64,000 nt of DNA from an alpha proteobacterium AAP38 (lineage in GTDB: Bacteria > Pseudomonadota > Alphaproteobacteria > Azospirillales > Azospirillaceae): NCBI GenBank assembly GCA_001296005.1, contig LJHR01000011.1, positions 1 to 64,000 on the forward strand, read 5' to 3'. The notes under the pieces are model-generated. The model was not told the DNA's origin. It saw nothing but the letters and a program-made list of their open reading frames with translations, and did no database searches. A program made the translations under genes and the position numbers. This document shows positions 1 to 64,000 of this stretch, in pieces (position 1 is the first letter of the stretch; each line of letters begins with the position of its first letter).

Positions 1-672
1 CTCGATGCCACGCACCTGGGTCGTGGACAGGGACGCGATCTGGGTCGTCGTCAGCACACCAACCTGGGTTGTGCTCAGCCCGGCAATCTGCGTGGTGGTG
101 AGCACCCGGAACTGCGTCGTGGTCAGGGCTGCGAGATCGGTGGTCTCGATGGCCGCAAACTGCGTGCTGGCCAGAGCCACGATCTGGGCCGTAGTCAGGG
201 CCACGATCTGGGTCGTGGACAGCGCTGCGACGTCGGTGGTTTCAAGCGACTGAACCTGTGTCGTGGTCAGCGCGGTAATCTGGGTGGTGGTCAATCCACC
301 GATCTGCGTCGTCGAGAGGTTGGCGACGTAGGTGCTGTTGAGGCTGCGAACCAGCGTGGTGCTGAGACCGGAAACCTGCGTCGAGGTGAGCGCGCTGAAC
401 TGCGTCGTGCTCAAACCTGTCAGGTTGGCCGTCGAGATCGCATTCAACTGGGTGCTTGTCAGTGCGGCAACGGTTGTCGTTGCAAGGCCTGAAAGCTGCG
501 TTGTCTGCAGCCCCGCTACCTGCGTCGTTGTCAGAACCCCGATCTGGGTCGTCGACAACGCGCTTGCTTGGGTTGAAGAGAGCTGACGAAGGTCTGAAGT
601 CGTCCAGTTGGCGATTGCCGTGGTGCTCAGCTGGCCGATCTGAGTAGTCGAGAGAAACGAAAGGATCGACAT
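1..672 (-). CDS. Octapeptide-repeat (Thr/Ser-rich) protein, N-terminal part, runs off left edge
   Basis: An open frame starts with ATG at 672 and stays open for 224 codons to position 1, so only the N-terminus is present. From residue 7 the protein is 27 consecutive octads of the pattern L-[ST]-[ST]-T-Q-[IVLF]-x-[AGS], for example LSTTQIGG and LTTTQVAG, with no spacer. In DNA this is an imperfect 24-nt period. GGAG lies about 8 nt before the ATG. There is no signal peptide and Cys is absent, which suits export without cleavage. It is transcribed away from the type I secretion genes at 1146-4690, so it is a plausible substrate of that system. The regular spacing of hydrophobic residues suggests a beta-solenoid (inference). 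I cannot name the family. Each octad carries two or three Thr/Ser, which matters because GT41 glycosyltransferases lie nearby. Confidence 0.8.
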   Translation of the reverse strand, partial: MSILSFLSTTQIGQLSTTAIANWTTSDLRQLSSTQASALSTTQIGVLTTTQVAGLQTTQLSGLATTTVAALTSTQLNAISTANLTGLSTTQFSALTSTQVSGLSTTLVRSLNSTYVANLSTTQIGGLTTTQITALTTTQVQSLETTDVAALSTTQIVALTTAQIVALASTQFAAIETTDLAALTTTQFRVLTTTQIAGLSTTQVGVLTTTQIASLSTTQVRGIE

Positions 673-1145
673 GGCTACGACTCCAGAGCATGAAAAGTGG
701 ATCTGCGGAAACCTTCCCTGCCTGGAAGACCTCCATCTCGATTAATCCGAAATAGCCTTGCAAGACATATGCCGAATTAACCGAAGCCCACGCAATCTGG
801 AGCCGACAACCGGAAAGGTACGCAACCACGGACACGCACAAAAAGGCGCAGCCGGAAGGCCGTGTTCAATCCCCTTTTGGTCTAGGCGCCCAAATTTTTT
901 GGGTCAGTGTGGATAGAATACCCATCGCGGTGATGAGTCAAGTTACATTCGGTGTACCTCCACCGAAGCCGGCCCTCGGCAGCGTTGCATTAGGGGTATC
1001 TCACATCTCCTATGCCTTTGGGCGTAGGTCGTGGATCATTTCCCGCCTCCGGGAGCAGGCATGTCGCTTTTTTGTCGTGTGTTTTGGAGAATCGCTTTAG
1101 TTTCCGGGTCACGTTGCTCCCTTTTCCTGCCGATGGACGTGGCGA
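673..1145. other. Divergent intergenic region between repeat protein and secretion ABC gene
   Basis: This 473-bp stretch separates two divergent genes and must hold both promoters. The only clear structure is a short dyad at 889-903 (CCCAAA, three T, TTTGGG). The reading frames inside are short, lack convincing ribosome sites and resemble no family I know. No clear sigma-70 promoter could be assigned by eye. Confidence 0.5.
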
Positions 1146-3275
1146 TTGTCCCCTTACATGACGGTTCTGAGGTGTCTTTTCCTGGTGGCGCTGCACCATG
1201 GCGTGCAACTCCATCCGGATGAGTTGCCGCCCGATGTGCCGGGCGATCCTGTGCCGGCCGTACTGAAGTCCATGCATGGCGCCGGCCTGAGAGGCCGCAA
1301 GACGCGCATCAACTGGAAGTCCGCCTGTCACCTAGGCAGTGCTTACCCGGCAATTGCGATCCGCAAGGATGGCACCTGGGTCATTCTTGCCTATGCGATG
1401 GAGGTGGAGGGCCGGATGTCGGCCGCCGTGCTGGACCCCACGCGTGAGGCCGAAGGCATACAGTTCCTGTCCGAGGAGGAGTTTACCTCCACCTGGACGG
1501 GCGAGATCATCCTGGCCAAGCGCGTCTGGGCCCTGATGGATGAGAACCAGCCCTTCGGCTTCCGCTGGTTCCTGCCGGAGATCCTGCGCAACGCGAAATT
1601 CTTCCGCGGTGTCGCTATCGCGGCAATCATGGCCAATCTGATCGGTCTGGCGCTGCCGATGATGTTCCAGGTGCTGGTCGACAAGGTGATTACCCACCAT
1701 AGTTACCAGACGCTGTTCGTCATCGTTCTGCTCTATGTATTGCTGACGCTCTTTGACGGGTTCTTCGGCTATGTCCGCCAGAATCTCATGCTGCTGGCAT
1801 CGAACAAGATTGATGCCAAGCTGACCAGCCGTACCTTCCGGCACCTTCTTTCGCTGCCGCTGCATTTCTTCGAGCGCAATAGTGCGGGTATCCTGACCCG
1901 GCATATGCAGCAGACAGAGAAGCTGCGTCATTTCCTGACCGGCAGGCTGTTCCAGTGTTTTCTGGATACCGTCACATTGCCGGTGCTGCTGGTGCTGCTG
2001 TTCCTGTATAGCGGGCTGCTGACGGCTGTGGTGCTGGCCTTCTCCGTCGTCATCGCGGCGATCATCGGCTTCATGGTGCCGATCTTCCGGCTGCATCTGG
2101 GGCGGCTGTACGAGACGGAGGCCAGCCGTCAGGCGCATCTGGTCGAGACGCTGCATTCCATGCGCGCCGTCAAGTCACTGGTGCTTGAAGAGAACCGGCA
2201 GCAGGCATGGGACAGCAAGGTGGCCCTGGCCGTCCGGCGCCATGCCAAGGTTGGCGGCATCAGCATCCTGGGTACCGTGCTGACGGGCGGCCTGGAAAAG
2301 CTGATGCAGATCAGCGTGCTTGCCATCGGCGCTGTTCAGGTCTTCGACGGCGCCATGACACTGGGCGCGCTGATCGCTTTCAACATGCTTTCGGGCCGCG
2401 TTACGGGGCCGCTGCTGCAGATCGTGGCCTTGATCAACGAGTACCAGGAGGCGGACCTGTCGGTGCGCATGCTGGGCGAGGTGATGAATACCGAGCCGGA
2501 GCGCAGTGGCCATTCCCGTCAGTCCCGTCCGTACATTACGGGCAAGATGTTCTTCGAGGATGTGACCTTCCGGTATGCCCCCGGCGCCACGCCGGCGCTG
2601 GACCGCGTCTCCTTCGACATCGAGGAAGGACAGGTTGTCGGTATCGTCGGCCGGTCGGGATCGGGCAAGACCACGATCACCCGCCTGATCCAGTCCATCC
2701 ATGTTCCGCAGGAGGGCCTGATCAAGCTGAACGGTATCGACCTGCGCCATATCGAGCTGAACCATTTGCGCAAGTCCATCGGCGTCGTGCTGCAGGACAA
2801 TCTTCTGTTCCGCGGCACTATCCGCGAGAATATCGCTGCGGCGCGTCCCGATGCGCCGCTCCATGAAATCCTTCAGGCAGCCCAGATGGCGGGCGCTGAT
2901 GAATTCATTGACCGGCTGCCTTTGTCCTATGACACGATGGTCGAGGAGAATGCTTCCAACTTCTCCGGCGGTCAGCGCCAGCGTATCGCCATCGCCCGCG
3001 CCTTGGTGACACAGCCGCGTCTTCTGATCTTTGACGAGGCGACCAGCGCGCTTGACCCCGACAGCGAGGCCATCGTTCAGCGCAACCTTACACGCATCGC
3101 CGAGGGACGTACCATGATCATCGTCTCGCACCGGCTGTCGTCATTGGTTCAGGCTGACAAAATCATCGTTCTGGAACAGGGCAAGTTGGTTGACTGCGCC
3201 CCGCACCCCATCCTGCTGCAACGCTGCGACATTTATCGGCACCTATGGCAAACCCAGACACAGCACATCCATTGA
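1146..3275 (+). CDS. Type I secretion ABC transporter (permease/ATPase, HlyB-like)
   Basis: This is the inner-membrane ATPase of a type I secretion system, exporting unfolded substrates with an HlyD adaptor and an outer-membrane channel. Residues 1-125 form a C39-peptidase-like domain that keeps the LRCLFLVALHHGV helix but lacks the catalytic Cys-Gly motif, so it should bind substrate rather than cleave a leader, as in HlyB. A six-helix transmembrane domain spans about 150-440. The nucleotide-binding domain follows with Walker A GRSGSGKTT (about 501), signature NFSGGQRQR (about 605), Walker B LLIFDEATSALD and H-loop IIVSHR. The start used is TTG 1146; ATG 1158 is an in-frame alternative, and neither has a strong ribosome site. 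The 3' end overlaps the adaptor gene by 31 nt, implying coupled translation. Confidence 0.93.
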   Translation: MSPYMTVLRCLFLVALHHGVQLHPDELPPDVPGDPVPAVLKSMHGAGLRGRKTRINWKSACHLGSAYPAIAIRKDGTWVILAYAMEVEGRMSAAVLDPTREAEGIQFLSEEEFTSTWTGEIILAKRVWALMDENQPFGFRWFLPEILRNAKFFRGVAIAAIMANLIGLALPMMFQVLVDKVITHHSYQTLFVIVLLYVLLTLFDGFFGYVRQNLMLLASNKIDAKLTSRTFRHLLSLPLHFFERNSAGILTRHMQQTEKLRHFLTGRLFQCFLDTVTLPVLLVLLFLYSGLLTAVVLAFSVVIAAIIGFMVPIFRLHLGRLYETEASRQAHLVETLHSMRAVKSLVLEENRQQAWDSKVALAVRRHAKVGGISILGTVLTGGLEKLMQISVLAIGAVQVFDGAMTLGALIAFNMLSGRVTGPLLQIVALINEYQEADLSVRMLGEVMNTEPERSGHSRQSRPYITGKMFFEDVTFRYAPGATPALDRVSFDIEEGQVVGIVGRSGSGKTTITRLIQSIHVPQEGLIKLNGIDLRHIELNHLRKSIGVVLQDNLLFRGTIRENIAAARPDAPLHEILQAAQMAGADEFIDRLPLSYDTMVEENASNFSGGQRQRIAIARALVTQPRLLIFDEATSALDPDSEAIVQRNLTRIAEGRTMIIVSHRLSSLVQADKIIVLEQGKLVDCAPHPILLQRCDIYRHLWQTQTQHIH

Positions 3276-4690
3276 TGCGGCCCTTCCAGGGTCTGCGTGA
3301 GCGCTGGCGGCGGTTCTACGGGACGCCGGCCCCCCGTCTGCACGTGGCCCCCGAAGCCATCGAGTTCCAGTCGGAACTGGAGATGATTGTCCGCGAACCG
3401 CCGCCACCCATCCTGGGCGCGCCCCACCTGATTGCGGCGGGGATGCTGGCGTTGATGGCCATCATCGCGTGCTTCGTTCAGATGGACCGCGTCGTGGTGT
3501 CCACGGGCCGCCTGGCCACGCAGGTGCCGCCCATCGTGATGCAGCCGCTGGAACGTTCCATCGTGCGTCAGCTGCTGGTGCAGCCCGGCGACCGCGTGAC
3601 CAAGGGGCAGTTGCTGGCCACGTTGGACCCGACCTTCACGTTGGCCGACCGCAGCGCCCTGTCGGCACAGCAGCGCGCCTTGTTCGCGCAGTTGCGCAGG
3701 CTGGAGGCGGAGGCGGCGGGCAAGACCTTGCCCGAAACCATGGCCAGCAGTGACGATCCGGACATGGCGCTGCAGGCCCGGCTGTTCCTGCAGCGCCAGA
3801 CCCAGTACCGGTCGCATCTGGACAGTCTGGACAGCGGCATTGTCAGTCTTGATGCCTCGATGCGGGCCGCCCAGGATGATGAGAAGTCGTTGATGGCCCA
3901 GATGGTGGTCTATCGCGACGTGGAGAACCTGCGCTCACAGCTTTTCAAGGCGCAGACGGGGTCGCGGCTGCAGCTTCTGGAGGCGCAGGCCCAACGCCTG
4001 GAGACCGAGCGGTCGTTGCAGGCCACCAGCAACCGTATCAAGGAATTGCAGGCTGATCTGGCCGCAAAGCGGGCCGAGCGGCGCAATTTCGTGGATGACT
4101 GGCAGCGCCAGCTTCTGGAACAGCTTGTGGAGACGCGCCGTCAGGCATCACAGGTTGATGAGGATCTGGCCAAGGCCGTCCGCCGCAACGATCTGGTGGA
4201 GATGACGGCCCCCGCCGATGCCATCGTGCAGGAAGTGGCGCGTCTGTCGCCCGGTTCTATCGCGCGAGAAGCCGAAGCGCTGATTACCCTGGTGGCGCTG
4301 GATACGCCGCTGATCGCCGAGGTGGTGATCCAGTCCGGTGACATCGGCTATGTCAAGGCGGGCGATCCGGTCGAGGTGAAGGTTGCACCGTTCCCGTTCC
4401 AGCGCCATGGCATGCTGAAGGGCCGGCTGCGGTCGGTCTCGCGGCAAAGCTTTGTGCCGGGTACGGCGGAGCCGCTGGACGCGCTGCGCACGCCGATGGT
4501 GGCCGGCGCCTATGTGCATACGGCCCAGGTCGATCTTGAAAGCCTGACGCTGGAGCGCATGCCGCCGGGTGCTGTGCTGACGGCGGGCATGGTGGTGCAG
4601 GCCGAAATCAAGGTCGGCAGCCGGAGCCTGATGTCCTATTTCCTCTATCCCGTGCTGCGCGGACTGGACGAGTCCCTGCACGAACCCTGA
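3245..4690 (+). CDS. Type I secretion periplasmic adaptor (HlyD/membrane fusion family)
   Basis: The 481-residue protein has a short cytoplasmic N-terminus, one membrane helix at about 61-80 (HLIAAGMLALMAIIACF) and then the HlyD order: lipoyl-like half-motif, a long alpha-helical hairpin rich in Gln, Ala, Leu and Arg (about 130-330), second lipoyl half and beta-barrel. It would bridge the ABC transporter at 1146 to a TolC-type channel, which is not in this window. The gene overlaps the end of the ABC gene, and its own stop directly abuts the stop of the convergent glycosyltransferase gene at 4691, sharing a TGATCA junction. Length and domain order are normal for type I secretion adaptors. Confidence 0.92.
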   Translation: MANPDTAHPLMRPFQGLRERWRRFYGTPAPRLHVAPEAIEFQSELEMIVREPPPPILGAPHLIAAGMLALMAIIACFVQMDRVVVSTGRLATQVPPIVMQPLERSIVRQLLVQPGDRVTKGQLLATLDPTFTLADRSALSAQQRALFAQLRRLEAEAAGKTLPETMASSDDPDMALQARLFLQRQTQYRSHLDSLDSGIVSLDASMRAAQDDEKSLMAQMVVYRDVENLRSQLFKAQTGSRLQLLEAQAQRLETERSLQATSNRIKELQADLAAKRAERRNFVDDWQRQLLEQLVETRRQASQVDEDLAKAVRRNDLVEMTAPADAIVQEVARLSPGSIAREAEALITLVALDTPLIAEVVIQSGDIGYVKAGDPVEVKVAPFPFQRHGMLKGRLRSVSRQSFVPGTAEPLDALRTPMVAGAYVHTAQVDLESLTLERMPPGAVLTAGMVVQAEIKVGSRSLMSYFLYPVLRGLDESLHEP

Positions 4691-6547
4691 TCAGTCCGCC
4701 CGGATGGCGGCGCGTTCCAGCGTCGCCTCAAAACCGCGTGTGAATGTCTGCGTGTCGCCCAGGGTGGCCTGCCAGCGTTGGGGCGTCGTCCGGTCGCGGA
4801 TGGCCCGGTAAAGGTCCGGCGTGTCGTGCAGTGCTACGGCCCGCTCGATATAATCATCATCGGCGGTGGTGATCAGTTCCGGCAGGTCCATGGCCCGCAG
4901 CAAGGCCCCGGCCATCCGGCTGGCGAAGGTTTCGCGTGATAGGGTCAGGATCGGCAGTCCGGCACGCAGCGCGTCGCTGGCCACCGTGCCGGCATTATAA
5001 GGTGTTGTATCCAGGAACAGGTCGGCCAGCGCCATGCGGGCGCGGTAACGGTCGGGCATGGCACGGGGGGAAAAGATCAGCCGGTCGGGATCGACCCCGT
5101 GCCGCACAGCCTGTGCCCGCAGATTGCCCACCACCCAGCGATTATCCTCCAGTAACCAAAGGACGCTGTCGCGCGTGCGGGCCAGGATGCGCATCCACAG
5201 GGTGAACATTGCTTCGGAAATCTTGTAGGAGCCGCAGAAGCAGCAAAAGACGAACCGGTCCTGCGGCAGGCCTTCATCCGCGCGGCTGATATCGGCCATC
5301 GGCACGGGCCGGCCATCATTGGCCTGATAAACGCCTGGCAGATAGAGCGGGCGGGGCCAATATTGATCCGCGATGGACGGCGGGACCGCATATTCATCGG
5401 TCAGAATGTAATCCAGCTCCGGGATCGGTATTGGCCCGATGAAGCCTAAATAGGTCATCTGTACCGGCGCCGGCTTCCAGCGCAGCACGTCCAGCCGTTC
5501 GCCCACGGTAAGACCGTTGAGGTCGATCAGGATATCGATCTCATCGGCTCGGATCTGCTGGGCGACTGTTTCATGGTCCTTGTCGCGGACAAGGCGGCAA
5601 TGGTCCAGGGCCGCCAGCACGCGGGCGCGCATGTCGCTGCCATCATCCGGGCTGGAGCAATAGCCATAAATCTCGAACCGGTCACGGTCGTGCCGTTCCA
5701 GCAGTTCGGCTACCAGGAAGGTCATGGCATGGCGGCAGAAATCCGACGACATATAGCCGATGCGCAGCCGACGATGGGCATAGCCGGTGGCAGGTGCCAG
5801 GGAGTGCGTCACGGGCACCGGTCGGCGGTCCAGCCAGGATTGCACCGTCCGCCGCTGTTCGGCCACATTGTCGGCCAATGCCAGCGTGGCGAGCCCGCCG
5901 CACTGGTCGCGCAGCTGTTCAACCGTCAGGCCCGGAATGCCCGGCCCGAACAAGGGCCAGGCGCACATGTTCTGCCGGACGAAGGCCCAGTGCTGGACCA
6001 CATAATGCTGGTCGGGTTTGGTCAGCAGGCTTCGGTAATAGGTCGCTTCCGCCTCATCCAGGCGGGACTGCTTTTCCAGCAGCCGGCCCCGCTGGTTCAG
6101 CAGCTTGGTTCGCGCTTCGTCATCTTGCAACGCAGCGTTGATTGTCGCCAGGGCCGTTTGCGTATCGCCCGCCGCCTCGCGGATGCCCGCGATATTAATG
6201 GCGGCCTGCCACAAGGTCGGCTGCAACAGAAGGGCGTTGGTGTAAGCGGTTGCCGCCGCACCGGGATCGCCCCGCGCGGCCAGTTCGACGCCCAGATTGA
6301 ACCAGATCGCGGCGCTGCCTACACCGCCATTGCCGGGCGAAATCAGCCATTCATGCAGCATGTCAGCGGCCCAATGCCGGTTGGGCATGGGGTCTACCTG
6401 CGCCACGGCGGCCATCGCCTCAATCGCCGGCAAGCCCGACAAGAGATGCCGCCAGCGGCTGCGCGTTGCCGGATCAGCCGGGGATAGGCCGGGCGGCGCC
6501 CCCCGCAGATCGGCGATCAGCAGATCGACAGCGGAGGGCGCTGTCAT
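4691..6547 (-). CDS. TPR-SPINDLY family O-linked glycosyltransferase (GT41), second copy
   Basis: The N-terminal 190 or so residues form tetratricopeptide-like helices, and the rest is a GT41 (OGT/SPINDLY) catalytic region. Recognisable segments are LRIGYMSSDFCRHAM, IDILIDLNGLT, PAPVQMTYLGFIG, FVFCCFCGSYKI and LFLDTTPYNAGTVASDALRAG. These enzymes transfer a sugar from a nucleotide sugar to Ser/Thr, or sometimes Asn, of proteins in the cytoplasm. It is the last gene of a minus-strand operon. ATG 6547 overlaps the upstream TGA as ATGA, giving 618 residues; an upstream in-frame ATG at 6562 would add five. It is a diverged paralogue of the neighbouring copy rather than a recent duplicate. Acceptor and donor are unknown; the nearby octapeptide-repeat protein is a candidate acceptor. 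Confidence 0.88.
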   Translation of the reverse strand: MTAPSAVDLLIADLRGAPPGLSPADPATRSRWRHLLSGLPAIEAMAAVAQVDPMPNRHWAADMLHEWLISPGNGGVGSAAIWFNLGVELAARGDPGAAATAYTNALLLQPTLWQAAINIAGIREAAGDTQTALATINAALQDDEARTKLLNQRGRLLEKQSRLDEAEATYYRSLLTKPDQHYVVQHWAFVRQNMCAWPLFGPGIPGLTVEQLRDQCGGLATLALADNVAEQRRTVQSWLDRRPVPVTHSLAPATGYAHRRLRIGYMSSDFCRHAMTFLVAELLERHDRDRFEIYGYCSSPDDGSDMRARVLAALDHCRLVRDKDHETVAQQIRADEIDILIDLNGLTVGERLDVLRWKPAPVQMTYLGFIGPIPIPELDYILTDEYAVPPSIADQYWPRPLYLPGVYQANDGRPVPMADISRADEGLPQDRFVFCCFCGSYKISEAMFTLWMRILARTRDSVLWLLEDNRWVVGNLRAQAVRHGVDPDRLIFSPRAMPDRYRARMALADLFLDTTPYNAGTVASDALRAGLPILTLSRETFASRMAGALLRAMDLPELITTADDDYIERAVALHDTPDLYRAIRDRTTPQRWQATLGDTQTFTRGFEATLERAAIRAD

Positions 6548-8508
6548 GCCGGTTGCGTCCATAGCCTGGCATCGCGCGGAACCGGTGTCAGGGCGTGCCG
6601 CTTGGCCAGGGACTTGCGGTACCTATCCTCGTAATCCGGCAGGAAGCCGAATTCCTCGGCATCATGGTCCATGGCGCTGCCGATTTCCAGGTAAAGGTCC
6701 AGATTGGTCAGGTCGGGGACGGGCAGGGCGCCGGCCTCCCATTCCGCCCACATGCGGTCGAAGGCATCCTCCATCGCACGCGCGAAACCATTGGTGTTGA
6801 ACAGAACGGACGTGTGGCGCAGGTCCAGAAGCTTCTGCCGGGCAGCGGCCAGGGCTGCCGGGTCACGTCCTAGCCGCACGGCCATTTCCACATAGGCTGC
6901 CGGGCTATCACACACGAATTCCGGCATGCCGGCAGCGGTCACCAGCGAGGCGCAGACACGGGATGCGAAGCCCCGGCCGGGCAGGGTCAGGACGGGCACG
7001 CCCATCCACAGCGCATCCGATGCCGTCGTGTGCGCGCCATAGGGGCTGCTGTCCAGGAACAGGTCGGCCAGAACATAGCGGGCCAGATGCTCGGCATTGG
7101 CGGCATAAGGGGCGAAGATCAGGCGGGCAGGGTCGATACCGGCCTTGGCCGCCTCTTCCCGCAGGCGGCTATCCCCCTCGTTTCCGCCGCGCAGCAGCCA
7201 GAGGACGGAACCGTCGACCTGCCGCAGGATCTCCAGCCAGCGGTCCAGATTGAAGCGGCTCATCTTCTGCTGGCCGTTGAAGCAGCAGAACACCACGCCC
7301 TGTTCCGGCAATCCATGCTGGGCGCGCGTCTGCGGTTCCGGCGAGATGACGCGATGGCGGTCATTTGGCTGATAGCAGGGGACCCGCTCCACCTTCTCGC
7401 TGTAATATTTTTCCGATCCGGGCGGAATGATCACCGGATCGGCGATGATGTAATGGTGATAGGGGCTGGCCATCGTGCCGGGATAGCCCAGCCAGTTGAC
7501 GATGATCGGGGCGGGCCGGCGGCCCAGCATCCGTGTGCGGGCATCCCGCGTATTGCCATTAATATCAACCAGGATGTCGATCCCGCACTCCTCCACCAGA
7601 GCCGCGGCCGCCGCATCATCCAGGCTCGTGATATCGTGCCAGTGATCGACACTGCCCCGTATGCGCTGCATCACCACATCCTCAAGGCGCACGCCGCAAT
7701 AAAATGCGGTCACCTCGACACGGGAGCGGTCATGCAGGCCGAACATTTCCGCCGTCAGATGGCCGATAGCATGGTTGCGCAGGTCGGACGACAGATAGCC
7801 GATACGCAGGCGTCCATCAGGCGCGCGTCGGCGATGGGCGAAATCGGCGCTGGTCTTGAACTCATCGGGCCAACCCACATCCAGCCGATTATGGGAGTAG
7901 GCATTGGCGAGGCTGAGTATCGGATCGTCGGTGAAATAGGCCAGCGTCAGGGGGGCCAGCGTGGCCATGATCTTTTCCGGCGTCACAGGGCCAAAAGATT
8001 GCAGTACCGGCCATTTGCATTGCCGCTGACGGACATTGGCCCAGTGCTGCATTTCCTCCCGCCGTCCTGGGGCCACATCGAGCGACAGGCGCAGCGCCGT
8101 CTCAGCCTCGGACATTTCCTGCCGGCTCATCCGCACGCGGGCCAGCTGCTTCAACGCGGTCAGCTTGTAATTGATGGTATCGGAGGAAACATTCGACAGG
8201 TTGGTGACGGCATGGCCCCAATACTGGAGGGCCATGTCGACCTGTCCCACCCGTTCCAGGGCGGATCCCAGCGATATGACGGCGGGCGTGAAATCCGGTC
8301 GTGCACGCACCGCCTCGTTGAAGGAATAGAGCGCGCCATTGCCGTCTTCGCCGCTCAATTGCAATGAGCCGAGATTGAACCAGGCCGCATGTATGGTCGG
8401 GTGCCCTTCATTGGCCGCCAGCCAGTCCTGATAAACACGGATGGCAGCTCCCTTGCCATGCTCCGCTTCGGTGGCGTGGGCGAGGGCGAACAGCTCGAAG
8501 ATATCCAT
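6544..8508 (-). CDS. TPR-SPINDLY family O-linked glycosyltransferase (GT41), first copy
   Basis: The 654-residue protein carries TPR-like repeats (about 1-180) and a GT41 catalytic domain with RLRIGYLSSDLRNHAIGH, IDILVDINGNT, PAPIIVNWLGYPGTM, VVFCCFNGQQKMSRF and LFLDSSPYGAHTTASDALW. The first of these contains the conserved His region of OGT-like enzymes. Starts are uncertain: ATG 8508 is used here, and TTG 8517 is three codons upstream; no clear Shine-Dalgarno is visible for either. It lies 33 nt after the UDP-glucuronate decarboxylase gene and overlaps the second GT41 gene at an ATGA junction, so the three are probably one operon. The C-terminal 70 residues after the catalytic domain are extra relative to the second copy. 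Confidence 0.88.
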   Translation of the reverse strand: MDIFELFALAHATEAEHGKGAAIRVYQDWLAANEGHPTIHAAWFNLGSLQLSGEDGNGALYSFNEAVRARPDFTPAVISLGSALERVGQVDMALQYWGHAVTNLSNVSSDTINYKLTALKQLARVRMSRQEMSEAETALRLSLDVAPGRREEMQHWANVRQRQCKWPVLQSFGPVTPEKIMATLAPLTLAYFTDDPILSLANAYSHNRLDVGWPDEFKTSADFAHRRRAPDGRLRIGYLSSDLRNHAIGHLTAEMFGLHDRSRVEVTAFYCGVRLEDVVMQRIRGSVDHWHDITSLDDAAAAALVEECGIDILVDINGNTRDARTRMLGRRPAPIIVNWLGYPGTMASPYHHYIIADPVIIPPGSEKYYSEKVERVPCYQPNDRHRVISPEPQTRAQHGLPEQGVVFCCFNGQQKMSRFNLDRWLEILRQVDGSVLWLLRGGNEGDSRLREEAAKAGIDPARLIFAPYAANAEHLARYVLADLFLDSSPYGAHTTASDALWMGVPVLTLPGRGFASRVCASLVTAAGMPEFVCDSPAAYVEMAVRLGRDPAALAAARQKLLDLRHTSVLFNTNGFARAMEDAFDRMWAEWEAGALPVPDLTNLDLYLEIGSAMDHDAEEFGFLPDYEDRYRKSLAKRHALTPVPRDARLWTQPA

Positions 8509-8541
8509 GGCTTGCAACGCGTCAGTTGACGGGACGGATGA

Positions 8542-9501
8542 TCAGGCCAGGGACACGCCCAGTTGATCGGCGAAATAGGCGATGGTGCGCGTCAACCCTT
8601 CCTCCAGATGGATGGTCGGCTGCCAGTTCAGGAGGGTTTTGGCTTTGGTAATATCGGGGCAGCGCTGCAGGGGGTCGTCCTGCGGCAGGGGTTTCCAGAC
8701 GAATTCCGATTTGGCGCCCGTCAGCCGCACCACATTCTCCGCCAGCTGACGGATCGTGTACTCCCCGGGATTGCCGATATTGATGGGGCCGGTCACATCG
8801 TCCGGCGCGGCCATCAGACGGATGAAGCCCTCGATCAGATCATCGACATAGCAGAAGGATCGGGTCTGGGTGCCTTCGCCATAGATGGTGATCGGATGGC
8901 CCTGCAGGGCCTGCACGATGAAGTTCGACACCACGCGCCCGTCATTGGGGTGCATGCGCGGGCCATAGGTGTTGAAGATGCGGGCCACGCGGATATTGAC
9001 GCCATTCTGGCGATGATAGTCGAAGAACAGGGTTTCCGCGCAGCGCTTGCCCTCGTCATAGCAGGCGCGGGGCCCGATCGGGTTCACGTTGCCGCGATAA
9101 TCCTCGGTCTGCGGGTGTACCGTCGGATCGCCATACACTTCCGACGTGCTGGCCTGGAAGATCTTGGCCTTGGTCCGCTTGGCCAGCCCCAGCATGTTGA
9201 TGGCCCCATGGACGGACGTCTTCGTCGTCTGCACGGGATTGAACTGATAATGGATGGGCGATGCGGGACAGGCGAGATTGTAGATCTCGTCCACCTCCAC
9301 AAAGAGCGGGAAGGTGACGTCGTGGCGCATCACCTCAAAATAGGGGTTGGGGATCAGGTGCCGGATATTTTCCCGCGAGCCCGTGAAGAAATTATCGACG
9401 CACAGCACCTCGTGCCCGTCATTCAGCAGTCTTTCGCACAGGTGTGAGCCCAGGAAACCGGCACCCCCAGCCACCAATACCCGCTTGCGTGCGCGTTTCA
9501 T
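8542..9501 (-). CDS. UDP-glucuronate decarboxylase (UDP-xylose synthase)
   Basis: An extended short-chain dehydrogenase of 319 residues that converts UDP-glucuronate to UDP-xylose using bound NAD. The NAD-binding glycine motif [14 protein letters not shown] is at the N-terminus. The family signature [12 protein letters not shown], the STSEVYGDP segment and the catalytic YDEGKR (Tyr-x-x-x-Lys) follow, then [12 protein letters not shown] and the C-terminal [13 protein letters not shown]. An AAGGA ribosome site precedes ATG 9501. It is the first gene of the operon with the two GT41 genes, so it may supply their donor sugar or a precursor for surface polysaccharide. The assignment to the UXS family rather than to another epimerase is firm from the NLACPASP motif. 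Confidence 0.92.
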
Positions 9502-9679
9502 GCTTATCCTTCTTGGGCGTTCTCGAAGGCCGCGCCGAATGGCGGGTCTTTCATGATCAACATGCTTAATCTATAACCCAGCGCAGGGGGGGCATGCCAA
9601 GGAGAAGCGTGTCTCTTCCTGTTTCTGCCGTTCGAAAGCCTGGTGGTACCGCCGCCTGACCATCCCAGAGGATGTTGCC

Positions 9680-10387
9680 TTGGCCATCGCCCTTCGTCAT
9701 TGCATCGCGCTGACCGGTCTTCTGGCATTGGCGGCCTGCGGCAGTCCGCCACCGGTTGTGCAAACCCCGGCGGCACCCGTGCGGCCTGCGGACCCGGAAC
9801 TGGTCTTCTGGGAGAGCGTGCGGGATTCCAAGGATCCTGCCGAATATTATGCCTATCTCCACGCCTATCCGGCGGGCCGCTTCTCCGCCCTGGCGCGACT
9901 CCGGATCGAGGCGCTGACCCCGAAGGTGCAGAAGGAAGCCGCATCACCGCCCAAGGCCAAGCAGCCGGCCATATCTAACCGGTTGCCGGCCCCGCCGCCC
10001 AGCCATCAGCAGGGCGAAACCACCATCGCCGAAGCCCCGGCGCCGCCCGTCAACTGGGCCAAGATCGATGATCTGTCGGGCCGGGCCGGGCCGTTGCTGC
10101 GCAGCCAGATCATGGATTGCTGGGAACCGCCGCCGCTGCCGCGCGGGGCCGGCAGTTTCCGTGCTGAAATCGGCATCTATTTCGACCCCGCGAACGGCAA
10201 GGTGCGGGGGGCGGCCTTCCTTGGGGGCAATCGGGAGATGACCGACGACGTGTTCTCCCGTTTCGTCAACAGCGCCGTCGCCGCCCCCATGGCACCGGCC
10301 TGCCGGTCGCTTGACCTGCGCCAGGCCGGGGGCGGTGCCGACGCTGCCGGCCTGGTCCTGCTGTTTGCATTGGACAGTCCGCCGTAA
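9680..10387 (+). CDS. Lipoprotein with TolA/TonB-like C-terminal domain
   Basis: TTG 9680 is the likely start, preceded by AGAGGA at good spacing. The protein has a lipoprotein signal peptide with lipobox LALAAC (Cys at about residue 21). Next comes the short motif pair DPAEYYAYLHAYPAGRF, common in alphaproteobacterial envelope and caspase-like proteins, then a Pro/Ala-rich linker. The C-terminal region (about 130-235) contains IMDCWEPPP and FRAEIGIYFDPANGKV, resembling the TolA or TonB C-terminal fold used for partner binding in the envelope. Function is unknown beyond a likely periplasmic, membrane-anchored role. It is divergent from the UDP-xylose operon and its stop is 5 nt from the end of the convergent gene at 10393. 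Confidence 0.7.
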   Translation: MAIALRHCIALTGLLALAACGSPPPVVQTPAAPVRPADPELVFWESVRDSKDPAEYYAYLHAYPAGRFSALARLRIEALTPKVQKEAASPPKAKQPAISNRLPAPPPSHQQGETTIAEAPAPPVNWAKIDDLSGRAGPLLRSQIMDCWEPPPLPRGAGSFRAEIGIYFDPANGKVRGAAFLGGNREMTDDVFSRFVNSAVAAPMAPACRSLDLRQAGGGADAAGLVLLFALDSPP

Positions 10388-10392
10388 GGTCG

Positions 10393-11286
10393 TCAAGCCA
10401 TTGAAACTTCCTCCCCCGTTTCCTGTCGGGCACTGTTGATACGGGCTAAATCCTTAAGCCGTGCCTGTTTCCACTCCGGGTCAAGATAGCGTTTCTCCCG
10501 CCGCGCCTCACGACATGCATCTATGGCAAGTTCCCTTGGGTCTGCGCCTGCCGGTGGGCGCAAGTCCATAGGCACCCGCTCCAAAAGCGTTGCTTGAGCC
10601 TTTACATCCATCGCCGGCGCTGTCTCCAGCCAACTTTCCGCATCCCGGAAATGATTATGAAGTGCGAGAGCAGTCATGTATGGGCAGGCGGATAGAAGCT
10701 TAGGTTCTGATACTTTGTTGAGTACAATCATTGGCAGCAGGGGGGCCAGGCTGGGGGCCGCCAGATTGGCGTAGATTTCTGCCTTCCAATAAAGCTTCGC
10801 GATATCGCAGAAATGAGAAATATTCCGAATGGCTTCCAGCCCACTTTCGGTCATGGGTATTATCTCAACTTTTGGCTTTGTGATGTTCACTGTGTCATTT
10901 GCAACGTCGACATACAGACTTCCAATCTGAGTGGCGTTCTGGAAATAGCGCTCCCGCAATGCGCCCCAAACGGGTCTGATCAAGCCGCCTTGACGGCGGA
11001 ACGCATGCAAGGCCCGTTCAGCGCGGGTGGTGGGTGCTGCTATCCGTTTCAGGAGGTGCTGACGGACGGCTGTGGTAATTTCCTCACATCGCCCTACAGG
11101 ATATGGGATATTTTTGTTAAACGGATACTGTCTTGCCAAGCCAGGGTCCAATTCCCGGCGTAAACCCATTAACATATCTTGCATATCGGTTAATACGGGA
11201 ACAATAAATCTCTTGGTAAGTGCATTCTGTTTTCTGTCAGTGGGAACCGGCTGGTGGTTCAAGTAGCCTGATATGATGCTGTTCAT
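10393..11286 (-). CDS. Protein of unknown family, divergent from siderophore receptor
   Basis: A 297-residue soluble protein without signal peptide or membrane helix. I do not recognise the family. Visible landmarks are YPVGRCEEIT (about 62-71), the stretch VWGALRERYFQNATQIG and LYVDVANDTVNITKPKVE, which have the density of conserved charged and aromatic residues expected of a real domain, and a basic C-terminal helix. The base composition is visibly less GC-rich than its neighbours (runs such as 10680-10740 and 10800-10930), which may indicate acquisition by transfer. It is read divergently from the TonB receptor and shares with it the 11287-11550 region containing a Fur-box-like palindrome, so iron regulation is possible. 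Start ATG 11286 has only a weak AAGAAA upstream. Confidence 0.7.
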   Translation of the reverse strand: MNSIISGYLNHQPVPTDRKQNALTKRFIVPVLTDMQDMLMGLRRELDPGLARQYPFNKNIPYPVGRCEEITTAVRQHLLKRIAAPTTRAERALHAFRRQGGLIRPVWGALRERYFQNATQIGSLYVDVANDTVNITKPKVEIIPMTESGLEAIRNISHFCDIAKLYWKAEIYANLAAPSLAPLLPMIVLNKVSEPKLLSACPYMTALALHNHFRDAESWLETAPAMDVKAQATLLERVPMDLRPPAGADPRELAIDACREARREKRYLDPEWKQARLKDLARINSARQETGEEVSMA

Positions 11287-11324
11287 GACGTTTCTTGTGG
11301 TTCTGCATTGTATGGTTTCTACAT

Positions 11325-11330
11325 ATTATA
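11325..11330 (-). promoter_or_regulatory. Possible -10 element for the unknown gene
   Basis: On the minus strand the hexamer reads TATAAT, 39 nt upstream of ATG 11286, in an AT-rich patch. The sequence 17 nt further upstream (GGATAC) is a poor -35 match, so the call is tentative. Confidence 0.35.
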
Positions 11331-11419
11331 CATCTGTGTTTCGAAGCGTATCCACCTTTGCCATGTTCCATCCGCATAGGCCGTGCGTTGATGCCGCATG
11401 GATATGCCTACCTCATAGT

Positions 11420-11442
11420 TTGCGAATGCGAACGCTTCGCAA
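11420..11442. promoter_or_regulatory. Fur-box-like palindrome upstream of TonB receptor
   Basis: The arms TTGCGAA and TTCGCAA flank TGCGAACGC, so GCGAAT-GCGAAC-GCTTCGC reproduces the hexamer-repeat layout of Fur boxes. It lies about 110 nt before the receptor start and between two divergent genes. This fits iron-repressed expression of the receptor, and perhaps of the unknown gene on the other side. Binding by Fur is inferred. Confidence 0.55.
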
Positions 11443-11550
11443 TATAGTCCCTGCCGGACGGGATCGGTGATGTCGGGCAAACTGCTGACATCATAAGCGA
11501 ATAAGAAGCATTTGCGTCCTTGTAGGGCGCACCAGAAAGGTTTGAAAGAG

Positions 11551-13917
11551 ATGGACGAGAAGATGAATTCCCAGGTGGCGCGCGGCCGTATGGCCCTGAT
11601 GGCGGCCCTGTCCGTTGGTGTGGCGGCCTCTGCCGCCCCGGCGCTGGCCCAGCAGGCGACGGCGCCCGCTGCCAAGGAAGGCGAGAAGACGACCGTCGTG
11701 CTGCCGACCCTGGGGGTGGAAGGCCAGGCGGCGGCACCCGCCAACAAGCCGGAAGTGGTCGCGTCCCCGAAATATACCGCCCCGCTGCGTGAGACGCCGC
11801 AGACCATCACCGTTATCCCCAGCACGGTGATCAAGGAACAGAACCTGTTAAGCCTGCGCGATGTGCTGACCAACGTTCCGGGTATCACCTTCGGTGCGGG
11901 TGAGGGCGGTGCTGGCGGTGCCGACAGCATCACGCTTCGTGGCTACAGCGCCAACAGTGACATCACCGTCGATGGCGTACGCGACAGCGGCGCCTATGTC
12001 CGTTCCGACAGTTTCAACCTGGAACAAGTCGAAGTCACGAACGGGGCCAATTCCGTCTATTCTGGCTCCGGCGCTGTGGGCGGCTCCATCAATCTGGTCT
12101 CCAAGACGGCCAAGGATGACAGCTTCACCCAGGCCAGCGCTGGTATCGGCACCGACAATTATTACCGCGCCACCGTTGATGCGAATCAGATGCTGGACGA
12201 CAACACGGCACTGCGCATCAATGGCATGTGGCACCGCAACGACGTGCCGGGCCGCGATGTGGAAGAGTTCAAGCGCTGGGGCTTTGCACCGTCACTGACG
12301 CTGGGGCTGCGCAGCGATACCCAGGTGTCTTTCAGCTATTTCCACCAGGAAGATAACAATATCCCGCAATATGGCGTGCCCTACGCCCTGAACGCTTTTT
12401 CCAATGGCATTCTGCCGGGTGCGGACGGCGAGGCCTATTACGGCTATCGCAACATCGACACCCAGGAAAGCACGGTCAATACCGCCACGGTGAAGATCGA
12501 TCACCGTTTCAACGACAGTCTGTCGGTCAGCAACCTGTCCCGCTGGCAGAAGGTAGATGCATTCGTCACCACCTCTTACCTGCAGGGCACCTGGTGTCTG
12601 TCCAGCGGCATCAACGCCTATACGGGTGCGGCCTGTACCACGCCCGGCCTGTTCACGCCGAACACTAACCGCGGCATCACCCGCGATGCCAGCACCACCA
12701 TGCTGTATAACCAGACCGACCTGAAGGCGACGGTCGTGACGGGCGGCATCACCCACGATCTGGTGCTGGGCGCCTCGATCTCATCGGAGAGCTTTGACCA
12801 GAAGTCGGGCAACCGCCTGCGCAATGCCAATGGCACCGTGCCCACGGCCAGCTTCACGCCCATCACCATAGCCAACCCGGAGAATGTCTGGAGCGGCCCG
12901 GTGAATTTCACCGTCACTGCCGACGCCGACAATGAGGTGGAGAATCAGGCCGTCTATCTGTTCGACCGTGTGCAGTTGGGCGAGCAGTTCGAGCTGAATG
13001 GCGGCGTCCGCTGGGAGCATAACAAGGGCAGCGCCCAGACCACCAGCTTCGCCTATGCCGCCACGGGCGTGACGACCACAGCAGCCCCCGCCGCCCGTAA
13101 CGAGGACAATCTGTTCTCCTGGCGTGTTGGGGCCGTGTACAAGCCGGCGTCCAACGGCAGCGTCTATGTCGCCATGGGTAACTCCAAGACCCCGTCGCAA
13201 AGCACGGTGACCGGCGCCTGTACCGCCACGGGCACCAGCACCACCTGCAATGTCGATCCAGAAACGGCCAAGAATTACGAGATCGGCACGAAGTGGGATG
13301 TGCTGGATGGGCGCCTGGGTCTGACCGCTGCTTTGTTCCGCAACGAACGCACCAATTACCGCGTGGCCTCCAACGATCCGGGCATCCCGGACCAGCAGTT
13401 GGACGGCAAGTCGCGTGTCAACGGCGTGGCGCTGGGTGTCGCAGGCACGGTGATGGAGGGCTGGAACGTCTTTGCCAATTACAGCTATCTCGACACCAAG
13501 GTTTTGCAGGGCGTTTCCGATTTCTGTCTGGCCAATCCGACCGTTGCGGCTTGTGCGACCGCTCTGGTCGGGACTAATGGCCGCGCCGGCGCACCGCTGA
13601 CGGCCACGCCCAAGAATGCCTTCAGCCTTTGGACCACCTATGATCTGCCGGTCGGCGTACAACTGGGTTATGGCGCGACCTTCACTGGCAAGATGTATCC
13701 CAACAATGCCAACGCCATCATGCGCACGGCGCCGGGCTATTGGGTTCACCGCGCCTCGGCCAGCTACTTCGTCAATGATCAGGTCGAACTGCGCCTGAAC
13801 GTCAACAACCTGTTCGACAAGACCTATTACACCCGTATCCGCAATGTTGCGGCCAGCGGCTGGGCTACGCCGGGCGAGGCGCGCAACGCCATGCTGACGG
13901 TGAATTACAGCTTCTGA
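11551..13917 (+). CDS. TonB-dependent siderophore receptor (Fiu/catecholate type)
   Basis: An outer-membrane ferric-siderophore receptor of 788 residues from ATG 11551; a TTG at 11512 would add 13 residues ahead of the signal peptide. The signal peptide is long and ends near APALAQQ. A TonB-box-like segment (VVLPTLGVEG) is followed by the plug domain with PQTITVIP, LRDVLTNVPGITF, ITLRGYSANSDITVDGVRD and VEVTNGANSVYSGSGAVGG. The barrel ends with the typical terminal Phe (TVNYSF). A ferrichrome or hydroxamate substrate cannot be excluded, but pairing with a PKHD hydroxylase at 14068 is typical of Fiu/PiuA-like catecholate receptors. A Fur-like box is at 11420-11442 and a terminator follows the gene. 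Confidence 0.93.
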   Translation: MDEKMNSQVARGRMALMAALSVGVAASAAPALAQQATAPAAKEGEKTTVVLPTLGVEGQAAAPANKPEVVASPKYTAPLRETPQTITVIPSTVIKEQNLLSLRDVLTNVPGITFGAGEGGAGGADSITLRGYSANSDITVDGVRDSGAYVRSDSFNLEQVEVTNGANSVYSGSGAVGGSINLVSKTAKDDSFTQASAGIGTDNYYRATVDANQMLDDNTALRINGMWHRNDVPGRDVEEFKRWGFAPSLTLGLRSDTQVSFSYFHQEDNNIPQYGVPYALNAFSNGILPGADGEAYYGYRNIDTQESTVNTATVKIDHRFNDSLSVSNLSRWQKVDAFVTTSYLQGTWCLSSGINAYTGAACTTPGLFTPNTNRGITRDASTTMLYNQTDLKATVVTGGITHDLVLGASISSESFDQKSGNRLRNANGTVPTASFTPITIANPENVWSGPVNFTVTADADNEVENQAVYLFDRVQLGEQFELNGGVRWEHNKGSAQTTSFAYAATGVTTTAAPAARNEDNLFSWRVGAVYKPASNGSVYVAMGNSKTPSQSTVTGACTATGTSTTCNVDPETAKNYEIGTKWDVLDGRLGLTAALFRNERTNYRVASNDPGIPDQQLDGKSRVNGVALGVAGTVMEGWNVFANYSYLDTKVLQGVSDFCLANPTVAACATALVGTNGRAGAPLTATPKNAFSLWTTYDLPVGVQLGYGATFTGKMYPNNANAIMRTAPGYWVHRASASYFVNDQVELRLNVNNLFDKTYYTRIRNVAASGWATPGEARNAMLTVNYSF

Positions 13918-13946
13918 TCCACCCGTCCCGTGGGATTGGAGGCTGT

Positions 13947-13980
13947 GGCGGCGGTCACGTGAAGTGGCCGCCGCCTTTTT
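13947..13980 (+). terminator. Rho-independent terminator after siderophore receptor
   Basis: A 12-bp GC-rich stem, GGCGGCGGTCAC pairing with GTGGCCGCCGCC through one G-U pair, with a 5-nt loop, is followed directly by five T. It lies 30 nt after the receptor stop. Confidence 0.85.
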
Positions 13981-13994
13981 CATGGTTGCTTTGA

Positions 13995-14020
13995 TGCAAA
14001 TCAGAGTGGATCGCATTTGC
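13995..14020. promoter_or_regulatory. Fur-box-like inverted repeat before the PKHD hydroxylase
   Basis: TGCAAAT (13995-14001) and GCATTTGC (14013-14020) form an inverted GCAAAT/ATTTGC pair, about 48 nt before ATG 14068. The composition resembles iron-responsive operators, but the inner part fits poorly, so regulation by Fur is tentative. Confidence 0.4.
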
Positions 14021-14067
14021 GGATGCTATAGGCTGCGTCTCACGGTATTCAGGCAGGACCCTTTATC

Positions 14068-14748
14068 ATGATGATCAGCATTCCCGACGTTTTGACCCCG
14101 GAGCAGGTGCGGCAGTGCCGCGCGGCCCTGGATGCCGCTGACTGGGTCGATGGCAAGATCACGGCGGGGTTCCAGTCTGGCAAGGTCAAGGAGAACAGCC
14201 AGCTACCGGAAGGCCACCCGGTGGCGCAGCAGCTGGGGCAGGTGATCCTGGATGCCTTGTCAAAGAGCCTGCTGTTCATGTCGGCGGCCCTGCCGGCGCG
14301 AGTGTTCCCGCCCTTGTTCAATCGCTATGCCGGGGGACAGCATTTCGGCCCCCATGTCGATAATGCCATCCGACAGGTCCCGTTCGGCGGTCCGCGCATC
14401 CGCACCGACCTGTCGTGCACCCTATTTTTCAGCGACCCGGATGAATATGAGGGCGGGGAACTGGTGGTAGAGGACCTGTATGGTCATCACGCCGTCAAAC
14501 TGCCGGCGGGGCATATGGTGCTGTATCCCAGTTCCAGTCTGCACCATGTGCGGCCTGTGACGGCGGGGGCGCGTGTCGCCTCCTTCTTCTGGCTGCAAAG
14601 CATGGTGCGCGATGATGGCGAGCGCCGGACCCTGTTCGACATGGACATGGCCATCCTGGCGCTGAACAAGGATATGCCCGACCATCCGGGCATCCTGTCG
14701 CTGACCAACACCTATCACAATCTGCTGCGCCGCTGGGCGGAGGTGTGA
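14068..14748 (+). CDS. PKHD-type Fe(II)/2-oxoglutarate hydroxylase (PiuC/YbiX family)
   Basis: A 226-residue cytoplasmic oxygenase. The iron ligands are visible as HFGPHVDNA (HxD, about residue 95) and the distal His in [10 protein letters not shown] (about 158), with Arg 11 residues later (ARVASFFW) for 2-oxoglutarate. The length equals that of the PiuC/YbiX family, whose genes commonly sit beside Fiu/PiuA receptors. The exact substrate of these enzymes is not settled. Placement directly after the siderophore receptor supports a role in iron-siderophore handling. The intervening terminator and Fur-like motif suggest its own promoter. Confidence 0.92.
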
Positions 14749-15612
14749 TCAAACCACCTCCGCCAACCAGGCCGAGAACGCCCTCAGTGCGGGGCCGGGC
14801 AGGCGGGATTTGGGCCAAGTCAGCCAGTAGCGGCCCGTGGTGATGGTGGGGGTGAAGGGCTGGATCAGACGGCCCGCCGCGATCTCCTTCGCAAACATCA
14901 TCACCGGCGCGATGGCCACACCATGGCCCTGCATCGCCGCCTCCACCATGATCCAGGAACTGTCGAAAACGGGGCCGCGTAGCGGCGGGCAGGTGGCGTC
15001 GGCGGCGGCAAACCAGTTGGGCCATTCATCCGACCGGTATGACCGCAGCAGCCGTTCCCCCGCCAAATCGGCGGGACCTTGCAGGCGGGCCGCGATGGCG
15101 GGGATGCAGAGGGGCGACATCGGCGCCGTGAACAGGGCCTGAGCTTCCATCCCGTGCCAGGCGCCGTCACCGAAACGGATGGCAGCGTCCAGCCCCTCGG
15201 CTTGGATATCGACGCGGTTATTGTTGGTGGACAGGCGCAGATCAATGAAGGGATGGTCGGCCAGGAACCCATCGATGCGCGGAAGCAGCCAGCCCGCCGC
15301 AAAGGTGCCGACCACGCCCACCGAAAGCAATTCCGTGACGGGTCCACCATCAAACCGGTGCAGCAGGCGGGCAATCTGATCAAAACTGTCGCGTACGCCG
15401 GGCAGCAGGGCCATGCCCTCATCCGTCAGGACCAGACCGCGCGGCAGGCGGCGGAACAGGGTGGCGCCCAGCCGGGCTTCCAGCCCTTTCACCTGATGGC
15501 TGACAGCGGCCTGCGTCACGCACAGCTCAATGGCGGCCTTGGTGAAGGATAGGTGCCGGGCCGACGCCTCAAAGGCGCGCAACGCGTTCAGGGGCAGGTG
15601 CGGGCGGGTCAT
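14749..15612 (-). CDS. LysR-family regulator (GcvA/AmpR-like)
   Basis: A 287-residue LysR protein. The winged helix-turn-helix is at about 5-64 (PLNALRAFEASARHLSFTKA, then TQAAVSHQVKGLE), followed by the periplasmic-binding-protein-like effector domain (about 92-287). The LNALRAFEA start and FTKAA segment are typical of the GcvA/AmpR branch. It is divergent from the class A beta-lactamase with 96 nt between starts, the classical ampR-bla arrangement, so it probably controls that gene and itself. In AmpR systems the effectors are muropeptides; whether that holds here is inference. Confidence 0.88.
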   Translation of the reverse strand: MTRPHLPLNALRAFEASARHLSFTKAAIELCVTQAAVSHQVKGLEARLGATLFRRLPRGLVLTDEGMALLPGVRDSFDQIARLLHRFDGGPVTELLSVGVVGTFAAGWLLPRIDGFLADHPFIDLRLSTNNNRVDIQAEGLDAAIRFGDGAWHGMEAQALFTAPMSPLCIPAIAARLQGPADLAGERLLRSYRSDEWPNWFAAADATCPPLRGPVFDSSWIMVEAAMQGHGVAIAPVMMFAKEIAAGRLIQPFTPTITTGRYWLTWPKSRLPGPALRAFSAWLAEVV

Positions 15613-15708
15613 GCATGGCCTAGTTTTTCTAATGCTTCATCCGATTTATCACAGTTTGTCGGAGTCTGACAGCACCGCTACCTTGTCCGCACAACAAGGG
15701 AGACAGAG
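15613..15708. promoter_or_regulatory. Divergent promoter region of LysR regulator and beta-lactamase
   Basis: The 96-bp gap contains an AT-rich imperfect dyad at 15619-15634 (CCTAG, five T, CTAATG) near the regulator start. It is a candidate LysR box. A GGGAGA ribosome site for the beta-lactamase lies about 5 nt before its ATG. No strong sigma-70 hexamers are obvious. Confidence 0.4.
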
Positions 15709-16605
15709 ATGCTGACGCGACGCCAACTTATTGGAAATACGGTATTCTTTGGCGCATTGGCTGCCGCCTCGCTAAAAGGGCTGGCGCCGATGCCAGCCGG
15801 TGCCGCCCCCATGGATGGCATGAGGGAAGCTATGGCTGCGCTGGAGCGGGCGCGGGGTGGGCGGCTGGGCGTGGCCCTGCTGGACACCAAGACGGGAGCC
15901 GCCATGAACTGGCGCGGTGATGAACGGTTTGCCATGTGCAGCACGTTCAAGTTCTTGCTGGCCGGCTACATTCTGTCGCGTGTCGATGCGGGGCAGGAGC
16001 GGCTGGACCGGATGGTGACGTTCGGCAAGCATGAACTGGTGACGTGGTCGCCCCTGACCGAACCGCATGTGGACAAGGGGATGAGCATCAACGACCTGTG
16101 CCAGGCCATCATGATCCAATCCGACAATACGGGTGCCAATGTCCTGATGCGCGAAAGCGGCGGGCCGACTGCGCTGACGGCCTTTCTGCGCGCGGCGGGG
16201 GATGGCGTGACGCGGGTGGATCGGATCGAGCCGGCGATGAATGTCGTGGGGCCGGACGATGTGCGGGACACGACCACACCGGTTTCCATGTTGGGTCTGA
16301 TGCGGTCGCTGCTGCTGGGTGAGGTGCTGACCCCGGCGTCGCGTCAGCGCCTGACCGACTGGATGATCGATAACCGTACTGGCAAGGAACGGCTGCGTGC
16401 CGGTCTGCCGGCGGGATGGCGCATCGGGGACAAGACCGGCACCTATGACGCCTTCAACAATGACATCGCCATCCTGTGGCCGCCCGCCGGTGGGCCGCTG
16501 CTGCTGACCAGCTATTACGCCAATCCCACGGCGGACAAGGCCGTCCGCAATATCGTCCATGCCGAGGTGGCGGCCATCGTGGCCAAGGCCTATGGCACGG
16601 TCTGA
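15709..16605 (+). CDS. bla: Class A beta-lactamase with Tat-type signal peptide
   Basis: A periplasmic serine beta-lactamase of 298 residues. The active-site motifs are all present: CSTFK (Ser70-x-x-Lys73, with Cys69), SDN (130-132), EPAMN (Glu166 to Asn170) and KTG (234-236). The N-terminus MLTRRQLIG followed by a hydrophobic stretch is a twin-arginine signal, which is seen in some chromosomal class A enzymes. Cys69 is present, but the residue after KTGT is Tyr, so the Cys69-Cys238 disulfide of class A carbapenemases is absent. The gene is divergent from an AmpR-like LysR gene and is probably a resident, inducible chromosomal enzyme, with no mobile-element signature around it. Confidence 0.93.
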   Translation: MLTRRQLIGNTVFFGALAAASLKGLAPMPAGAAPMDGMREAMAALERARGGRLGVALLDTKTGAAMNWRGDERFAMCSTFKFLLAGYILSRVDAGQERLDRMVTFGKHELVTWSPLTEPHVDKGMSINDLCQAIMIQSDNTGANVLMRESGGPTALTAFLRAAGDGVTRVDRIEPAMNVVGPDDVRDTTTPVSMLGLMRSLLLGEVLTPASRQRLTDWMIDNRTGKERLRAGLPAGWRIGDKTGTYDAFNNDIAILWPPAGGPLLLTSYYANPTADKAVRNIVHAEVAAIVAKAYGTV

Positions 16606-16622
16606 TCGACTGACAAGGCAGA

Positions 16623-16636
16623 GGAAATCGGTTACC
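16623..16636. promoter_or_regulatory. ACCGGT-type operator (variant) before sugar-binding protein
   Basis: The sequence GGAAATCGGTTACC has one change in the ACCGGT core and matches the flanks of the other sites in this window (TACC right arm). It lies 40-53 nt before TTG 16676. It is the weakest member of the set. Confidence 0.4.
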
Positions 16637-16675
16637 TAATGGGGACTAAGGATAAGCGGGTGGGGAGGGAGCGGG

Positions 16676-17953
16676 TTGGCCATCGGGCGGCGGCAATTCC
16701 TGGCGGCGGCCATGCTGGCGGTGCCGGCGGTGCGGGCGCAGGAAGGGGTGCATCTGCGCATGTCCTGGTGGGGCGGCAATGATGTCCACCGCGCCCAGCT
16801 GCGCGCCCTGGAGGCGTTCGAGGCCCGCTATCCCGGCATCAAGGTAACGGCGGAATATACGGGCTGGGTCGGTCACCTGGAACGGCTGACCACCCAGATC
16901 GCCGGCGGCACCGCCCCCGACGTGATGATGGTCAACTGGAACTGGCTGAAGCTGTTCTCTCGCGATGGGGAAGGGTTCCTGGACCTGGCCCAGGTGGCCG
17001 ATATCATCGACCTCAGCCAGTTTGACCAGGATGCCATCACCATGTCGTCGGTGCGCGGGCGGCTGAACGGCCTGCCGCCCAACATGACAGCGCGGCTGTT
17101 CTGGTTCAACAAGACCACCTTCACCAAGGCGGGCCTGCCCATCCCCGACAGTTGGGAGGCGCTGCTGGCCGCAGGGCCCTTGTTCCGTGACCGGCTGGGT
17201 CCTGACTATTACCCGCTGGACATGAATTTTCAGGATACGGTGGCCCTGCTCTATAGCTGGATAAGCCAGAAAACCCAGTTGCCCTTCATTGATGAGGAGG
17301 CAAGGCGCCTGACCGCAGACCGCGACCTGCTGGTAGCGGCGGCAAAACTCTATCAGCGTCTGGTGGATCAGCATGTGGTGCCCACGGCCCGCGAACGGGC
17401 CAGCTTCGGGCATGTGCAGTTACAGGAGACGCGGCCCTGGATCACGGGCCGCTATGCCGGCATCTATCAATGGACCAGTTCGGTCGGCAAATATGTAGAG
17501 ACGCTGGAGCCGGGCCAGAAGATGGTCCTGGCCCCCTATCCCATGCTGGAAGGGGCCGCCGATCCGGGCCTGCTTTATAAACCCGCCATGATGTATGCCA
17601 TCAACCGGCACACGCAGCACCCGCGCGAGGCGGCCCTGCTGCTGCAATTCCTGCTGAACGATCCGGAAGGCGTGCGCATCCTGGGGGCGCGGCGCGGGGT
17701 GCCGGCCAGTGCGGCGGCCCGCCGTACGCTGGAGGATGACGGACAATTGACGGGTCTGGCTCTGGAAGGGCAGCGGCAGATCGAAAGCCTGCCGCGCGGC
17801 ATCGTCCTGTCGGGCTATTATGAGCATGCCCGCGTGCGCGACGGCTTCAACGACATATTGGAGAAACTGGGCTATGGCATGCTGACTCCGGAAGAGGCCG
17901 GGCACGCCATGGAGCGGGAGATCAACGGCATCCTGAAACGGGTGATAAGGTAG
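16676..17953 (+). CDS. Extracellular sugar-binding protein, ABC family 1 (oligogalacturonide-type)
   Basis: A 425-residue solute-binding protein with an N-terminal GRRQFLAAAMLAVPAVRAQ signal (Tat-like twin Arg), starting at TTG 16676 behind a strong GGGGAGGGAG ribosome site. The mature start LRMSWWGGNDVHR, the GWVGHLERLTTQIAGGTAPD segment and RLFWFNKTTF resemble binding proteins for oligogalacturonides and related oligosaccharides. No ABC permease or ATPase gene is next to it, so it is an orphan that must work with membrane parts encoded elsewhere. It precedes the GH105 gene by 84 nt and has a variant ACCGGT operator, which supports a pectin-fragment substrate. The substrate is inferred. Confidence 0.8.
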   Translation: MAIGRRQFLAAAMLAVPAVRAQEGVHLRMSWWGGNDVHRAQLRALEAFEARYPGIKVTAEYTGWVGHLERLTTQIAGGTAPDVMMVNWNWLKLFSRDGEGFLDLAQVADIIDLSQFDQDAITMSSVRGRLNGLPPNMTARLFWFNKTTFTKAGLPIPDSWEALLAAGPLFRDRLGPDYYPLDMNFQDTVALLYSWISQKTQLPFIDEEARRLTADRDLLVAAAKLYQRLVDQHVVPTARERASFGHVQLQETRPWITGRYAGIYQWTSSVGKYVETLEPGQKMVLAPYPMLEGAADPGLLYKPAMMYAINRHTQHPREAALLLQFLLNDPEGVRILGARRGVPASAAARRTLEDDGQLTGLALEGQRQIESLPRGIVLSGYYEHARVRDGFNDILEKLGYGMLTPEEAGHAMEREINGILKRVIR

Positions 17954-17965
17954 CAACGGGAATGA

Positions 17966-17979
17966 TGACACCGGTTTCC
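17966..17979. promoter_or_regulatory. ACCGGT-type operator before GH105 gene
   Basis: The 14-mer TGACACCGGTTTCC lies 59-72 nt upstream of ATG 18038. The same 14-mer occurs on the opposite strand at 23603-23616, before the MFS transporter. The hyphenated palindrome with a CG centre is typical of LacI-family operators (inference). Confidence 0.55.
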
Positions 17980-18037
17980 GGTTCGATTAAGCTGAACGAT
18001 CATTCAACGCCCTCCCGCCTGCGGTGCCTGCCCCATC

Positions 18038-19126
18038 ATGCATGATTTCCGCCGTTTCGGACCGCAGGTCCTGCCCTTCCTGCGCCATTACCTGGGGGGC
18101 TGGGATTTCTTCAAGCCGACCTGGAATTATGAGGATGGCTGTATCTTCAAGGGCTGCCTGGACCTGGCCGACGCCACGGGCCGGTCGGAATTTTCCGACT
18201 TCGTCCATGACAAGGTGGGCGCACGGGTCGACGAGGAAGGCGTGATCGCGGGCTTTGATCCCGCCGAATATAATATCGACAATGTGAAGCCCGCGAAGGT
18301 CTTCTTCCCGCTTTATGACCGCACGGGCGAGGAACGGTTCCGCCGCGCGATTGAAACGCAGATTGATCAGCTGCGCACCCATCCGCGTACCAAGTCCGGC
18401 AATTACTGGCACAAGCAGATCTATCCCTGGCAGGTCTGGCTGGACGGGCTGTACATGGCGCAGCCGCTGGTGACCGCACAGGCGGTGGCGACCGGTGACC
18501 GCGATGCCTGGGAGGATGTGGTCCACCAGTTCATCCAGGTTCGTGACCATATGCGCGATCCTCGCACCGGGCTTTACTACCATGGCTGGGACGAAAGCCG
18601 GCAGGAGCGCTGGGCCGATCCTGAGACGGGCCTGTCGGCCTGTTTCTGGGGCCGGGCCATGGGCTGGTTCATGATGGCCATGATCGATTGCATCGAACTG
18701 GCCGCCCCGTTCGATGGGCCAGGCCGGGCCGCCCTGATCGCCATGTTCCAAGATGCGGCCATCGCCCTGATGGCGGTGCGCAGCGCGCGGGGCCTTTGGT
18801 GGCAGGTGCTGGACCGGGGCGGGGACGAGGGCAATTATGAGGAAATCTCAGCCAGCCTCATGATCGCCTACTCCCTGATGGCGGGATGCCGTCTGGGCCT
18901 GCTGCCGCCCGATCACGGGCGGGCGGGGGAGGCGGCGTTGCGCACCATCATCCGCGACTTCCTGACCGAAACCGAACTGGGCGGCATCTGCGGTGTCGCG
19001 GGCCTGGGCAATGATCCCTACCGTGACGGCAGCTACGCGTATTACCTGTCAGAGCCGGTGGTCCCCAACGACCCCAAGGGCGTCGGCGCGCTGATGATGG
19101 CGCTTGCCGAGGCGATGCGGCGATAG
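18038..19126 (+). CDS. GH105 unsaturated rhamnogalacturonyl hydrolase (YteR/YesR-like)
   Basis: A 362-residue alpha/alpha-barrel glycoside hydrolase of family 105, which removes the unsaturated galacturonyl residue from rhamnogalacturonan oligosaccharides made by lyases. Family segments are WQVWLDGLYMAQPL (with the Asp used in hydration-based catalysis in this family), YYHGWDESR, FWGRAMGWFMMAMIDCIE and the C-terminal YYLSEPVVPNDPKGVGA. No signal peptide is visible, so it acts in the cytoplasm on imported fragments. ATG 18038 lacks a good ribosome site. It follows the sugar-binding protein and precedes the TRAP operon, with ACCGGT-type operators on both sides. The products would be a 4-deoxy-5-keto uronate and L-rhamnose. 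Confidence 0.9.
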   Translation: MHDFRRFGPQVLPFLRHYLGGWDFFKPTWNYEDGCIFKGCLDLADATGRSEFSDFVHDKVGARVDEEGVIAGFDPAEYNIDNVKPAKVFFPLYDRTGEERFRRAIETQIDQLRTHPRTKSGNYWHKQIYPWQVWLDGLYMAQPLVTAQAVATGDRDAWEDVVHQFIQVRDHMRDPRTGLYYHGWDESRQERWADPETGLSACFWGRAMGWFMMAMIDCIELAAPFDGPGRAALIAMFQDAAIALMAVRSARGLWWQVLDRGGDEGNYEEISASLMIAYSLMAGCRLGLLPPDHGRAGEAALRTIIRDFLTETELGGICGVAGLGNDPYRDGSYAYYLSEPVVPNDPKGVGALMMALAEAMRR

Positions 19127-19292
19127 GGCGGGAAAGCCGCGCCCGGCAAAAAATCCCGCCGATCCGGCACATCACCCCTCGTAATCGGGGTTGTCATACA
19201 TATCTGTAGCGAGGTCCGGGAGCTTTCCTGTCCTCGGGGCCTGTCGGACCTGTCCGGCGGCCCTGGTGCAGGGCGGCTTTCTGATCGCGTTA

Positions 19293-19306
19293 TGATACCG
19301 GTTACC
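19293..19306. promoter_or_regulatory. ACCGGT-type operator before TRAP operon
   Basis: TGATACCGGTTACC lies 74-87 nt upstream of the TRAP binding-protein start at 19380. It shares TGA-x-ACCGGT and the CC end with the sites at 17966 and 23603. Confidence 0.55.
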
Positions 19307-19379
19307 TTCGTCAATAAACAAAAATTGGTGGCGGGGATGGCAGCACTTCGTGCCCCGTCATCTGGATCGGGTGCATGAC

Positions 19380-20408
19380 ATGACAGATTTTATGACGCGC
19401 CGCGCCGTCCTTGGCTGGGCGGGCGGCATGGGCGCACTTGGCCTGTTATCAGGCTGTGAGCGTCGGGGCGGGCGTATGCTGACATCCAGCGATACGCACC
19501 CGTCTGATTATCCCACAGTGCAGGCCGTCAATGAGATGGGGCGGCTTTTGTCGGAACGGACAGACGGACGCCTTGGCATCCATGTCTATGCCGGTGGGCA
19601 ATTGGGGGCTGAGCGGGACACGCTTGAGATCACCACCTTTGGCGGTCTGGACATGAACCGGGTCAATCTGGCCCCCCTGACCGCCATTGAGCCGATGACG
19701 GTGATCCCGTCATTGCCCTTCCTGTTCCGGTCCACGGCCCATATGCGGGCCGCGTTGGATGGGGCGGTGGGGCAGGCCGTGCTGGACAGCCTGCGCCCCC
19801 ATGGCATGGTGGGTCTCTGTTTCTATGACAGCGGCGAACGCAGCTTTTACAATACCAAGCGGCCCATTCAGGCCCCGGACGACCTGAAAGGTCTGAAGAT
19901 CCGGGTGCAGAATTCCGACCTGTTCGTGGCCATGATCAAGGCGCTGGGGGCCGACGCCACGCCCATGGATGCAGGCGAGGTCTATCAGGCCCTGGTGCAG
20001 GGCGTGATCGACGGGGCGGAGAATAACCAGCCCTCTTACTTCACGGGCCGGCATTTCGAAGCCGCCCCTTTCTACAGCCTGACCCGGCATGTCATGGCAC
20101 CAGAGATCCTGGTCATGTCCATGGCACGGTGGGAGAAGCTGTCAGCCGCCGACCGGGAACTGGTGCAAGAGACGGCGCGGCAGTCGGTGCCCTTCATGCG
20201 CACGCTGTGGGACGCCCGCGTCACGGAGGCCACCGAAAAGCTGCTGGCCGGTGGCGTGAAGGTCAATGATGTGGCCGATATCGCCGCCTTTTCCACCCTG
20301 ATGCGACCGGTCTGGGACCGGTTCGTCACGACGCCCGAACAGAAGCGTCTGGTCGCCGCGATCGAGGCGATGGATGACGGGGCCGGCACAGGGGAGGGCG
20401 CACCATGA
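19380..20408 (+). CDS. TRAP transporter substrate-binding protein (DctP family)
   Basis: A periplasmic binding protein of about 342 residues. The N-terminus carries a twin-arginine lipoprotein-type signal, MTRRAVLGW then LLSGC (lipobox). DctP-family hallmarks are VNEMGRLLSERTDGRLGIHV, GGQLGAERD and the strongly conserved LKGLKIRVQNSDLF containing the carboxylate-binding Arg. ATG 19380 is chosen; GTG 19350 is an upstream alternative. The gene overlaps the DctQ gene at an ATGA. Together with the pectin genes on both sides, the likely cargo is a uronate or an unsaturated galacturonide, which is inferred from context. Confidence 0.9.
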   Translation: MTDFMTRRAVLGWAGGMGALGLLSGCERRGGRMLTSSDTHPSDYPTVQAVNEMGRLLSERTDGRLGIHVYAGGQLGAERDTLEITTFGGLDMNRVNLAPLTAIEPMTVIPSLPFLFRSTAHMRAALDGAVGQAVLDSLRPHGMVGLCFYDSGERSFYNTKRPIQAPDDLKGLKIRVQNSDLFVAMIKALGADATPMDAGEVYQALVQGVIDGAENNQPSYFTGRHFEAAPFYSLTRHVMAPEILVMSMARWEKLSAADRELVQETARQSVPFMRTLWDARVTEATEKLLAGGVKVNDVADIAAFSTLMRPVWDRFVTTPEQKRLVAAIEAMDDGAGTGEGAP

Positions 20409-20902
20409 ACCATCTGGCAGATCTTACCCGCCTGGCATCCAACCTGCTGATCGGGCTGGCGGGGCTGGGGCTGGTCGCGATGACGGCCATCGTGTCCTGG
20501 CAGGTCTTTGGCCGTTTCATCCTGAATTCCAGCCCGTCCTGGTCCGAACAGGCGGCCCTGACCCTGATGATCTGGTTCGTCACCCTGGCAGCAGCCGTGG
20601 GCGTGCGGGAAGGGTTTCATATCCGCATCACAGCGGTAGAGGATGCCGTGTCGCCCGGCATACGCAAAGCCATGCAGGTGCTGGCCGAGCTGGTGGTGGG
20701 TGGCATCGGGGCGGCCATGCTGTTCTGGGGCGGTGATCTGGTCATCCGCACCTGGGGGCATGTCATCCCGTCCCTGGGCCTGTCGCGCGGCTTTGCCTAT
20801 CTGGGCATCCCGCTGGCGGGCGGGCTGATCGTGCTGTTCACGCTGGAACGCATTCTGAAGACATTGGCGGGGCCGGCGGCGGCGGAAAAGGATGTGGTGT
20901 GA
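20405..20902 (+). CDS. TRAP transporter small membrane subunit (DctQ family)
   Basis: A 165-residue protein with four predicted membrane helices and the family segment VSWQVFGRFILNSSPSWSEQ near the first loop. It links the periplasmic binding protein to the large permease. Starts overlap on both sides (ATGA with the binding protein, TGATG with the large subunit), so the three genes are translationally coupled. Confidence 0.9.
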   Translation: MNHLADLTRLASNLLIGLAGLGLVAMTAIVSWQVFGRFILNSSPSWSEQAALTLMIWFVTLAAAVGVREGFHIRITAVEDAVSPGIRKAMQVLAELVVGGIGAAMLFWGGDLVIRTWGHVIPSLGLSRGFAYLGIPLAGGLIVLFTLERILKTLAGPAAAEKDVV

Positions 20903-22182
20903 TGGAAATCGCAGTTTTGGGCATTGCCCTGGTCGTCCTTCTGATGCTGGGCGTGCCGGTGGCCTTCGCGCTTCTGGGGGCGTCCATCGCCTGTTTCATG
21001 GCGCTGGATATCCCGCTGGTGGTGGTGTTTCAGCGCATGGCATCGGGGATCAGTGTCTTTTCCCTGATGGCCATTCCGTTCTTCATCTTTGCCGGCGATC
21101 TGATGTACCGGTCGGGCATCGCCGAACGGCTGGTGCAGGTGGCGGGCGCGGTGTTCGCACCGGCGCGCGGCGGGCTGGGTCTGGTCAATGTCGGCGCCTC
21201 CACTCTGTTCGGGGCCGTGTCGGGGTCGGCCATCGCCAGCGCAAGTGCCATGGGTTCCACCCTGATCCCGTTGATGCGGGAACGGGGTTATGACGGTGAT
21301 TATGCCGTGAATGTCACCGTCACGGCGGCCATTGTCGGTCTGCTGATCCCGCCCTCGCACAATATGATCATCTATTCCGCGGCCAGCGGCATCGGCGTGT
21401 CGATCAGCGACCTGTTCCTGGCCGGTGTCGTTCCCGGTCTGCTGTCGGCGGCGTTGCTGGGGCTGACGGCCTGGATGGTGGCGCGGCGGCGGAATTACCC
21501 GACGGGGACATTTCCGGGCTGGTCCGCCCTGTTCAAGGCACTGCTCTATGCAATGCCGGGGATCATGACGGCGGTCATCATCATGGGCGGCATCCTGTCG
21601 GGCATCTTCACCCCCACCGAGTCTTCCGCCATCGCGGTGGTCTACACGATGCTTGTCGGTGCCCTGGTCTATCGCAGCCTGGGCCTGTCCAAGTTCCTGG
21701 AGACGGTGACGCAGTCGGTGCGTGTCACGGCTATGGTCCTGATGATCATCGGGGCGGCCACGGCGTTTGGTTATGCGCTGGCCATCATGGAGGCACCGGC
21801 GCAGCTGGCCGGTCTGATCACGGCGCTGACCGATAACCCGATCCTGGTGCTGCTGATCATCAATGTCGCGCTGCTGCTACTGGGCACCTTCATGGACATG
21901 TCGCCCCTGATCGTCATTACCACGCCCATCCTGCTGCCAGTGGCCATGCAGGTGGGGGTCGATCCCGTGCATTTCGGGATCATCATGATGCTGAACCTGG
22001 GGATCGGGCTGGTCACACCGCCGGTGGGGTCGGTACTTTTTGTCGGCGCGGCGGTCGGCAAGATCCGCATTGAACAGGCGGTGAAGACCATCTTCCCGTT
22101 CTACATCGCCTTGTTGGTGGCGCTGATCCTGGTCACCTATGTGCCGGCTTTGTCGCTGGCCCTGCCGAACATGGTGAAATAG
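20902..22182 (+). CDS. TRAP transporter large permease subunit (DctM family)
   Basis: A 426-residue permease with about 12 membrane helices, driving sodium- or proton-coupled import. Family motifs are PFFIFAGDLMYRSGIAERLV, GAVSGSAIASASAMGSTLIP, LLIPPSHNMIIYS and GIFTPTESSAIAVVY. ATG 20902 overlaps the preceding stop as TGATG; GTG 20899 directly before it is less likely. It is the last gene of the dctPQM-type operon. Confidence 0.93.
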   Translation: MEIAVLGIALVVLLMLGVPVAFALLGASIACFMALDIPLVVVFQRMASGISVFSLMAIPFFIFAGDLMYRSGIAERLVQVAGAVFAPARGGLGLVNVGASTLFGAVSGSAIASASAMGSTLIPLMRERGYDGDYAVNVTVTAAIVGLLIPPSHNMIIYSAASGIGVSISDLFLAGVVPGLLSAALLGLTAWMVARRRNYPTGTFPGWSALFKALLYAMPGIMTAVIIMGGILSGIFTPTESSAIAVVYTMLVGALVYRSLGLSKFLETVTQSVRVTAMVLMIIGAATAFGYALAIMEAPAQLAGLITALTDNPILVLLIINVALLLLGTFMDMSPLIVITTPILLPVAMQVGVDPVHFGIIMMLNLGIGLVTPPVGSVLFVGAAVGKIRIEQAVKTIFPFYIALLVALILVTYVPALSLALPNMVK

Positions 22183-22190
22183 ACCGAATG

Positions 22191-22222
22191 AAAAAGGCCG
22201 GCACCCATTAGAGGTGCCGGCC
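22191..22222 (-). terminator. Rho-independent terminator for MFS gene
   Basis: Perfect 10-bp stem GGCCGGCACC/GGTGCCGGCC with a 7-nt loop. On the minus strand it is followed by five T (22195-22191), so it serves the MFS gene at 22250. On the plus strand there is no U-tract, though the hairpin may still slow read-through from the TRAP operon. Confidence 0.85.
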
Positions 22223-22249
22223 ATTCACGCGACACGGAAAGATGAAAGA

Positions 22250-23530
22250 TCAATCCTTAATCTGTGCCGGTTCCATGCGCGGGGACAGCAGGTGTACGAC
22301 CAGGAGCGCCAGCAGATAGGCCGTGGCGGCGACCACGAAGATCGGCGTGTAGGTACCCAGCTTGTCCAGCACATAGCCCGCATATTTGGCCATGACCATG
22401 CCGCCAATGGCACCCAGCATGCCGCCGATACCGACCACCGACCCCACCGCCGAACGTGGGAACACGTCGGACGGCAGAGTGTAGAGGTTGGCGGAGAAGC
22501 CCTGATGCGCCGCCGTGGCCAGACCGATGATCAGGACCGCGACCCACAGCTGATCAGCAAAGGCGGCAAAAGCCACTGGCGTGGCGCAGAGCGCGCAGAT
22601 CAGCATGGTCAGCTTGCGCGCCCGGTTCACGGTGGCGCCGCGATGGATCAGCTTGGAGGACAGCCAGCCGCCGGCCACCGAACCAACGTCCGACAGCAGG
22701 TAGATCACGACCAGCGGCGGACCAAAGCTTTTCAGGTCAAGCCCATGCCGCTTGCCCAGGAAATCGGGCAGCCAGAACAGGAACATCCACCAGATCGGAT
22801 CGATCAGGAACTTGCCCATGGCATAGGCCCAGGTCTCCTTGACCCGCAGCAGACGCAGCCAGCCGATCTTTTCCGTCGTGTCGGGCGGATCGCTTTCAAT
22901 ATGCGCCAGTTCGACCGGGCTGAGCATCTTGCTCTCGCGCGGGCGGCGATAGACGATGATCCAGAGCGGCAGCCACAGCAGGCTGGCCACACCGGTGATG
23001 ATGAAGGCCATCTGCCAGCCATAGGTCAGCGCCAGAAAGGGCACGACCAGGGGCGTGACAATCGCGCCGATATTGCTGCCTGCATTGAACAGGCCTGTGG
23101 CATAGGCGCGTTCCTTGCGCGGGAACCATTCGGCCACAGCCTTGATGCTGCCAGGAAAGGCACCGCCTTCGCCCACGCCCAGGATCGCGCGGGCGATCAT
23201 GAACCCGACCAACGAGCGGGCCGCCGAATGGCACATATGGCCAAGCGTCCAGATGGTAAAGGCCAGGGCATAACCCCAGCGCACCCCGATCTTGTCCATT
23301 ACCCGGCCAAAGGCCACGTAGGACACGGCATAGGCTGCCTGGAAACACAGCACGATGTCGGCATAGTCGGTTTCCGACCAGCCAAATTCCTTGGAAAGAT
23401 CGGATTTCAGGAACCCGAGCATGCCACGGTCGACATAGTTGATGACCATGGCGGTGAACAGCAAAGCCACCACGATCCAGCGGACCATGCCGACCTTGAC
23501 GCCGCTATTCTCGGTCGTTTCACTTCCCAT
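22250..23530 (-). CDS. MFS transporter, anion:cation symporter type (hexuronate transporter-like)
   Basis: A 426-residue 12-helix transporter. ACS-family features are INYVDRGMLGFLKSDL in helix 1, FGRVMDKIGVRWGYA in the helix 2-3 loop and ARAILGVGEGGAFPGSIKAV in helix 4, as in ExuT/GudP-type uronate and aldarate carriers. ATG 23530 is preceded by AGGGG at good spacing; the longer open frame upstream overlaps the operator region and is rejected. It is convergent with the TRAP operon, divergent from the APC permease, and has two ACCGGT-type operators 73-107 nt upstream. A galacturonate-type substrate is the best inference. Confidence 0.88.
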   Translation of the reverse strand: MGSETTENSGVKVGMVRWIVVALLFTAMVINYVDRGMLGFLKSDLSKEFGWSETDYADIVLCFQAAYAVSYVAFGRVMDKIGVRWGYALAFTIWTLGHMCHSAARSLVGFMIARAILGVGEGGAFPGSIKAVAEWFPRKERAYATGLFNAGSNIGAIVTPLVVPFLALTYGWQMAFIITGVASLLWLPLWIIVYRRPRESKMLSPVELAHIESDPPDTTEKIGWLRLLRVKETWAYAMGKFLIDPIWWMFLFWLPDFLGKRHGLDLKSFGPPLVVIYLLSDVGSVAGGWLSSKLIHRGATVNRARKLTMLICALCATPVAFAAFADQLWVAVLIIGLATAAHQGFSANLYTLPSDVFPRSAVGSVVGIGGMLGAIGGMVMAKYAGYVLDKLGTYTPIFVVAATAYLLALLVVHLLSPRMEPAQIKD

Positions 23531-23602
23531 CGTTTTCCCCTGGGTCTTGCAGGATATAGCCAAGCCGTCTGACGCAGCCCTTGTCTGGCAGCAGACCCTA
23601 GT

Positions 23603-23637
23603 GGAAACCGGTGTCAATTGCAACGACACCGGTTGCG
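23603..23637. promoter_or_regulatory. Two ACCGGT-type operators upstream of MFS gene
   Basis: GGAAACCGGTGTCA (23603-23616) and CGACACCGGTTGCG (23624-23637) have centres 21 bp apart, two helical turns on one DNA face. The first is the exact reverse complement of the site at 17966. The arrangement suggests cooperative binding by one dimeric regulator. Confidence 0.6.
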
Positions 23638-23742
23638 GAAAGTGTTGGAGCGATAATCGTTTCAAATGAAACTATATGTTCTTGCCCCCGATGCGTCTAC
23701 GACATAGAAAGCGTGCATAAACGACAGACCTCAGGGGTCATA

Positions 23743-25143
23743 ATGAAAGACAGCGGGGATCATCGCAGCGGCTTGCTACCGGCCTTAGGCCCGGTGCAGC
23801 TGGTGCTTCTGGGGGTCGGTTGCATCATCGGCGCCGGCATTTTCGTGATCACGGGTTCGGCCGCAGCGGACTATGCGGGCCCGGCCGTGTCGCTTTCCTT
23901 CCTTCTGGCGGCCTTTGCCTGCGCCTGCGCGGGCCTGTGCTATTCGGAACTGGCGGCGACATCGAAGGAATCGGGCGGTGCCTACAGCTACACGCGCGAT
24001 GCGCTGGGTCCGCGCATCGGCTGGCTGGTCGGGTGGAACCTGATCATGGAATATCTGGTGGCGGCCAGTTTTGTGGCCGTCGGCTGGTCGGGCTATCTCT
24101 CGGCGCTCTGCGACAGTGTCGGCCTGTCCTTGCCCAAGGCCTTCACCAGCGCGCCGTTCAAGCTGGCCAATGGCCATCTGGAGGCCACGGGCGCCATCAT
24201 CAACCTGCCGGCGGCCCTGATCATCGGGCTTGCCACGCTGTGCGCCGTGATCGGCGTCAAGCGGTCGTCGGCGGCCAATATGGTTGTGGTGCTGATCAAG
24301 GTCACCGTCATCCTGGTGGTGATCGCGGTTGGTGCCTTCCATGTGAACCCGGCGCTGTGGACCCCGTTCATCCCCGAAAATACCGGCACCTTCGGCCAGT
24401 ATGGCATCAGCGGCGTCATGAAGGCGGCGGGTGTGGTCTTCATCGCCTATATCGGTTTCGATGCCGTCGCGACCACGGCGCTGGAAGCGCGCAAGCCGCA
24501 GCGGGATGTGCCCATCGGAATCCTGGGCTCGCTGGCTGTTTGTACCGTCCTGTATATCGCCATGTCGCTGGTCCTGACCGGCACCGTGCCTTATACGCAG
24601 CTGTCGGTGCCATCGCCGGTGGCGCTGGCCGTGGCGAATATGGGTGAGGGCGTGTCCTGGATTCTGCCGCTGGTGTCGCTGGGCGCCATCGCGGGTCTGA
24701 CCTCCGTCATCCTGGTGCTGCTGGTGGCGCAGCCGCGCGTGTTCTTTGCCATGGCGCAGCATCGCATCCTGCCGTCGCTGTTTGCCAAGGTACACCCCAC
24801 CTACCGCACCCCGCATGTCAGCACGATCATTACGGGCGGCATCGCGGCGGCGCTGGCGGCCCTGTTCCCCATCGATTTCCTGGCGGAACTGGTGTCGTCA
24901 GGCACCTTGCTGGCCTTCATGATGGTGTCGGTCAGCGTCATCGTCCTGCGCCGTACCCGGCCCGATGCACCGCGTCCCTTCCGGGTCCCTCTGGTCCCGC
25001 TGATCCCGATCGTGTCGATCCTGGTCTGCGGCTACCTGATCTCGGTGCTGGGCGAACATGCCTATCTGCGCCTGGGTATCTGGCTGGCCATTGGCCTGGT
25101 CATCTACGAACTGCGCAAGAAGCACGCGGCGGGGTTGGCGTAA
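23743..25143 (+). CDS. APC-family amino acid permease (cationic-amino-acid type)
   Basis: A 466-residue inner-membrane transporter with about 12 helices. The N-terminal VGCIIGAGIFVITGSAA is the substrate-binding glycine motif of APC transporters, and YSELAATSKESGGAYSYT and IAYIGFDAVATTALEARKP are typical of the CAT/YfnA branch. ATG 23743 follows CAGGGG; upstream in-frame codons are rejected since they read through the operator region. It is divergent from the MFS gene and ends at a bidirectional terminator. Substrate not determinable from sequence. Confidence 0.88.
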   Translation: MKDSGDHRSGLLPALGPVQLVLLGVGCIIGAGIFVITGSAAADYAGPAVSLSFLLAAFACACAGLCYSELAATSKESGGAYSYTRDALGPRIGWLVGWNLIMEYLVAASFVAVGWSGYLSALCDSVGLSLPKAFTSAPFKLANGHLEATGAIINLPAALIIGLATLCAVIGVKRSSAANMVVVLIKVTVILVVIAVGAFHVNPALWTPFIPENTGTFGQYGISGVMKAAGVVFIAYIGFDAVATTALEARKPQRDVPIGILGSLAVCTVLYIAMSLVLTGTVPYTQLSVPSPVALAVANMGEGVSWILPLVSLGAIAGLTSVILVLLVAQPRVFFAMAQHRILPSLFAKVHPTYRTPHVSTIITGGIAAALAALFPIDFLAELVSSGTLLAFMMVSVSVIVLRRTRPDAPRPFRVPLVPLIPIVSILVCGYLISVLGEHAYLRLGIWLAIGLVIYELRKKHAAGLA

Positions 25144-25166
25144 GCGCCAGCCCGCTGAATGGACAT

Positions 25167-25198
25167 AAAAAAAGGCGGGCCTCGTGCCCGCCTTTTTT
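25167..25198. terminator. Bidirectional Rho-independent terminator
   Basis: Stem GGCGGGC/GCCCGCC with a 5-nt loop is flanked by seven A on the left and six T on the right. It can end transcription of the APC gene and of metQ on the opposite strand. Confidence 0.9.
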
Positions 25199-25212
25199 GT
25201 GGCTGCCGGGTT

Positions 25213-25995
25213 TTACCAGGCGGGGACCACGGCGCCTTTGAAGGTGGTTTCGATGAAGGATTTCACAGGCGCGGAATTATAGACGGCCACCAGCTTCTTC
25301 ACCCAGGGCTTATCCTTGTCGGCGGCGCGCACGACGATGACATTGGCATAGGGGCCGTTGGCGGGTTCGCGCGCGATGGCGTCCTTGACGGGGTCCAGAC
25401 CGGCCTCCAGCGCATAATTGCCGTTGATGGCGGCGGCATCGACATCGCCCAGGCTGCGCGGCAGCTGGGCCGCATCCAGTTCCACGATCTTCAGGTTCTT
25501 CGGATTCTGGGTGATGTCCAGCACCGTGGCCTTCAGCCCCGCCTTGGGATCGACGCCGATCAGGCCCTCATGGCTGAGTAGCAGCAGGGCGCGGCCACCA
25601 TTGGTGGGGTCGTTGGGGATGGCGACCTTGGCCCCCTTGGGCAGGGCGTCCAGGGACTTTGCCTTGGCCGCAAAGATGCCCAGCGGGAAGGTCACGCTTT
25701 GGCCCACACTGACCAGCTTGAAGCCCCGGTCGGTGATCTGATTGTCCAGATAAGGCTGATGCTGGAAGCTGTTGGCGTCCAGGTCGCCGCTGTCCAGGGC
25801 GGCGTTGGGCACGACATAGTCGCTGAATTCCAGCACTTCCAGGTCCAGACCCTGGGCCTTCGCCTCCTTCTTCACCACCTCCATGATCTGGGCATGGGGG
25901 CCGGGGGTCACACCGATCCGGACCTTCTCTGCCTGGGCAGGCAGGGCAGTGGCCAGCAGGGCGGCGGTAACGGCCAGCAGGGCGGAAATGCGCAT
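25213..25995 (-). CDS. metQ: D/L-methionine-binding protein MetQ (NlpA family)
   Basis: A 260-residue binding protein of the methionine ABC importer. The family segments are VRIGVTPGPHAQIMEVV, VPNAALDSGDLDANSFQHQP, VAIPNDPTNGGRALLLL and the AAINGNYA region. The signal peptide ends at AQA and lacks a lipobox Cys, so unlike the E. coli protein it should be soluble in the periplasm. It is the last gene of a metN-metI-metQ operon on the minus strand. Confidence 0.92.
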   Translation of the reverse strand: MRISALLAVTAALLATALPAQAEKVRIGVTPGPHAQIMEVVKKEAKAQGLDLEVLEFSDYVVPNAALDSGDLDANSFQHQPYLDNQITDRGFKLVSVGQSVTFPLGIFAAKAKSLDALPKGAKVAIPNDPTNGGRALLLLSHEGLIGVDPKAGLKATVLDITQNPKNLKIVELDAAQLPRSLGDVDAAAINGNYALEAGLDPVKDAIAREPANGPYANVIVVRAADKDKPWVKKLVAVYNSAPVKSFIETTFKGAVVPAW

Positions 25996-26015
25996 GGTTT
26001 CAGGCCTTCACATTC

Positions 26016-26675
26016 TCAAGGGTTGCGTTTGTCCAGGCGGCGGGCCAGCGCCTCGCCACCCGATTGCAGGACCTGCACGACGACGATCAGGATCAGCACC
26101 ACCGCCAGCATCATTTCCGGCATGAAGCGCTGATAGCCATAGCGGATGCCCAGATCGCCCAGGCCACCGCCACCAACCGCGCCGACCATGGCGGAATAGC
26201 CCACCAGATTGACGGCGGCCAGCGTCAGGCCGCGCACGATGCCGGCCCGCGCCTCGGGCAGCAGGATCTTGGTCACCACCTGACCCGGCTTCGCCCCCAT
26301 GGCGCGGGCGGCATCCAGCAGGCCGTGATCCACCTCCCGCACCGCCCCTTCCACGACACGCGCAATGAAGGGGATGGCGGCCAGGGTCAGGGGCACCGTC
26401 GCCGCCGCCGTACCGATGGAGGTGCCGGTCAGCAGCCTTGTCAGCGGCACGATGGCCACCACCAGGATGATGAAGGGGGTGGAGCGGGTGGCGTTCACGA
26501 TCAGGCCGACCACGCGCTGCAACGCCGGGCGGGGCAGCAGGTCGCCCGACCCCGACAGGGCGAGGAACAGGCCCAGCGGCACGCCGGCCAGCGTGGCAAG
26601 CCCGCCCGCGACCGCAACCATCAGCAGGGTCTGAACCGTGGCGTCAGCCAGCAGTGACAGCATCTGTGGCGACAT
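26016..26675 (-). CDS. metI: Methionine ABC transporter permease MetI
   Basis: A permease of about 219 residues with five to six helices and the EAA-type loop EVDHGLLDAARAMGAKPGQV. ATG 26675 is chosen; GTG 26702 lies upstream in frame. It overlaps the end of metN by 32 nt and is 20 nt before metQ, fixing it in the operon. NATRSTPFIILVVAI and LVGYSAMVGAVGGGGLGD are typical of MetI. Confidence 0.92.
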   Translation of the reverse strand: MSPQMLSLLADATVQTLLMVAVAGGLATLAGVPLGLFLALSGSGDLLPRPALQRVVGLIVNATRSTPFIILVVAIVPLTRLLTGTSIGTAAATVPLTLAAIPFIARVVEGAVREVDHGLLDAARAMGAKPGQVVTKILLPEARAGIVRGLTLAAVNLVGYSAMVGAVGGGGLGDLGIRYGYQRFMPEMMLAVVLILIVVVQVLQSGGEALARRLDKRNP

Positions 26676-27762
26676 GGCCCAGAACCTCGATCTCCGCGCC
26701 ACGAGCGCGCAATTGATGAATGGCGGTGTCTATGGTGCCGGCATCGCCCGTCAGGGCGGCGATCAGGCCGGCAAAAGGCTGCTCCCCCAGCGGCTGCACC
26801 CTTCCTGCGACCAGACGCGCGCCGATGCCGGCAGCCCCCAGATCGGACAGAAGCGGAGATGCGGCGAGAGCACCCACGGCATGCAGGCGGATCAGGGTGG
26901 CACCATCGGCGATGGGTGCGGGGGACAGGCGGGCGGCCAGGGCCGCCGGCAGTTCCGTGCCGGTTTCCCCCAGCAGGAAGCGGCGGGTGGTGGGATGCGC
27001 CGGGTGGGCGAAGACCTGGGCCACCGGCCCCTGTTCAATGATGCGGCCCGCCTCCAGCACCACCACCTGATCCGCAACCTCCCGCACCACCGCCATTTCA
27101 TGGGTGATCAGCAGAACGGTCAGTCCCAGTTCCCGGTTGATCTGGCGGATCAAGGCCAGGATCTGGCGCGTGGTTTCGGGGTCCAGCGCCGACGTCGCCT
27201 CGTCACACAGCAGCAATTGTGGATTGGGGGCGAGCGCGCGGGCGATGCCCACCCGCTGCTTCTGCCCGCCAGACAGGGCGGCGGGATATTGCGTCGCCTT
27301 GTCGGTCAGGCCAACAAGGTCCAGCAGTTCGGCCACGCGAGGACCGATCTTCGCCGCCGGCCAGCCCGACAGTTCCAGCGACAGGGCGACGTTGCCCGCC
27401 ACGGTACGGTTGGCCAGCAGATTGAAATGCTGGAAAATCATGCCGATGGATTGCCGGGCGCGGCGCAGCGCCTCTTCATCCAGGCCGGTCAGGTCGCGAC
27501 CACCCACGATGACGGTACCGGCATCGGGCCGTTCCAGCAAGTTGACGGCGCGCAGCAGGCTGCTTTTCCCGGCCCCGCTGGGTCCGACAATCGCGGTGAT
27601 CCCGCCCCTGGGGATATCAAGGTCGATGCCGGCCAAGGCCGCAACGGCCCGACCGTCCTTGCCGTGGAACGTCTTGGCGATACCCGCCAGCCGCACCATC
27701 ACCTCTGTGGTGGTGGCGTCGGATGCGTCCTGTCCTGTCACAATCGCGTCCATGTCACTCAT
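26644..27762 (-). CDS. metN: Methionine ABC transporter ATP-binding protein MetN
   Basis: A 372-residue ATPase. Walker A is GPSGAGKSSLLR, the Q-loop is FQHFNLL, the signature is ALSGGQKQRVGIARAL, Walker B is LLLCDEATSALD and the H-loop is ITHEM. The C-terminal 90 residues form the NIL regulatory domain that lets methionine inhibit transport in this family. ATG 27762 or 27753 may be the start; no clear ribosome site separates them. No SAM riboswitch was recognised upstream, so control is probably by a protein regulator. Confidence 0.93.
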   Translation of the reverse strand: MSDMDAIVTGQDASDATTTEVMVRLAGIAKTFHGKDGRAVAALAGIDLDIPRGGITAIVGPSGAGKSSLLRAVNLLERPDAGTVIVGGRDLTGLDEEALRRARQSIGMIFQHFNLLANRTVAGNVALSLELSGWPAAKIGPRVAELLDLVGLTDKATQYPAALSGGQKQRVGIARALAPNPQLLLCDEATSALDPETTRQILALIRQINRELGLTVLLITHEMAVVREVADQVVVLEAGRIIEQGPVAQVFAHPAHPTTRRFLLGETGTELPAALAARLSPAPIADGATLIRLHAVGALAASPLLSDLGAAGIGARLVAGRVQPLGEQPFAGLIAALTGDAGTIDTAIHQLRARGAEIEVLGHVATDAVTAG

Positions 27763-27860
27763 CGGGCGGTCGTTGACCGATCCTGCCCTGGATTGCTGTC
27801 ATGGCAAAGAGTGAAGTGGGGAAGCAGCACCGACAATCGGCGAATTCACGCGTCAGCTAT

Positions 27861-27898
27861 GTGGTGTTGATAATAACACACAATGGACATGTACATTG
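27861..27898. promoter_or_regulatory. Twin palindromes in the metN upstream region
   Basis: CAATGGACATGTACATTG (27881-27898) is an 18-bp palindrome with one mismatched pair. Beside it, GTGTT-GATAAT-AACAC forms a second inverted repeat (27864-27879). Both lie in the 140-bp AT-richer gap between metN and the winged-helix gene, and may be operator and promoter of metNIQ. Confidence 0.4.
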
Positions 27899-27902
27899 AT
27901 GT

Positions 27903-28286
27903 TCAGGCAATCGCCTGCCGCGCCATATGCAGGGTGCGCTGGAAATGGCCCCGGATCACCTGTTCCAGTTTTGGGGTGGGCACCACCAGGGCGTTGCGGC
28001 CATCCAGATCGGCGCGGCGTTTTTCCAGATAGCCGTCATCGACGGCGCGCTTGATCCGGTCCTCGCGGGTGCGGTTGGATCCGCTTTTCATGGTCTGACA
28101 GGCGGCACTGACCGTCAGGGGCGAGCCACGCCAATGGCTGACGGTGCAGCCCACGAACAGGTACCAATATTCCTGTGTGAAATAGCCGGGCCGGTTCTCG
28201 AACGCGCGGTCCCAGTCGCGGGCATAATCCTCCAGAAAGCCCAGCCAGCGGAACAGGTCATCGTCGCTGATCGCCGGCTGTTCCAT
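27903..28286 (-). CDS. Small winged-helix (MarR-like) protein, coupled to lptD
   Basis: A 127-residue cytoplasmic protein. The middle contains SPLTVSAACQTMKSGSNRT, read as a recognition-helix region, then DDGYLEKRRADLDGRNALVV, read as the wing with the Asp-x-Arg pattern of MarR-type proteins, and a C-terminal helix. Its ATG overlaps the lptD stop (TGATG), so the two are cotranscribed. The N-terminal RWLGFLEDYARDWDRAF is aromatic and acidic. Assignment to the MarR superfamily is tentative and the target is unknown. Confidence 0.6.
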   Translation of the reverse strand: MEQPAISDDDLFRWLGFLEDYARDWDRAFENRPGYFTQEYWYLFVGCTVSHWRGSPLTVSAACQTMKSGSNRTREDRIKRAVDDGYLEKRRADLDGRNALVVPTPKLEQVIRGHFQRTLHMARQAIA

Positions 28287-30550
28287 CAGCGGTCCTGCGG
28301 GCCGAAGACGGAGCCGGACAGGGCGGGGCTCATGAACTCACCCAGATTCTTGAAGGCCACACGGAAGAAGACCCGGTCGCCACGGTCGATACCGGTACGC
28401 CGCGTATTGTCGCGTTCCGCCACCAGCGAGAAGGTCAGGCATTCTTCCTGATATGTGATGGTGGCACTGGACAGGACAGGGCCGCCGCCGGGCGCCAGAT
28501 CGCGCCGGTGCGCCAAGCCGACGGACCAGCGGTCGCTGAGCGCCGAGGATATGCCCAGCGTCAGTTCCTCCCGGTTGCGGGTGGCAAGACCGCCATCCTG
28601 GGTCAGCTTGTCCAGATAGACATAGGAGCCGGAAACCCGGAATTGCGACGGGCCGAACACGCCATAGACATCGTGCAGGCGCTGCGCCCCCGTCTGGCTG
28701 TCCAGGCGGAAGGAGTAGGAGACGTCCATCCAGGGGCTGGGCGTCAGTTCCAGCTTGCCCACCACGTCCGACGTACGGCGGCGCAGGCCCGAACCGCCGG
28801 GGAAATCGGCATCGCCTTCCAACCGCTGGCTCTGGCCCAGAAACAGGGTGGAGGAGCCGCCGCCGAACCCGTACAGACCGGCCTTCACGCCATAGGTCAG
28901 GCGCTGCCCGCCCTCCAGCCGGTCGATGCCGGGATAGCGCGAGGCGCGGAACAGGTTGGTGTAATCGAACTCGATATCCTGGCTGTCCTCGTTCGGGATA
29001 AAGCCGGAATTATCGATATTGGGGGCCGCCGAAAGCATGACCATGGGCTCGACCAGGGTCTGCACCGTCGCGTCCTGGCGCGCCAGCGGATATGAGACGG
29101 TCCAGTCGGCATGCGGGAAGCCGCGCAGGCGGACCTTGTCATCCTGTTCCACACTGCCGTCGGGCCGGCGCAGGTTGGACACCCAATAGCCATCGGCCCG
29201 CGCCTCCGCCTTCAGGACAGAGACGAGGCCGAAACCGGTGATGTCATCCCGGCGCCAGCCGGCGGCGGACGAAACACGGCGGGTATCATTGCCCGATGAG
29301 CGCAGCAGCGACAGGAACCCGGCATCCGCCGACCAGCGCCCGCCCAGCAGGCCGCCCGGCTCCCCCAGCGCGCTGTAGGTGACCATGGGCAGGACGACGG
29401 GTTCTTCCTCCGGATTGCCGGGGCGAAGATCCTGGAAATCATAGACATTGAGGGCCAGGTAATCGCGCCCTTCGAACCGTTCGACAAAGCCCCGGCTGGC
29501 CAGAATATCCTCGCGGCTATAGTCATAGCGCAGCAGATGGGTGTTATCGGTCACGCGTTTGACGTCAAAACCCCAGCGCCAGTTCTCATCAATGTCGAAC
29601 CGGCCCGTGCCGAAGATATGGCCGCGGAATTCCTTCTTCTCCACCACACCGCTGGCGGTTTCCCGCGCACGGTCGGTATAGACGGCACTACCCGACAGGG
29701 TGACGGAGCCGGTGGCGAAGCGCTGGCGGTATTCCCCACCCAGCAGCAGGCCATCCTCCGTGCTGGGCGTCACCTCAAGGGTGAAATCCTTGCTTTCGTC
29801 GATATCGAAGAAATAATAGATGCGGGCATAGGTGCCCAGATCGGAACTGATGCCGCCGCCCGGCGTCAGGAAACCGCTGCGCCGTTCCACCGTGGGGTCG
29901 GGATGGCCGAAGAAGGGCAGCCACATGACGGGCACGCCCGCCACCTCCAGCGTCGCATCGCGGTAATAGACGTCGTGCGCCTGCTGATCATGGGTGATGC
30001 GGGCGGCACGGATCTGCCAGATGGGCGGGCGCGACGGGTCGGTGGCGCACAGTTCGCACGGGGAATAGACGGCGTTTTCCATGCGGGTATAGCGGCCTTC
30101 ACGCCGTTCACCCTGCAAGGCCGCGAATTTCGAATTGTCGGACAGCAGGATACGGACCTGATCCACGAAGCCCTGTTGCAGGTCGTCGGTCAGTTCGGTG
30201 TAGTTGGCGAACATGACCTCGCCCGTCGGCTCCAGGATGGAAACGTTGCCCGACGCGGTGACGACGTTTGTTTTCTCCGAAAAACTGACGCTGTCGGCCA
30301 GCAGCAGACGTCCGCCCTGGGACAGTTCCACCTTGCCGCGCGCCGTGATGATGCCCAGGTCCTGGTCGTAATCCACGCTGTCGGCGGACAGCAGCACGGG
30401 CTGCCCGTTTTCCGTCGGCTTTGCGGGACCGGCGCCATGATGGCTGGCGCCCTTCGATGCCCCGTCCTCTGCTGCCAGGACGGCACCCGACAGGCCAAAA
30501 GCCAGCGCCGTGGACAGGAGCAGGCGGCGATAGGTCCGGGCAGGATGCAT
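28286..30550 (-). CDS. lptD: LPS-assembly protein LptD
   Basis: An outer-membrane beta-barrel of about 754 residues that inserts lipopolysaccharide with LptE. A signal peptide ends near LSGAVLAAED. The OstA/LptA-like beta-jellyroll (about 45-170) includes VLLSADSVDYDQDLGIITAR. Family motifs follow: CELCATDPSRPPIW, ARITHDQQAHDVYYRDATLE, VPVMWLPFFGHPDP and RRSGFLTPG. The CxxC pair and a late Cys (EECLTF) fit inter-domain disulfides of LptD. ATG 30550 is used because the longer frame adds a non-signal leader. It is followed without a gap by a winged-helix gene instead of the surA-pdxA genes common elsewhere. Confidence 0.9.
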   Translation of the reverse strand: MHPARTYRRLLLSTALAFGLSGAVLAAEDGASKGASHHGAGPAKPTENGQPVLLSADSVDYDQDLGIITARGKVELSQGGRLLLADSVSFSEKTNVVTASGNVSILEPTGEVMFANYTELTDDLQQGFVDQVRILLSDNSKFAALQGERREGRYTRMENAVYSPCELCATDPSRPPIWQIRAARITHDQQAHDVYYRDATLEVAGVPVMWLPFFGHPDPTVERRSGFLTPGGGISSDLGTYARIYYFFDIDESKDFTLEVTPSTEDGLLLGGEYRQRFATGSVTLSGSAVYTDRARETASGVVEKKEFRGHIFGTGRFDIDENWRWGFDVKRVTDNTHLLRYDYSREDILASRGFVERFEGRDYLALNVYDFQDLRPGNPEEEPVVLPMVTYSALGEPGGLLGGRWSADAGFLSLLRSSGNDTRRVSSAAGWRRDDITGFGLVSVLKAEARADGYWVSNLRRPDGSVEQDDKVRLRGFPHADWTVSYPLARQDATVQTLVEPMVMLSAAPNIDNSGFIPNEDSQDIEFDYTNLFRASRYPGIDRLEGGQRLTYGVKAGLYGFGGGSSTLFLGQSQRLEGDADFPGGSGLRRRTSDVVGKLELTPSPWMDVSYSFRLDSQTGAQRLHDVYGVFGPSQFRVSGSYVYLDKLTQDGGLATRNREELTLGISSALSDRWSVGLAHRRDLAPGGGPVLSSATITYQEECLTFSLVAERDNTRRTGIDRGDRVFFRVAFKNLGEFMSPALSGSVFGPQDR

Positions 30551-30744
30551 TTTCAACAGCGTCTCAGGCTTACGGTCGACGGGTGCTAGCTTGTCCCCGA
30601 CGCCGGGTGCGCTGTCAACTGATGCCAAGGGGAGGCAGGTGGGACATGGTGTCGGGGGACGGGCCACGAAAGGGTGACAAGGTGATTTCGTGGTAATGAT
30701 CCCGGTCCCGATCAAGGGACTGTTGAGAGGAAACCGAACAATCC

Positions 30745-30957
30745 CTATTTCCCCTCCCGCTGCCGTTGCCGCCGGGCCTTGCGCTGCAGCCAGACAAACA
30801 GGCTGAACAGACCGGCTGCCCCGCAGAAGGCAGCCAGGATGGCACCGCGTCCGGCCACAGGCAGGGGCGCCAGGCTGTCGGTTACTTGAAAGGTGAGGAA
30901 GGCCAGCGCCCCTAGGCCCAGGGCGGCCCCGGCCAGCAGCAGATAAACCGCGCGCAA
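30745..30957 (-). CDS. Small two-helix membrane protein
   Basis: A 70-residue frame starting at TTG 30957 behind GAGGGGGAG at ideal spacing. It has two hydrophobic helices (YLLLAGAALGLGALAFLTF and a second ending FSLFVWLQ) and a very basic tail (RKARRQRQREGK). The longer open frame running to 31635 is the antisense of the DUF6065-like gene and has no such character, so only this 3' part is called. Unknown family. It lies upstream of lptD on the same strand, with 194 nt between. Confidence 0.5.
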   Translation of the reverse strand: MRAVYLLLAGAALGLGALAFLTFQVTDSLAPLPVAGRGAILAAFCGAAGLFSLFVWLQRKARRQRQREGK

Positions 30958-31143
30958 TTCCCGCTCCCCCTCATGGTCCGGCACCCAGCATAGCGTGTTT
31001 CGCCCTACGGGATCGACAGAAGGCTGCTGGAAAGCGGGCTGGTGAAACAGCCACGGCTGACCAGTGGCAGCCCCTTCCGCCCATCCCGCCTGGGCGCTAC
31101 TCTCCACAGGGTTGCGGGGAGGCCCGCCGGCGAAAGGGGCATC

Positions 31144-31878
31144 ATGAAGCTGATCTGTTATCCGACCCAGGCGGAGGCACCGGAACTGCGCCCCGCGCCG
31201 GCCACGCGGGCCTGGATGGATGCGACCCCGCAATCCTATGCCTATCGCTGTCTGCCCCTGAATATCGCCAATGCTCATGGTTGGGAGGTGCTGTGCCCGT
31301 CCGGTTTCTCGGCATTGTGGGATGGGGGTGGGCTGACCAGTTCCATCACCATCATCCCCGATCCGGGCACCACGGCACCCGCACTCAGCCATTTCGGGGC
31401 CGGCATCCTGACCTTCCATGTCCATGCCCTGTTCCGCACGGAACCGGGATGGAGCCTCATGGCGCAGGGGCCCTTCAACGCGCCCAAGGATGCCATCGCC
31501 CCGCTGGCCGGCGTGATCGAGACGGACTGGTCGCCCTACACCTTCACCATGAACTGGAAGTTCACAGGTCCGGGCAGACCGGTTCGATTCGAGAAAGGGG
31601 AGCCGTTCTGTTGCCTCTATCCCGTCAGGCGGCAATTGCTTCAGGAAACAGAGCCGGAAATCCGGTCGCTGTCGGAGGATCCGGAACTCGCCCAGCGCTA
31701 TAATGATTGGACGCAGGGGCGGCAGCGTTTCAATGAGGATTTACAGAAGCCCGGCTCCCCGGCGCAGGCCGAGAAATGGCAGAAAAGTTACTACCTGGGG
31801 CAGCTTCCCGATGGAAATGCCGGCGACCCCGAACATCTGATCAAGCTTCGGGCGCCGGTGTTTAGCGATAAACGCTAA
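31144..31878 (+). CDS. DUF6065-like protein
   Basis: A 244-residue soluble protein from ATG 31144 behind AAGGGG. Conserved-looking blocks are LRPAPATRAWMDATP, YRCLPLNIANAHGWEVLCPS, FGAGILTFHVHALFRTEPGW, PLAGVIETDWSPYTFTMNWK and FEKGEPFCCLYPV. I match these from memory to the DUF6065 family, whose function is not known. Rich in Trp, Pro and aromatic residues and without a signal peptide. It lies just upstream of the giant RTX gene in the same direction and could be cotranscribed with it through the structured leader. No catalytic motif could be named. Confidence 0.75.
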   Translation: MKLICYPTQAEAPELRPAPATRAWMDATPQSYAYRCLPLNIANAHGWEVLCPSGFSALWDGGGLTSSITIIPDPGTTAPALSHFGAGILTFHVHALFRTEPGWSLMAQGPFNAPKDAIAPLAGVIETDWSPYTFTMNWKFTGPGRPVRFEKGEPFCCLYPVRRQLLQETEPEIRSLSEDPELAQRYNDWTQGRQRFNEDLQKPGSPAQAEKWQKSYYLGQLPDGNAGDPEHLIKLRAPVFSDKR

Positions 31879-32223
31879 CGATGAGAAAGTTGTTTCTAGC
31901 CGGGGTGTGGGGTTGTGGCGTTGCAAACGGCGTAGTAATTTCATCCTTGCAAGCAAAGCCTGTGGCAGCGGGTTTTGCGGGCCAACATATCATGCGGCGC
32001 GTAGTCCATTGGGGATGGCATCGCCGCGTGCGCAGGTGGGGCATGATGATCAGCGTGACACGAAAGGCTGACAAGTCAGCTTTGCTACGACGACGGCAAC
32101 GGTCGCGCAGTCAGTCTCCCTGTATCCAATTGATTTTCCAGAAATAAGCTGACAGGCGCCCATCAGGGTGGGCCTGTCTTTTTGTCATTCCCGGTCGCCC
32201 TTTCTGCGGCGTAACCGGCCTCT
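31879..32223 (+). promoter_or_regulatory. Structured leader region before giant RTX gene
   Basis: This 345-bp gap holds no convincing gene; the 88-codon frame at 31881 lacks family features. Several inverted repeats occur: TTGCAA at 31921 and 31947; GCAAAGCC (31953-31960) pairing with GGTTTTGC (31971-31978); and GCTGA (32067-32071) pairing with TCAGC (32076-32080). The segment TCAGCTT (32076-32082) can also pair with AAGCTGA (32146-32152), which touches the foot of the terminator stem at 32151. The layout is that of an attenuator, but no known riboswitch class was identified. Confidence 0.45.
32151..32185 (+). terminator. Rho-independent terminator shortly before RTX start
   Basis: GACAGG-c-GCCCA pairs with TGGGC-CTGTC, followed by five T (32179-32183). 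It ends 39 nt before ATG 32224, leaving little room for a separate promoter. It may terminate the DUF6065-like transcript or act as a regulated attenuator. Confidence 0.75.
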
Positions 32224-35200
32224 ATGGGGCATCACGTCATGACCGCGACCACGGGCACCAGCAGCAACGACACCCTGAACGGCACATCGGGTCCGGATAC
32301 GATCTTGGGGCTGGAGGGTAATGATCTGCTGACCGGGGCCGAAGACGCGGACATGCTTGCGGGCGGTGCCGGTGATGACAGTCTGGTAGGCGGCCTTGGT
32401 AACGACACGCTTCAAGGCGATGTGGGCAGCGATACGCTGGCCGGTGGCGATGGTTACGACATCGCGCATTACATCTTTTCCGGCAGCAGCTCTGCCGTGA
32501 ATTTCACGGTCGTGACGGCGGATGGCAGTGGCAACAGCACGCAGGCGGACGGCCAAGACGGTACCGACACCCTGACCGGCATCGAAGAGGTGCAGGTGGT
32601 GGGGGGTGCCGCTGCCGACACGCTGGTGGGCGACGCGCGCCGCAACTATCTGGACGGCAATGAGGGGGCAGACACGCTGACCGGCGGGGCGGGGCACGAC
32701 ACGTTCGCCTATGACATCAATAAGGATCACAGCGCCATCGACCGGATCACGGACTTTTCCGCCGGCGACAACATCGTGTTCTTCCATGCCGAAGGCACCG
32801 ATGTGAACCTGAATACCAGCATCCAGACGGGGAATGATGGCGGCGGGATGAGCGCGGGCCAGATCCGCGTGGGCACCCCGTCGGATGGGGTGACGAAGCT
32901 GTTCGTGCATACGGGCGGGACGGCGAGTGTCGTGACCATCGATCTGGTCGGCAGTTTCACGGTCAGCCAGTTCAGCGTGAACAACGATGCGCCAGCGGCC
33001 AGCATCTCTCTCTCGGGCAGCAGCGGCGGTACGCCCAGCGCCGGCGACGACAACCTGACGGGTACACCCAGCGCCGATACGATCGATGGTCTGGCCGGCA
33101 ATGACATGATCCTCGGTCTGGCCGGCAATGACAGCCTGATCGGCGGTCAGGGGGACGATTCACTGCGGGGTGAGGCGGGTGATGACACGCTGTCCGGCGG
33201 TGATGGCTATGATTCCGCGCAATATGATTTCTCGGCAAGCGGTACGGCGGTCAGCTTCACCGTGGCAGCGGCAGACGGCAGCGGCAACAGCACGCAGGCC
33301 GATGGTCAGGGCGGTACCGATACGCTGACCGGCATTGAGGAAGTGTTCGTGATCGGCAGCGGCGGGGCGGACACGCTGGTGGGCGACGCGCGCCGCAATG
33401 TTTTGATCGGCGCCGGTGGGGCCGACACCCTGACCGGCGGGGCAGGCAATGACAGCTTTGTCTATGAGACGAATGCCGATCATGGCGCCAGGGACCGCAT
33501 CACCGACCTGTCGGCAGGTGACAGCGTCCTGGTCTTTGACGAGGAAGGTGCCGACGTTAACCTGTCCACGACCATCCTGTCCGGCAATGATGCCAGTGGC
33601 CTGACCCTGGGACAGGTGATGGTGGGCACGCCGTCAGGCGGGGTGACGACGCTCTATATCAAGGCCGCCAGCGGCCTGATCACCATCGATCTGGTAGGCA
33701 GCTTCGCGGCAAGCCAGTTCAGCGTCGATAATTCCGAGACTATGGCAGGGATTGCCGTGTCATCGGCCGGACAGAGCCTGACCGGCACAAGTGGCGATGA
33801 TGTTCTGTTTTCATCCTTGAACGGCTCTACGCTGTCCGCCGGTGCCGGTAACGACACTATCTCCTTCTATGAATATAGCTTGGCCGACGGCGGCGACGGC
33901 GATGATGTCATTTATAATGACAGCATTTCCGGCGGTATGTCGGGCACCACGACGATCCTGGGCGGTGCCGGCAATGATGAAATCCGTTCGGTGGGTCTGG
34001 CGTCCCTTGATGGCGGTTCTGGCAATGACACGCTGACCGGCTCTGGTAATTCCACCCTGATTGGGGGTACCGGCGACGACATCATTCATGCTTTGGGGAC
34101 CACCAAAGCCACGCTGGGCGCCGGGCAGGATACCGTCGTCGTTTATACAAGCGCCAATGCGACGGTCACGGATTTTGCCCCCGGTGCCGGCGGGGACCGG
34201 ATCAGCCTGACCAAACTGAGTTCCAATGAGTCGCCGGCCATCATCAATTTTGATGGCAGCAATCCGTTCGCCAGCCAGCATGTACGGTTCCGGCAGGACG
34301 GGGCCGACACACTTCTGGAGATTGACCGTGACGGAACGGGCAGCGCGTACACGTTTACGACGGTGCTGCGTTTGTCCAATGTCACGGCCACGGCCCTGAC
34401 GGTCGAGAATGTGACGGAAGGGTACAATCCCGACGGGACGCTGCCCGCCGGTCAGACGCTGACGGGCGGGGATGGTGCCGACACCCTGACGGGCGGTGCG
34501 GGGCCGGACCAGATCGACGGTGCTGCCGGTGGCGATGTGCTGTCTGGTGGGGGCGGCGGCGATACCATTCTTGGGGGTATCGGCGATGACACGCTTGATG
34601 GCGGGCTTGGTGATGACAGTCTGGATGGCGGCGATGGCAACGATCAGGTGACCGGGGGGCCGGGTTCCGACACCCTTATGGGGGGTGCCGGCAATGACCG
34701 GATTTGGACCGGCGAAGGCCAGGATACCGTCTGGGGCGGTGCCGGCAACGATACGATTTTTGGCGGTGGCGTCCTGAATGGCGAGGATGGCAATGACAGC
34801 ATCAGCAGCGTCTATGTCAACCCCACCCTGTCCGGTGGCACCGGCAATGACACGATCTCCTTCTACGAATACGGATCTGCCGATGGCGGCGATGGCGATG
34901 ATGTCATCAATAATGACAGCATTTCCGGCGGCATGTCCGGCACGACTACGATCACGGGCGGTGCCGGCAATGATGCAATCTGGTCGATAGGCAAGGCATC
35001 ACTTGATGGCGGTATCGGCAATGACCGTCTGCAAGGCCGGTCGGAAGCGACGCTGATCGGCGGTTCAGGTGACGATACGCTGGTGGTCGAGGTTACGGGG
35101 GCGGGGAACAGCGTCCTTTCCGGTGGCGCCGGGTACGACATCGCTTCATATGCCTTCGCCGACAGAAATTCCGTCATCAACTTCACAGTGGCCGCAGCGG

Positions 35201-38200
35201 ATTCCAATGGTGACAGCAGTCAGGCGAACGGTCGTGGCGGCAGCGACACTCTGACCGGCATCGAAGAGGTGCAGGTGGCGGGCGGTTCCGCCGCCGACAC
35301 CCTGGTGGGTGACGCGCGCCGCAATTACCTGGACGGCAATGAGGGGGCGGACACGCTGACCGGCGGGGCAGGGAACGACACCTTCGCCTATGATATCACC
35401 CGGGACCATAGCGGTATCGACCGGATCACGGACTTCGCGGCGGGCGACAATATCGTGTTCTTCCACTCGGGAGGCAGCGATGTGAACCTGTCCACCAGCA
35501 TTCAGTCGGGCAATGATGCAAGTGGGTTGACGGCGGGGCAAGTGATGGTGGGCACCCCGTCGGGCGGGGTGACGAAGCTGTTCGTGCATACGGGTGGCTC
35601 TGCCGGCGTCGTGACTATCGATATGGTCGGCAGTTTCACGGCGAACCAGCTCAAGGTCGATAACAGCACGCTTGCGGGCAGCATTTCCCTATTTAGCGGT
35701 AGTGGCCAAGCCATCACCGGCACCTCTGGCGCTGACAGCCTGCAGGGCAGTGATGGTGATGACGAGATCAGTGGCGGGGCGGGTAACGATTATCTGTACG
35801 GCAAACTGGGAAATGATCTGTTGAATGGCGGCGCAGGGGCAGACACTTTGTCCGGCGGCCCCGGCAACGACAAATTCATGTATGAGAAGGACGCCGACCA
35901 CAGCGCAACCGACACGATCTTCGACTTGTCAGGCGGTGACAGCATTGTTGTTTATGACGATGCGGGGGCGGACGTTAATCTGTCGACGACCATTTTGTCC
36001 GGCAACGATACCAGTGGCCTGAGTTTGGGGCAGGTGATGCTGGGCACGCCATCTTCTGGCTCCAGGAACTTGTATATCAAGGCCACCAGTGGTGTGATCA
36101 CCATCAACATCAGTGCCAACGTTGCCGCTGACCGGCTGAGTATCGATAATTCGGGCGATATGGCTGTCCTCAATGTTGGGGTTAGCGTTGCCGGTACCAG
36201 TGCCGATGATACTTTGCGCGGATTGGACGGTATCGATCATATCAGTGGTCTGGCTGGAAATGACGTCATTTGGGGTGGGGGAGACGACGACACCCTTTTG
36301 GGCGGCGATGGTAATGACTCGCTGAACGGTGAATATGGTCGTGACGTCCTAGAAGGCGGCGACGGCAACGATGTTCTGTATGGTTATTATAATACGACCA
36401 ATACGAATTATACGCCGGACTCCCCGAATACTCTGCGGGGCGGAGCCGGTGACGATGTGCTTGTGGGTAGTGGTGCTGCGGATTTGTTGGAAGGTGGTAC
36501 CGGCAACGACACCATCGCCGGCGGTGCTTCTGGCGAGACAGTCGACGCGGGCGCGGGCGACGACCTGATCAGCGTGTCCATTGGGGCATCTACGATCACG
36601 GGTGGTTCTGGCCGCGACACCTACACGCTTTATGCCTCAGACGTCGGAAGCGTTTCTGGTGTAGGAACGATTACTGATTTTGCTGTTGGTGCCAACGGAG
36701 ATGTGATCGACGTAAGCGGACAGTTGGAAAGCATCAGCGGTTACACCGGCAGCAACCCCTTTGCGGGCGGCTATCTGACGCTGCAGCAGAGCGGCGCCGA
36801 CACGCTGCTGATTTTTGACCAAGACGCTGCAGGTTCCAGCAATACACCCAGAACCCTGCTGCGGCTGCTGAATGTAACATCGAGCAGCCTGACAGCCGAT
36901 AATTTCACGCCTGCCTTCAATCCGGATGGCACCGGAACGGTACCCGGTCAACTGCTGACCGGTACAGCCAACAACGACACCCTGACCGGCAGTACAGGTC
37001 CGGACACAATTGTGGGCTTGGATGGTAATGATTCACTGAGCGGCGGTATCGGCGCGGACAGCCTTGATGGCGGTACCGGCAATGACACCCTTTGGGGGGG
37101 GGCTGGCAACGACACATTGTCCGGCGGGGACGGCAACGACTATGTCAGCGGCGGTGGTGGTGTTGACCTCCTGCAGGGCGGGGGCGGCAATGACTATGTT
37201 GTCGGCGACGGCACCCTGCAGGGTGATGCGGGACAGGATACCCTGTATGGCAGTTCGTCCAATGATACGCTGATCGGCGGCGATGGCGATGACTCGATGA
37301 GTGGCGGCCAAGGCAGTGATGTCTTGGAAGGTGGTGACGGCAATGATTTCCTGGACGGCAGTGAAGTCTACAACACCTCCTACAATGGGTATGGAGGGGC
37401 TCCCAACACGTTGCGGGGGGGAGGCGGTAATGATGTCATCGTCTCTGATGGGGCCGATCTGATCGAGGGTGGTACTGGCAACGATACAATCGTTGGGCAT
37501 GGCACCGCAGAGACGATCGACGCTGGCGACGGTGATGATACGATAGGGATGAGGTTGGGTGCGTCTACAGTTACCGGTGGTGCAGGTCGAGACACCTATA
37601 GGCTGGATACGTCGTTCACCAAAGGGCGGGTAGATGGCATTGGCGTTTTCACCGATTTTACAATTGGCGCAGGTGGCGACCGGATCGATGTTAGCGGATT
37701 ACTGACCAACTTTAGCGGCAGCAATCCGTTCGCAAGCGGTCATCTTGGGCTGATACAGAGCGGTGCCGACACGCTGTTGATGTATGATTCGGATGGTCCC
37801 GGCTCGCAAAGTACAGCGACTGCCGTGCTGCGGCTGCTGAATGTGACCGCTTCCAGCCTCACTGCCGCCAATTTCGACCCGCTATACAACCCGGACGGGA
37901 CCGGAACCATCCTGGGGCAGTCGCTGACTGGCACGTCGGGCAACAACAGTCTTGTTGGCAGTGTCGGCAACGACACCATTTCGGCGGAAGCCGGTAACGA
38001 CACCCTTAATGGCGGCACCGGCAACGACCTGATGACCGGTGGTGAAGGGAACGATGTGTTCCTGTACAGCCCGTCCGGTTCGGTTCTGTTGGGCGACGAC
38101 ACCATCACCGATTTCGCAGGCAACGATGTCCTGCGGTTTACCGGCGTTACCCTCAACAGCCCGGCCAGCGGTACCGGGGCCAACATCCTGGGCGGGGATG

Positions 38201-41200
38201 TTCGGGTGGAGACCAGCGGCGGCAATACCATCATTCATGTCGGGCTGGACAGCACCGGCGGTGCCGATACCAATATCACCCTGACCGGCGTGACCCTTTC
38301 CGCCAGCGATTTCGTGGTGCTGAACGGCACCGACCTGGGTTTGAAGGCCTACCAGCCGCAGACGCTGACCGGTACGGCCAACGCTGACAGCCTGACCGGT
38401 GCCGCCGCGGGCGACACGATCAGCGGTCTGGCTGGCAATGACCAACTGATCGGCGGGTTCGGTGATGACAGCATCAGCGGTGGTGACGGCAACGATACCA
38501 TCTTCGCAGGTGCGCTTTCCGGGCAGAATAGCGGTTCCGGCACGGACGGCAATGATACCGTCAATGCTGGGGCCGGCGATGATTTCGTGCGTGGGGGCAG
38601 CGGCTCCGACAGTCTGGTTGGCGGCGACGGCAATGATTTCCTGTATGGTGCCAACAGCTCCACCCCGCAGACCTGGGACCTGGATGCCGCCGATACGCTG
38701 GATGGCGGGGCGGGCGATGACATTCTGCGCGGCAACAAGGGCGATGACCTGCTGCTGGGCGGGGCCGGTGACGACAATCTGCGCGGGGACGCCGGCAGCG
38801 ACACGCTGAACGGTGGCGAGGGCAATGATTTCGCGTCGCTGTTCTATACCGGGGCCGGCCTGCAGGCCGGGATCAATGTCAGCATTGCCGGCTTCGTTTC
38901 GGGCCAGACCTTCACCTTCACGGACCCGCTGGGCGGCACCGACACCCTGATCTCTATCGAGAAGATCGGGTTGGGCGGCACCAGTTTCGCGGACACGCTG
39001 ATCGGCAGCGCCCAGGATGATCAGCTGACGGGCAGCGACGGCGATGACAGTATTGATGCGGGCGACGGCAATGACAGCTATGTGCTGGGCGAGGCGGGGA
39101 ATGACACGCTGCGCGGCGGGGCTGGTGATGACACGCTGACCGGCGGCTTTGGTGCCGATCTGGTGGATGGCGGGGCCGGCAATGACGTTGCGCTCTATGA
39201 TTTCAGCATCAATGAAGCGGGCATCACGTTCACCGCGTCGAACTGGGCCAACGGTGCCGGCACCGTGGCCAGCGACACGCTGATCAGCATCGAAGGTTTC
39301 TACGTCATCGGCTCCAGCTTTGCCGACAGCATCACCGGTTCCGCCACGGTCGACAGTATCGGCGGCGGCGAAGGCAATGACACGCTGACCGGCGGGGCCG
39401 GCGACGATTATTTCGGCTTTGACGGGTCGGGCCAGGTTGCCAATGGCAATGACACCATCACCGACTTCTCCGGCGGGGATCTGCTGAGCTTCCTGGGTCT
39501 GACGCTGAACGCGCCTGCGACGGGTGGCCCCACCGGCATCATGCGCGGCGACGTGCGGGTGCAGTCCGGGGGCAACAATACCACCCTGATCCATGTCGGG
39601 CTGGACAATGATGCCGGTGCCGATCTGACCGTCACCCTGGTCGGCAATTTCGCGGCGGCGGATTTCGTGCGGATCGGCGATGTCGATCTGGGTCTGAAAG
39701 CCAACCAGCCGCAGACCCTGACGGGTACAGCCAATGCAGATTCGCTGACCGGTGGCAATGTTGGTGACACGATCAGCGGTCTTGCTGGCGATGACCAGTT
39801 GGTCGGTGGGTTCGGTGATGACAGCGTCAGTGGTGGCGACGGCAACGACTTTATCTTCGCGGGCGCGCTTTCCCCGCAGAATAGCGGTTCCGGCACAGAC
39901 GGCAACGATACCGTTAATGCCGGAGCTGGCGATGATTTTGTGCGCGGTGGTTCGGGCTCCGACAGTCTGGTTGGCGGCGACGGCAATGATTTCCTCTATG
40001 GTGCCAACAATTCCACGCCCCTGACCTGGGACCTGGATGCCGCCGATACGCTGGATGGCGGGGCGGGTGATGACATCCTGCGCGGTAATAAGGGTGACGA
40101 CCTGCTGCTGGGCGGGGTGGGCGACGACAATCTGCGCGGTGATGCCGGCAGCGACACGCTGGATGGCGGCGAGGGCAATGATTTCGCGTCGCTGTTCTAT
40201 ACCGGGGCCGGCCTGCAGGCCGGGATCAATGTCAGCATTGCCAGCTTTGTTGCGGGTCAGACCTTCACCTTCACCGACCCGCTGGGCGGCACCGACACAC
40301 TGATCTCTATCGAGAGGATCGGTATCGGCGGCACCGCCTTTGCCGACACGATCATCGGCAGTGCCCAGAATGATCAGCTGACAGGCAGTGACGGCGATGA
40401 CAGTATTGATGCGGGCGACGGCAATGACAGCTATGTCCTGGGTGACGCGGGCAATGACACGCTGCGCGGCGGGGCTGGTGATGACACGCTGACCGGTGGC
40501 CTGGGTGCCGACGTCATTGATGGTGGCGCGGGCACTGACGTTGCCTATTGGGATTATTCGGCGGAAAGCACGGCTGTCACCTTCACGGCGGCCGGCCTGC
40601 AGAACGGCGCCGGTACGGTGGGCGGTGACACGCTGACCGGGATCGAAGCGGTCTATGTCATCGGCTCCAGCGTCGATGACAGCATCACCGGTTCCAGCGG
40701 GAATGACAGTATCGGCGGCAGTGACGGCAATGACACATTGACCGGTGGCGCCGGTGACGATGTCTTCGGCTTTGATGCTACGGCGGGCCAGACGGACGGC
40801 AATGACCGCATCACCGATTTCGGCGGCAAGGACCAGATCTGGTTCCAGGGACTGACCCTGAATGCCCCGGCCACTGGCAGCGGGGCCAATATCCAGCGCG
40901 GCGATGTCCGGGTTGAGGCCGGTACGAACGGCACCACGCTGATCCATGTCGGGTTGGACAGCAATGCCGGCGCCGACATGACGCTGGCCCTGACCGGCAC
41001 CTTCACGGCGGCGGATTTCATCCGCGTCGATGGGGAAAAGCTGGCCCTGGCCGCCAACACGCCGCAGAGCCTGACGGGCGGGAGCGGCAATGACATCCTG
41101 TCGGGCGGCAGCCAAAACGATACGATCAACGGCATGGCCGGGGATGACACCCTGTCCGGTCTGGCCGGGTCGGACAGCCTCAATGGCGGCGATGGCAATG

Positions 41201-44200
41201 ACTTCCTGTCCGGGTATAGCGGCAATGAAGGTGTGGGCGGCAATGATGCCGCGGACACGCTGCTAGGCGGCAATGGCAACGACACGCTGCGCGGCTTTGA
41301 TGGCGATGACAGCCTGGTGGGCGGCGATGGCGATGATAATCTGCGCGGTGACGCCGGCAGCGACACGATCGATGGCGGCGCCGGCAATGACGGCGTCGGT
41401 TATCGTTTCGACAATATCGGCCTGAACAACGGCATCAGCTTCAGTGCCTCTGCCGTGGTCGCCAATCAGGCGGTCACCCTGTCCGACGGGCGGGGCGGCA
41501 CTGACACCCTGAGCAATGTCGAATATGTGATCATCACCGGTTCCTCCTTTGACGACACGCTGACCGGCAGCGGCGGCGGTGACCAGATCACCGGCGGTGC
41601 CGGCAATGACAGCATCAATGGCGGCAATGGGGATGATTTCCATCTGTCCGGTGGTGCCGGCAACGATACGATCAATGGCGGCAGCGGTACTGATTACGCT
41701 GTCTATGACCTCAGCGCGTCGACGGTCCCGGTACAGTTCGACGGCGGCGCCTTCACCCATACGTTTGCCGGCACGGTGGCGGACGGGTTGGGCGGCATCG
41801 ATACTGTCAGCAATATTGAAGGTTTCCTGATCACGGGCGGGTCGGGTAATGACCAACTTACCGGATCGCTGGGTGACGACCTGCTGAATGGCGGTGCCGG
41901 CAATGACACGCTGGTGGGCGGGCTTGGTGAAGATCTCTTCTCCTTCGGCGGTGCTGGGTCGGGCACCGATCTGATCCGTGATCTGGGGTCCGGTGACGTC
42001 ATTCAGGTCACAGGACAGTCCTTTAGCAGCATCACCGACAATGCCCAGGCCAGCAGCCTGGCGGCGGGACAGGTCGGCGTAACGGCGCTGCAAAATGGCG
42101 GTACCCGCCTGTCGATCGGGCTTGATGCCACGGCGGGCGCGGATCTGATCATTGACCTGGATGGCAGTTTCACCGCATCCAACTTCACCCTGTCCAACAA
42201 CAGGATCACCGCCAGCTATACCGCCACGACGGCCACAGGCGATGGTACGGCCAATGTCCTGGCGGGTCGGTCGCTGGCGGACAATCTGAGCGGTCTTGGC
42301 GGCAACGATACCCTGACCGGCAATGGCGGCGCCGACACGCTGTCCGGCGGCGACGGCGATGATCTGCTGCTGGGCGGGACCGGGTCGGGCAGCATGCCCA
42401 CCGCACCTGACCGCGAAGACAGCCTGAGCGGCGGAGCCGGCAACGATACGCTGCGCGGTGGCGATGGCGACGACACTTTGCTGGGTGAGGATGGCGACGA
42501 CAATCTGCGCGGCGATGCCGGTAATGATGTCATTAATGGCGGTGCGGGCAATGACTTCGTCTCCTACCGCTTTGACGATATCGGACTGACGCAGGGCGTC
42601 ACCTTCTCGCTGGCCAATGTGACCAGCGGCACCAGCGCCAGTATCAGTGACGGCCGGGGCGGCACCGACACCGTCACCAATTTTGAAAAGCTGGGTGTGA
42701 CCGGCAGCAATTTCGCCGACAACATCACGGGCAGCAGCCTTTCTGATCAACTGTCGGGCCAGGGCGGCAATGACACGCTGGCCGGCGGGGCCGGCGGCGA
42801 CCTGATCTTCGGGGATGCCGGTGCCGACAGTCTGCTGGGCGGCGATGGTGACGATACGCTGTATGGCGGATTGGGGGCCGACACGCTGGAAGGTGGCGCC
42901 GGCAACGACGTGGCGGCCTATGATCTGGCCGATGGTGCCACGGGCGGGCTGCTTGTGCGCGTCTCTGCAGGACAGGTGCAGATCAATAACAGCGTCACCG
43001 ACACCCTGCGTCAGATTGAAATTGTCGAGATTTCGGGCAGCAGCTTTGCCGATACGGTACAGGGCGGCCTGGGTGTCGAAACCATCGCCGGCATGGGCGG
43101 GAATGACAGCCTGACCGGCGGCGGCGGCGACGACACCTTCTATTATTATGCCTTTGATCCGTTGGGCAATGGCAGCACCCTGCTGGCCCAGGGTATCGAC
43201 CGCATCACCGATTTCAGCCCCGGTGACCGCATCACCATCAACGGCCTGACCCTGACCGGCAGCGTCACCAGCGGCAATGGCAGCGCCCTTACGGCGGGCG
43301 CGGTACAGGCGGAAATCGTCAATGGCATCACGCGCATTCATGTCGGCATCGACGGAACGGCGGGTGCCGATCTGACCATTGAACTATCGACGGTGGTGGA
43401 GGCCGCTAATCTGCGGCTGTCCGGATCGGACATCACCTCGTCCGCCAATCTGGTCCTGACCGGTACGGCCAATGCCGAAAATCTGACCGGTGGCGATGGC
43501 GATGACACGATCAGCGGTCTGGCCGGCAATGACTACCTTCAGGGCAAGGGCGGCAATGACAGCATCCTGGGCGGCGACGGCCAGGATGGCATTGATGGCG
43601 GGGCTGGCGATGACACGATCGATGGCGGTGCGGGTGATGACAACATCATCATGAACCAGGCCATCGGTGCCGGTTACACCATCGTCCGTAATGGCGATGG
43701 CAGCATGACGCTGACCACGTCGGCCAATGGCACCGACCGGCTGAGCAATGTCGAAGGCCTTGCCTTCACCGACGCGTATGTGCGCCTGACGGTGGCGAGT
43801 TTCATAGGCCCCGATGGCAATTCCTATGATGGCACCGATGTGTTCGGTGACAGCATCACGGGCGGTGCCGGCAATGATTACCTGAATGGCCGCGCCGGCA
43901 ATGACACGCTGACCGGCGGTGCCGGTGGCGACTATTTCATCGGGGGTGCCGGCAACGACACCCTACAGGGCGGTGATAACGGCACCAACCAGCAGGGCAA
44001 TGTCCTTCTGGACGTGGCCCGGTACGAGGGCAATTTCGCCACCTACACGATCAGTTCGGTAACCAGCGGCGGTGTCACCACCTTCACCGTCACCGACAAT
44101 CAGGCGGGCCAGGATGGTGATGACGGCACCGACACGCTGACTGGTATTGAGGTCCTGAGCTTCAAGGATCAGGGCTTTGTCCGGCTGGTGCCGCAGACTT

Positions 44201-46554
44201 TCACCAACCAGGATGGCTCCACCTATGTGGAGGGGACGCGCTTCACCGATACCCTGACCGGTACCGCCAACCGCGACAGCTTCAACCCCGGTACCGGCAA
44301 TGACACAGTGGATGGCGCCGGTGGGGAGGACAATGTCTTCTTCAATACCAGCATCGCCAATGCCACGATCACCAAGTCGGGCAGCGATGTGACTGTCGCC
44401 ATCGGCGGCGATACCGCCCTGTTGAAGAATGTGGAAAGCGTCAGCTTCACCGACGGCTATCTGCGGCTGACAGCCTATGAGTCGGAGAATAACGGCAACA
44501 AGTTCATCGATGGCACCGACTTCGCCGAGACGCTGACAGGCGGTAGCGGCAATGACTATATCCGTGGCAACAAGGGGGCCGACAGCCTGTCCGGTGCGGC
44601 GGGCGGTGACCAGTTTGAAGGCGGCCAGGGCAATGACACCATCGATGGCGGGGCCAACGGCACCGATGCCAACGGCTATCCCATCATCGACATGGCTCGG
44701 TATAGCGGCAACTTCGCTGATTACACGGTCAGTTTCAGCGGCGGCACCATCACCGTTACCGACAATAATACGTCGGACGGCGATGACGGCACCGACACCC
44801 TGACCAGTATCGAGGCGCTGTCCTTCAAGGATCAGGGCTTCGTGCGGGTCACGGTCGCCGTGAATGACATCACGGGCACGGGTAACGGCAATTATTACGA
44901 GGGCACCCGTTATAGCGAAGCCATCACCGGCACCAGCGATGCCGATTTCATCCGCCCCGGTCTTGGCGCGGACACGATCACCGGTGGCGACGGCGTCGAT
45001 ACGGTGGCATTGGACTTCACCTACAATTCCGCGAACCTCACGGAAAATGCCGGCACCTTCACCTATACGCAGGGTGGCAACAGCTACACCATGACGGGCG
45101 TGGAGATGCTCAGCTTTACTGACCGGACCATCCGGCTGACCACCACCACCGTCGATATCGGCGGCAACAAGATCATCACCGGGTCGGAACGTGCCGATAC
45201 GATCACCGGTGATACCGGCAACGACAATATCGATGCCGGCAGCGGTGCGGACAGCATCAGCGGCGGTGATGGCAACGACTATATTGTCGGCGGCCCTGGC
45301 AATGACACGATTGATGGCGGTGCCGGCATCAACGATGTCGTCCGCTTCAATGGCAATATCAGCGGCTACAGCTTCTCCTATAATGGTGGCACCAGCACCG
45401 TCACCATTACCGACATTGATACCAGCAATGGCGATGATGGCACCGACACCATCAGGAATGTGGAACTGGCGGCCTTCAACGACACCGTGACCCGCATCGG
45501 TGCCGTCACCACCGTCTCCCAGGATGGGCTGTCTGCCTATATTGAGGGGACCCGCTTCAACGACACCCTTGTCGGCGCCGATGGCCGCGACGATTTCTTT
45601 GATTTGGGGGCGGGGTCTGGTGAGGCGGATGGCCTGGGCGGCAACGATACTGTCCGCATCAATGCTAATCTGGAAGACATCAACGTGACGGGTTCCGGAC
45701 CCTACAACGTCACCATTGATAGCACCACCTTCAGGTTGATCAATATCGAAGGCATTGCAGCCAATGACGGCTATATTCGGCTGGCCGTCTATACCTCCCC
45801 CGATGGTAGGACCAAGATCGGTACGGAATTGTCGGGCGGTGACACGATTGAGGGCACGTCCGGCAATGACTACCTGGAAGGTCGGGGAGGAAACGACTCG
45901 CTGGTTGGCGGCGATGGTTCCGACGTCTTGATCGGAGGCACGGGCAACGACCGGTTGGAAGGTGGCGACGGGCTGGACATTGCCGTTTATGCCGGGAATT
46001 TCAGCAGCTATCAGATCACCGACAATGGCGGTGGCTCGTTTGATATTGTTGATCAGGATACCAGCGCAAATGGCGATGACGGCACGGATAGTCTGGAGGG
46101 TATCGAGGCCATCCAGTTTGGTGATCAGTTCGTGCGCATCCTGCAGGAAACTGTGGATATTCCGAACCAGAGCGGCAAATACATCTACGGCACGGTGATC
46201 AGCGAAACCATCGACGGCACCAGTTCCGGCGATGGCATCCTGGGCCGTGCCGGTGACGATACGATCAATGGTGGCGGTGGCGGCGATTACGTCGATGCCG
46301 GCACGGGCAATGACACCATCAATCTGGGCACGGGTGCTGCTGTTATCCGCTGGGTTACCGGGGATGGCAATGACACGATCAACGGCTTCTCCAGCGATGA
46401 TGTCCTAAACATCAACGCCACCGTTGCCCGAACGGATGCCAGCCTGTCGATCACCACAAGTGGTGCAGACACGATCATCACCATCGGGGGCACGGCAACC
46501 TTGACCCTGGTTGGTTTCACCGGTTTGGCCGACAGCAATTTCGGGACGGGTTGA
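32224..46554 (+). CDS. Giant RTX protein (4,776 residues), probable type I secreted adhesin
   Basis: Almost the whole protein is glycine/aspartate nonapeptides (GGxGxDxLx) that bind calcium and fold into beta-rolls after secretion, broken by recurring beta-rich modules such as DRITDFSAGDNIVF and TRIHVGIDGTAGADL. Repeated segments fall into families: a 451-residue unit in tandem at 38.35-41.06 kb, a pair around 33.85 and 34.85 kb sharing DSISGGMSGTTTI, and four C-terminal modules with the DDGTDTLTGIE-like pattern (43.9-46.2 kb). There is no signal peptide or Cys-rich part. The C-terminus is hydrophobic and ends SNFGTG, as expected of a type I signal. ATG 32224 or 32239 is the start. The transporter at 1146-4690 is the nearest exporter, but pairing is unproven. 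Confidence 0.9.
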   Translation: MGHHVMTATTGTSSNDTLNGTSGPDTILGLEGNDLLTGAEDADMLAGGAGDDSLVGGLGNDTLQGDVGSDTLAGGDGYDIAHYIFSGSSSAVNFTVVTADGSGNSTQADGQDGTDTLTGIEEVQVVGGAAADTLVGDARRNYLDGNEGADTLTGGAGHDTFAYDINKDHSAIDRITDFSAGDNIVFFHAEGTDVNLNTSIQTGNDGGGMSAGQIRVGTPSDGVTKLFVHTGGTASVVTIDLVGSFTVSQFSVNNDAPAASISLSGSSGGTPSAGDDNLTGTPSADTIDGLAGNDMILGLAGNDSLIGGQGDDSLRGEAGDDTLSGGDGYDSAQYDFSASGTAVSFTVAAADGSGNSTQADGQGGTDTLTGIEEVFVIGSGGADTLVGDARRNVLIGAGGADTLTGGAGNDSFVYETNADHGARDRITDLSAGDSVLVFDEEGADVNLSTTILSGNDASGLTLGQVMVGTPSGGVTTLYIKAASGLITIDLVGSFAASQFSVDNSETMAGIAVSSAGQSLTGTSGDDVLFSSLNGSTLSAGAGNDTISFYEYSLADGGDGDDVIYNDSISGGMSGTTTILGGAGNDEIRSVGLASLDGGSGNDTLTGSGNSTLIGGTGDDIIHALGTTKATLGAGQDTVVVYTSANATVTDFAPGAGGDRISLTKLSSNESPAIINFDGSNPFASQHVRFRQDGADTLLEIDRDGTGSAYTFTTVLRLSNVTATALTVENVTEGYNPDGTLPAGQTLTGGDGADTLTGGAGPDQIDGAAGGDVLSGGGGGDTILGGIGDDTLDGGLGDDSLDGGDGNDQVTGGPGSDTLMGGAGNDRIWTGEGQDTVWGGAGNDTIFGGGVLNGEDGNDSISSVYVNPTLSGGTGNDTISFYEYGSADGGDGDDVINNDSISGGMSGTTTITGGAGNDAIWSIGKASLDGGIGNDRLQGRSEATLIGGSGDDTLVVEVTGAGNSVLSGGAGYDIASYAFADRNSVINFTVAAADSNGDSSQANGRGGSDTLTGIEEVQVAGGSAADTLVGDARRNYLDGNEGADTLTGGAGNDTFAYDITRDHSGIDRITDFAAGDNIVFFHSGGSDVNLSTSIQSGNDASGLTAGQVMVGTPSGGVTKLFVHTGGSAGVVTIDMVGSFTANQLKVDNSTLAGSISLFSGSGQAITGTSGADSLQGSDGDDEISGGAGNDYLYGKLGNDLLNGGAGADTLSGGPGNDKFMYEKDADHSATDTIFDLSGGDSIVVYDDAGADVNLSTTILSGNDTSGLSLGQVMLGTPSSGSRNLYIKATSGVITINISANVAADRLSIDNSGDMAVLNVGVSVAGTSADDTLRGLDGIDHISGLAGNDVIWGGGDDDTLLGGDGNDSLNGEYGRDVLEGGDGNDVLYGYYNTTNTNYTPDSPNTLRGGAGDDVLVGSGAADLLEGGTGNDTIAGGASGETVDAGAGDDLISVSIGASTITGGSGRDTYTLYASDVGSVSGVGTITDFAVGANGDVIDVSGQLESISGYTGSNPFAGGYLTLQQSGADTLLIFDQDAAGSSNTPRTLLRLLNVTSSSLTADNFTPAFNPDGTGTVPGQLLTGTANNDTLTGSTGPDTIVGLDGNDSLSGGIGADSLDGGTGNDTLWGGAGNDTLSGGDGNDYVSGGGGVDLLQGGGGNDYVVGDGTLQGDAGQDTLYGSSSNDTLIGGDGDDSMSGGQGSDVLEGGDGNDFLDGSEVYNTSYNGYGGAPNTLRGGGGNDVIVSDGADLIEGGTGNDTIVGHGTAETIDAGDGDDTIGMRLGASTVTGGAGRDTYRLDTSFTKGRVDGIGVFTDFTIGAGGDRIDVSGLLTNFSGSNPFASGHLGLIQSGADTLLMYDSDGPGSQSTATAVLRLLNVTASSLTAANFDPLYNPDGTGTILGQSLTGTSGNNSLVGSVGNDTISAEAGNDTLNGGTGNDLMTGGEGNDVFLYSPSGSVLLGDDTITDFAGNDVLRFTGVTLNSPASGTGANILGGDVRVETSGGNTIIHVGLDSTGGADTNITLTGVTLSASDFVVLNGTDLGLKAYQPQTLTGTANADSLTGAAAGDTISGLAGNDQLIGGFGDDSISGGDGNDTIFAGALSGQNSGSGTDGNDTVNAGAGDDFVRGGSGSDSLVGGDGNDFLYGANSSTPQTWDLDAADTLDGGAGDDILRGNKGDDLLLGGAGDDNLRGDAGSDTLNGGEGNDFASLFYTGAGLQAGINVSIAGFVSGQTFTFTDPLGGTDTLISIEKIGLGGTSFADTLIGSAQDDQLTGSDGDDSIDAGDGNDSYVLGEAGNDTLRGGAGDDTLTGGFGADLVDGGAGNDVALYDFSINEAGITFTASNWANGAGTVASDTLISIEGFYVIGSSFADSITGSATVDSIGGGEGNDTLTGGAGDDYFGFDGSGQVANGNDTITDFSGGDLLSFLGLTLNAPATGGPTGIMRGDVRVQSGGNNTTLIHVGLDNDAGADLTVTLVGNFAAADFVRIGDVDLGLKANQPQTLTGTANADSLTGGNVGDTISGLAGDDQLVGGFGDDSVSGGDGNDFIFAGALSPQNSGSGTDGNDTVNAGAGDDFVRGGSGSDSLVGGDGNDFLYGANNSTPLTWDLDAADTLDGGAGDDILRGNKGDDLLLGGVGDDNLRGDAGSDTLDGGEGNDFASLFYTGAGLQAGINVSIASFVAGQTFTFTDPLGGTDTLISIERIGIGGTAFADTIIGSAQNDQLTGSDGDDSIDAGDGNDSYVLGDAGNDTLRGGAGDDTLTGGLGADVIDGGAGTDVAYWDYSAESTAVTFTAAGLQNGAGTVGGDTLTGIEAVYVIGSSVDDSITGSSGNDSIGGSDGNDTLTGGAGDDVFGFDATAGQTDGNDRITDFGGKDQIWFQGLTLNAPATGSGANIQRGDVRVEAGTNGTTLIHVGLDSNAGADMTLALTGTFTAADFIRVDGEKLALAANTPQSLTGGSGNDILSGGSQNDTINGMAGDDTLSGLAGSDSLNGGDGNDFLSGYSGNEGVGGNDAADTLLGGNGNDTLRGFDGDDSLVGGDGDDNLRGDAGSDTIDGGAGNDGVGYRFDNIGLNNGISFSASAVVANQAVTLSDGRGGTDTLSNVEYVIITGSSFDDTLTGSGGGDQITGGAGNDSINGGNGDDFHLSGGAGNDTINGGSGTDYAVYDLSASTVPVQFDGGAFTHTFAGTVADGLGGIDTVSNIEGFLITGGSGNDQLTGSLGDDLLNGGAGNDTLVGGLGEDLFSFGGAGSGTDLIRDLGSGDVIQVTGQSFSSITDNAQASSLAAGQVGVTALQNGGTRLSIGLDATAGADLIIDLDGSFTASNFTLSNNRITASYTATTATGDGTANVLAGRSLADNLSGLGGNDTLTGNGGADTLSGGDGDDLLLGGTGSGSMPTAPDREDSLSGGAGNDTLRGGDGDDTLLGEDGDDNLRGDAGNDVINGGAGNDFVSYRFDDIGLTQGVTFSLANVTSGTSASISDGRGGTDTVTNFEKLGVTGSNFADNITGSSLSDQLSGQGGNDTLAGGAGGDLIFGDAGADSLLGGDGDDTLYGGLGADTLEGGAGNDVAAYDLADGATGGLLVRVSAGQVQINNSVTDTLRQIEIVEISGSSFADTVQGGLGVETIAGMGGNDSLTGGGGDDTFYYYAFDPLGNGSTLLAQGIDRITDFSPGDRITINGLTLTGSVTSGNGSALTAGAVQAEIVNGITRIHVGIDGTAGADLTIELSTVVEAANLRLSGSDITSSANLVLTGTANAENLTGGDGDDTISGLAGNDYLQGKGGNDSILGGDGQDGIDGGAGDDTIDGGAGDDNIIMNQAIGAGYTIVRNGDGSMTLTTSANGTDRLSNVEGLAFTDAYVRLTVASFIGPDGNSYDGTDVFGDSITGGAGNDYLNGRAGNDTLTGGAGGDYFIGGAGNDTLQGGDNGTNQQGNVLLDVARYEGNFATYTISSVTSGGVTTFTVTDNQAGQDGDDGTDTLTGIEVLSFKDQGFVRLVPQTFTNQDGSTYVEGTRFTDTLTGTANRDSFNPGTGNDTVDGAGGEDNVFFNTSIANATITKSGSDVTVAIGGDTALLKNVESVSFTDGYLRLTAYESENNGNKFIDGTDFAETLTGGSGNDYIRGNKGADSLSGAAGGDQFEGGQGNDTIDGGANGTDANGYPIIDMARYSGNFADYTVSFSGGTITVTDNNTSDGDDGTDTLTSIEALSFKDQGFVRVTVAVNDITGTGNGNYYEGTRYSEAITGTSDADFIRPGLGADTITGGDGVDTVALDFTYNSANLTENAGTFTYTQGGNSYTMTGVEMLSFTDRTIRLTTTTVDIGGNKIITGSERADTITGDTGNDNIDAGSGADSISGGDGNDYIVGGPGNDTIDGGAGINDVVRFNGNISGYSFSYNGGTSTVTITDIDTSNGDDGTDTIRNVELAAFNDTVTRIGAVTTVSQDGLSAYIEGTRFNDTLVGADGRDDFFDLGAGSGEADGLGGNDTVRINANLEDINVTGSGPYNVTIDSTTFRLINIEGIAANDGYIRLAVYTSPDGRTKIGTELSGGDTIEGTSGNDYLEGRGGNDSLVGGDGSDVLIGGTGNDRLEGGDGLDIAVYAGNFSSYQITDNGGGSFDIVDQDTSANGDDGTDSLEGIEAIQFGDQFVRILQETVDIPNQSGKYIYGTVISETIDGTSSGDGILGRAGDDTINGGGGGDYVDAGTGNDTINLGTGAAVIRWVTGDGNDTINGFSSDDVLNINATVARTDASLSITTSGADTIITIGGTATLTLVGFTGLADSNFGTG
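38355..41060 (+). repeat. Tandem 1,353-bp repeats inside the RTX gene
   Basis: The phrase GCCGCAG in the QPQTLTG coding segment recurs at 38355, 39708 and 41061, exactly 1,353 bp (451 codons) apart each time. The first two units are nearly identical over long stretches (for example the GSGTDGNDTVNAGAGDDF and AGLQAGINVSIA segments), while the part after the third anchor diverges. This indicates a recent in-frame tandem duplication or gene conversion. Confidence 0.85.
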
Positions 46555-46614
46555 GGACGGGGCCAGACCCCGCCCCACCACCCCTGACGACGTCTCCCTG
46601 CACGGAAGCATAAT

Positions 46615-49600
46615 ATGGCCCTGGTTCCTCCCGAACAGAATGTCGCCCCGATCAATACGGTTCCCGGTACCATCCTGTCCGCCACGCAAGGTGCGGCACT
46701 GTCCATCACGGGCGTCAGCATCGCGGACAGCACTCAGGACAATTCCATGACCGTCGTTCTGACGGCGTCCAGCGGGACGCTGTCGGCGACAGGCAATGCC
46801 AATGTCACGGTGACCAAATCCAACAGCGACAGCACCCTGACCCTGACGGCCAGCAGTGGCTCCGTCGTCAGCAATCTGAATGCTGTTCTCCAGACCCTGA
46901 CCTACACGGGCACCGCCGCCGGTACCGCCACCATCTCGGTCACCACCACCGACAGCGGCAGCCTGTCGGATGCTGATAACTTCAATATTTCGGTCGCGGC
47001 CAATGCCGCCCCGCTGAACAGCGTGCCGGCCAGCATCACTGCGACGGCGGGCACGGCAGTGGCCCTGTCAGGTTCCAACCTGATCAGTGTCAGTGACAGC
47101 ACCGTTTCCTCCATGACTGTGGTGTTGACCAGCAGCGGCGGCACCTTCACCTCCAGCAGCGGGACCGGGTCGGGAACCGGCAGCCTGACCCTGACCGGGT
47201 CGGTCAGCACGGTGAATACTGCACTGGCGGCGGTTACCTTTACCCCCACCAGTTCCGGCACGACCAGCATCAGCGTGGCAACCAGCGACGGGTTGGGCGG
47301 CAGTGACAGTGACAGCATCAGTGTAAGCGTCGGGGCGGCGGCCAATAACAACCCCGTCAATTCCGTGCCAAGCACCACCCAGACGGCGACCGAGGATGTG
47401 GCCACGACGGTGACCGACGTCTCGGTCAGCGATGCCGACAGTTCCAACACGCTGACGGTTACCTTCACCACCAGCGCCGGCACCCTGTCGGGCAGCAATG
47501 CATCGAAGGGCAGCGTCACCTATACGAAGAATTCCGACAGTTCGGTCACGTTCAGCGGGGCTAACCAGACCGACCTGAACAGCGCCATCGACACGCTGAC
47601 CTTCACGGGTACCGATCCGGGTGTGGCCACCATCACCATGTCCACCAGCGACGGGCAGGGCGGCAGCGCCAGCAGCAGCATTTCCTACTCCGTCACGGCC
47701 CCCACCAATACCGCCCCGGTCAACACCGTGCCGGGCACCACTGTGACGGGGGCGACGCGTGGGCAGGCCTTCAGCTTCACGGGCGGCAACGCCCTGTCGG
47801 TGACCGATAACGGCACCAGCGTGACCACCACCATCGCCACCAGTAACGGCACCCTGGCCGCCACAGCCAGCGGTTCAGCCAATGTCAGCAATTCCGGTAC
47901 CGCCACCCTCACCATCAGTGGCACGCCCACCGACGTGTCGAATACCATGGCGGGCCTGACCCTGACCGGCAGTTCCGCCGGCACGGCCACCATCAGCGTC
48001 AGCAGCAGCGATGGCAGCCTGACCGATGCCGACAGCTTTGCTGTCACCATCGTGGCGCCGGCCAACACCACGCCCGTGAATAGCGTTCCCGCCAGCATCA
48101 GCGTGGAGAATGGCCAGTCCAAATCCTTCACGGGCGGCAATGCCGTCAGTGTCACCGACAATGACAGCAGCGAGACGCTGACGGTTCAGCTTTCCGCCTC
48201 CAACGGCAACCTGTCGGCCAGCGGCGGCACCGGTACCATCACCGGGACCGGCACCTCATCCCTGACCATTTCAGGCTCCGCGTCAGAGGTGAACACCGCC
48301 CTGGGCAACCTTTCCTTCAAGGGCACATCGGCAGGGTCCGGCACGATCAGCATCGTCAGCACCGATCTGGCCGGTGCCAGCGACAGCGACGAGATCACCG
48401 TTACCGTGACAGCCGACGCGACCGCGCCGACCACGCCGACGGACAGTGACAGCACGGCCAACAGCGTCTCCACCAGCGCCAGCAACGGCACCGCCGTCGG
48501 CATCACCGCCAGTGCCACCGATGTGGTCGGGACCATCAGCTATAGCCTGACCACCAATCCGGGCAGTGCGTTCGCCATCAACAGTTCCACGGGCGTCGTC
48601 ACCGTCGCCAATGCATCCGCCCTAACGGCGGGGTCAGCCGGCATCACCGTGCAGGCCGCCGACAGCGCCAGCAATGTCAGCAGCGCCAATTTCACCATCA
48701 CGGTGACGTCGCCGCCGGTGTCGCCGCCGGTCTCCCCACCGGTGTCGCCGCCTGTTTCCCCGCCCGTTTCTCCCCCTGTCTCTCCGCCGGTATCGCCACC
48801 TGTTTCACCCCCGGTGTCGCCGCCCGTTTCTCCACCCGTCTCTCCGCCTGTGTCGCCGCCGGTGTCACCCCCGGTTTCTCCACCCGTCTCCCCGCCGGTC
48901 TCTCCTCCCGTTTCCCCGCCTGTGTCGCCCCCAACCTCGCCGCCGGTGATCATCGGTGGTTCTTCGGTGGCAACACAGACCGGGACCGACAGCAGCGGTC
49001 AGGCGACGACGACCACCACCATCACCCCGGTGTCGGGCAGCGGCGTGACCACGCCCAGCAATGTGCCGCTGGTTACCAGCGGTACCGGCGGCAGTTCGGA
49101 AACGATCCTGGCGGTTACGCTGCCGGTGGGGGTTTCCCTGACCGCATACGGGCGGTCCACGCTTGTGTCCTCCACCCAGGCGGCATCCACGCTGACCAGC
49201 GGCCTGACCGGAACCACGGCCAGCGGCGACAGTGTCATCCTGGCGTCGGTCACGGACTTCGCCAGTTCGACCGCCAGCGGCACGGCCCTGGTCGTCCGCA
49301 CCCTGACGCCGGTTCAGTCCAGCTCCAGCCTTTCCAGCACACCGCTTGTCATCACCGGGGGCAGTGGTTCCACGACCCGCGAGGCCCTGATCATCAATGC
49401 CAGCGGTTTGCCGGCGGGGTCGAAGCTGCAGGTGGATGATGTCGATTTTGCCGTGATTACCGGTGCCGTCACCGTGACGGGGGGCAGTGGTGCCAACTTC
49501 GTCGTCGGGGATGGCAGCGCGCAAAGCTTCACGCTGGGTGCTGATGACGACACGCTGCGCGGTGGCGGCGGCAATGATTTCGTGGGCAGTCTTGGCGGCA

Positions 49601-50730
49601 ACGACCTGCTCTATGGCGATGCCGGCAATGACACGGTCAGCGGCGGCATTGGCGATGACCGGCTGGTCGGTGGGGCCGGCGGTGATCAGCTTTTCGGTGG
49701 CGACGGGTTCGACGTCGCGCGGTTCGACACGATTTTCGCCAATGTCACCATCACGCAACTATCTGATGGTCGGATCTCTGTGTCGGACAAGACGGGCGCG
49801 CTGGGTATCGATCTGCTGAGCGGTGTGGAGGCCCTGCGCTTCACCGACCGTGTCGTGCTGCTGAGCGGTGCGCAGGGTGTTCAGGCCAATACGGGCAGCG
49901 TCACCGGTTTCAGTGAAACCGCCTATCTTGCCGCCAATCCCGACGTCGCGGCCGCCGTGCGGACCGGGCAGTTCAGCAGCGGCGCCGCCCATTACGCCCT
50001 CTCCGGTCAATCGGAAGGACGCCTGACCAACGCCACCTTCGACAGTGCCTTCTATCTGGCGCACAATCCCGACGTCGCCTCGGCGGTGCAGACGGGGGCG
50101 CTGCGCAGCGCCTATCAGCATTTCCTGCAATATGGCAGGGCGGAGTTTCGGGCGGCCTCGGCTGACCGCGACTATGATGGCGGGCTGTTCAGTGAGAGTT
50201 ACTATCTCTCTACCAACCCGGATGTGGCCGCCGCCGTGCAGACGGGCGGGTACCGTTCCGGTCTTCAGCATTACATGCAATATGGCAAGGCGGAGGGCCG
50301 GGCCGGGTTCCCGTCAACCAGCCTGCCCCTGGGGCTGTATGACGAAACCTATTACCTGTCGCACAACCCGGATGTCGCGGCAGCGGTCAGTGTCGGCGGT
50401 TATGCTGACGGGCTGGAGCATTTCATCCGCTATGGCCAGCGCGAGGGTCGGGAGTTCGGGGCCTTGTTCAGCCCCAGCTGGTATCTGACCCACAATCCGG
50501 ATGTTGCCGCAGCGGTAAGGACGGGCGCCATCGACAGCGCGCTCTCCCATTACCTGACCTATGGCTGGCGGGAAGGGCGGGACCCATCGGCCTGGTTCGA
50601 TACTTCCACCTATCTGTCGACCCATATGGATGTGGCCGCCGCCGGGGCCTCCCCGTTGCTGCACTATATCCAGTTCGGCATGGCGGAGGGGCGGGCCATT
50701 GCGGCGGCCGATACCGGCCTCTGGCTATAA
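46615..50730 (+). CDS. Large RTX adhesin-like protein with PPVS linker and NPDVAAAV repeats
   Basis: A 1,371-residue protein 60 nt after the giant RTX gene, same strand. Order of parts: about five Ig/cadherin-like repeats of about 120 residues, each opening with a phrase like APVNTVPGT and holding GTATISV; a cadherin-like unit (about 602-699); a Pro-rich linker of 19 tetrapeptides; a beta-rich domain; an RTX block (GGGGNDFVGSLGGNDLLYGD, about 980-1040); and six C-terminal repeats with NPDVAAAV and HYxxYGxxEGR. It has no signal peptide, so type I export is likely. The terminal repeats may bind the surface or another partner (inference). It overlaps the convergent phosphoesterase gene tail by 6 nt. 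Confidence 0.85.
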   Translation: MALVPPEQNVAPINTVPGTILSATQGAALSITGVSIADSTQDNSMTVVLTASSGTLSATGNANVTVTKSNSDSTLTLTASSGSVVSNLNAVLQTLTYTGTAAGTATISVTTTDSGSLSDADNFNISVAANAAPLNSVPASITATAGTAVALSGSNLISVSDSTVSSMTVVLTSSGGTFTSSSGTGSGTGSLTLTGSVSTVNTALAAVTFTPTSSGTTSISVATSDGLGGSDSDSISVSVGAAANNNPVNSVPSTTQTATEDVATTVTDVSVSDADSSNTLTVTFTTSAGTLSGSNASKGSVTYTKNSDSSVTFSGANQTDLNSAIDTLTFTGTDPGVATITMSTSDGQGGSASSSISYSVTAPTNTAPVNTVPGTTVTGATRGQAFSFTGGNALSVTDNGTSVTTTIATSNGTLAATASGSANVSNSGTATLTISGTPTDVSNTMAGLTLTGSSAGTATISVSSSDGSLTDADSFAVTIVAPANTTPVNSVPASISVENGQSKSFTGGNAVSVTDNDSSETLTVQLSASNGNLSASGGTGTITGTGTSSLTISGSASEVNTALGNLSFKGTSAGSGTISIVSTDLAGASDSDEITVTVTADATAPTTPTDSDSTANSVSTSASNGTAVGITASATDVVGTISYSLTTNPGSAFAINSSTGVVTVANASALTAGSAGITVQAADSASNVSSANFTITVTSPPVSPPVSPPVSPPVSPPVSPPVSPPVSPPVSPPVSPPVSPPVSPPVSPPVSPPVSPPVSPPVSPPVSPPVSPPTSPPVIIGGSSVATQTGTDSSGQATTTTTITPVSGSGVTTPSNVPLVTSGTGGSSETILAVTLPVGVSLTAYGRSTLVSSTQAASTLTSGLTGTTASGDSVILASVTDFASSTASGTALVVRTLTPVQSSSSLSSTPLVITGGSGSTTREALIINASGLPAGSKLQVDDVDFAVITGAVTVTGGSGANFVVGDGSAQSFTLGADDDTLRGGGGNDFVGSLGGNDLLYGDAGNDTVSGGIGDDRLVGGAGGDQLFGGDGFDVARFDTIFANVTITQLSDGRISVSDKTGALGIDLLSGVEALRFTDRVVLLSGAQGVQANTGSVTGFSETAYLAANPDVAAAVRTGQFSSGAAHYALSGQSEGRLTNATFDSAFYLAHNPDVASAVQTGALRSAYQHFLQYGRAEFRAASADRDYDGGLFSESYYLSTNPDVAAAVQTGGYRSGLQHYMQYGKAEGRAGFPSTSLPLGLYDETYYLSHNPDVAAAVSVGGYADGLEHFIRYGQREGREFGALFSPSWYLTHNPDVAAAVRTGAIDSALSHYLTYGWREGRDPSAWFDTSTYLSTHMDVAAAGASPLLHYIQFGMAEGRAIAAADTGLWL
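48712..48939 (+). repeat. PPVS tetrapeptide linker, 19 x 12-nt repeat
   Basis: Eighteen PPVS units are followed by one PPTS, each 12 nt. Codon third positions vary freely between units (CCG, CCC, CCA, CCT; GTG, GTC, GTT, GTA), so the protein repeat is kept while the DNA has diverged. It is probably an extended rigid spacer, such as a polyproline-type stalk. Confidence 0.9.
49909..50700 (+). repeat. Six NPDVAAAV C-terminal repeats
   Basis: Units of about 43-49 residues follow the pattern F-x-x-x-x-YL-x-x-NPDVAAAV-x-x-G-x-x-x-x-x-x-HY-x-x-YG-x-x-EGR. The last unit is degenerate (STHMDVAAAG). Similar repeats end many secreted calcium-binding proteins of Proteobacteria (from memory). Confidence 0.85.
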
Positions 50731-51588
50731 AGGCAGCACCAGCCGCAGGGCCCGGTCGGGCCCGCGGCCATGGGGCTGCCATTGCCGTGGATAGCCAAGG
50801 GACACTTCCTCGAACCGCACACCGTCGCGCCAGTGGGTGGCGGGAACATGCAGATGGCCGTGGATGCAGGCCAAGGCGTTGAAACGCTGGTGCCAATCTT
50901 CGGTCGCGGCGGTTCCGCACCAGGGGCTGAAGCGCGGGATGCGGCGCAGGGTCACCAGATCCTGGCGCAGCGGATAATGGTTGATCAGCACGGTCCGCAT
51001 GCCCGCCGGCACTTCCCGCTCCAGCCGGGCCCTTGTCCAGGCGACGCGCGCGGCACACCAGTCCTGACGCGTCAGATAAGGATCGGACAACAGGCGCGTC
51101 TCATCGGCACTGCGCAGCCGCTTTTCCCACGCCCATTCCAGCACGGTTTCCAGCTTTATCTCCGGCGGTCGGAAAGAGTAGTCGAAGCCTAAGAAAAGCG
51201 GGCCCAGCAGCACCGGCCCGCAGGCCCCTTCCCAGACGGGATAGGGGTCCTCCGGCGTGACGACGCCGTGCGTGCGGGCCACATCCACCATGGCCCGATA
51301 CTTGGCCTCTCCCGCCAGAACCGCACCGTCCGGTCCCTTGACCGTCCAGAGTTCATGATTGCCGGGAACCCAGATCAGGCGGGCGAAGCGGCGGGACAGG
51401 AGATCGAAGGCCCAGGCCAGATCATCCGGCTTCTCCGCCACGTCGCCGGCCAGGATCAGCCAATCCGCACCATGGTCGGGCAACGCCTCGATCCCGGTCC
51501 GGTTGGCGGACATGGAGAGATGCAGATCGCTGATGGCCCATAGACGCGACGGATTTTCCGTTGTCCCGTCCGCAACCTGAAGCCGCAT
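50725..51588 (-). CDS. Metallophosphoesterase (calcineurin-like)
   Basis: A 287-residue cytoplasmic enzyme with the five metal-binding motifs in order: DLHL (near residue 25), GD (ILAGDVAE), GNHE (WVPGNHELW), NHYP (LINHYPLR) and HGHLH. These ligands bind two metal ions and hydrolyse phosphoester bonds; the substrate cannot be told. ATG 51588 is chosen; the longer frame to 51726 overlaps the start of the divergent gene. A GGA lies 9 nt before the ATG. The gene end overlaps the stop of the adhesin gene tail to tail. Confidence 0.85.
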   Translation of the reverse strand: MRLQVADGTTENPSRLWAISDLHLSMSANRTGIEALPDHGADWLILAGDVAEKPDDLAWAFDLLSRRFARLIWVPGNHELWTVKGPDGAVLAGEAKYRAMVDVARTHGVVTPEDPYPVWEGACGPVLLGPLFLGFDYSFRPPEIKLETVLEWAWEKRLRSADETRLLSDPYLTRQDWCAARVAWTRARLEREVPAGMRTVLINHYPLRQDLVTLRRIPRFSPWCGTAATEDWHQRFNALACIHGHLHVPATHWRDGVRFEEVSLGYPRQWQPHGRGPDRALRLVLPL

Positions 51589-51625
51589 GGTGAATTCCGT
51601 ATGGAAATGGTAATCTCTGTTCAAT

Positions 51626-54600
51626 TTGAGGCGGAGGAGCGGTTTGGGCAATGCGGTTGGGCCAACATACGGCTGGATGCCGGCCATGCGTCGGTTCCAC
51701 AGGCTTGCCGTGCTGTTCCTCTGCATCCTGTTTGGGGTTGGCAGCGTAAAGGCGGCTGACCCCGTCCCTGGTTCACAGGGCGATAGCTACTGGAATGACA
51801 GGGCTGAGGTGCTTTTTGAGCGCATCGGTCGTGGTGCTGGCCTGCCCAGCGACATTGTCACAGCCATCGCGCAGGATCGCGCCGGCTTCATCTGGGTTGG
51901 CACGCCGGTCGGCCTGACCCGTTTCGACGGCTACCGCTTTCGAGTGTTTCAGCCGGACAGCCGTGACCCATCCTCCCTGCCCGACGGTTATGTCAACGCG
52001 CTGCATGTCGATCAGCGGGGGCGCCTGTGGGTTGGCACCAACAATGGCGGTGTCGCCCGCTTCATTCCGGAAACAGAGAGCTTTGCCCGCTATCCTGCGG
52101 GTCCGGGCGGGCTGGCCCATCCCACGGCCTACCGCTTCGCGGAAGACCGGGAAGGGAATATCTGGGTGGCATTGCGGTCCGGTCTGGCCCGGCTGGATGC
52201 CGATACCGGGGCGGCGGAGAATTACAAGATACAGGATGGCGGCGGGTCCGGTCGCCTGCCGGGCAATGTCGTGCTTGATCTGCTGTTCGACCGGCAGGGC
52301 ACCCTCTGGGTGGCGACCGACAGGGGGCTGGCCCTGCGCCGTCCGGGACACAGCGCGTTCGAGGATGCACATGATGTGCTGTCACTGCCCAGCATCCCGC
52401 CCGATGCCTCTATCACTACCTTGTTCGAGGATGCGCGCGGTCGCGTCTGGATCGGCACGCGCGGCGGCATCGTCGTCTGTCACGATCTGGAAACCGGCAT
52501 CTCGCAATCCTATGACATGGCCCGTGCCGACGGGCGCATCGCCGACCGTCCGCAGGTCCGGGCCATTCAGGATCTGCGGGTCGATGGCGATGTCAGGGAC
52601 CGGATATGGATTGCCACTGATCCCGGCGGACTTCTCGAACTTGACCTGGATACCGGGATACTGCGTTCCATCCACCATGACCCCGCCGTACTGGCCAGTA
52701 TCAGCAGCGATGCCGTGCGCGCCATGCTGCGGGACCGGTCCGGCCTGATCTGGGTGGCGACCTGGGGTGGGGGTGTGAATGTCTACAACCCCGCCAATCA
52801 GGGCATTCTGTCCATCTTCTCCTCCCCCTCCCATCCCGACAGCCCCAGCGAGCCGCAGGTGCGCTCCATCCTGGCGGCCAGGGACGGCAAGGTCTGGCTG
52901 GGGTTTGAGACGAAGGGCATCGACATTCTCGATCCTGCCACGGGCGGTCGTGTTCGGTTGCCGCCCGGTGGCGCGCCGGGACAGGGATTGCCGCGCGCTA
53001 ATGTCCTGTCCATGGCGGAGGAAGGCACGGACACCGTCTGGATCGGCACGCAACTGGGGCTGGCGCGCTATTCCAGGGCGACGGGACAGGTGCGGCAGGT
53101 CGATTTGCCGGGGACCCTTGCCGGGTCGCCCATCCATGCCATCCTGGTCCGTGACGGTGAATTGTGGCTGGCGACCGATGGGCTGGTCCGGTTTGATCCG
53201 CGCAGCGGGGCGGTCACCCATTTCCGCCATGATCCAGATGATGCCACCACCCTGGCCGATGACCGGGTGCGCGTACTGGCGACTGCACCCGATGGGCGCA
53301 TCTGGGCCGGGACCCATCGCGGCCTGCACCTGATTGATCCGCGTACAGGCCATATCCGCCGGGTACAGAACCGGTCCTGGGACTGGTCCTCGCTGGCCCA
53401 TAACTACATTACCGGCCTGATCCATGACCGGCAGGGGCGCCTTTGGGTGGGCACGCTGGGCGGCGGGGTCAGTGTGCTGGGCAGCGACCTGTCGGATGAA
53501 CGGTACCGCTTCACCACCCTGTCACAGCGCCATGGCCTGCCCGGCGACAGTGTGCAGGCCATGGTCATGGACGATGCCGGGCAGATCTGGGTCAGCACGG
53601 AGGACGGTCTGGCCCGCATCGATCCGGATACCCGTGCCATCACTGCCGTCGGTTGGGATGATGGTCTGGGTGTGCGGGGGACCTGGGTCGGCTCTGCCGC
53701 GCGCCTGAAAGGAGGCGCGCTGCTGTTCGGCGGGCGGGAGGGGTTGACGGTGGTGCGCCCCGCCGCCCTGCGCGGATGGGACTATCAGCCGCCGCTGGTG
53801 GTGACAGAGGTTCGTATCGACAACGAACCGATCCCTGCCGCAGCCCTGAACCTCACGGCCCTGGCACCGATGGAGACGGCCATCGGTGCCGCCAAGGTGG
53901 CCAAGCCGTCGCAGGCGGCCATCAACCTGCCGGCAGGGGCCCAGACGTTGACTGTCGGCTTTGCTGCCCTGGATTATGCCGGCCCCGGCAGTCTGCGCTA
54001 CAGCTATACGCTGGACGGGTTCGACAAGGGTTGGGTGGAGGTGGATGCGCTGGGCCGGCTTGCTACCTACACCAACCTGCCGCCCGGCAGCTATACGCTG
54101 CGTCTGCGCGCCACCAACAAGGAAGGGGTGTGGGGCAGTGCCACGCGCACCGTTGCCATCACCGTGCTGCCATCCTGGTATCAGACGGGATTGGCGCGGG
54201 TAGGGGCGGTGCTGGCCGTGCTGGCCCTGCTGGGGCTGGTGATCCAGGCCCGGACGGCGGCCCTGCGGCGGCAGCGGCGCTGGCTGGAGCGACTGGTGGC
54301 GCAACGCACGCAGGATCTGGTCGATGCCAATGCCGAACTGGAGCGTCTGGCCTCCACCGACGCCCTGACCGGCCTTCTGAACCGTCGCCGGTTTGAGGAG
54401 GCCGGTCTGGCGGAGATGGACCGTGCGCAGCGTTATGGCCGTCCGTTCAGCCTGCTGCTGGTGGATCTTGATCATTTCAAGCTGGTGAATGACACGTTTG
54501 GCCATAATGCCGGGGACGCTGCCTTGCGCGCGGCGGCGCAACGCGTGCTGGCATCGGTACGGACCACCGATATCGTCGCCCGCTATGGCGGGGAGGAACT

Positions 54601-54889
54601 GGCCGTACTGCTGCCCGAAACGGATGAGGCCGAAGCCCGTGTCGTGGCCGAACGCATCCGGGAGATGGTCGGGGCCAAGCCCGTGGAGCATGAGGGCAGC
54701 GTCATCGGCCTGACAGCCAGTGTCGGCGGTGCCCAATATGGCCCCCAGGACAATGATCTGGCCCGTCTGACGGGACGGGTCGATGCCGCGCTTTACCGAG
54801 CCAAACAGGCAGGTCGCAACCGTGTGGTCTTTGGTGAACGCGACAGCGGGCGGGGCCAGCAGCCGGCCCCATTGTCCGCCCATCAGTAA
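51626..54889 (+). CDS. Periplasmic beta-propeller sensor diguanylate cyclase (GGDEF)
   Basis: A large membrane sensor of about 1,087 residues. After a signal peptide ([19 protein letters not shown]), two-component-regulator-type propeller repeats fill residues 60-700 ([49 protein letters not shown]). A Y_Y_Y domain follows ([16 protein letters not shown]), then one membrane helix (about 853-875) and a GGDEF domain. The latter has [14 protein letters not shown], the active GGEEL and an intact I-site RTTD five residues before it, so it should make c-di-GMP with product inhibition. Starts are ambiguous: TTG 51626, TTG 51644 (better placed after GGAGGAG) or ATG 51677. Close to two giant adhesin-like genes, it may adjust their production or display. 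Confidence 0.88.
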
Positions 54890-55002
54890 AGCGTGTACAG
54901 GCTCGTTCATCTTTTCCTGGAAAGTGCATTCTTCCCACGCACGGACCTTCCCGTCACTGGTATAAGTATGATGATTTCCCTGTCTCCAGTCCCGGCGCCC
55001 CG

Positions 55003-55644
55003 ATGAGCATCATTGTCAGAACCCTGTCGGACCAGACCTATGAGGCGGTGCGCCGCAAGATATTGTGCGGCGTCATTCCCGCTGGCACGCCGCTGCGCCA
55101 GGACGTGATCGCAACGGAACTGGGCGTCAGCAAGATCCCCCTGCGGGAGGCTCTGGGCCGTCTGGAACAGGATGGGCTGCTGATCTCCTATCCCAACCGT
55201 GGCTATGTGGTGCGTCCCCTGACCAAGGCGGAGGCGGCTGAAGTCTTCGCGTTGCGCCTGAAACTGGAACCCGCCGCCGTGGTGGATGGCGCGCGCCGTG
55301 CGACACCAGACCATCATGCGGCGGCCTGCGCGGCCCTGGCGGCACTGGAACTGGATCAGGACCGCGACGGGGCCGATCATGTCACCCAGAACCGCCTGTT
55401 CCATCTGTCACTGATCAAGCCCGGCGGGCCCGTGACCTATCAGTTGCTGAAACGGCTTCATATCCTGTCGGAACGCTATGTCCGACTGCATCTGGAGCCG
55501 AAGGGGCGGGAGGATCGGGCGCGCCTGGAACACCGGGCCATTCTGGAGGCCTGGATATCCATGGATGCGGAACGGGTGGATCGTCTGGTGGCCGACCATA
55601 TCCGCAGCACACTGGACGATCTGCACGTCCAGTTCGGTGTTTGA
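55003..55644 (+). CDS. GntR-family regulator, FadR/FCD subfamily
   Basis: A 213-residue regulator with an N-terminal winged helix (LSDQTYEAVRRKILCGVIPA, then LREALGRLEQDGLL) and a C-terminal all-helical FCD domain with metal ligands in the HLSL region and near HRAIL and ADHIRST. FCD proteins of this type usually sense sugar acids or short carboxylates. It precedes the IlvD/Edd dehydratase by 210 nt on the same strand, so it likely controls the sugar-acid genes around it. Confidence 0.88.
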   Translation: MSIIVRTLSDQTYEAVRRKILCGVIPAGTPLRQDVIATELGVSKIPLREALGRLEQDGLLISYPNRGYVVRPLTKAEAAEVFALRLKLEPAAVVDGARRATPDHHAAACAALAALELDQDRDGADHVTQNRLFHLSLIKPGGPVTYQLLKRLHILSERYVRLHLEPKGREDRARLEHRAILEAWISMDAERVDRLVADHIRSTLDDLHVQFGV

Positions 55645-55854
55645 CGGAGTCGCGGCAGTAGCGCGCGTTGTTCCGCCGGCGCGGTTTTCACAAAATCATT
55701 GCCAATCAGATTGGAGCCCGCCTGTGACGGTCATTATGTAATCGCGTCTCCATATTTATAATATAATAATGGAAATCCAGTAAAAGACGTGGTATCCGAA
55801 AAAAGTCGGGACGTCCGTCAGGGCGTGTACCGGTGGTTCCAGGGAGAATAGGTT

Positions 55855-57669
55855 ATGGCCAAGGATCAGGTCGCGCAGGGCACGTCACCCCGCCGCCTGC
55901 GGTCGCAGGAATGGTTCAACAACCCCGCCAATGCCGATATGACGGCGCTTTATCTGGAGCGCTATCTGAATTTCGGGTTGAGCCGGGAGGAATTGCAGTC
56001 GGGCAAGCCCATTATCGGTATCGCCCAGACAGGGTCGGATCTGTCCCCGTGCAACCGCCACCACGTGGTGCTCGCGGAACGTATCCGGGAAGGCATCCGC
56101 ACCGCTGGCGGTATCGCCATCGAATTTCCCGTTCATCCCATCCAGGAGACGGGCAAGCGCCCGACGGCAGGACTTGACCGCAATCTGGCCTATCTGGGGC
56201 TGGTGGAGCTGCTGTACGGCTACCCGCTGGACGGGGTGGTGCTGACCATCGGTTGCGATAAGACCACGCCGGCCATGCTGATGGCCGCCGCGACCGTGAA
56301 TATTCCGGCCATCGCCCTGTCGGTCGGCCCCATGCTGAATGGCTGGCACAAGGGGGAGCGGACGGGTTCGGGCACCATCGTCTGGAAGGCGCGCCAGATG
56401 ATGGCGGCGGGTGAGATCGACTATAAGGGTTTCATCGACCTCGTTGCCTCCTCGGCCCCGTCCACGGGTTACTGCAACACGATGGGCACGGCGACCACCA
56501 TGAATTCGCTGGCCGAAGCGCTGGGCATGCAGTTGCCCGGCTCCGCCGCCATTCCCGCCCCGTATCGGGAGCGGCAGCAGGTGGCCTATGAGACGGGCAA
56601 GCGGATTGTCGGCATGGTGGAGGAGGATCTGAAGCCGTCCGACATCATGACGCGCGATGCCTTCTTGAACGCCATTGTCGTGAATTCGGCCATCGGCGGG
56701 TCGACCAATGCCCCCATCCATCTGGCTGCCATCGCGCGCCATATGGGCGTGGAACTGTCGCTGGATGACTGGCAGACCTATGGTCACAAGATCCCGCTGC
56801 TGGTGAACCTTCAGCCGGCGGGGGAATATCTGGGCGAGGATTATCACCATGCCGGCGGCGTGCCCGCCGTGGTCAATCAGCTGATGGGCCAGGGCCTGAT
56901 CCGCGAAGACGCCATGACCGTCAATGGCCGCACCATCGGGGAGAATTGCCGGGGCCGCGAGATCGATATGCCGGAGGTTATCCGGACCTTCGACAATCCG
57001 TTGAAGTCCGAGGCCGGTTTCATCGTGTTGCGTGGCAGCCTGTTTGATAACGCCATCGTCAAGACCTCGGTGATCAGCGCGGAGTTCCGGGAGCGCTACC
57101 TGTCCAACCCCGCCGACCCCGAGGCGTTTGAAGGTCGCGCCTTCGTGTTCGACGGGCCGGAGGATTACCATCACCGTATCGACGATCCCGCCTTGGATAT
57201 CGGCCCCAACGACATCCTGGTGATGCGCGGGGCCGGCCCCATCGGTTATCCGGGCGCGGCAGAGGTCGTGAACATGCGCCCGCCCGCCTATCTGATCAAA
57301 CAGGGGGTCAGCGTCCTGCCCTGCATCGGCGATGGGCGGCAGTCGGGTACCTCGGGTTCACCCTCTATCCTGAACGCCTCACCGGAGGCGGCGGCGGGCG
57401 GCAATCTCGCCATCCTGCGCAGCGGCGACCGGGTGCGGATCGACCTGCGCAAGGGCCGGGCGGATATCCTGATCCCCGATGCCGAGATCGCGGAGCGTCA
57501 GCGGGCACTGGCGGCGGCGGGTGGTTATCGCTATCCGGCCTCGCAAACGCCGTGGCAGGAGATTCAGCGCCGTATGGTAGGGCAGTTGGGCGATGGTGCC
57601 ATCCTGGAGCCGGCGGCACAGTTCCAGCGCATTGCGGAGACCTATGGGGTGCCACGGGACAATCACTGA
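55855..57669 (+). CDS. IlvD/Edd-family sugar-acid dehydratase (xylonate/arabinonate type)
   Basis: A 604-residue Fe-S dehydratase. The cluster-binding cysteines are in [20 protein letters not shown] and [10 protein letters not shown]. The sequence follows pentonate dehydratases (D-xylonate or L-arabinonate type) from the N-terminal [11 protein letters not shown] to the [18 protein letters not shown] and [16 protein letters not shown] blocks. It makes a 2-keto-3-deoxy sugar acid. It is not the enolase-type L-rhamnonate dehydratase, which is separately present at 61462, so another sugar from pectin side chains, such as arabinose or xylose, is plausible. AGGGAG precedes ATG 55855. The 210 nt upstream is AT-rich with no clear gene. 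Confidence 0.88.
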
Positions 57670-57674
57670 AAAGA

Positions 57675-57701
57675 GGGGGGCGCTCCAACCGGGCGCCCCC
57701 C
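57675..57701. terminator. GC-rich hairpin between convergent genes
   Basis: Stem GGGGGGCGC/GCGCCCCCC with a 9-nt loop lies between the dehydratase and lutC stops. No U-tract follows on either strand, so intrinsic termination is uncertain. Confidence 0.5.
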
Positions 57702-57721
57702 CCTTCGTCGTCGTCGCGGTG

Positions 57722-58333
57722 TCACCCGACGAACAGCACATCCAGCCGCCTCGGCCCGTGCACGCCCACCACCCGGTCCAGTTCGATATCGGCGGTGGCC
57801 GAGGGCCCGGAGCAGAAGGTGATGGGACGGTTGGGCACCAGGGCCGCGATGGCCTCCGGCACCAGCCCGACCAGCTGTTCGGCACGCACCACGCACAGGT
57901 GATAATCGGGCAGCAGGGTCAGGGCGCGCCGTCCCTGTGCCGCCCCGCCATCCAGAACGATACTGCCCGTCTCGGCAATGGCCAGGGCCGCCCCGGTCAG
58001 GGCACCGGGAATGGCGTTCAGTGCGCCATAGGGCAGATTATCATCGGGCACCAGTGCCACCCCATCCGGCCGCCATGCCGCCGGCAGGTCGGTTGGTACG
58101 GCCAGCCGGTCAATGCCACGGCCCGCCAGAATGCCGGCCACGGCGGGTGCGACAGGTCCGCTGGTCCGGGTCACGCCGACATTGTAATCGCGCAGCCGGT
58201 CTAGGAACCGTTCCACCATGGCTTCGCGGTCGTCTTCCCACACACGGTTGATGGCCGGGGCAGGGGTGACGGGCGGCGGGCTGCCGGCGATGGCCGCGCG
58301 CACGCGCGACAGGATCAGGTCACGGCCCTTCAT
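57722..58333 (-). CDS. lutC: L-lactate utilisation protein LutC (LUD domain)
   Basis: A 203-residue protein of the LUD domain family, third part of the LutABC L-lactate oxidising complex. The start at 58333 overlaps the lutB stop as TGATG; the longer frame upstream is antisense-like sequence within lutB. Family segments include AETGSIVLDGGAAQGRRALT, LLPDYHLCVVRAEQLVG and ITFCSGPSATADIEL. The MKGRDLILSRVRAAI start is typical. Confidence 0.9.
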   Translation of the reverse strand: MKGRDLILSRVRAAIAGSPPPVTPAPAINRVWEDDREAMVERFLDRLRDYNVGVTRTSGPVAPAVAGILAGRGIDRLAVPTDLPAAWRPDGVALVPDDNLPYGALNAIPGALTGAALAIAETGSIVLDGGAAQGRRALTLLPDYHLCVVRAEQLVGLVPEAIAALVPNRPITFCSGPSATADIELDRVVGVHGPRRLDVLFVG

Positions 58334-59733
58334 CACTTTTCCTCCCGCTTCTGCCACCAGTCGCGGAAGCTCTCTGCTGGCAGCGCCGGGAAATCGCGCG
58401 ACAGGGTCCAGCCGGACAAGGGTGGAGGCAGCCAGGGCAGGGCGCCATCCCGCATCAGCAGCTTCTGACCCAGCCGCCCGGCCCACAATGACCAGTCCAA
58501 GGCCCCCTGATTACCGAACATGCGGGCGGCGACGCCCATGGCCAGCGCCTCCCCCTTGCCGGCATATCCCTCGCGAACCACGCGGCCACGCAGATGGACC
58601 AGGATTTGCGGAATGTTAATCTTGACCGGGCATACTTCGTGACACGCGCCGCACAGGCTGCTGGCATAGGGGAGGCTGCCTGCCTCCTCCAGGCCACGCA
58701 GCTGCGGCGTGACGATGGCCCCGATGGGCCCCTGATACATGCTGTCATAGGCATGGCCGCCCGCCCGCTCATAGACGGGGCAGACATTCAGACAGCGCGA
58801 ACAGCGGATGCAGTGCAGCGTTTCCCGCGCCACCTCATCCGCCAGGATTTTGCTGCGGCCATTATCCAGCAGCACCAGATGGAATTCGCGCGGCCCGTCG
58901 CCCGCATGCACCCCGGTCCAGAGCGAGTTATAGGGGTTCATCCGCTCCCCCGTGGCGGCGCGGGGCAGAAGCTGGAGGAACACCGACAGGTCGTCGAAGC
59001 GCGGCAGCACCTTCTCGATGCCCATGATGGAGATCAGGACCTGCGGCAGGGTCAGGCACATGCGGCCATTGCCCTCCGACTCCACCACGCCGACCGTTCC
59101 CGTCTCGGCCACGGCGAAGTTGGCGCCGCTGATGGCGACCTTCGTCTCCATGAATTTTTGGCGCAAATAGGCGCGGGCGGCGCGCGTCAGGTCGGGCGGA
59201 CGGTCGGACAGGCCCGTGCCATGCTCCCCCATCTCCGCCCGGAACAGATCGCGGATTTCCACGCGGTTTTTGTGGATGGCGGGCACCAGCAGATGCGACG
59301 GCTTCTCCCGCGCCATCTGCACGATCATGTCGGCCAGATCAGTCTCATAGGGCCGGATGCCGGCTTCTTCCAGGGCGGGGTTCAGCTCGATCTCGTCCGT
59401 GGTCATGGACTTGATCTTGATGACCTGATCGGTGCCCGCGTCCTTTGTCAGGCGGACGATGATGGAACGCGCCTCTGCCGCATCTGCGGCCCAATGCACA
59501 TGGCCGCCGGCGCGTGTGACCATCTCCTCCAGTTGCAGAAGATAATGGTCAAGCCGTGCATGGGCCTCGCGCTTGATGGCTTTGCCGGCCTCGCGCAGCG
59601 CCTCCCAATCCGGCAGTTCGGCGGTGACCTTGGCGGTCTTGCCCCGGATGGTATTGGTGGCCTTGGCCAGGTTGCGCCGCTGCTGTGTGTTGCGCAGGCC
59701 ATCGGCGGCGCGGGTGGGGAATGTGGCGCTCAT
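58333..59733 (-). CDS. lutB: L-lactate utilisation iron-sulfur protein LutB
   Basis: A 466-residue protein with an N-terminal LUD-type domain (KIKSMTTDEIELNPALEEAG, VAETGTVGVVESEGNGRM) and a C-terminal ferredoxin-like region with CIRCSRCLNVCPVY and CGACHEVCPVKI, ligands for two [4Fe-4S] clusters. LutB passes electrons from lactate oxidation into respiration with LutA and LutC. It overlaps lutA by four nt (ATGA) and lutC by one (TGATG). Confidence 0.94.
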   Translation of the reverse strand: MSATFPTRAADGLRNTQQRRNLAKATNTIRGKTAKVTAELPDWEALREAGKAIKREAHARLDHYLLQLEEMVTRAGGHVHWAADAAEARSIIVRLTKDAGTDQVIKIKSMTTDEIELNPALEEAGIRPYETDLADMIVQMAREKPSHLLVPAIHKNRVEIRDLFRAEMGEHGTGLSDRPPDLTRAARAYLRQKFMETKVAISGANFAVAETGTVGVVESEGNGRMCLTLPQVLISIMGIEKVLPRFDDLSVFLQLLPRAATGERMNPYNSLWTGVHAGDGPREFHLVLLDNGRSKILADEVARETLHCIRCSRCLNVCPVYERAGGHAYDSMYQGPIGAIVTPQLRGLEEAGSLPYASSLCGACHEVCPVKINIPQILVHLRGRVVREGYAGKGEALAMGVAARMFGNQGALDWSLWAGRLGQKLLMRDGALPWLPPPLSGWTLSRDFPALPAESFRDWWQKREEK

Positions 59734-60476
59734 GCCCAGGGTTCCTCCGCCGTGGAGGCCAGGATCTGCGCCAGATGCACCGTGCGTACGCCCGTGCGCT
59801 GCCGCGACAGGCCGCCACCGATATGCATCAGACAGCTATTGTCGCCGGCGGTGCAGATCTCCGCCCCTGTGGACAGGATGTGTCGCATCTTGTCGGTCAG
59901 CATGGCGGTGCTGGTCTCGGCATTCTTGACCGCAAAGGTCCCGCCAAAGCCGCAGCATTCAAGGTTATTGGGCAGTTCTACCAGATCAATGCCCGACACG
60001 TTCCGCAGCAATGTCAGCGGCCCGTCCCCCAGATGCAGCGACCGCAGGGAATTGCATGAGCTGTGATAGGTGACACGGTGTGGATAATAGGCACCGACAT
60101 CGGTCAGCCCCAGCTTCCGTGTCAGGAACTCGGAAAACTCGAAGACGCGCGGTGCCATCGCCTCCACCGCCCGCAGCAGCCCCTCATCCTTGGCCGCATG
60201 CCGGGCCAGATAGGGATATTGCCCCCGCACCATGGCTGTGCAGGAGGTGGACGGGATCACGATGGTTTCCGCATCCTGGAACGTATCGACAAAGCGGCGG
60301 ACCAAGCCCACCGCATCATCATGATAGCCGGAATTATGATGCATCTGGCCGCAGCAGGTCTGAGCCAGCGGAAACTCCACCTGATGCCCCAACCGCTCCA
60401 GCACCCGCACCACGGCCCGGCCGGTATCGGGAAACAGGCTGTCATTGATGCAGGTGATGAAAAGCGAGACGCGCAT
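59730..60476 (-). CDS. lutA: L-lactate utilisation protein LutA (CCG domain)
   Basis: A 248-residue protein with two copies of the Cys-rich CCG domain: AQTCCGQMHHNSGYH and NLECCGFGGTFAVKN, each with its upstream Cys (ITCIND, SSCNSLR). It belongs to the LutABC L-lactate oxidase complex in the cytoplasm and is part of an operon that starts with the L-rhamnose dehydrogenase gene 14 nt upstream. That placement suggests it consumes L-lactate made by the rhamnose pathway. Confidence 0.93.
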   Translation of the reverse strand: MRVSLFITCINDSLFPDTGRAVVRVLERLGHQVEFPLAQTCCGQMHHNSGYHDDAVGLVRRFVDTFQDAETIVIPSTSCTAMVRGQYPYLARHAAKDEGLLRAVEAMAPRVFEFSEFLTRKLGLTDVGAYYPHRVTYHSSCNSLRSLHLGDGPLTLLRNVSGIDLVELPNNLECCGFGGTFAVKNAETSTAMLTDKMRHILSTGAEICTAGDNSCLMHIGGGLSRQRTGVRTVHLAQILASTAEEPWA

Positions 60477-60490
60477 TTGGGGAGGACCAG

Positions 60491-61255
60491 TTACTGCAAA
60501 TTCACAAACGCGCCGCCATCGACCAGCAGGGCGGCACCCGTGACATAGCGGGCAAGGTCAGACGCCAGGAACACCACCGGCCCACCCATATCTTCCGGTT
60601 GGCCCAGACGGCCCAGCGGGATGCGGCCTTCCATGTAGGTGCGCTTGGCCTGATCGGCCAGATCATCCTTGTTGATGTCGGTCAGGATGGTGCCCGGCAG
60701 AAGGGAGTTGCAGCGGATGCCATAGGGACCCAGGGCGATGGCGCAGCTCTGCATCAGCGAATGCACACCGGCCTTGGTGGGCGTGTAATGGGTCTGCATG
60801 CCGCCACCGACCAGGGCGGAGATGGAGGAAATGGCGATGATCGCCCCGCCGCGCCCCTGATTCTTCATCTGGTTAGCGGCGGCCTGGGTCATGTAGTAGG
60901 CGCCGTTCAGGTTCACCTTGATGGTGCGGTCCACCACATCGACCGGCATGTCCAGGAAGGAATGGAACGGGCAGATGCCGGCATTGGAGACGAACACGTC
61001 CACACCACCAAAGGCCGCCACGGCTGCCTTAACAAATTCCTGTGCCACTGCGGGATCGGCCACGTCGCCCTTGACGGCAATGCCCTTCTGACCCAGCGCC
61101 GCAATCTGCGCCACCACATCCTCGGCAGCAGCGGGGGAAGCGGCATAGTTGATGGCGACATTGGCCCCGTGCCGGGCGCATTCGACCGCCACAGCCGCCC
61201 CGATCCCGCGCGATGCACCGGTGATCAGCACGGTCTTGCCTTCCAACAAACGCAT
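60491..61255 (-). CDS. L-rhamnose 1-dehydrogenase (SDR, LRA1/RhaDH type)
   Basis: A 254-residue short-chain dehydrogenase that oxidises L-rhamnose to L-rhamnonolactone with NAD(P). It contains the cofactor motif TGASRGIG, the NAG motif in NAGICPFHSFLDMP, the Ser in SSISALVGG and the catalytic YTPTK. NAGICPFHSFLDMP, SLMQSCAIALGPYGIRCN and LVDGGAFVNLQ are closely similar to the characterised Azotobacter enzyme as I recall it. ATG 61255 is chosen because GGAGGA sits directly upstream; the longer frame to 61315 is not supported. It is first in the operon rhamnose dehydrogenase-lutA-lutB-lutC. Confidence 0.92.
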   Translation of the reverse strand: MRLLEGKTVLITGASRGIGAAVAVECARHGANVAINYAASPAAAEDVVAQIAALGQKGIAVKGDVADPAVAQEFVKAAVAAFGGVDVFVSNAGICPFHSFLDMPVDVVDRTIKVNLNGAYYMTQAAANQMKNQGRGGAIIAISSISALVGGGMQTHYTPTKAGVHSLMQSCAIALGPYGIRCNSLLPGTILTDINKDDLADQAKRTYMEGRIPLGRLGQPEDMGGPVVFLASDLARYVTGAALLVDGGAFVNLQ

Positions 61256-61270
61256 AACGTCCTCCCTGAA

Positions 61271-61297
61271 TCTCATATTGCGGAATGATGTCTCATA
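61271..61297. promoter_or_regulatory. Direct repeat upstream of rhamnose dehydrogenase
   Basis: TCTCATA occurs at 61271-61277 and at 61291-61297, exactly 20 bp apart, about two helical turns, 16-42 nt before the dehydrogenase start. It may be a regulator site or promoter part; the protein is unknown. Confidence 0.35.
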
Positions 61298-61337
61298 AAT
61301 CAAAATCCGACGCAAGCCTGATCCCCCAGCGGGAAAG

Positions 61338-61351
61338 GGCGACCGGTATCA
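61338..61351. promoter_or_regulatory. ACCGGT-type operator in the rhamnose divergent promoter
   Basis: On the minus strand the sequence reads TGATACCGGTCGCC, sharing the TGATACCGGT half with the TRAP site at 19293. It lies 83 nt before the dehydrogenase start and about 110 nt before the rhamnonate dehydratase start, so it could control both directions. Confidence 0.55.
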
Positions 61352-61461
61352 GGACCGCATTGACAGGCGTTGTCCCATTTTATAAAACTGTATCCCACAA
61401 TTAAGAACGTGCGCACCTTCCTTGCCCGCTGCGCACGCCCTTCAGGGAGTGTGAAAACACC

Positions 61462-62649
61462 ATGGCCTTCCCCCTTATCCGCGATGTCCGCGCCTATGTG
61501 GTGCGCGGCGGTGGCGCCGATTACCATGACCAGGGTGACGGCCACTGGATCGACGATCATATCGCCACGCCGATGAGCCGGTATCCCGAATATCGCCAGA
61601 GCCGGCAGAGCTTCGGCATCAATGTGCTGGGCACGCTGGTGGTGGAGATCGAGGCGGCGGACGGCACCATCGGATTCGCGGTGACCACGGGCGGGGAACC
61701 GGCCTGCTATCTGGTGGAAAAGCATTTCTCCCGCTTCCTGATCGGCCGCTCCCCGGTGGAAGTGGAGAAGATCTGGGACCAGATGTATTTCGGCTCCCAA
61801 TATTATGGCCGCAAGGGTCTGGTGGTGAACGCCATTTCCGGCGTCGATCTGGCCCTGTGGGACCTGCTGGGCAAGCTGCGTCAGGAACCGGTCTATCATC
61901 TGCTGGGTGGTGCCGTCCGCGATGAGCTGACCTTCTACGCCACCGGCGCGCGCCCTGATCTGGCCAAGGAAATGGGCTTCATCGGCGGAAAGATGCCCCT
62001 GCATCACGGCCCGGCGGAAGGCGAGGAAGGCCTGCGCAAGAACATCGAAGAACTGGCCACCATGCGCGAGCGGGTGGGCGAGGATTTCTGGCTGATGTTC
62101 GATTGCTGGATGTCGCTGGACCTGAACTACGCCACCAAGCTGGCCCACAAGGCCCACGAATATGGCCTGAAATGGATCGAAGAGGCGCTGTCGCCCGATG
62201 ATTACTGGGGCTATGCCGAACTGAAGAAAAAGGCCCCGCCGGGCATGCTGGTGACCACGGGCGAGCATGAGGCCACCCGCTGGGGCTTCCGCATGCTGAT
62301 GGAAATGGATTGCTGCGACATCATTCAGCCCGACGTGGGCTGGTGCGGTGGCGTCACCGAACTGACCAAGATCGCCAACATGGCCGACAGCCGCGGCATC
62401 ATGGTCATCCCGCACGGGTCGTCGGTCTATTCCTATCACTTCGTCATCACGCGCCATAACAGCCCGTTTGCCGAATTCCTGATGATGGCGCCCAAGGCCG
62501 ACAAGGTCGTGCCGATGTTCCATCCGCAGCTGCTGGGTGAGCCGGTGCCCGTCAATGGCAAGCTGAAACTGTCCGACAAGCCCGGCTTCGGCGTGGAGCT
62601 GAACCGTGAGGTCAAGCTGCACCGGCCTTATGTGGGCCAGGGCAAATAA
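61462..62649 (+). CDS. rhmD: L-rhamnonate dehydratase (enolase superfamily, LRA3/RhmD)
   Basis: A 395-residue enolase-superfamily enzyme that dehydrates L-rhamnonate to 2-keto-3-deoxy-L-rhamnonate. Residues [40 protein letters not shown] and [12 protein letters not shown] match E. coli RhmD. The metal-binding carboxylates are in [14 protein letters not shown] and [11 protein letters not shown], and the catalytic His is in [11 protein letters not shown]. It starts at ATG 61462 and reads together with the FAH and SDR genes downstream, while the rhamnose dehydrogenase is divergent. Confidence 0.95.
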
Positions 62650-62682
62650 TCCAATCATTTCCGATCACGAAAGCTACTTATC

Positions 62683-63546
62683 ATGAAGCTGCTGCGTTAC
62701 GGCCCCAAGGGCCAGGAAAAGCCGGGCCTGATGGATGCCACCGGCACCATCCGCGACCTGTCAGGCGTCGTTGCCGATATCACCCCGGACGTGTTGTCGC
62801 CCGCCGGTCTGGCCAAGATCGCCGCCATTGATCCGGCTAGCCTGCCGGCGGTCGAAGGCTCGCCCCGTTACGGCGTGCCCATCAATGGCGTGCGCAAATT
62901 CATCGCTGTCGGTCTGAACTTCGCTGACCATGCGGCGGAGAGCAACCTGCCGATCCCGACGGAGCCGGTGCTGTTCACCAAGGCCGTTTCCTGTCTGACC
63001 GGCCCCAATGACCCGGTGATGATCCCCAAGGACTCGGTCAAGACCGACTGGGAAGTGGAACTGGGCATCGTCATTGGCAGCCGCGCCCGCTATGTCAGCG
63101 AGGAGAACGCGCTGGACCATGTCGCGGGATATGTCCTGATCAATGACGTGTCCGAACGCGCCTTCCAGATCGAACGCGGCGGCACCTGGGACAAGGGCAA
63201 GGGCTGTGACACGTTCGGTCCCGTCGGCCCCTGGGTCGTGACGTCGGACGAGGTGGGCGATGCCCAGAACCTGTCCATGTGGCTGGAGGTGAACGGCCAC
63301 CGCTATCAGAACGGCAGCAGCAAGACCATGATCTTCACCTGCCGACAGCTGGTCGCCTATATCAGCCAGTTCATCACGCTGGAGCCGGGCGACCTGATCA
63401 CGACCGGCACCCCGCCGGGCGTGGGTCTGGGCCAGAAGCCGGAGCCGAAATATCTGAAGGCCGGCGACGTCATGCGCCTGGGCATCGAAAAGCTGGGTGA
63501 GCAGCGCCAGGACGTCGTCGCCTGGACCCAGGAAGGTGTGGCATGA
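62683..63546 (+). CDS. FAH-family 2,4-diketo-3-deoxy-L-rhamnonate hydrolase (LRA6 type)
   Basis: A 287-residue fumarylacetoacetate-hydrolase fold protein that would cleave 2,4-diketo-3-deoxy-L-rhamnonate to pyruvate and L-lactate. Metal and catalytic residues lie in DWEVELGIVIGSRA and NDVSERAFQIERGG, followed by GKGCDTFGPVGPWVV and the TGTPPGVGLGQKP loop. Order with the dehydratase before it and the SDR after it (ATGA overlap) is that of the Sphingomonas LRA3-LRA6-LRA5 pathway as I recall it; exact substrate is inferred from context. Confidence 0.9.
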   Translation: MKLLRYGPKGQEKPGLMDATGTIRDLSGVVADITPDVLSPAGLAKIAAIDPASLPAVEGSPRYGVPINGVRKFIAVGLNFADHAAESNLPIPTEPVLFTKAVSCLTGPNDPVMIPKDSVKTDWEVELGIVIGSRARYVSEENALDHVAGYVLINDVSERAFQIERGGTWDKGKGCDTFGPVGPWVVTSDEVGDAQNLSMWLEVNGHRYQNGSSKTMIFTCRQLVAYISQFITLEPGDLITTGTPPGVGLGQKPEPKYLKAGDVMRLGIEKLGEQRQDVVAWTQEGVA

Positions 63547-64000
63547 GCATCTATGCTGACCGTTTCAAGGGCCAGGTCGCCATCGTCACCGGCGGCGCCT
63601 CCGGTGTGGGCCGAGAAGTCGCAGCCCGCCTGACGCAGGAGGGAGCCAAGGTCGTCCTCTGGGACATGAATGCCGACGCGCTGACCCAGGCGCAGGCGGA
63701 TACCGGGGCCGTTGACGCAATCTCCCTCGACGTCACCGATGCCGAGGCCGTGCAGGCGGCAGCGGATGCGGTGGCGCAGAAGCTGGGCCGTGTCGATGTG
63801 CTGATCGCCAGCGCGGGCATCACGGGTGCCACCGTTCCCGTGCATGAATTCCCGCTGGACAGCTGGCGCCGGGTTATCGACATCAATCTGAACGGCCTGT
63901 TCTATTGCTGCCGTGCGGTCATCCCGCACATGCTGAAGAATGACTATGGCCGTATCGTCAATGTCTCCTCGGTGGCCGGCAAGGAAGGCAACCCCAACGC
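63543..64000 (+). CDS. SDR, 2-keto-3-deoxy-L-rhamnonate 4-dehydrogenase (LRA5 type), partial
   Basis: The first 152 codons of a short-chain dehydrogenase cut by the right edge. The cofactor motif VTGGASGVGRE, the NAG-equivalent IASAGITG and VNVSSVAGKEGNPNA (Ser of the active site) are visible; the catalytic Tyr-x-x-x-Lys lies beyond the window. It overlaps the FAH gene by ATGA. By position it should oxidise 2-keto-3-deoxy-L-rhamnonate at C4, giving the substrate for the FAH enzyme. Confidence 0.85.
   Translation, partial: MSIYADRFKGQVAIVTGGASGVGREVAARLTQEGAKVVLWDMNADALTQAQADTGAVDAISLDVTDAEAVQAAADAVAQKLGRVDVLIASAGITGATVPVHEFPLDSWRRVIDINLNGLFYCCRAVIPHMLKNDYGRIVNVSSVAGKEGNPN

What the first reader, a model, noticed from the sequence alone, without database searches (positions are those of the whole stretch)
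1..9501. Possible export system for a GT41-glycosylated repeat protein
A Thr/Ser repeat protein, a leader-peptide-independent type I exporter, two GT41 (OGT/SPINDLY-type) glycosyltransferases and a UDP-xylose synthase lie in two facing units. Each octad offers two or three hydroxyl residues, and GT41 enzymes modify proteins in the cytoplasm. This could be a self-contained system in which the repeat protein is O-glycosylated, perhaps with a xylose-derived sugar, before or during export. The link is proximity only.
Basis: inference. Interest (0 to 1): 0.75.

Follow-up and report, generated by a model that had tools for sequence, protein, structure and literature searches.

The report
Sugar-coating system for secreted repeat protein
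Many bacteria keep giant threonine-rich repeat proteins next to enzymes of a family that attaches sugars to proteins, and sometimes next to an exporter, which points to a way of making sugar-coated surface proteins that can be tested in a standard laboratory bacterium.

Summary
The repeat protein is a Pfam ALTTAQ array cut by the contig start; beside it lie an HlyB/HlyD-like type I exporter, two OGT-like GT41 enzymes (GT41a, GT41b) and the genome's only UDP-xylose synthase. The link is more than proximity: of the 80 best GT41b relatives found in species genomes, 74 have an ALTTAQ gene in the locus (five of six misses are at contig edges), against 0 of 20 other GT41 loci. Exporter (25 of 80), GT41a (24) and UDP-xylose synthase (19) are optional. 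The repeat is predicted as one short helix per octad. Octad positions 3 and 4, where the helix begins, are Ser/Thr-rich in GT41b-linked arrays and poor (at most 0.36) in the arrays of six GT41-free genomes and four other unlinked arrays, though some T-rich arrays lack a neighbouring GT41. GT41a-only loci keep Ser/Thr at position 3 alone; GT41b loci favour position 4; loci with both have both. Rhizobiaceae break this rule. Best reading: the GT41 enzymes O-glycosylate the solenoid in the cytoplasm before type I export. Xylose is plausible but weak. No glycan was measured. Cereibacter sphaeroides 2.4.1 carries a compact version.

The parts
1..672 (-). N-terminal 224 aa of an ALTTAQ-repeat protein (24 octads counted); gene runs off the contig start; proposed glycosylation acceptor and export substrate
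   Evidence: Pfam PF20080 159.3 bits; contig start; AlphaFold2 pLDDT 93.6, one short helix per octad; Ser/Thr at octad position 3 1.00 and position 4 0.92
1146..3275 (+). HlyB-like ABC exporter, no C39 peptidase recognised by Pfam (frame open from 1101)
   Evidence: HlyB 7sgr 458 bits; TIGR01846 599.9 bits, under cut-off; no C39 hit listed
3245..4690 (+). HlyD-type periplasmic adaptor
   Evidence: TIGR01843 287.7 bits against 208.65
4691..6562 (-). GT41a: TPR + OGT-like glycosyltransferase; its relatives go with Ser/Thr at octad position 3
   Evidence: PF13844 232.5 bits; OGT chains up to 248 bits; tree; position statistics
6544..8517 (-). GT41b: TPR + OGT-like glycosyltransferase; its relatives go mainly with Ser/Thr at octad position 4
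   Evidence: PF13844 280.7 bits; XcOGT 284 bits; 74 of 80 relatives with an ALTTAQ gene in the locus; trees
8542..9501 (-). UDP-glucuronate decarboxylase (UDP-xylose synthase); possible donor supply
   Evidence: human UXS1 432 bits, next other enzyme 141; only match in the genome at E <= 1e-30; >=70% homologue in 19 of 80 loci

Best explanation
The locus makes and exports a giant O-glycosylated surface or secreted protein. (1) The repeat protein is a long alpha-solenoid in which each octad (hydrophobic-[ST]-T-T-Q-[ILV]-x-x) forms one short helix; position 2 is the helix N-cap and positions 3 and 4 are the first helix residues (predicted). (2) In the cytoplasm the two TPR-GT41 enzymes transfer a sugar to Ser/Thr at positions 3 and 4; the co-variation suggests that GT41a-type enzymes act at position 3 and GT41b-type enzymes mainly at position 4 (inferred). 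(3) A nucleotide sugar, perhaps UDP-xylose from the adjacent synthase here, is the donor (weakly inferred). (4) The modified chain leaves through the neighbouring HlyB/HlyD-like type I exporter with an outer-membrane channel encoded elsewhere, recognised at its C-terminus (inferred; these proteins often end in N[AS]LF when the exporter is linked). The product would be a mucin-like, heavily sugared fibre at the cell surface.
For: Conserved adjacency: 74 of the best 80 GT41b relatives; in 68 of the 74 no ORF of >=100 aa lies between, 66 are on the same strand; 0 of 20 other GT41 loci. In plasmid records 9 of the 10 GT41b-query hits looked at (of 55) and 4 of the 6 further GT41a-query hits looked at (of 47) have an ALTTAQ array. 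GT41a-type and GT41b-type enzymes form separate clades, SH-aLRT 100. Acceptor co-variation: 63 arrays in 58 of the 80 loci have max(position 3, position 4) Ser/Thr >=0.52; arrays of six GT41-free genomes and four other unlinked arrays <=0.36. GT41a+b loci: position 3 0.85-1.00 (n=17); GT41b-only loci >=17 kb 0.29-0.81 (n=31). Six loci with GT41a and no GT41b in the stretch: position 3 0.71-0.95, position 4 0.06-0.26. Helix start at octad position 3 in 24 of 24 octads of a linked and of an unlinked array. The OGT-like active-site His and Lys columns are invariant in both alignments. Exporter link: HlyB >=55% in 25 of 80 loci, and at 57-58% beside 5 of 18 arrays of other classes and families; tail N[AS]LF in 17 of 24 arrays with HlyB, 0 of 50 without.
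Against: No biochemistry. The Rhizobiaceae GT41b subclade goes with position 3, not 4, and the Shinella array is Ser/Thr-poor although a GT41b lies beside it. T-rich arrays without a GT41 in the fetched flanks exist: L113/L114 of G235, and L212-L214, L217, L218, L221-L223 (some cut by contig edges); those genomes carry GT41 genes elsewhere. L219 has only a TPR protein with no GT41 domain nearby. L197 is a GT41b relative with room on both sides and no array. In G001 the exporter orthologue (73%) has no ALTTAQ partner in the whole genome and lies about 6 kb from a different giant repeat protein. None of 12 Caulobacter/Phenylobacterium/Asticcacaulis-type and none of 8 Magnetospirillum/Telmatospirillum-type loci of the scan has an exporter >=55% in the stretch. 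All counts share ancestry; the Fisher values ignore this.
Confidence: 0.72

Rival explanations
1. The GT41 genes and the ALTTAQ gene share a cell-surface sugar island, but the enzymes modify something else (another protein or a polysaccharide), and the repeat protein is only a scaffold or adhesin of the same structure.
For: Several loci hold other sugar-related genes: FkbM-type methyltransferases, glf, rfbABCD and sulfotransferases. T-rich arrays without a nearby GT41 exist.
Against: The recurrent neighbourhood is ALTTAQ plus GT41; few other genes recur. Ser/Thr at helix positions 3 and 4 tracks which GT41 type is present.
Confidence: 0.13
2. The GT41 proteins act mainly as TPR chaperones or secretion pilots for the repeat protein, with little or no transferase activity.
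For: TPR repeats at the N-terminus; GT41a has a glycine where GT41b and OGT chains have the His of the HTT motif. A TPR protein without GT41 domain lies near the L219 array.
Against: The catalytic-domain His and Lys columns are invariant in both alignments; a pure chaperone would not obviously explain the site co-variation.
Confidence: 0.06
3. The modification is N-linked, as in HMW1C/NGT enzymes of the same GT41 family.
For: HMW1C-like GT41 enzymes N-glycosylate an exported adhesin (PMC3012730, abstract).
Against: GT41b matches O-transferases (XcOGT 284 bits, OGT chains up to 283) and the two Adhesin-named chains 8p0q/8p0o only at 23 bits; NCBIfam NGTferase 22.6 bits against a cut-off of 1000; only 0.052 N-x-S/T sequons per 8 residues against 1.66 Thr.
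Confidence: 0.03
4. The repeat protein is not exported by the linked type I system: it stays inside, or leaves by another route, and the exporter carries other adhesins.
For: No exporter at >=55% in 55 of 80 loci; G001 has the same exporter without any ALTTAQ gene; no RTX repeats were among the Pfam hits of the repeat proteins scanned.
Against: The same exporter subfamily recurs beside ALTTAQ arrays in two classes; a different type I set with TolC sits beside the Pseudomonas asturiensis array; the C-terminal tail differs with exporter presence.
Confidence: 0.18

Closest known systems
Serine-rich repeat adhesins with accessory Sec and dedicated glycosyltransferases (Gram-positive; PMC5207161, PMC7661464: abstract starts in a search listing only)
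   Same: Large Ser-rich repeat protein, dedicated glycosyltransferases and a dedicated exporter in one locus (partly recalled)
   Different: There the exporter is SecA2/SecY2 and the enzymes are not GT41 (recalled); here a type I exporter, GT41 enzymes and a predicted helical solenoid
FlmG of Caulobacter crescentus, cytoplasmic flagellin O-glycosyltransferase (PMC7591256, abstract and section 10 read)
   Same: Cytoplasmic OGT in an alphaproteobacterium; flagellin modification and efficient export go together
   Different: Acceptor is flagellin, donor pseudaminic acid, export by the flagellar apparatus
HMW1 with HMW1C of Haemophilus influenzae (PMC3012730, abstract)
   Same: GT41 enzyme that modifies a secreted adhesin
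   Different: N-linked mono- or di-hexoses and two-partner secretion; here OGT-like GT41 and type I export
XcOGT and OGT chains (PDB 2jlb, 7yea)
   Same: GT41 catalytic domain; active-site His and Lys columns kept
   Different: No dedicated exported repeat acceptor is coupled to them (recalled)
HlyB/HlyD type I secretion of HlyA
   Same: ABC exporter plus HlyD adaptor
   Different: No RTX repeats among the Pfam hits of the substrate; C-terminus often N[AS]LF
Mesothelin (PDB 8cx3), structural neighbour only
   Same: Best Foldseek hit of the repeat model, E 3e-4, TM 0.40
   Different: 15% identity, low TM-score; not evidence of kinship

Membership tests
ALTTAQ repeat (Pfam PF20080) | score above the curated cut-off | tested here: met
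   159.3 bits against 26.4; also in L203, L143, L209, L169
Glycosyltransferase family 41 | PF13844 above cut-off and OGT-like catalytic His and Lys | tested here: met
   232.5 and 280.7 bits; GT41b H249 and K418 align with XcOGT; H278 and K447 invariant in GT41a; the catalytic role of these residues is recalled
Glycosyltransferase family 41 | sugar transfer to Ser/Thr | not testable with these tools
   needs an enzyme assay
HlyB-type type I secretion | HlyB subfamily model TIGR01846 above cut-off | tested here: not met
   599.9 bits against 725.55 although 25-720 of 724 residues are covered: HlyB-like, not filed as a member of that subfamily
HlyB-type type I secretion | N-terminal domain without active C39 peptidase | tested here: inconclusive
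   no C39 family among the Pfam hits, but relatives are named peptidase domain-containing ABC transporter; catalytic residues not aligned
HlyB-type type I secretion | HlyD adaptor beside it | tested here: met
   TIGR01843 287.7 bits against 208.65
HlyB-type type I secretion | outer-membrane channel | not tested
   not sought in the window genome; a TolC gene is linked in the Pseudomonas asturiensis locus
UDP-xylose synthase (UXS) | closest solved relative is UXS1, far above other SDR enzymes | tested here: met
   432 bits to 4gll/2b69, next other enzyme 141; no NCBIfam model passed its cut-off
Serine-rich repeat glycoprotein/accessory Sec system | accessory SecA2/SecY2 and GtfA/GtfB in the locus | tested here: not met
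   the six genes of the locus are others; the rest of the genome was not searched; works like it, is not a member
HMW1C/NGT N-glycosyltransferases | NCBIfam NGTferase above cut-off | tested here: not met
   22.6 bits against 1000 for GT41b, not listed for GT41a

The most novel reading that the evidence does not exclude
Two GT41 enzymes write a two-register code on one repeat: GT41a-type enzymes modify octad position 3 and GT41b-type enzymes position 4, the first and second residues of every short helix, hundreds of times per chain, to build a bacterial mucin-like solenoid that is exported by type I secretion. Loci with one enzyme keep Ser/Thr mainly in that enzyme's register (Rhizobiaceae having switched), and arrays in genomes without the enzymes have neither.
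Probability: 0.4. Interest if true: 0.9.

Novelty: new variant of a known kind. Interest (0 to 1): 0.78.

Why it matters
It would give OGT-like GT41 enzymes of bacteria a widespread and predictable acceptor: giant ALTTAQ proteins of Alphaproteobacteria and other groups. It would be a Gram-negative counterpart of the serine-rich repeat adhesin systems, with a repeat so regular that site choice by an OGT-like enzyme could be read off by changing one residue of an octad peptide. A compact version (repeat protein, GT41a, ABC exporter, HlyD) sits on plasmid pA of the laboratory strain Cereibacter sphaeroides 2.4.1, so the idea is directly testable.

Tried and rejected
Tandem Repeats Finder on DNA found no array; the repeat is visible only as protein. 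The exporter was first used as the anchor: of eleven fetched neighbourhoods of 47-51% identical homologues from other genera of the family, only L064 showed an ALTTAQ gene in my annotation, so identity near 50% alone does not mark the system. N-glycosylation was considered and rejected on profile scores and sequon density. A beta-solenoid or ice-nucleation-like fold was considered from the sequence and rejected by the helical prediction. A GT41 that my BLAST label suggested near the L219 array turned out to be a TPR protein without a GT41 domain and is not counted. Paper searches for the repeat or the system: searches found none; one search found one paper, on plant SPINDLY; one search listed seven papers unrelated by title; one search listed 15 of 600, of which HMW1C is the nearest. 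The library holds open-licence papers only, so this is no proof that nothing is in print. I could not compute solvent exposure, because model coordinates are not given.

Full report
What is there. The window starts at base 1 of contig C3, and the repeat gene runs off it. The end of contig C1 holds a 245-aa piece that is 94% identical to the last 244 residues of the 1970-aa orthologue in G006 (L055), with matching neighbours. G006 is Niveispirillum cyanobacteriorum by record length and position, so the window is from a relative in that genus. The repeat is Pfam ALTTAQ_rpt. The exporter, adaptor, two GT41 proteins and UDP-xylose synthase are identified by profiles and solved relatives.

Does it stay together in the genus? 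Of 11 genus genomes (own included), 9 have the exporter at >=72% identity. An ALTTAQ gene is visible beside it in 7 of the 9; in G003 the contig ends there, and G001 has none in the whole genome at E <= 1e-6. G004 and G008 also have no array. GT41a and GT41b stand together in 7 (G000, G002, G003, G006, G007, G009, G010); in G005 the contig cuts GT41a. UXS is linked in 6 of these and not seen in G010.

Does it stay together beyond the genus? A scan of 84,980 species genomes with a GT41b alignment found 210 relatives and kept the best 80 (47-94% identity in the listing), some of them Niveispirillum again. An ALTTAQ array is in 74 of the 80 loci; in 68 of the 74 no ORF of >=100 aa lies between; 66 are on the same strand, 58 with the array upstream. 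Of the six misses, L127, L128, L133, L134 and L198 touch a contig edge, and L197 is a clean exception. My repeat pattern is clean: 734 of 824 ORFs have no match, 9 have one and 81 have four or more; Pfam confirmed four distant arrays. HlyB >=55% is in 25, HlyD >=40% in 25, GT41a >=50% in 24 and UXS >=70% in 19 of the 80. As control I took the best GT41 hit of 20 of the 36 other class genomes with a hit: 0 of 20 have an ALTTAQ array, an HlyB >=55% or a UXS >=70%; three of these contigs are under 9 kb.

The other direction. In a class sample 6 of 289 genomes had arrays at E <= 1e-8. G000, G006, G009 and G235 have a GT41b-linked array; G000 and G006 also have an unlinked one and G235 an unlinked third one; G074 and G174 have only unlinked ones. 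In a phylum sample 25 of 398 matched. I fetched 18 arrays of 17 of the 24 other genomes. A GT41 lies in the stretch or within about 10 kb in 8 of the 18 (G641, G345, G351, G355, G381, G384, G409, G660), and an HlyB at 57-58% in 5. Of the 24 genomes, 18 have GT41 at E <= 1e-15. The six without (G493, G496, G571, G680, G529, G555) have Ser/Thr-poor arrays: position 3 at most 0.28, position 4 at most 0.31.

Plasmid records. Of 55 records matching GT41b I examined 10 besides N. cyanobacteriorum: 9 have an array (Pseudoroseomonas, five Rhizobium, Pseudorhizobium, Shinella, Pseudomonas), and Azospirillum brasilense (38%) has none. Of 47 matching GT41a I examined 6 further hits: Rhodovastum, two Cereibacter and Pseudomonas asturiensis have one, Azospirillum oryzae and Variovorax (38-41%) have none. 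In Cereibacter sphaeroides 2.4.1 the array is annotated as an ice nucleation protein and stands next to a divergent unit of GT41, ABC exporter and HlyD.

Structure. AlphaFold2 on the window piece with five relatives: mean pLDDT 93.6, one short helix per octad. The unlinked paralogue of the same genome (contig C34, L011) gives the same pattern, pLDDT 91.9. In both, the helix starts at octad position 3 in 24 of 24 octads. Position 2 is then the N-cap, which keeps Ser/Thr in linked and unlinked arrays alike. The best solved match is mesothelin, TM 0.40.

Acceptor sites follow the enzymes. In 63 arrays of 58 of the 80 loci (those with at least 20 pattern hits) Ser/Thr averages 0.65 at position 3 and 0.76 at position 4, and the larger of the two is never under 0.52. 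In the arrays of the six GT41-free genomes and in four other unlinked arrays (L011, L121, L118/L247, L249) neither exceeds 0.36; Ala, Pro, Asp and Glu are common there. Loci with GT41a and GT41b (n=17) have position 3 at 0.85-1.00 and a position 4 mean of 0.85; GT41b-only loci of >=17 kb (n=31) have position 3 at 0.29-0.81 and a position 4 mean of 0.73. I then predicted that GT41a-only loci would keep position 3 alone (note). G660 and a Pseudomonas plasmid were already known to do so; the newly fetched Rhodovastum, Cereibacter (two strains) and P. asturiensis loci agreed: position 3 0.75-0.95, position 4 0.06-0.26. 'Only' means that no GT41b lies in the stretch. Anchoring the octads on Gln gives nearly the same figures in the nine arrays tried. 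Trees put these enzymes in a GT41a clade and a GT41b clade, each with SH-aLRT 100 (quick method, no bootstrap; every third GT41b and every second GT41a locus of the 80 was drawn). The GT41 enzymes beside the L209 and L210 arrays form a third lineage outside both, and those arrays are Ser/Thr-rich at both positions.

Against it. The Rhizobiaceae enzymes lie inside the GT41b clade, yet their arrays use position 3 (0.56-0.86), not 4 (0.17-0.30), and the Shinella array is poor in both (0.13, 0.17). T-rich arrays with no GT41 in the fetched flanks exist in G235 (third array; L113, L114) and in several genomes of family f185 (L212-L214, L217, L218, L221-L223; some end at contig edges). These genomes carry GT41 elsewhere, so action at a distance is possible but not shown. 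L219 has a TPR protein without GT41 domain nearby.

Export. The six linked proteins counted have 0 or 1 Cys and more acidic than basic residues. The tail N[AS]LF occurs in 17 of 24 arrays with HlyB >=55% and 0 of 50 without, among arrays whose C-terminus is in the stretch; 14 of the 17 are Acetobacteraceae or unnamed Rhodospirillales and 3 are Niveispirillum, so they are few independent events. P. asturiensis pairs its array with TolC, HlyD and another type I ABC protein. None of 12 Caulobacterales-type and none of 8 Magnetospirillum/Telmatospirillum-type loci has the exporter in the stretch.

Donor. The UXS is the genome's only one and is near the array in 19 of 80 loci, 8 of them among the 12 Caulobacterales-type loci and none among the 8 Magnetospirillum/Telmatospirillum-type loci. 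Cereibacter has rfbABCD and two Rhizobiaceae records glf nearby. The donor may differ by lineage.

Literature. FlmG (PMC7591256, abstract and section 10) and HMW1C (PMC3012730, abstract) show that cytoplasmic OGT- or GT41-type enzymes can modify secreted proteins. Serine-rich repeat papers were seen as listing abstracts only. Searches listed no paper on ALTTAQ proteins or this system in an open-licence library.

Noticed in passing
L011:10332-15401 (contig C34 of the window's genome): A second ALTTAQ protein (1689 aa), Ser/Thr-poor at positions 3 and 4, with no GT41 or exporter in view; conserved in N. cyanobacteriorum (L121), a similar one in G074 (L118). Its role is unknown.
   Followed up: partly
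genomes G351, G394, G405, G409 and others of family f185: Giant ALTTAQ proteins (open frames up to 5692 aa) together with many GT41 matches (up to 40 in one genome), some in open frames of 2000-3800 aa with several GT41 stretches.
   Followed up: no
model of window 1-672: The predicted octad-helix superhelix has mesothelin as its best solved neighbour; shared ancestry is not shown.
   Followed up: partly
L060, L122 (G001): The same exporter orthologue lies about 6 kb from a different giant repeat protein (cadherin-like by eye, no profile run) with other GT41-like genes between and no ALTTAQ in the genome: a possible substrate swap.
   Followed up: partly
L277:1612-6699 (Pseudoroseomonas cervicalis plasmid): The ALTTAQ region is spread over several open frames in more than one frame, while the exporter, UXS, GT41b and GT41a beside it are open; decay or an assembly problem.
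   Followed up: no
window 9680-10387 and 10393-11286: A lipoprotein-like protein and an unknown protein without Pfam or NCBIfam hits at E <= 0.001 that stay next to the cluster in several Niveispirillum loci.
   Followed up: no
window 11512-14748: Fiu-like TonB siderophore receptor followed by a PKHD-type Fe2+ dioxygenase.
   Followed up: no
window 14749-16605: PenR-like LysR regulator divergent from a class A beta-lactamase gene.
   Followed up: no
L113, L114 (G235, about 4.05 Mb): A third, T-rich ALTTAQ array (open frame 3232 aa) with no GT41 in the fetched flanks on either side.
   Followed up: partly
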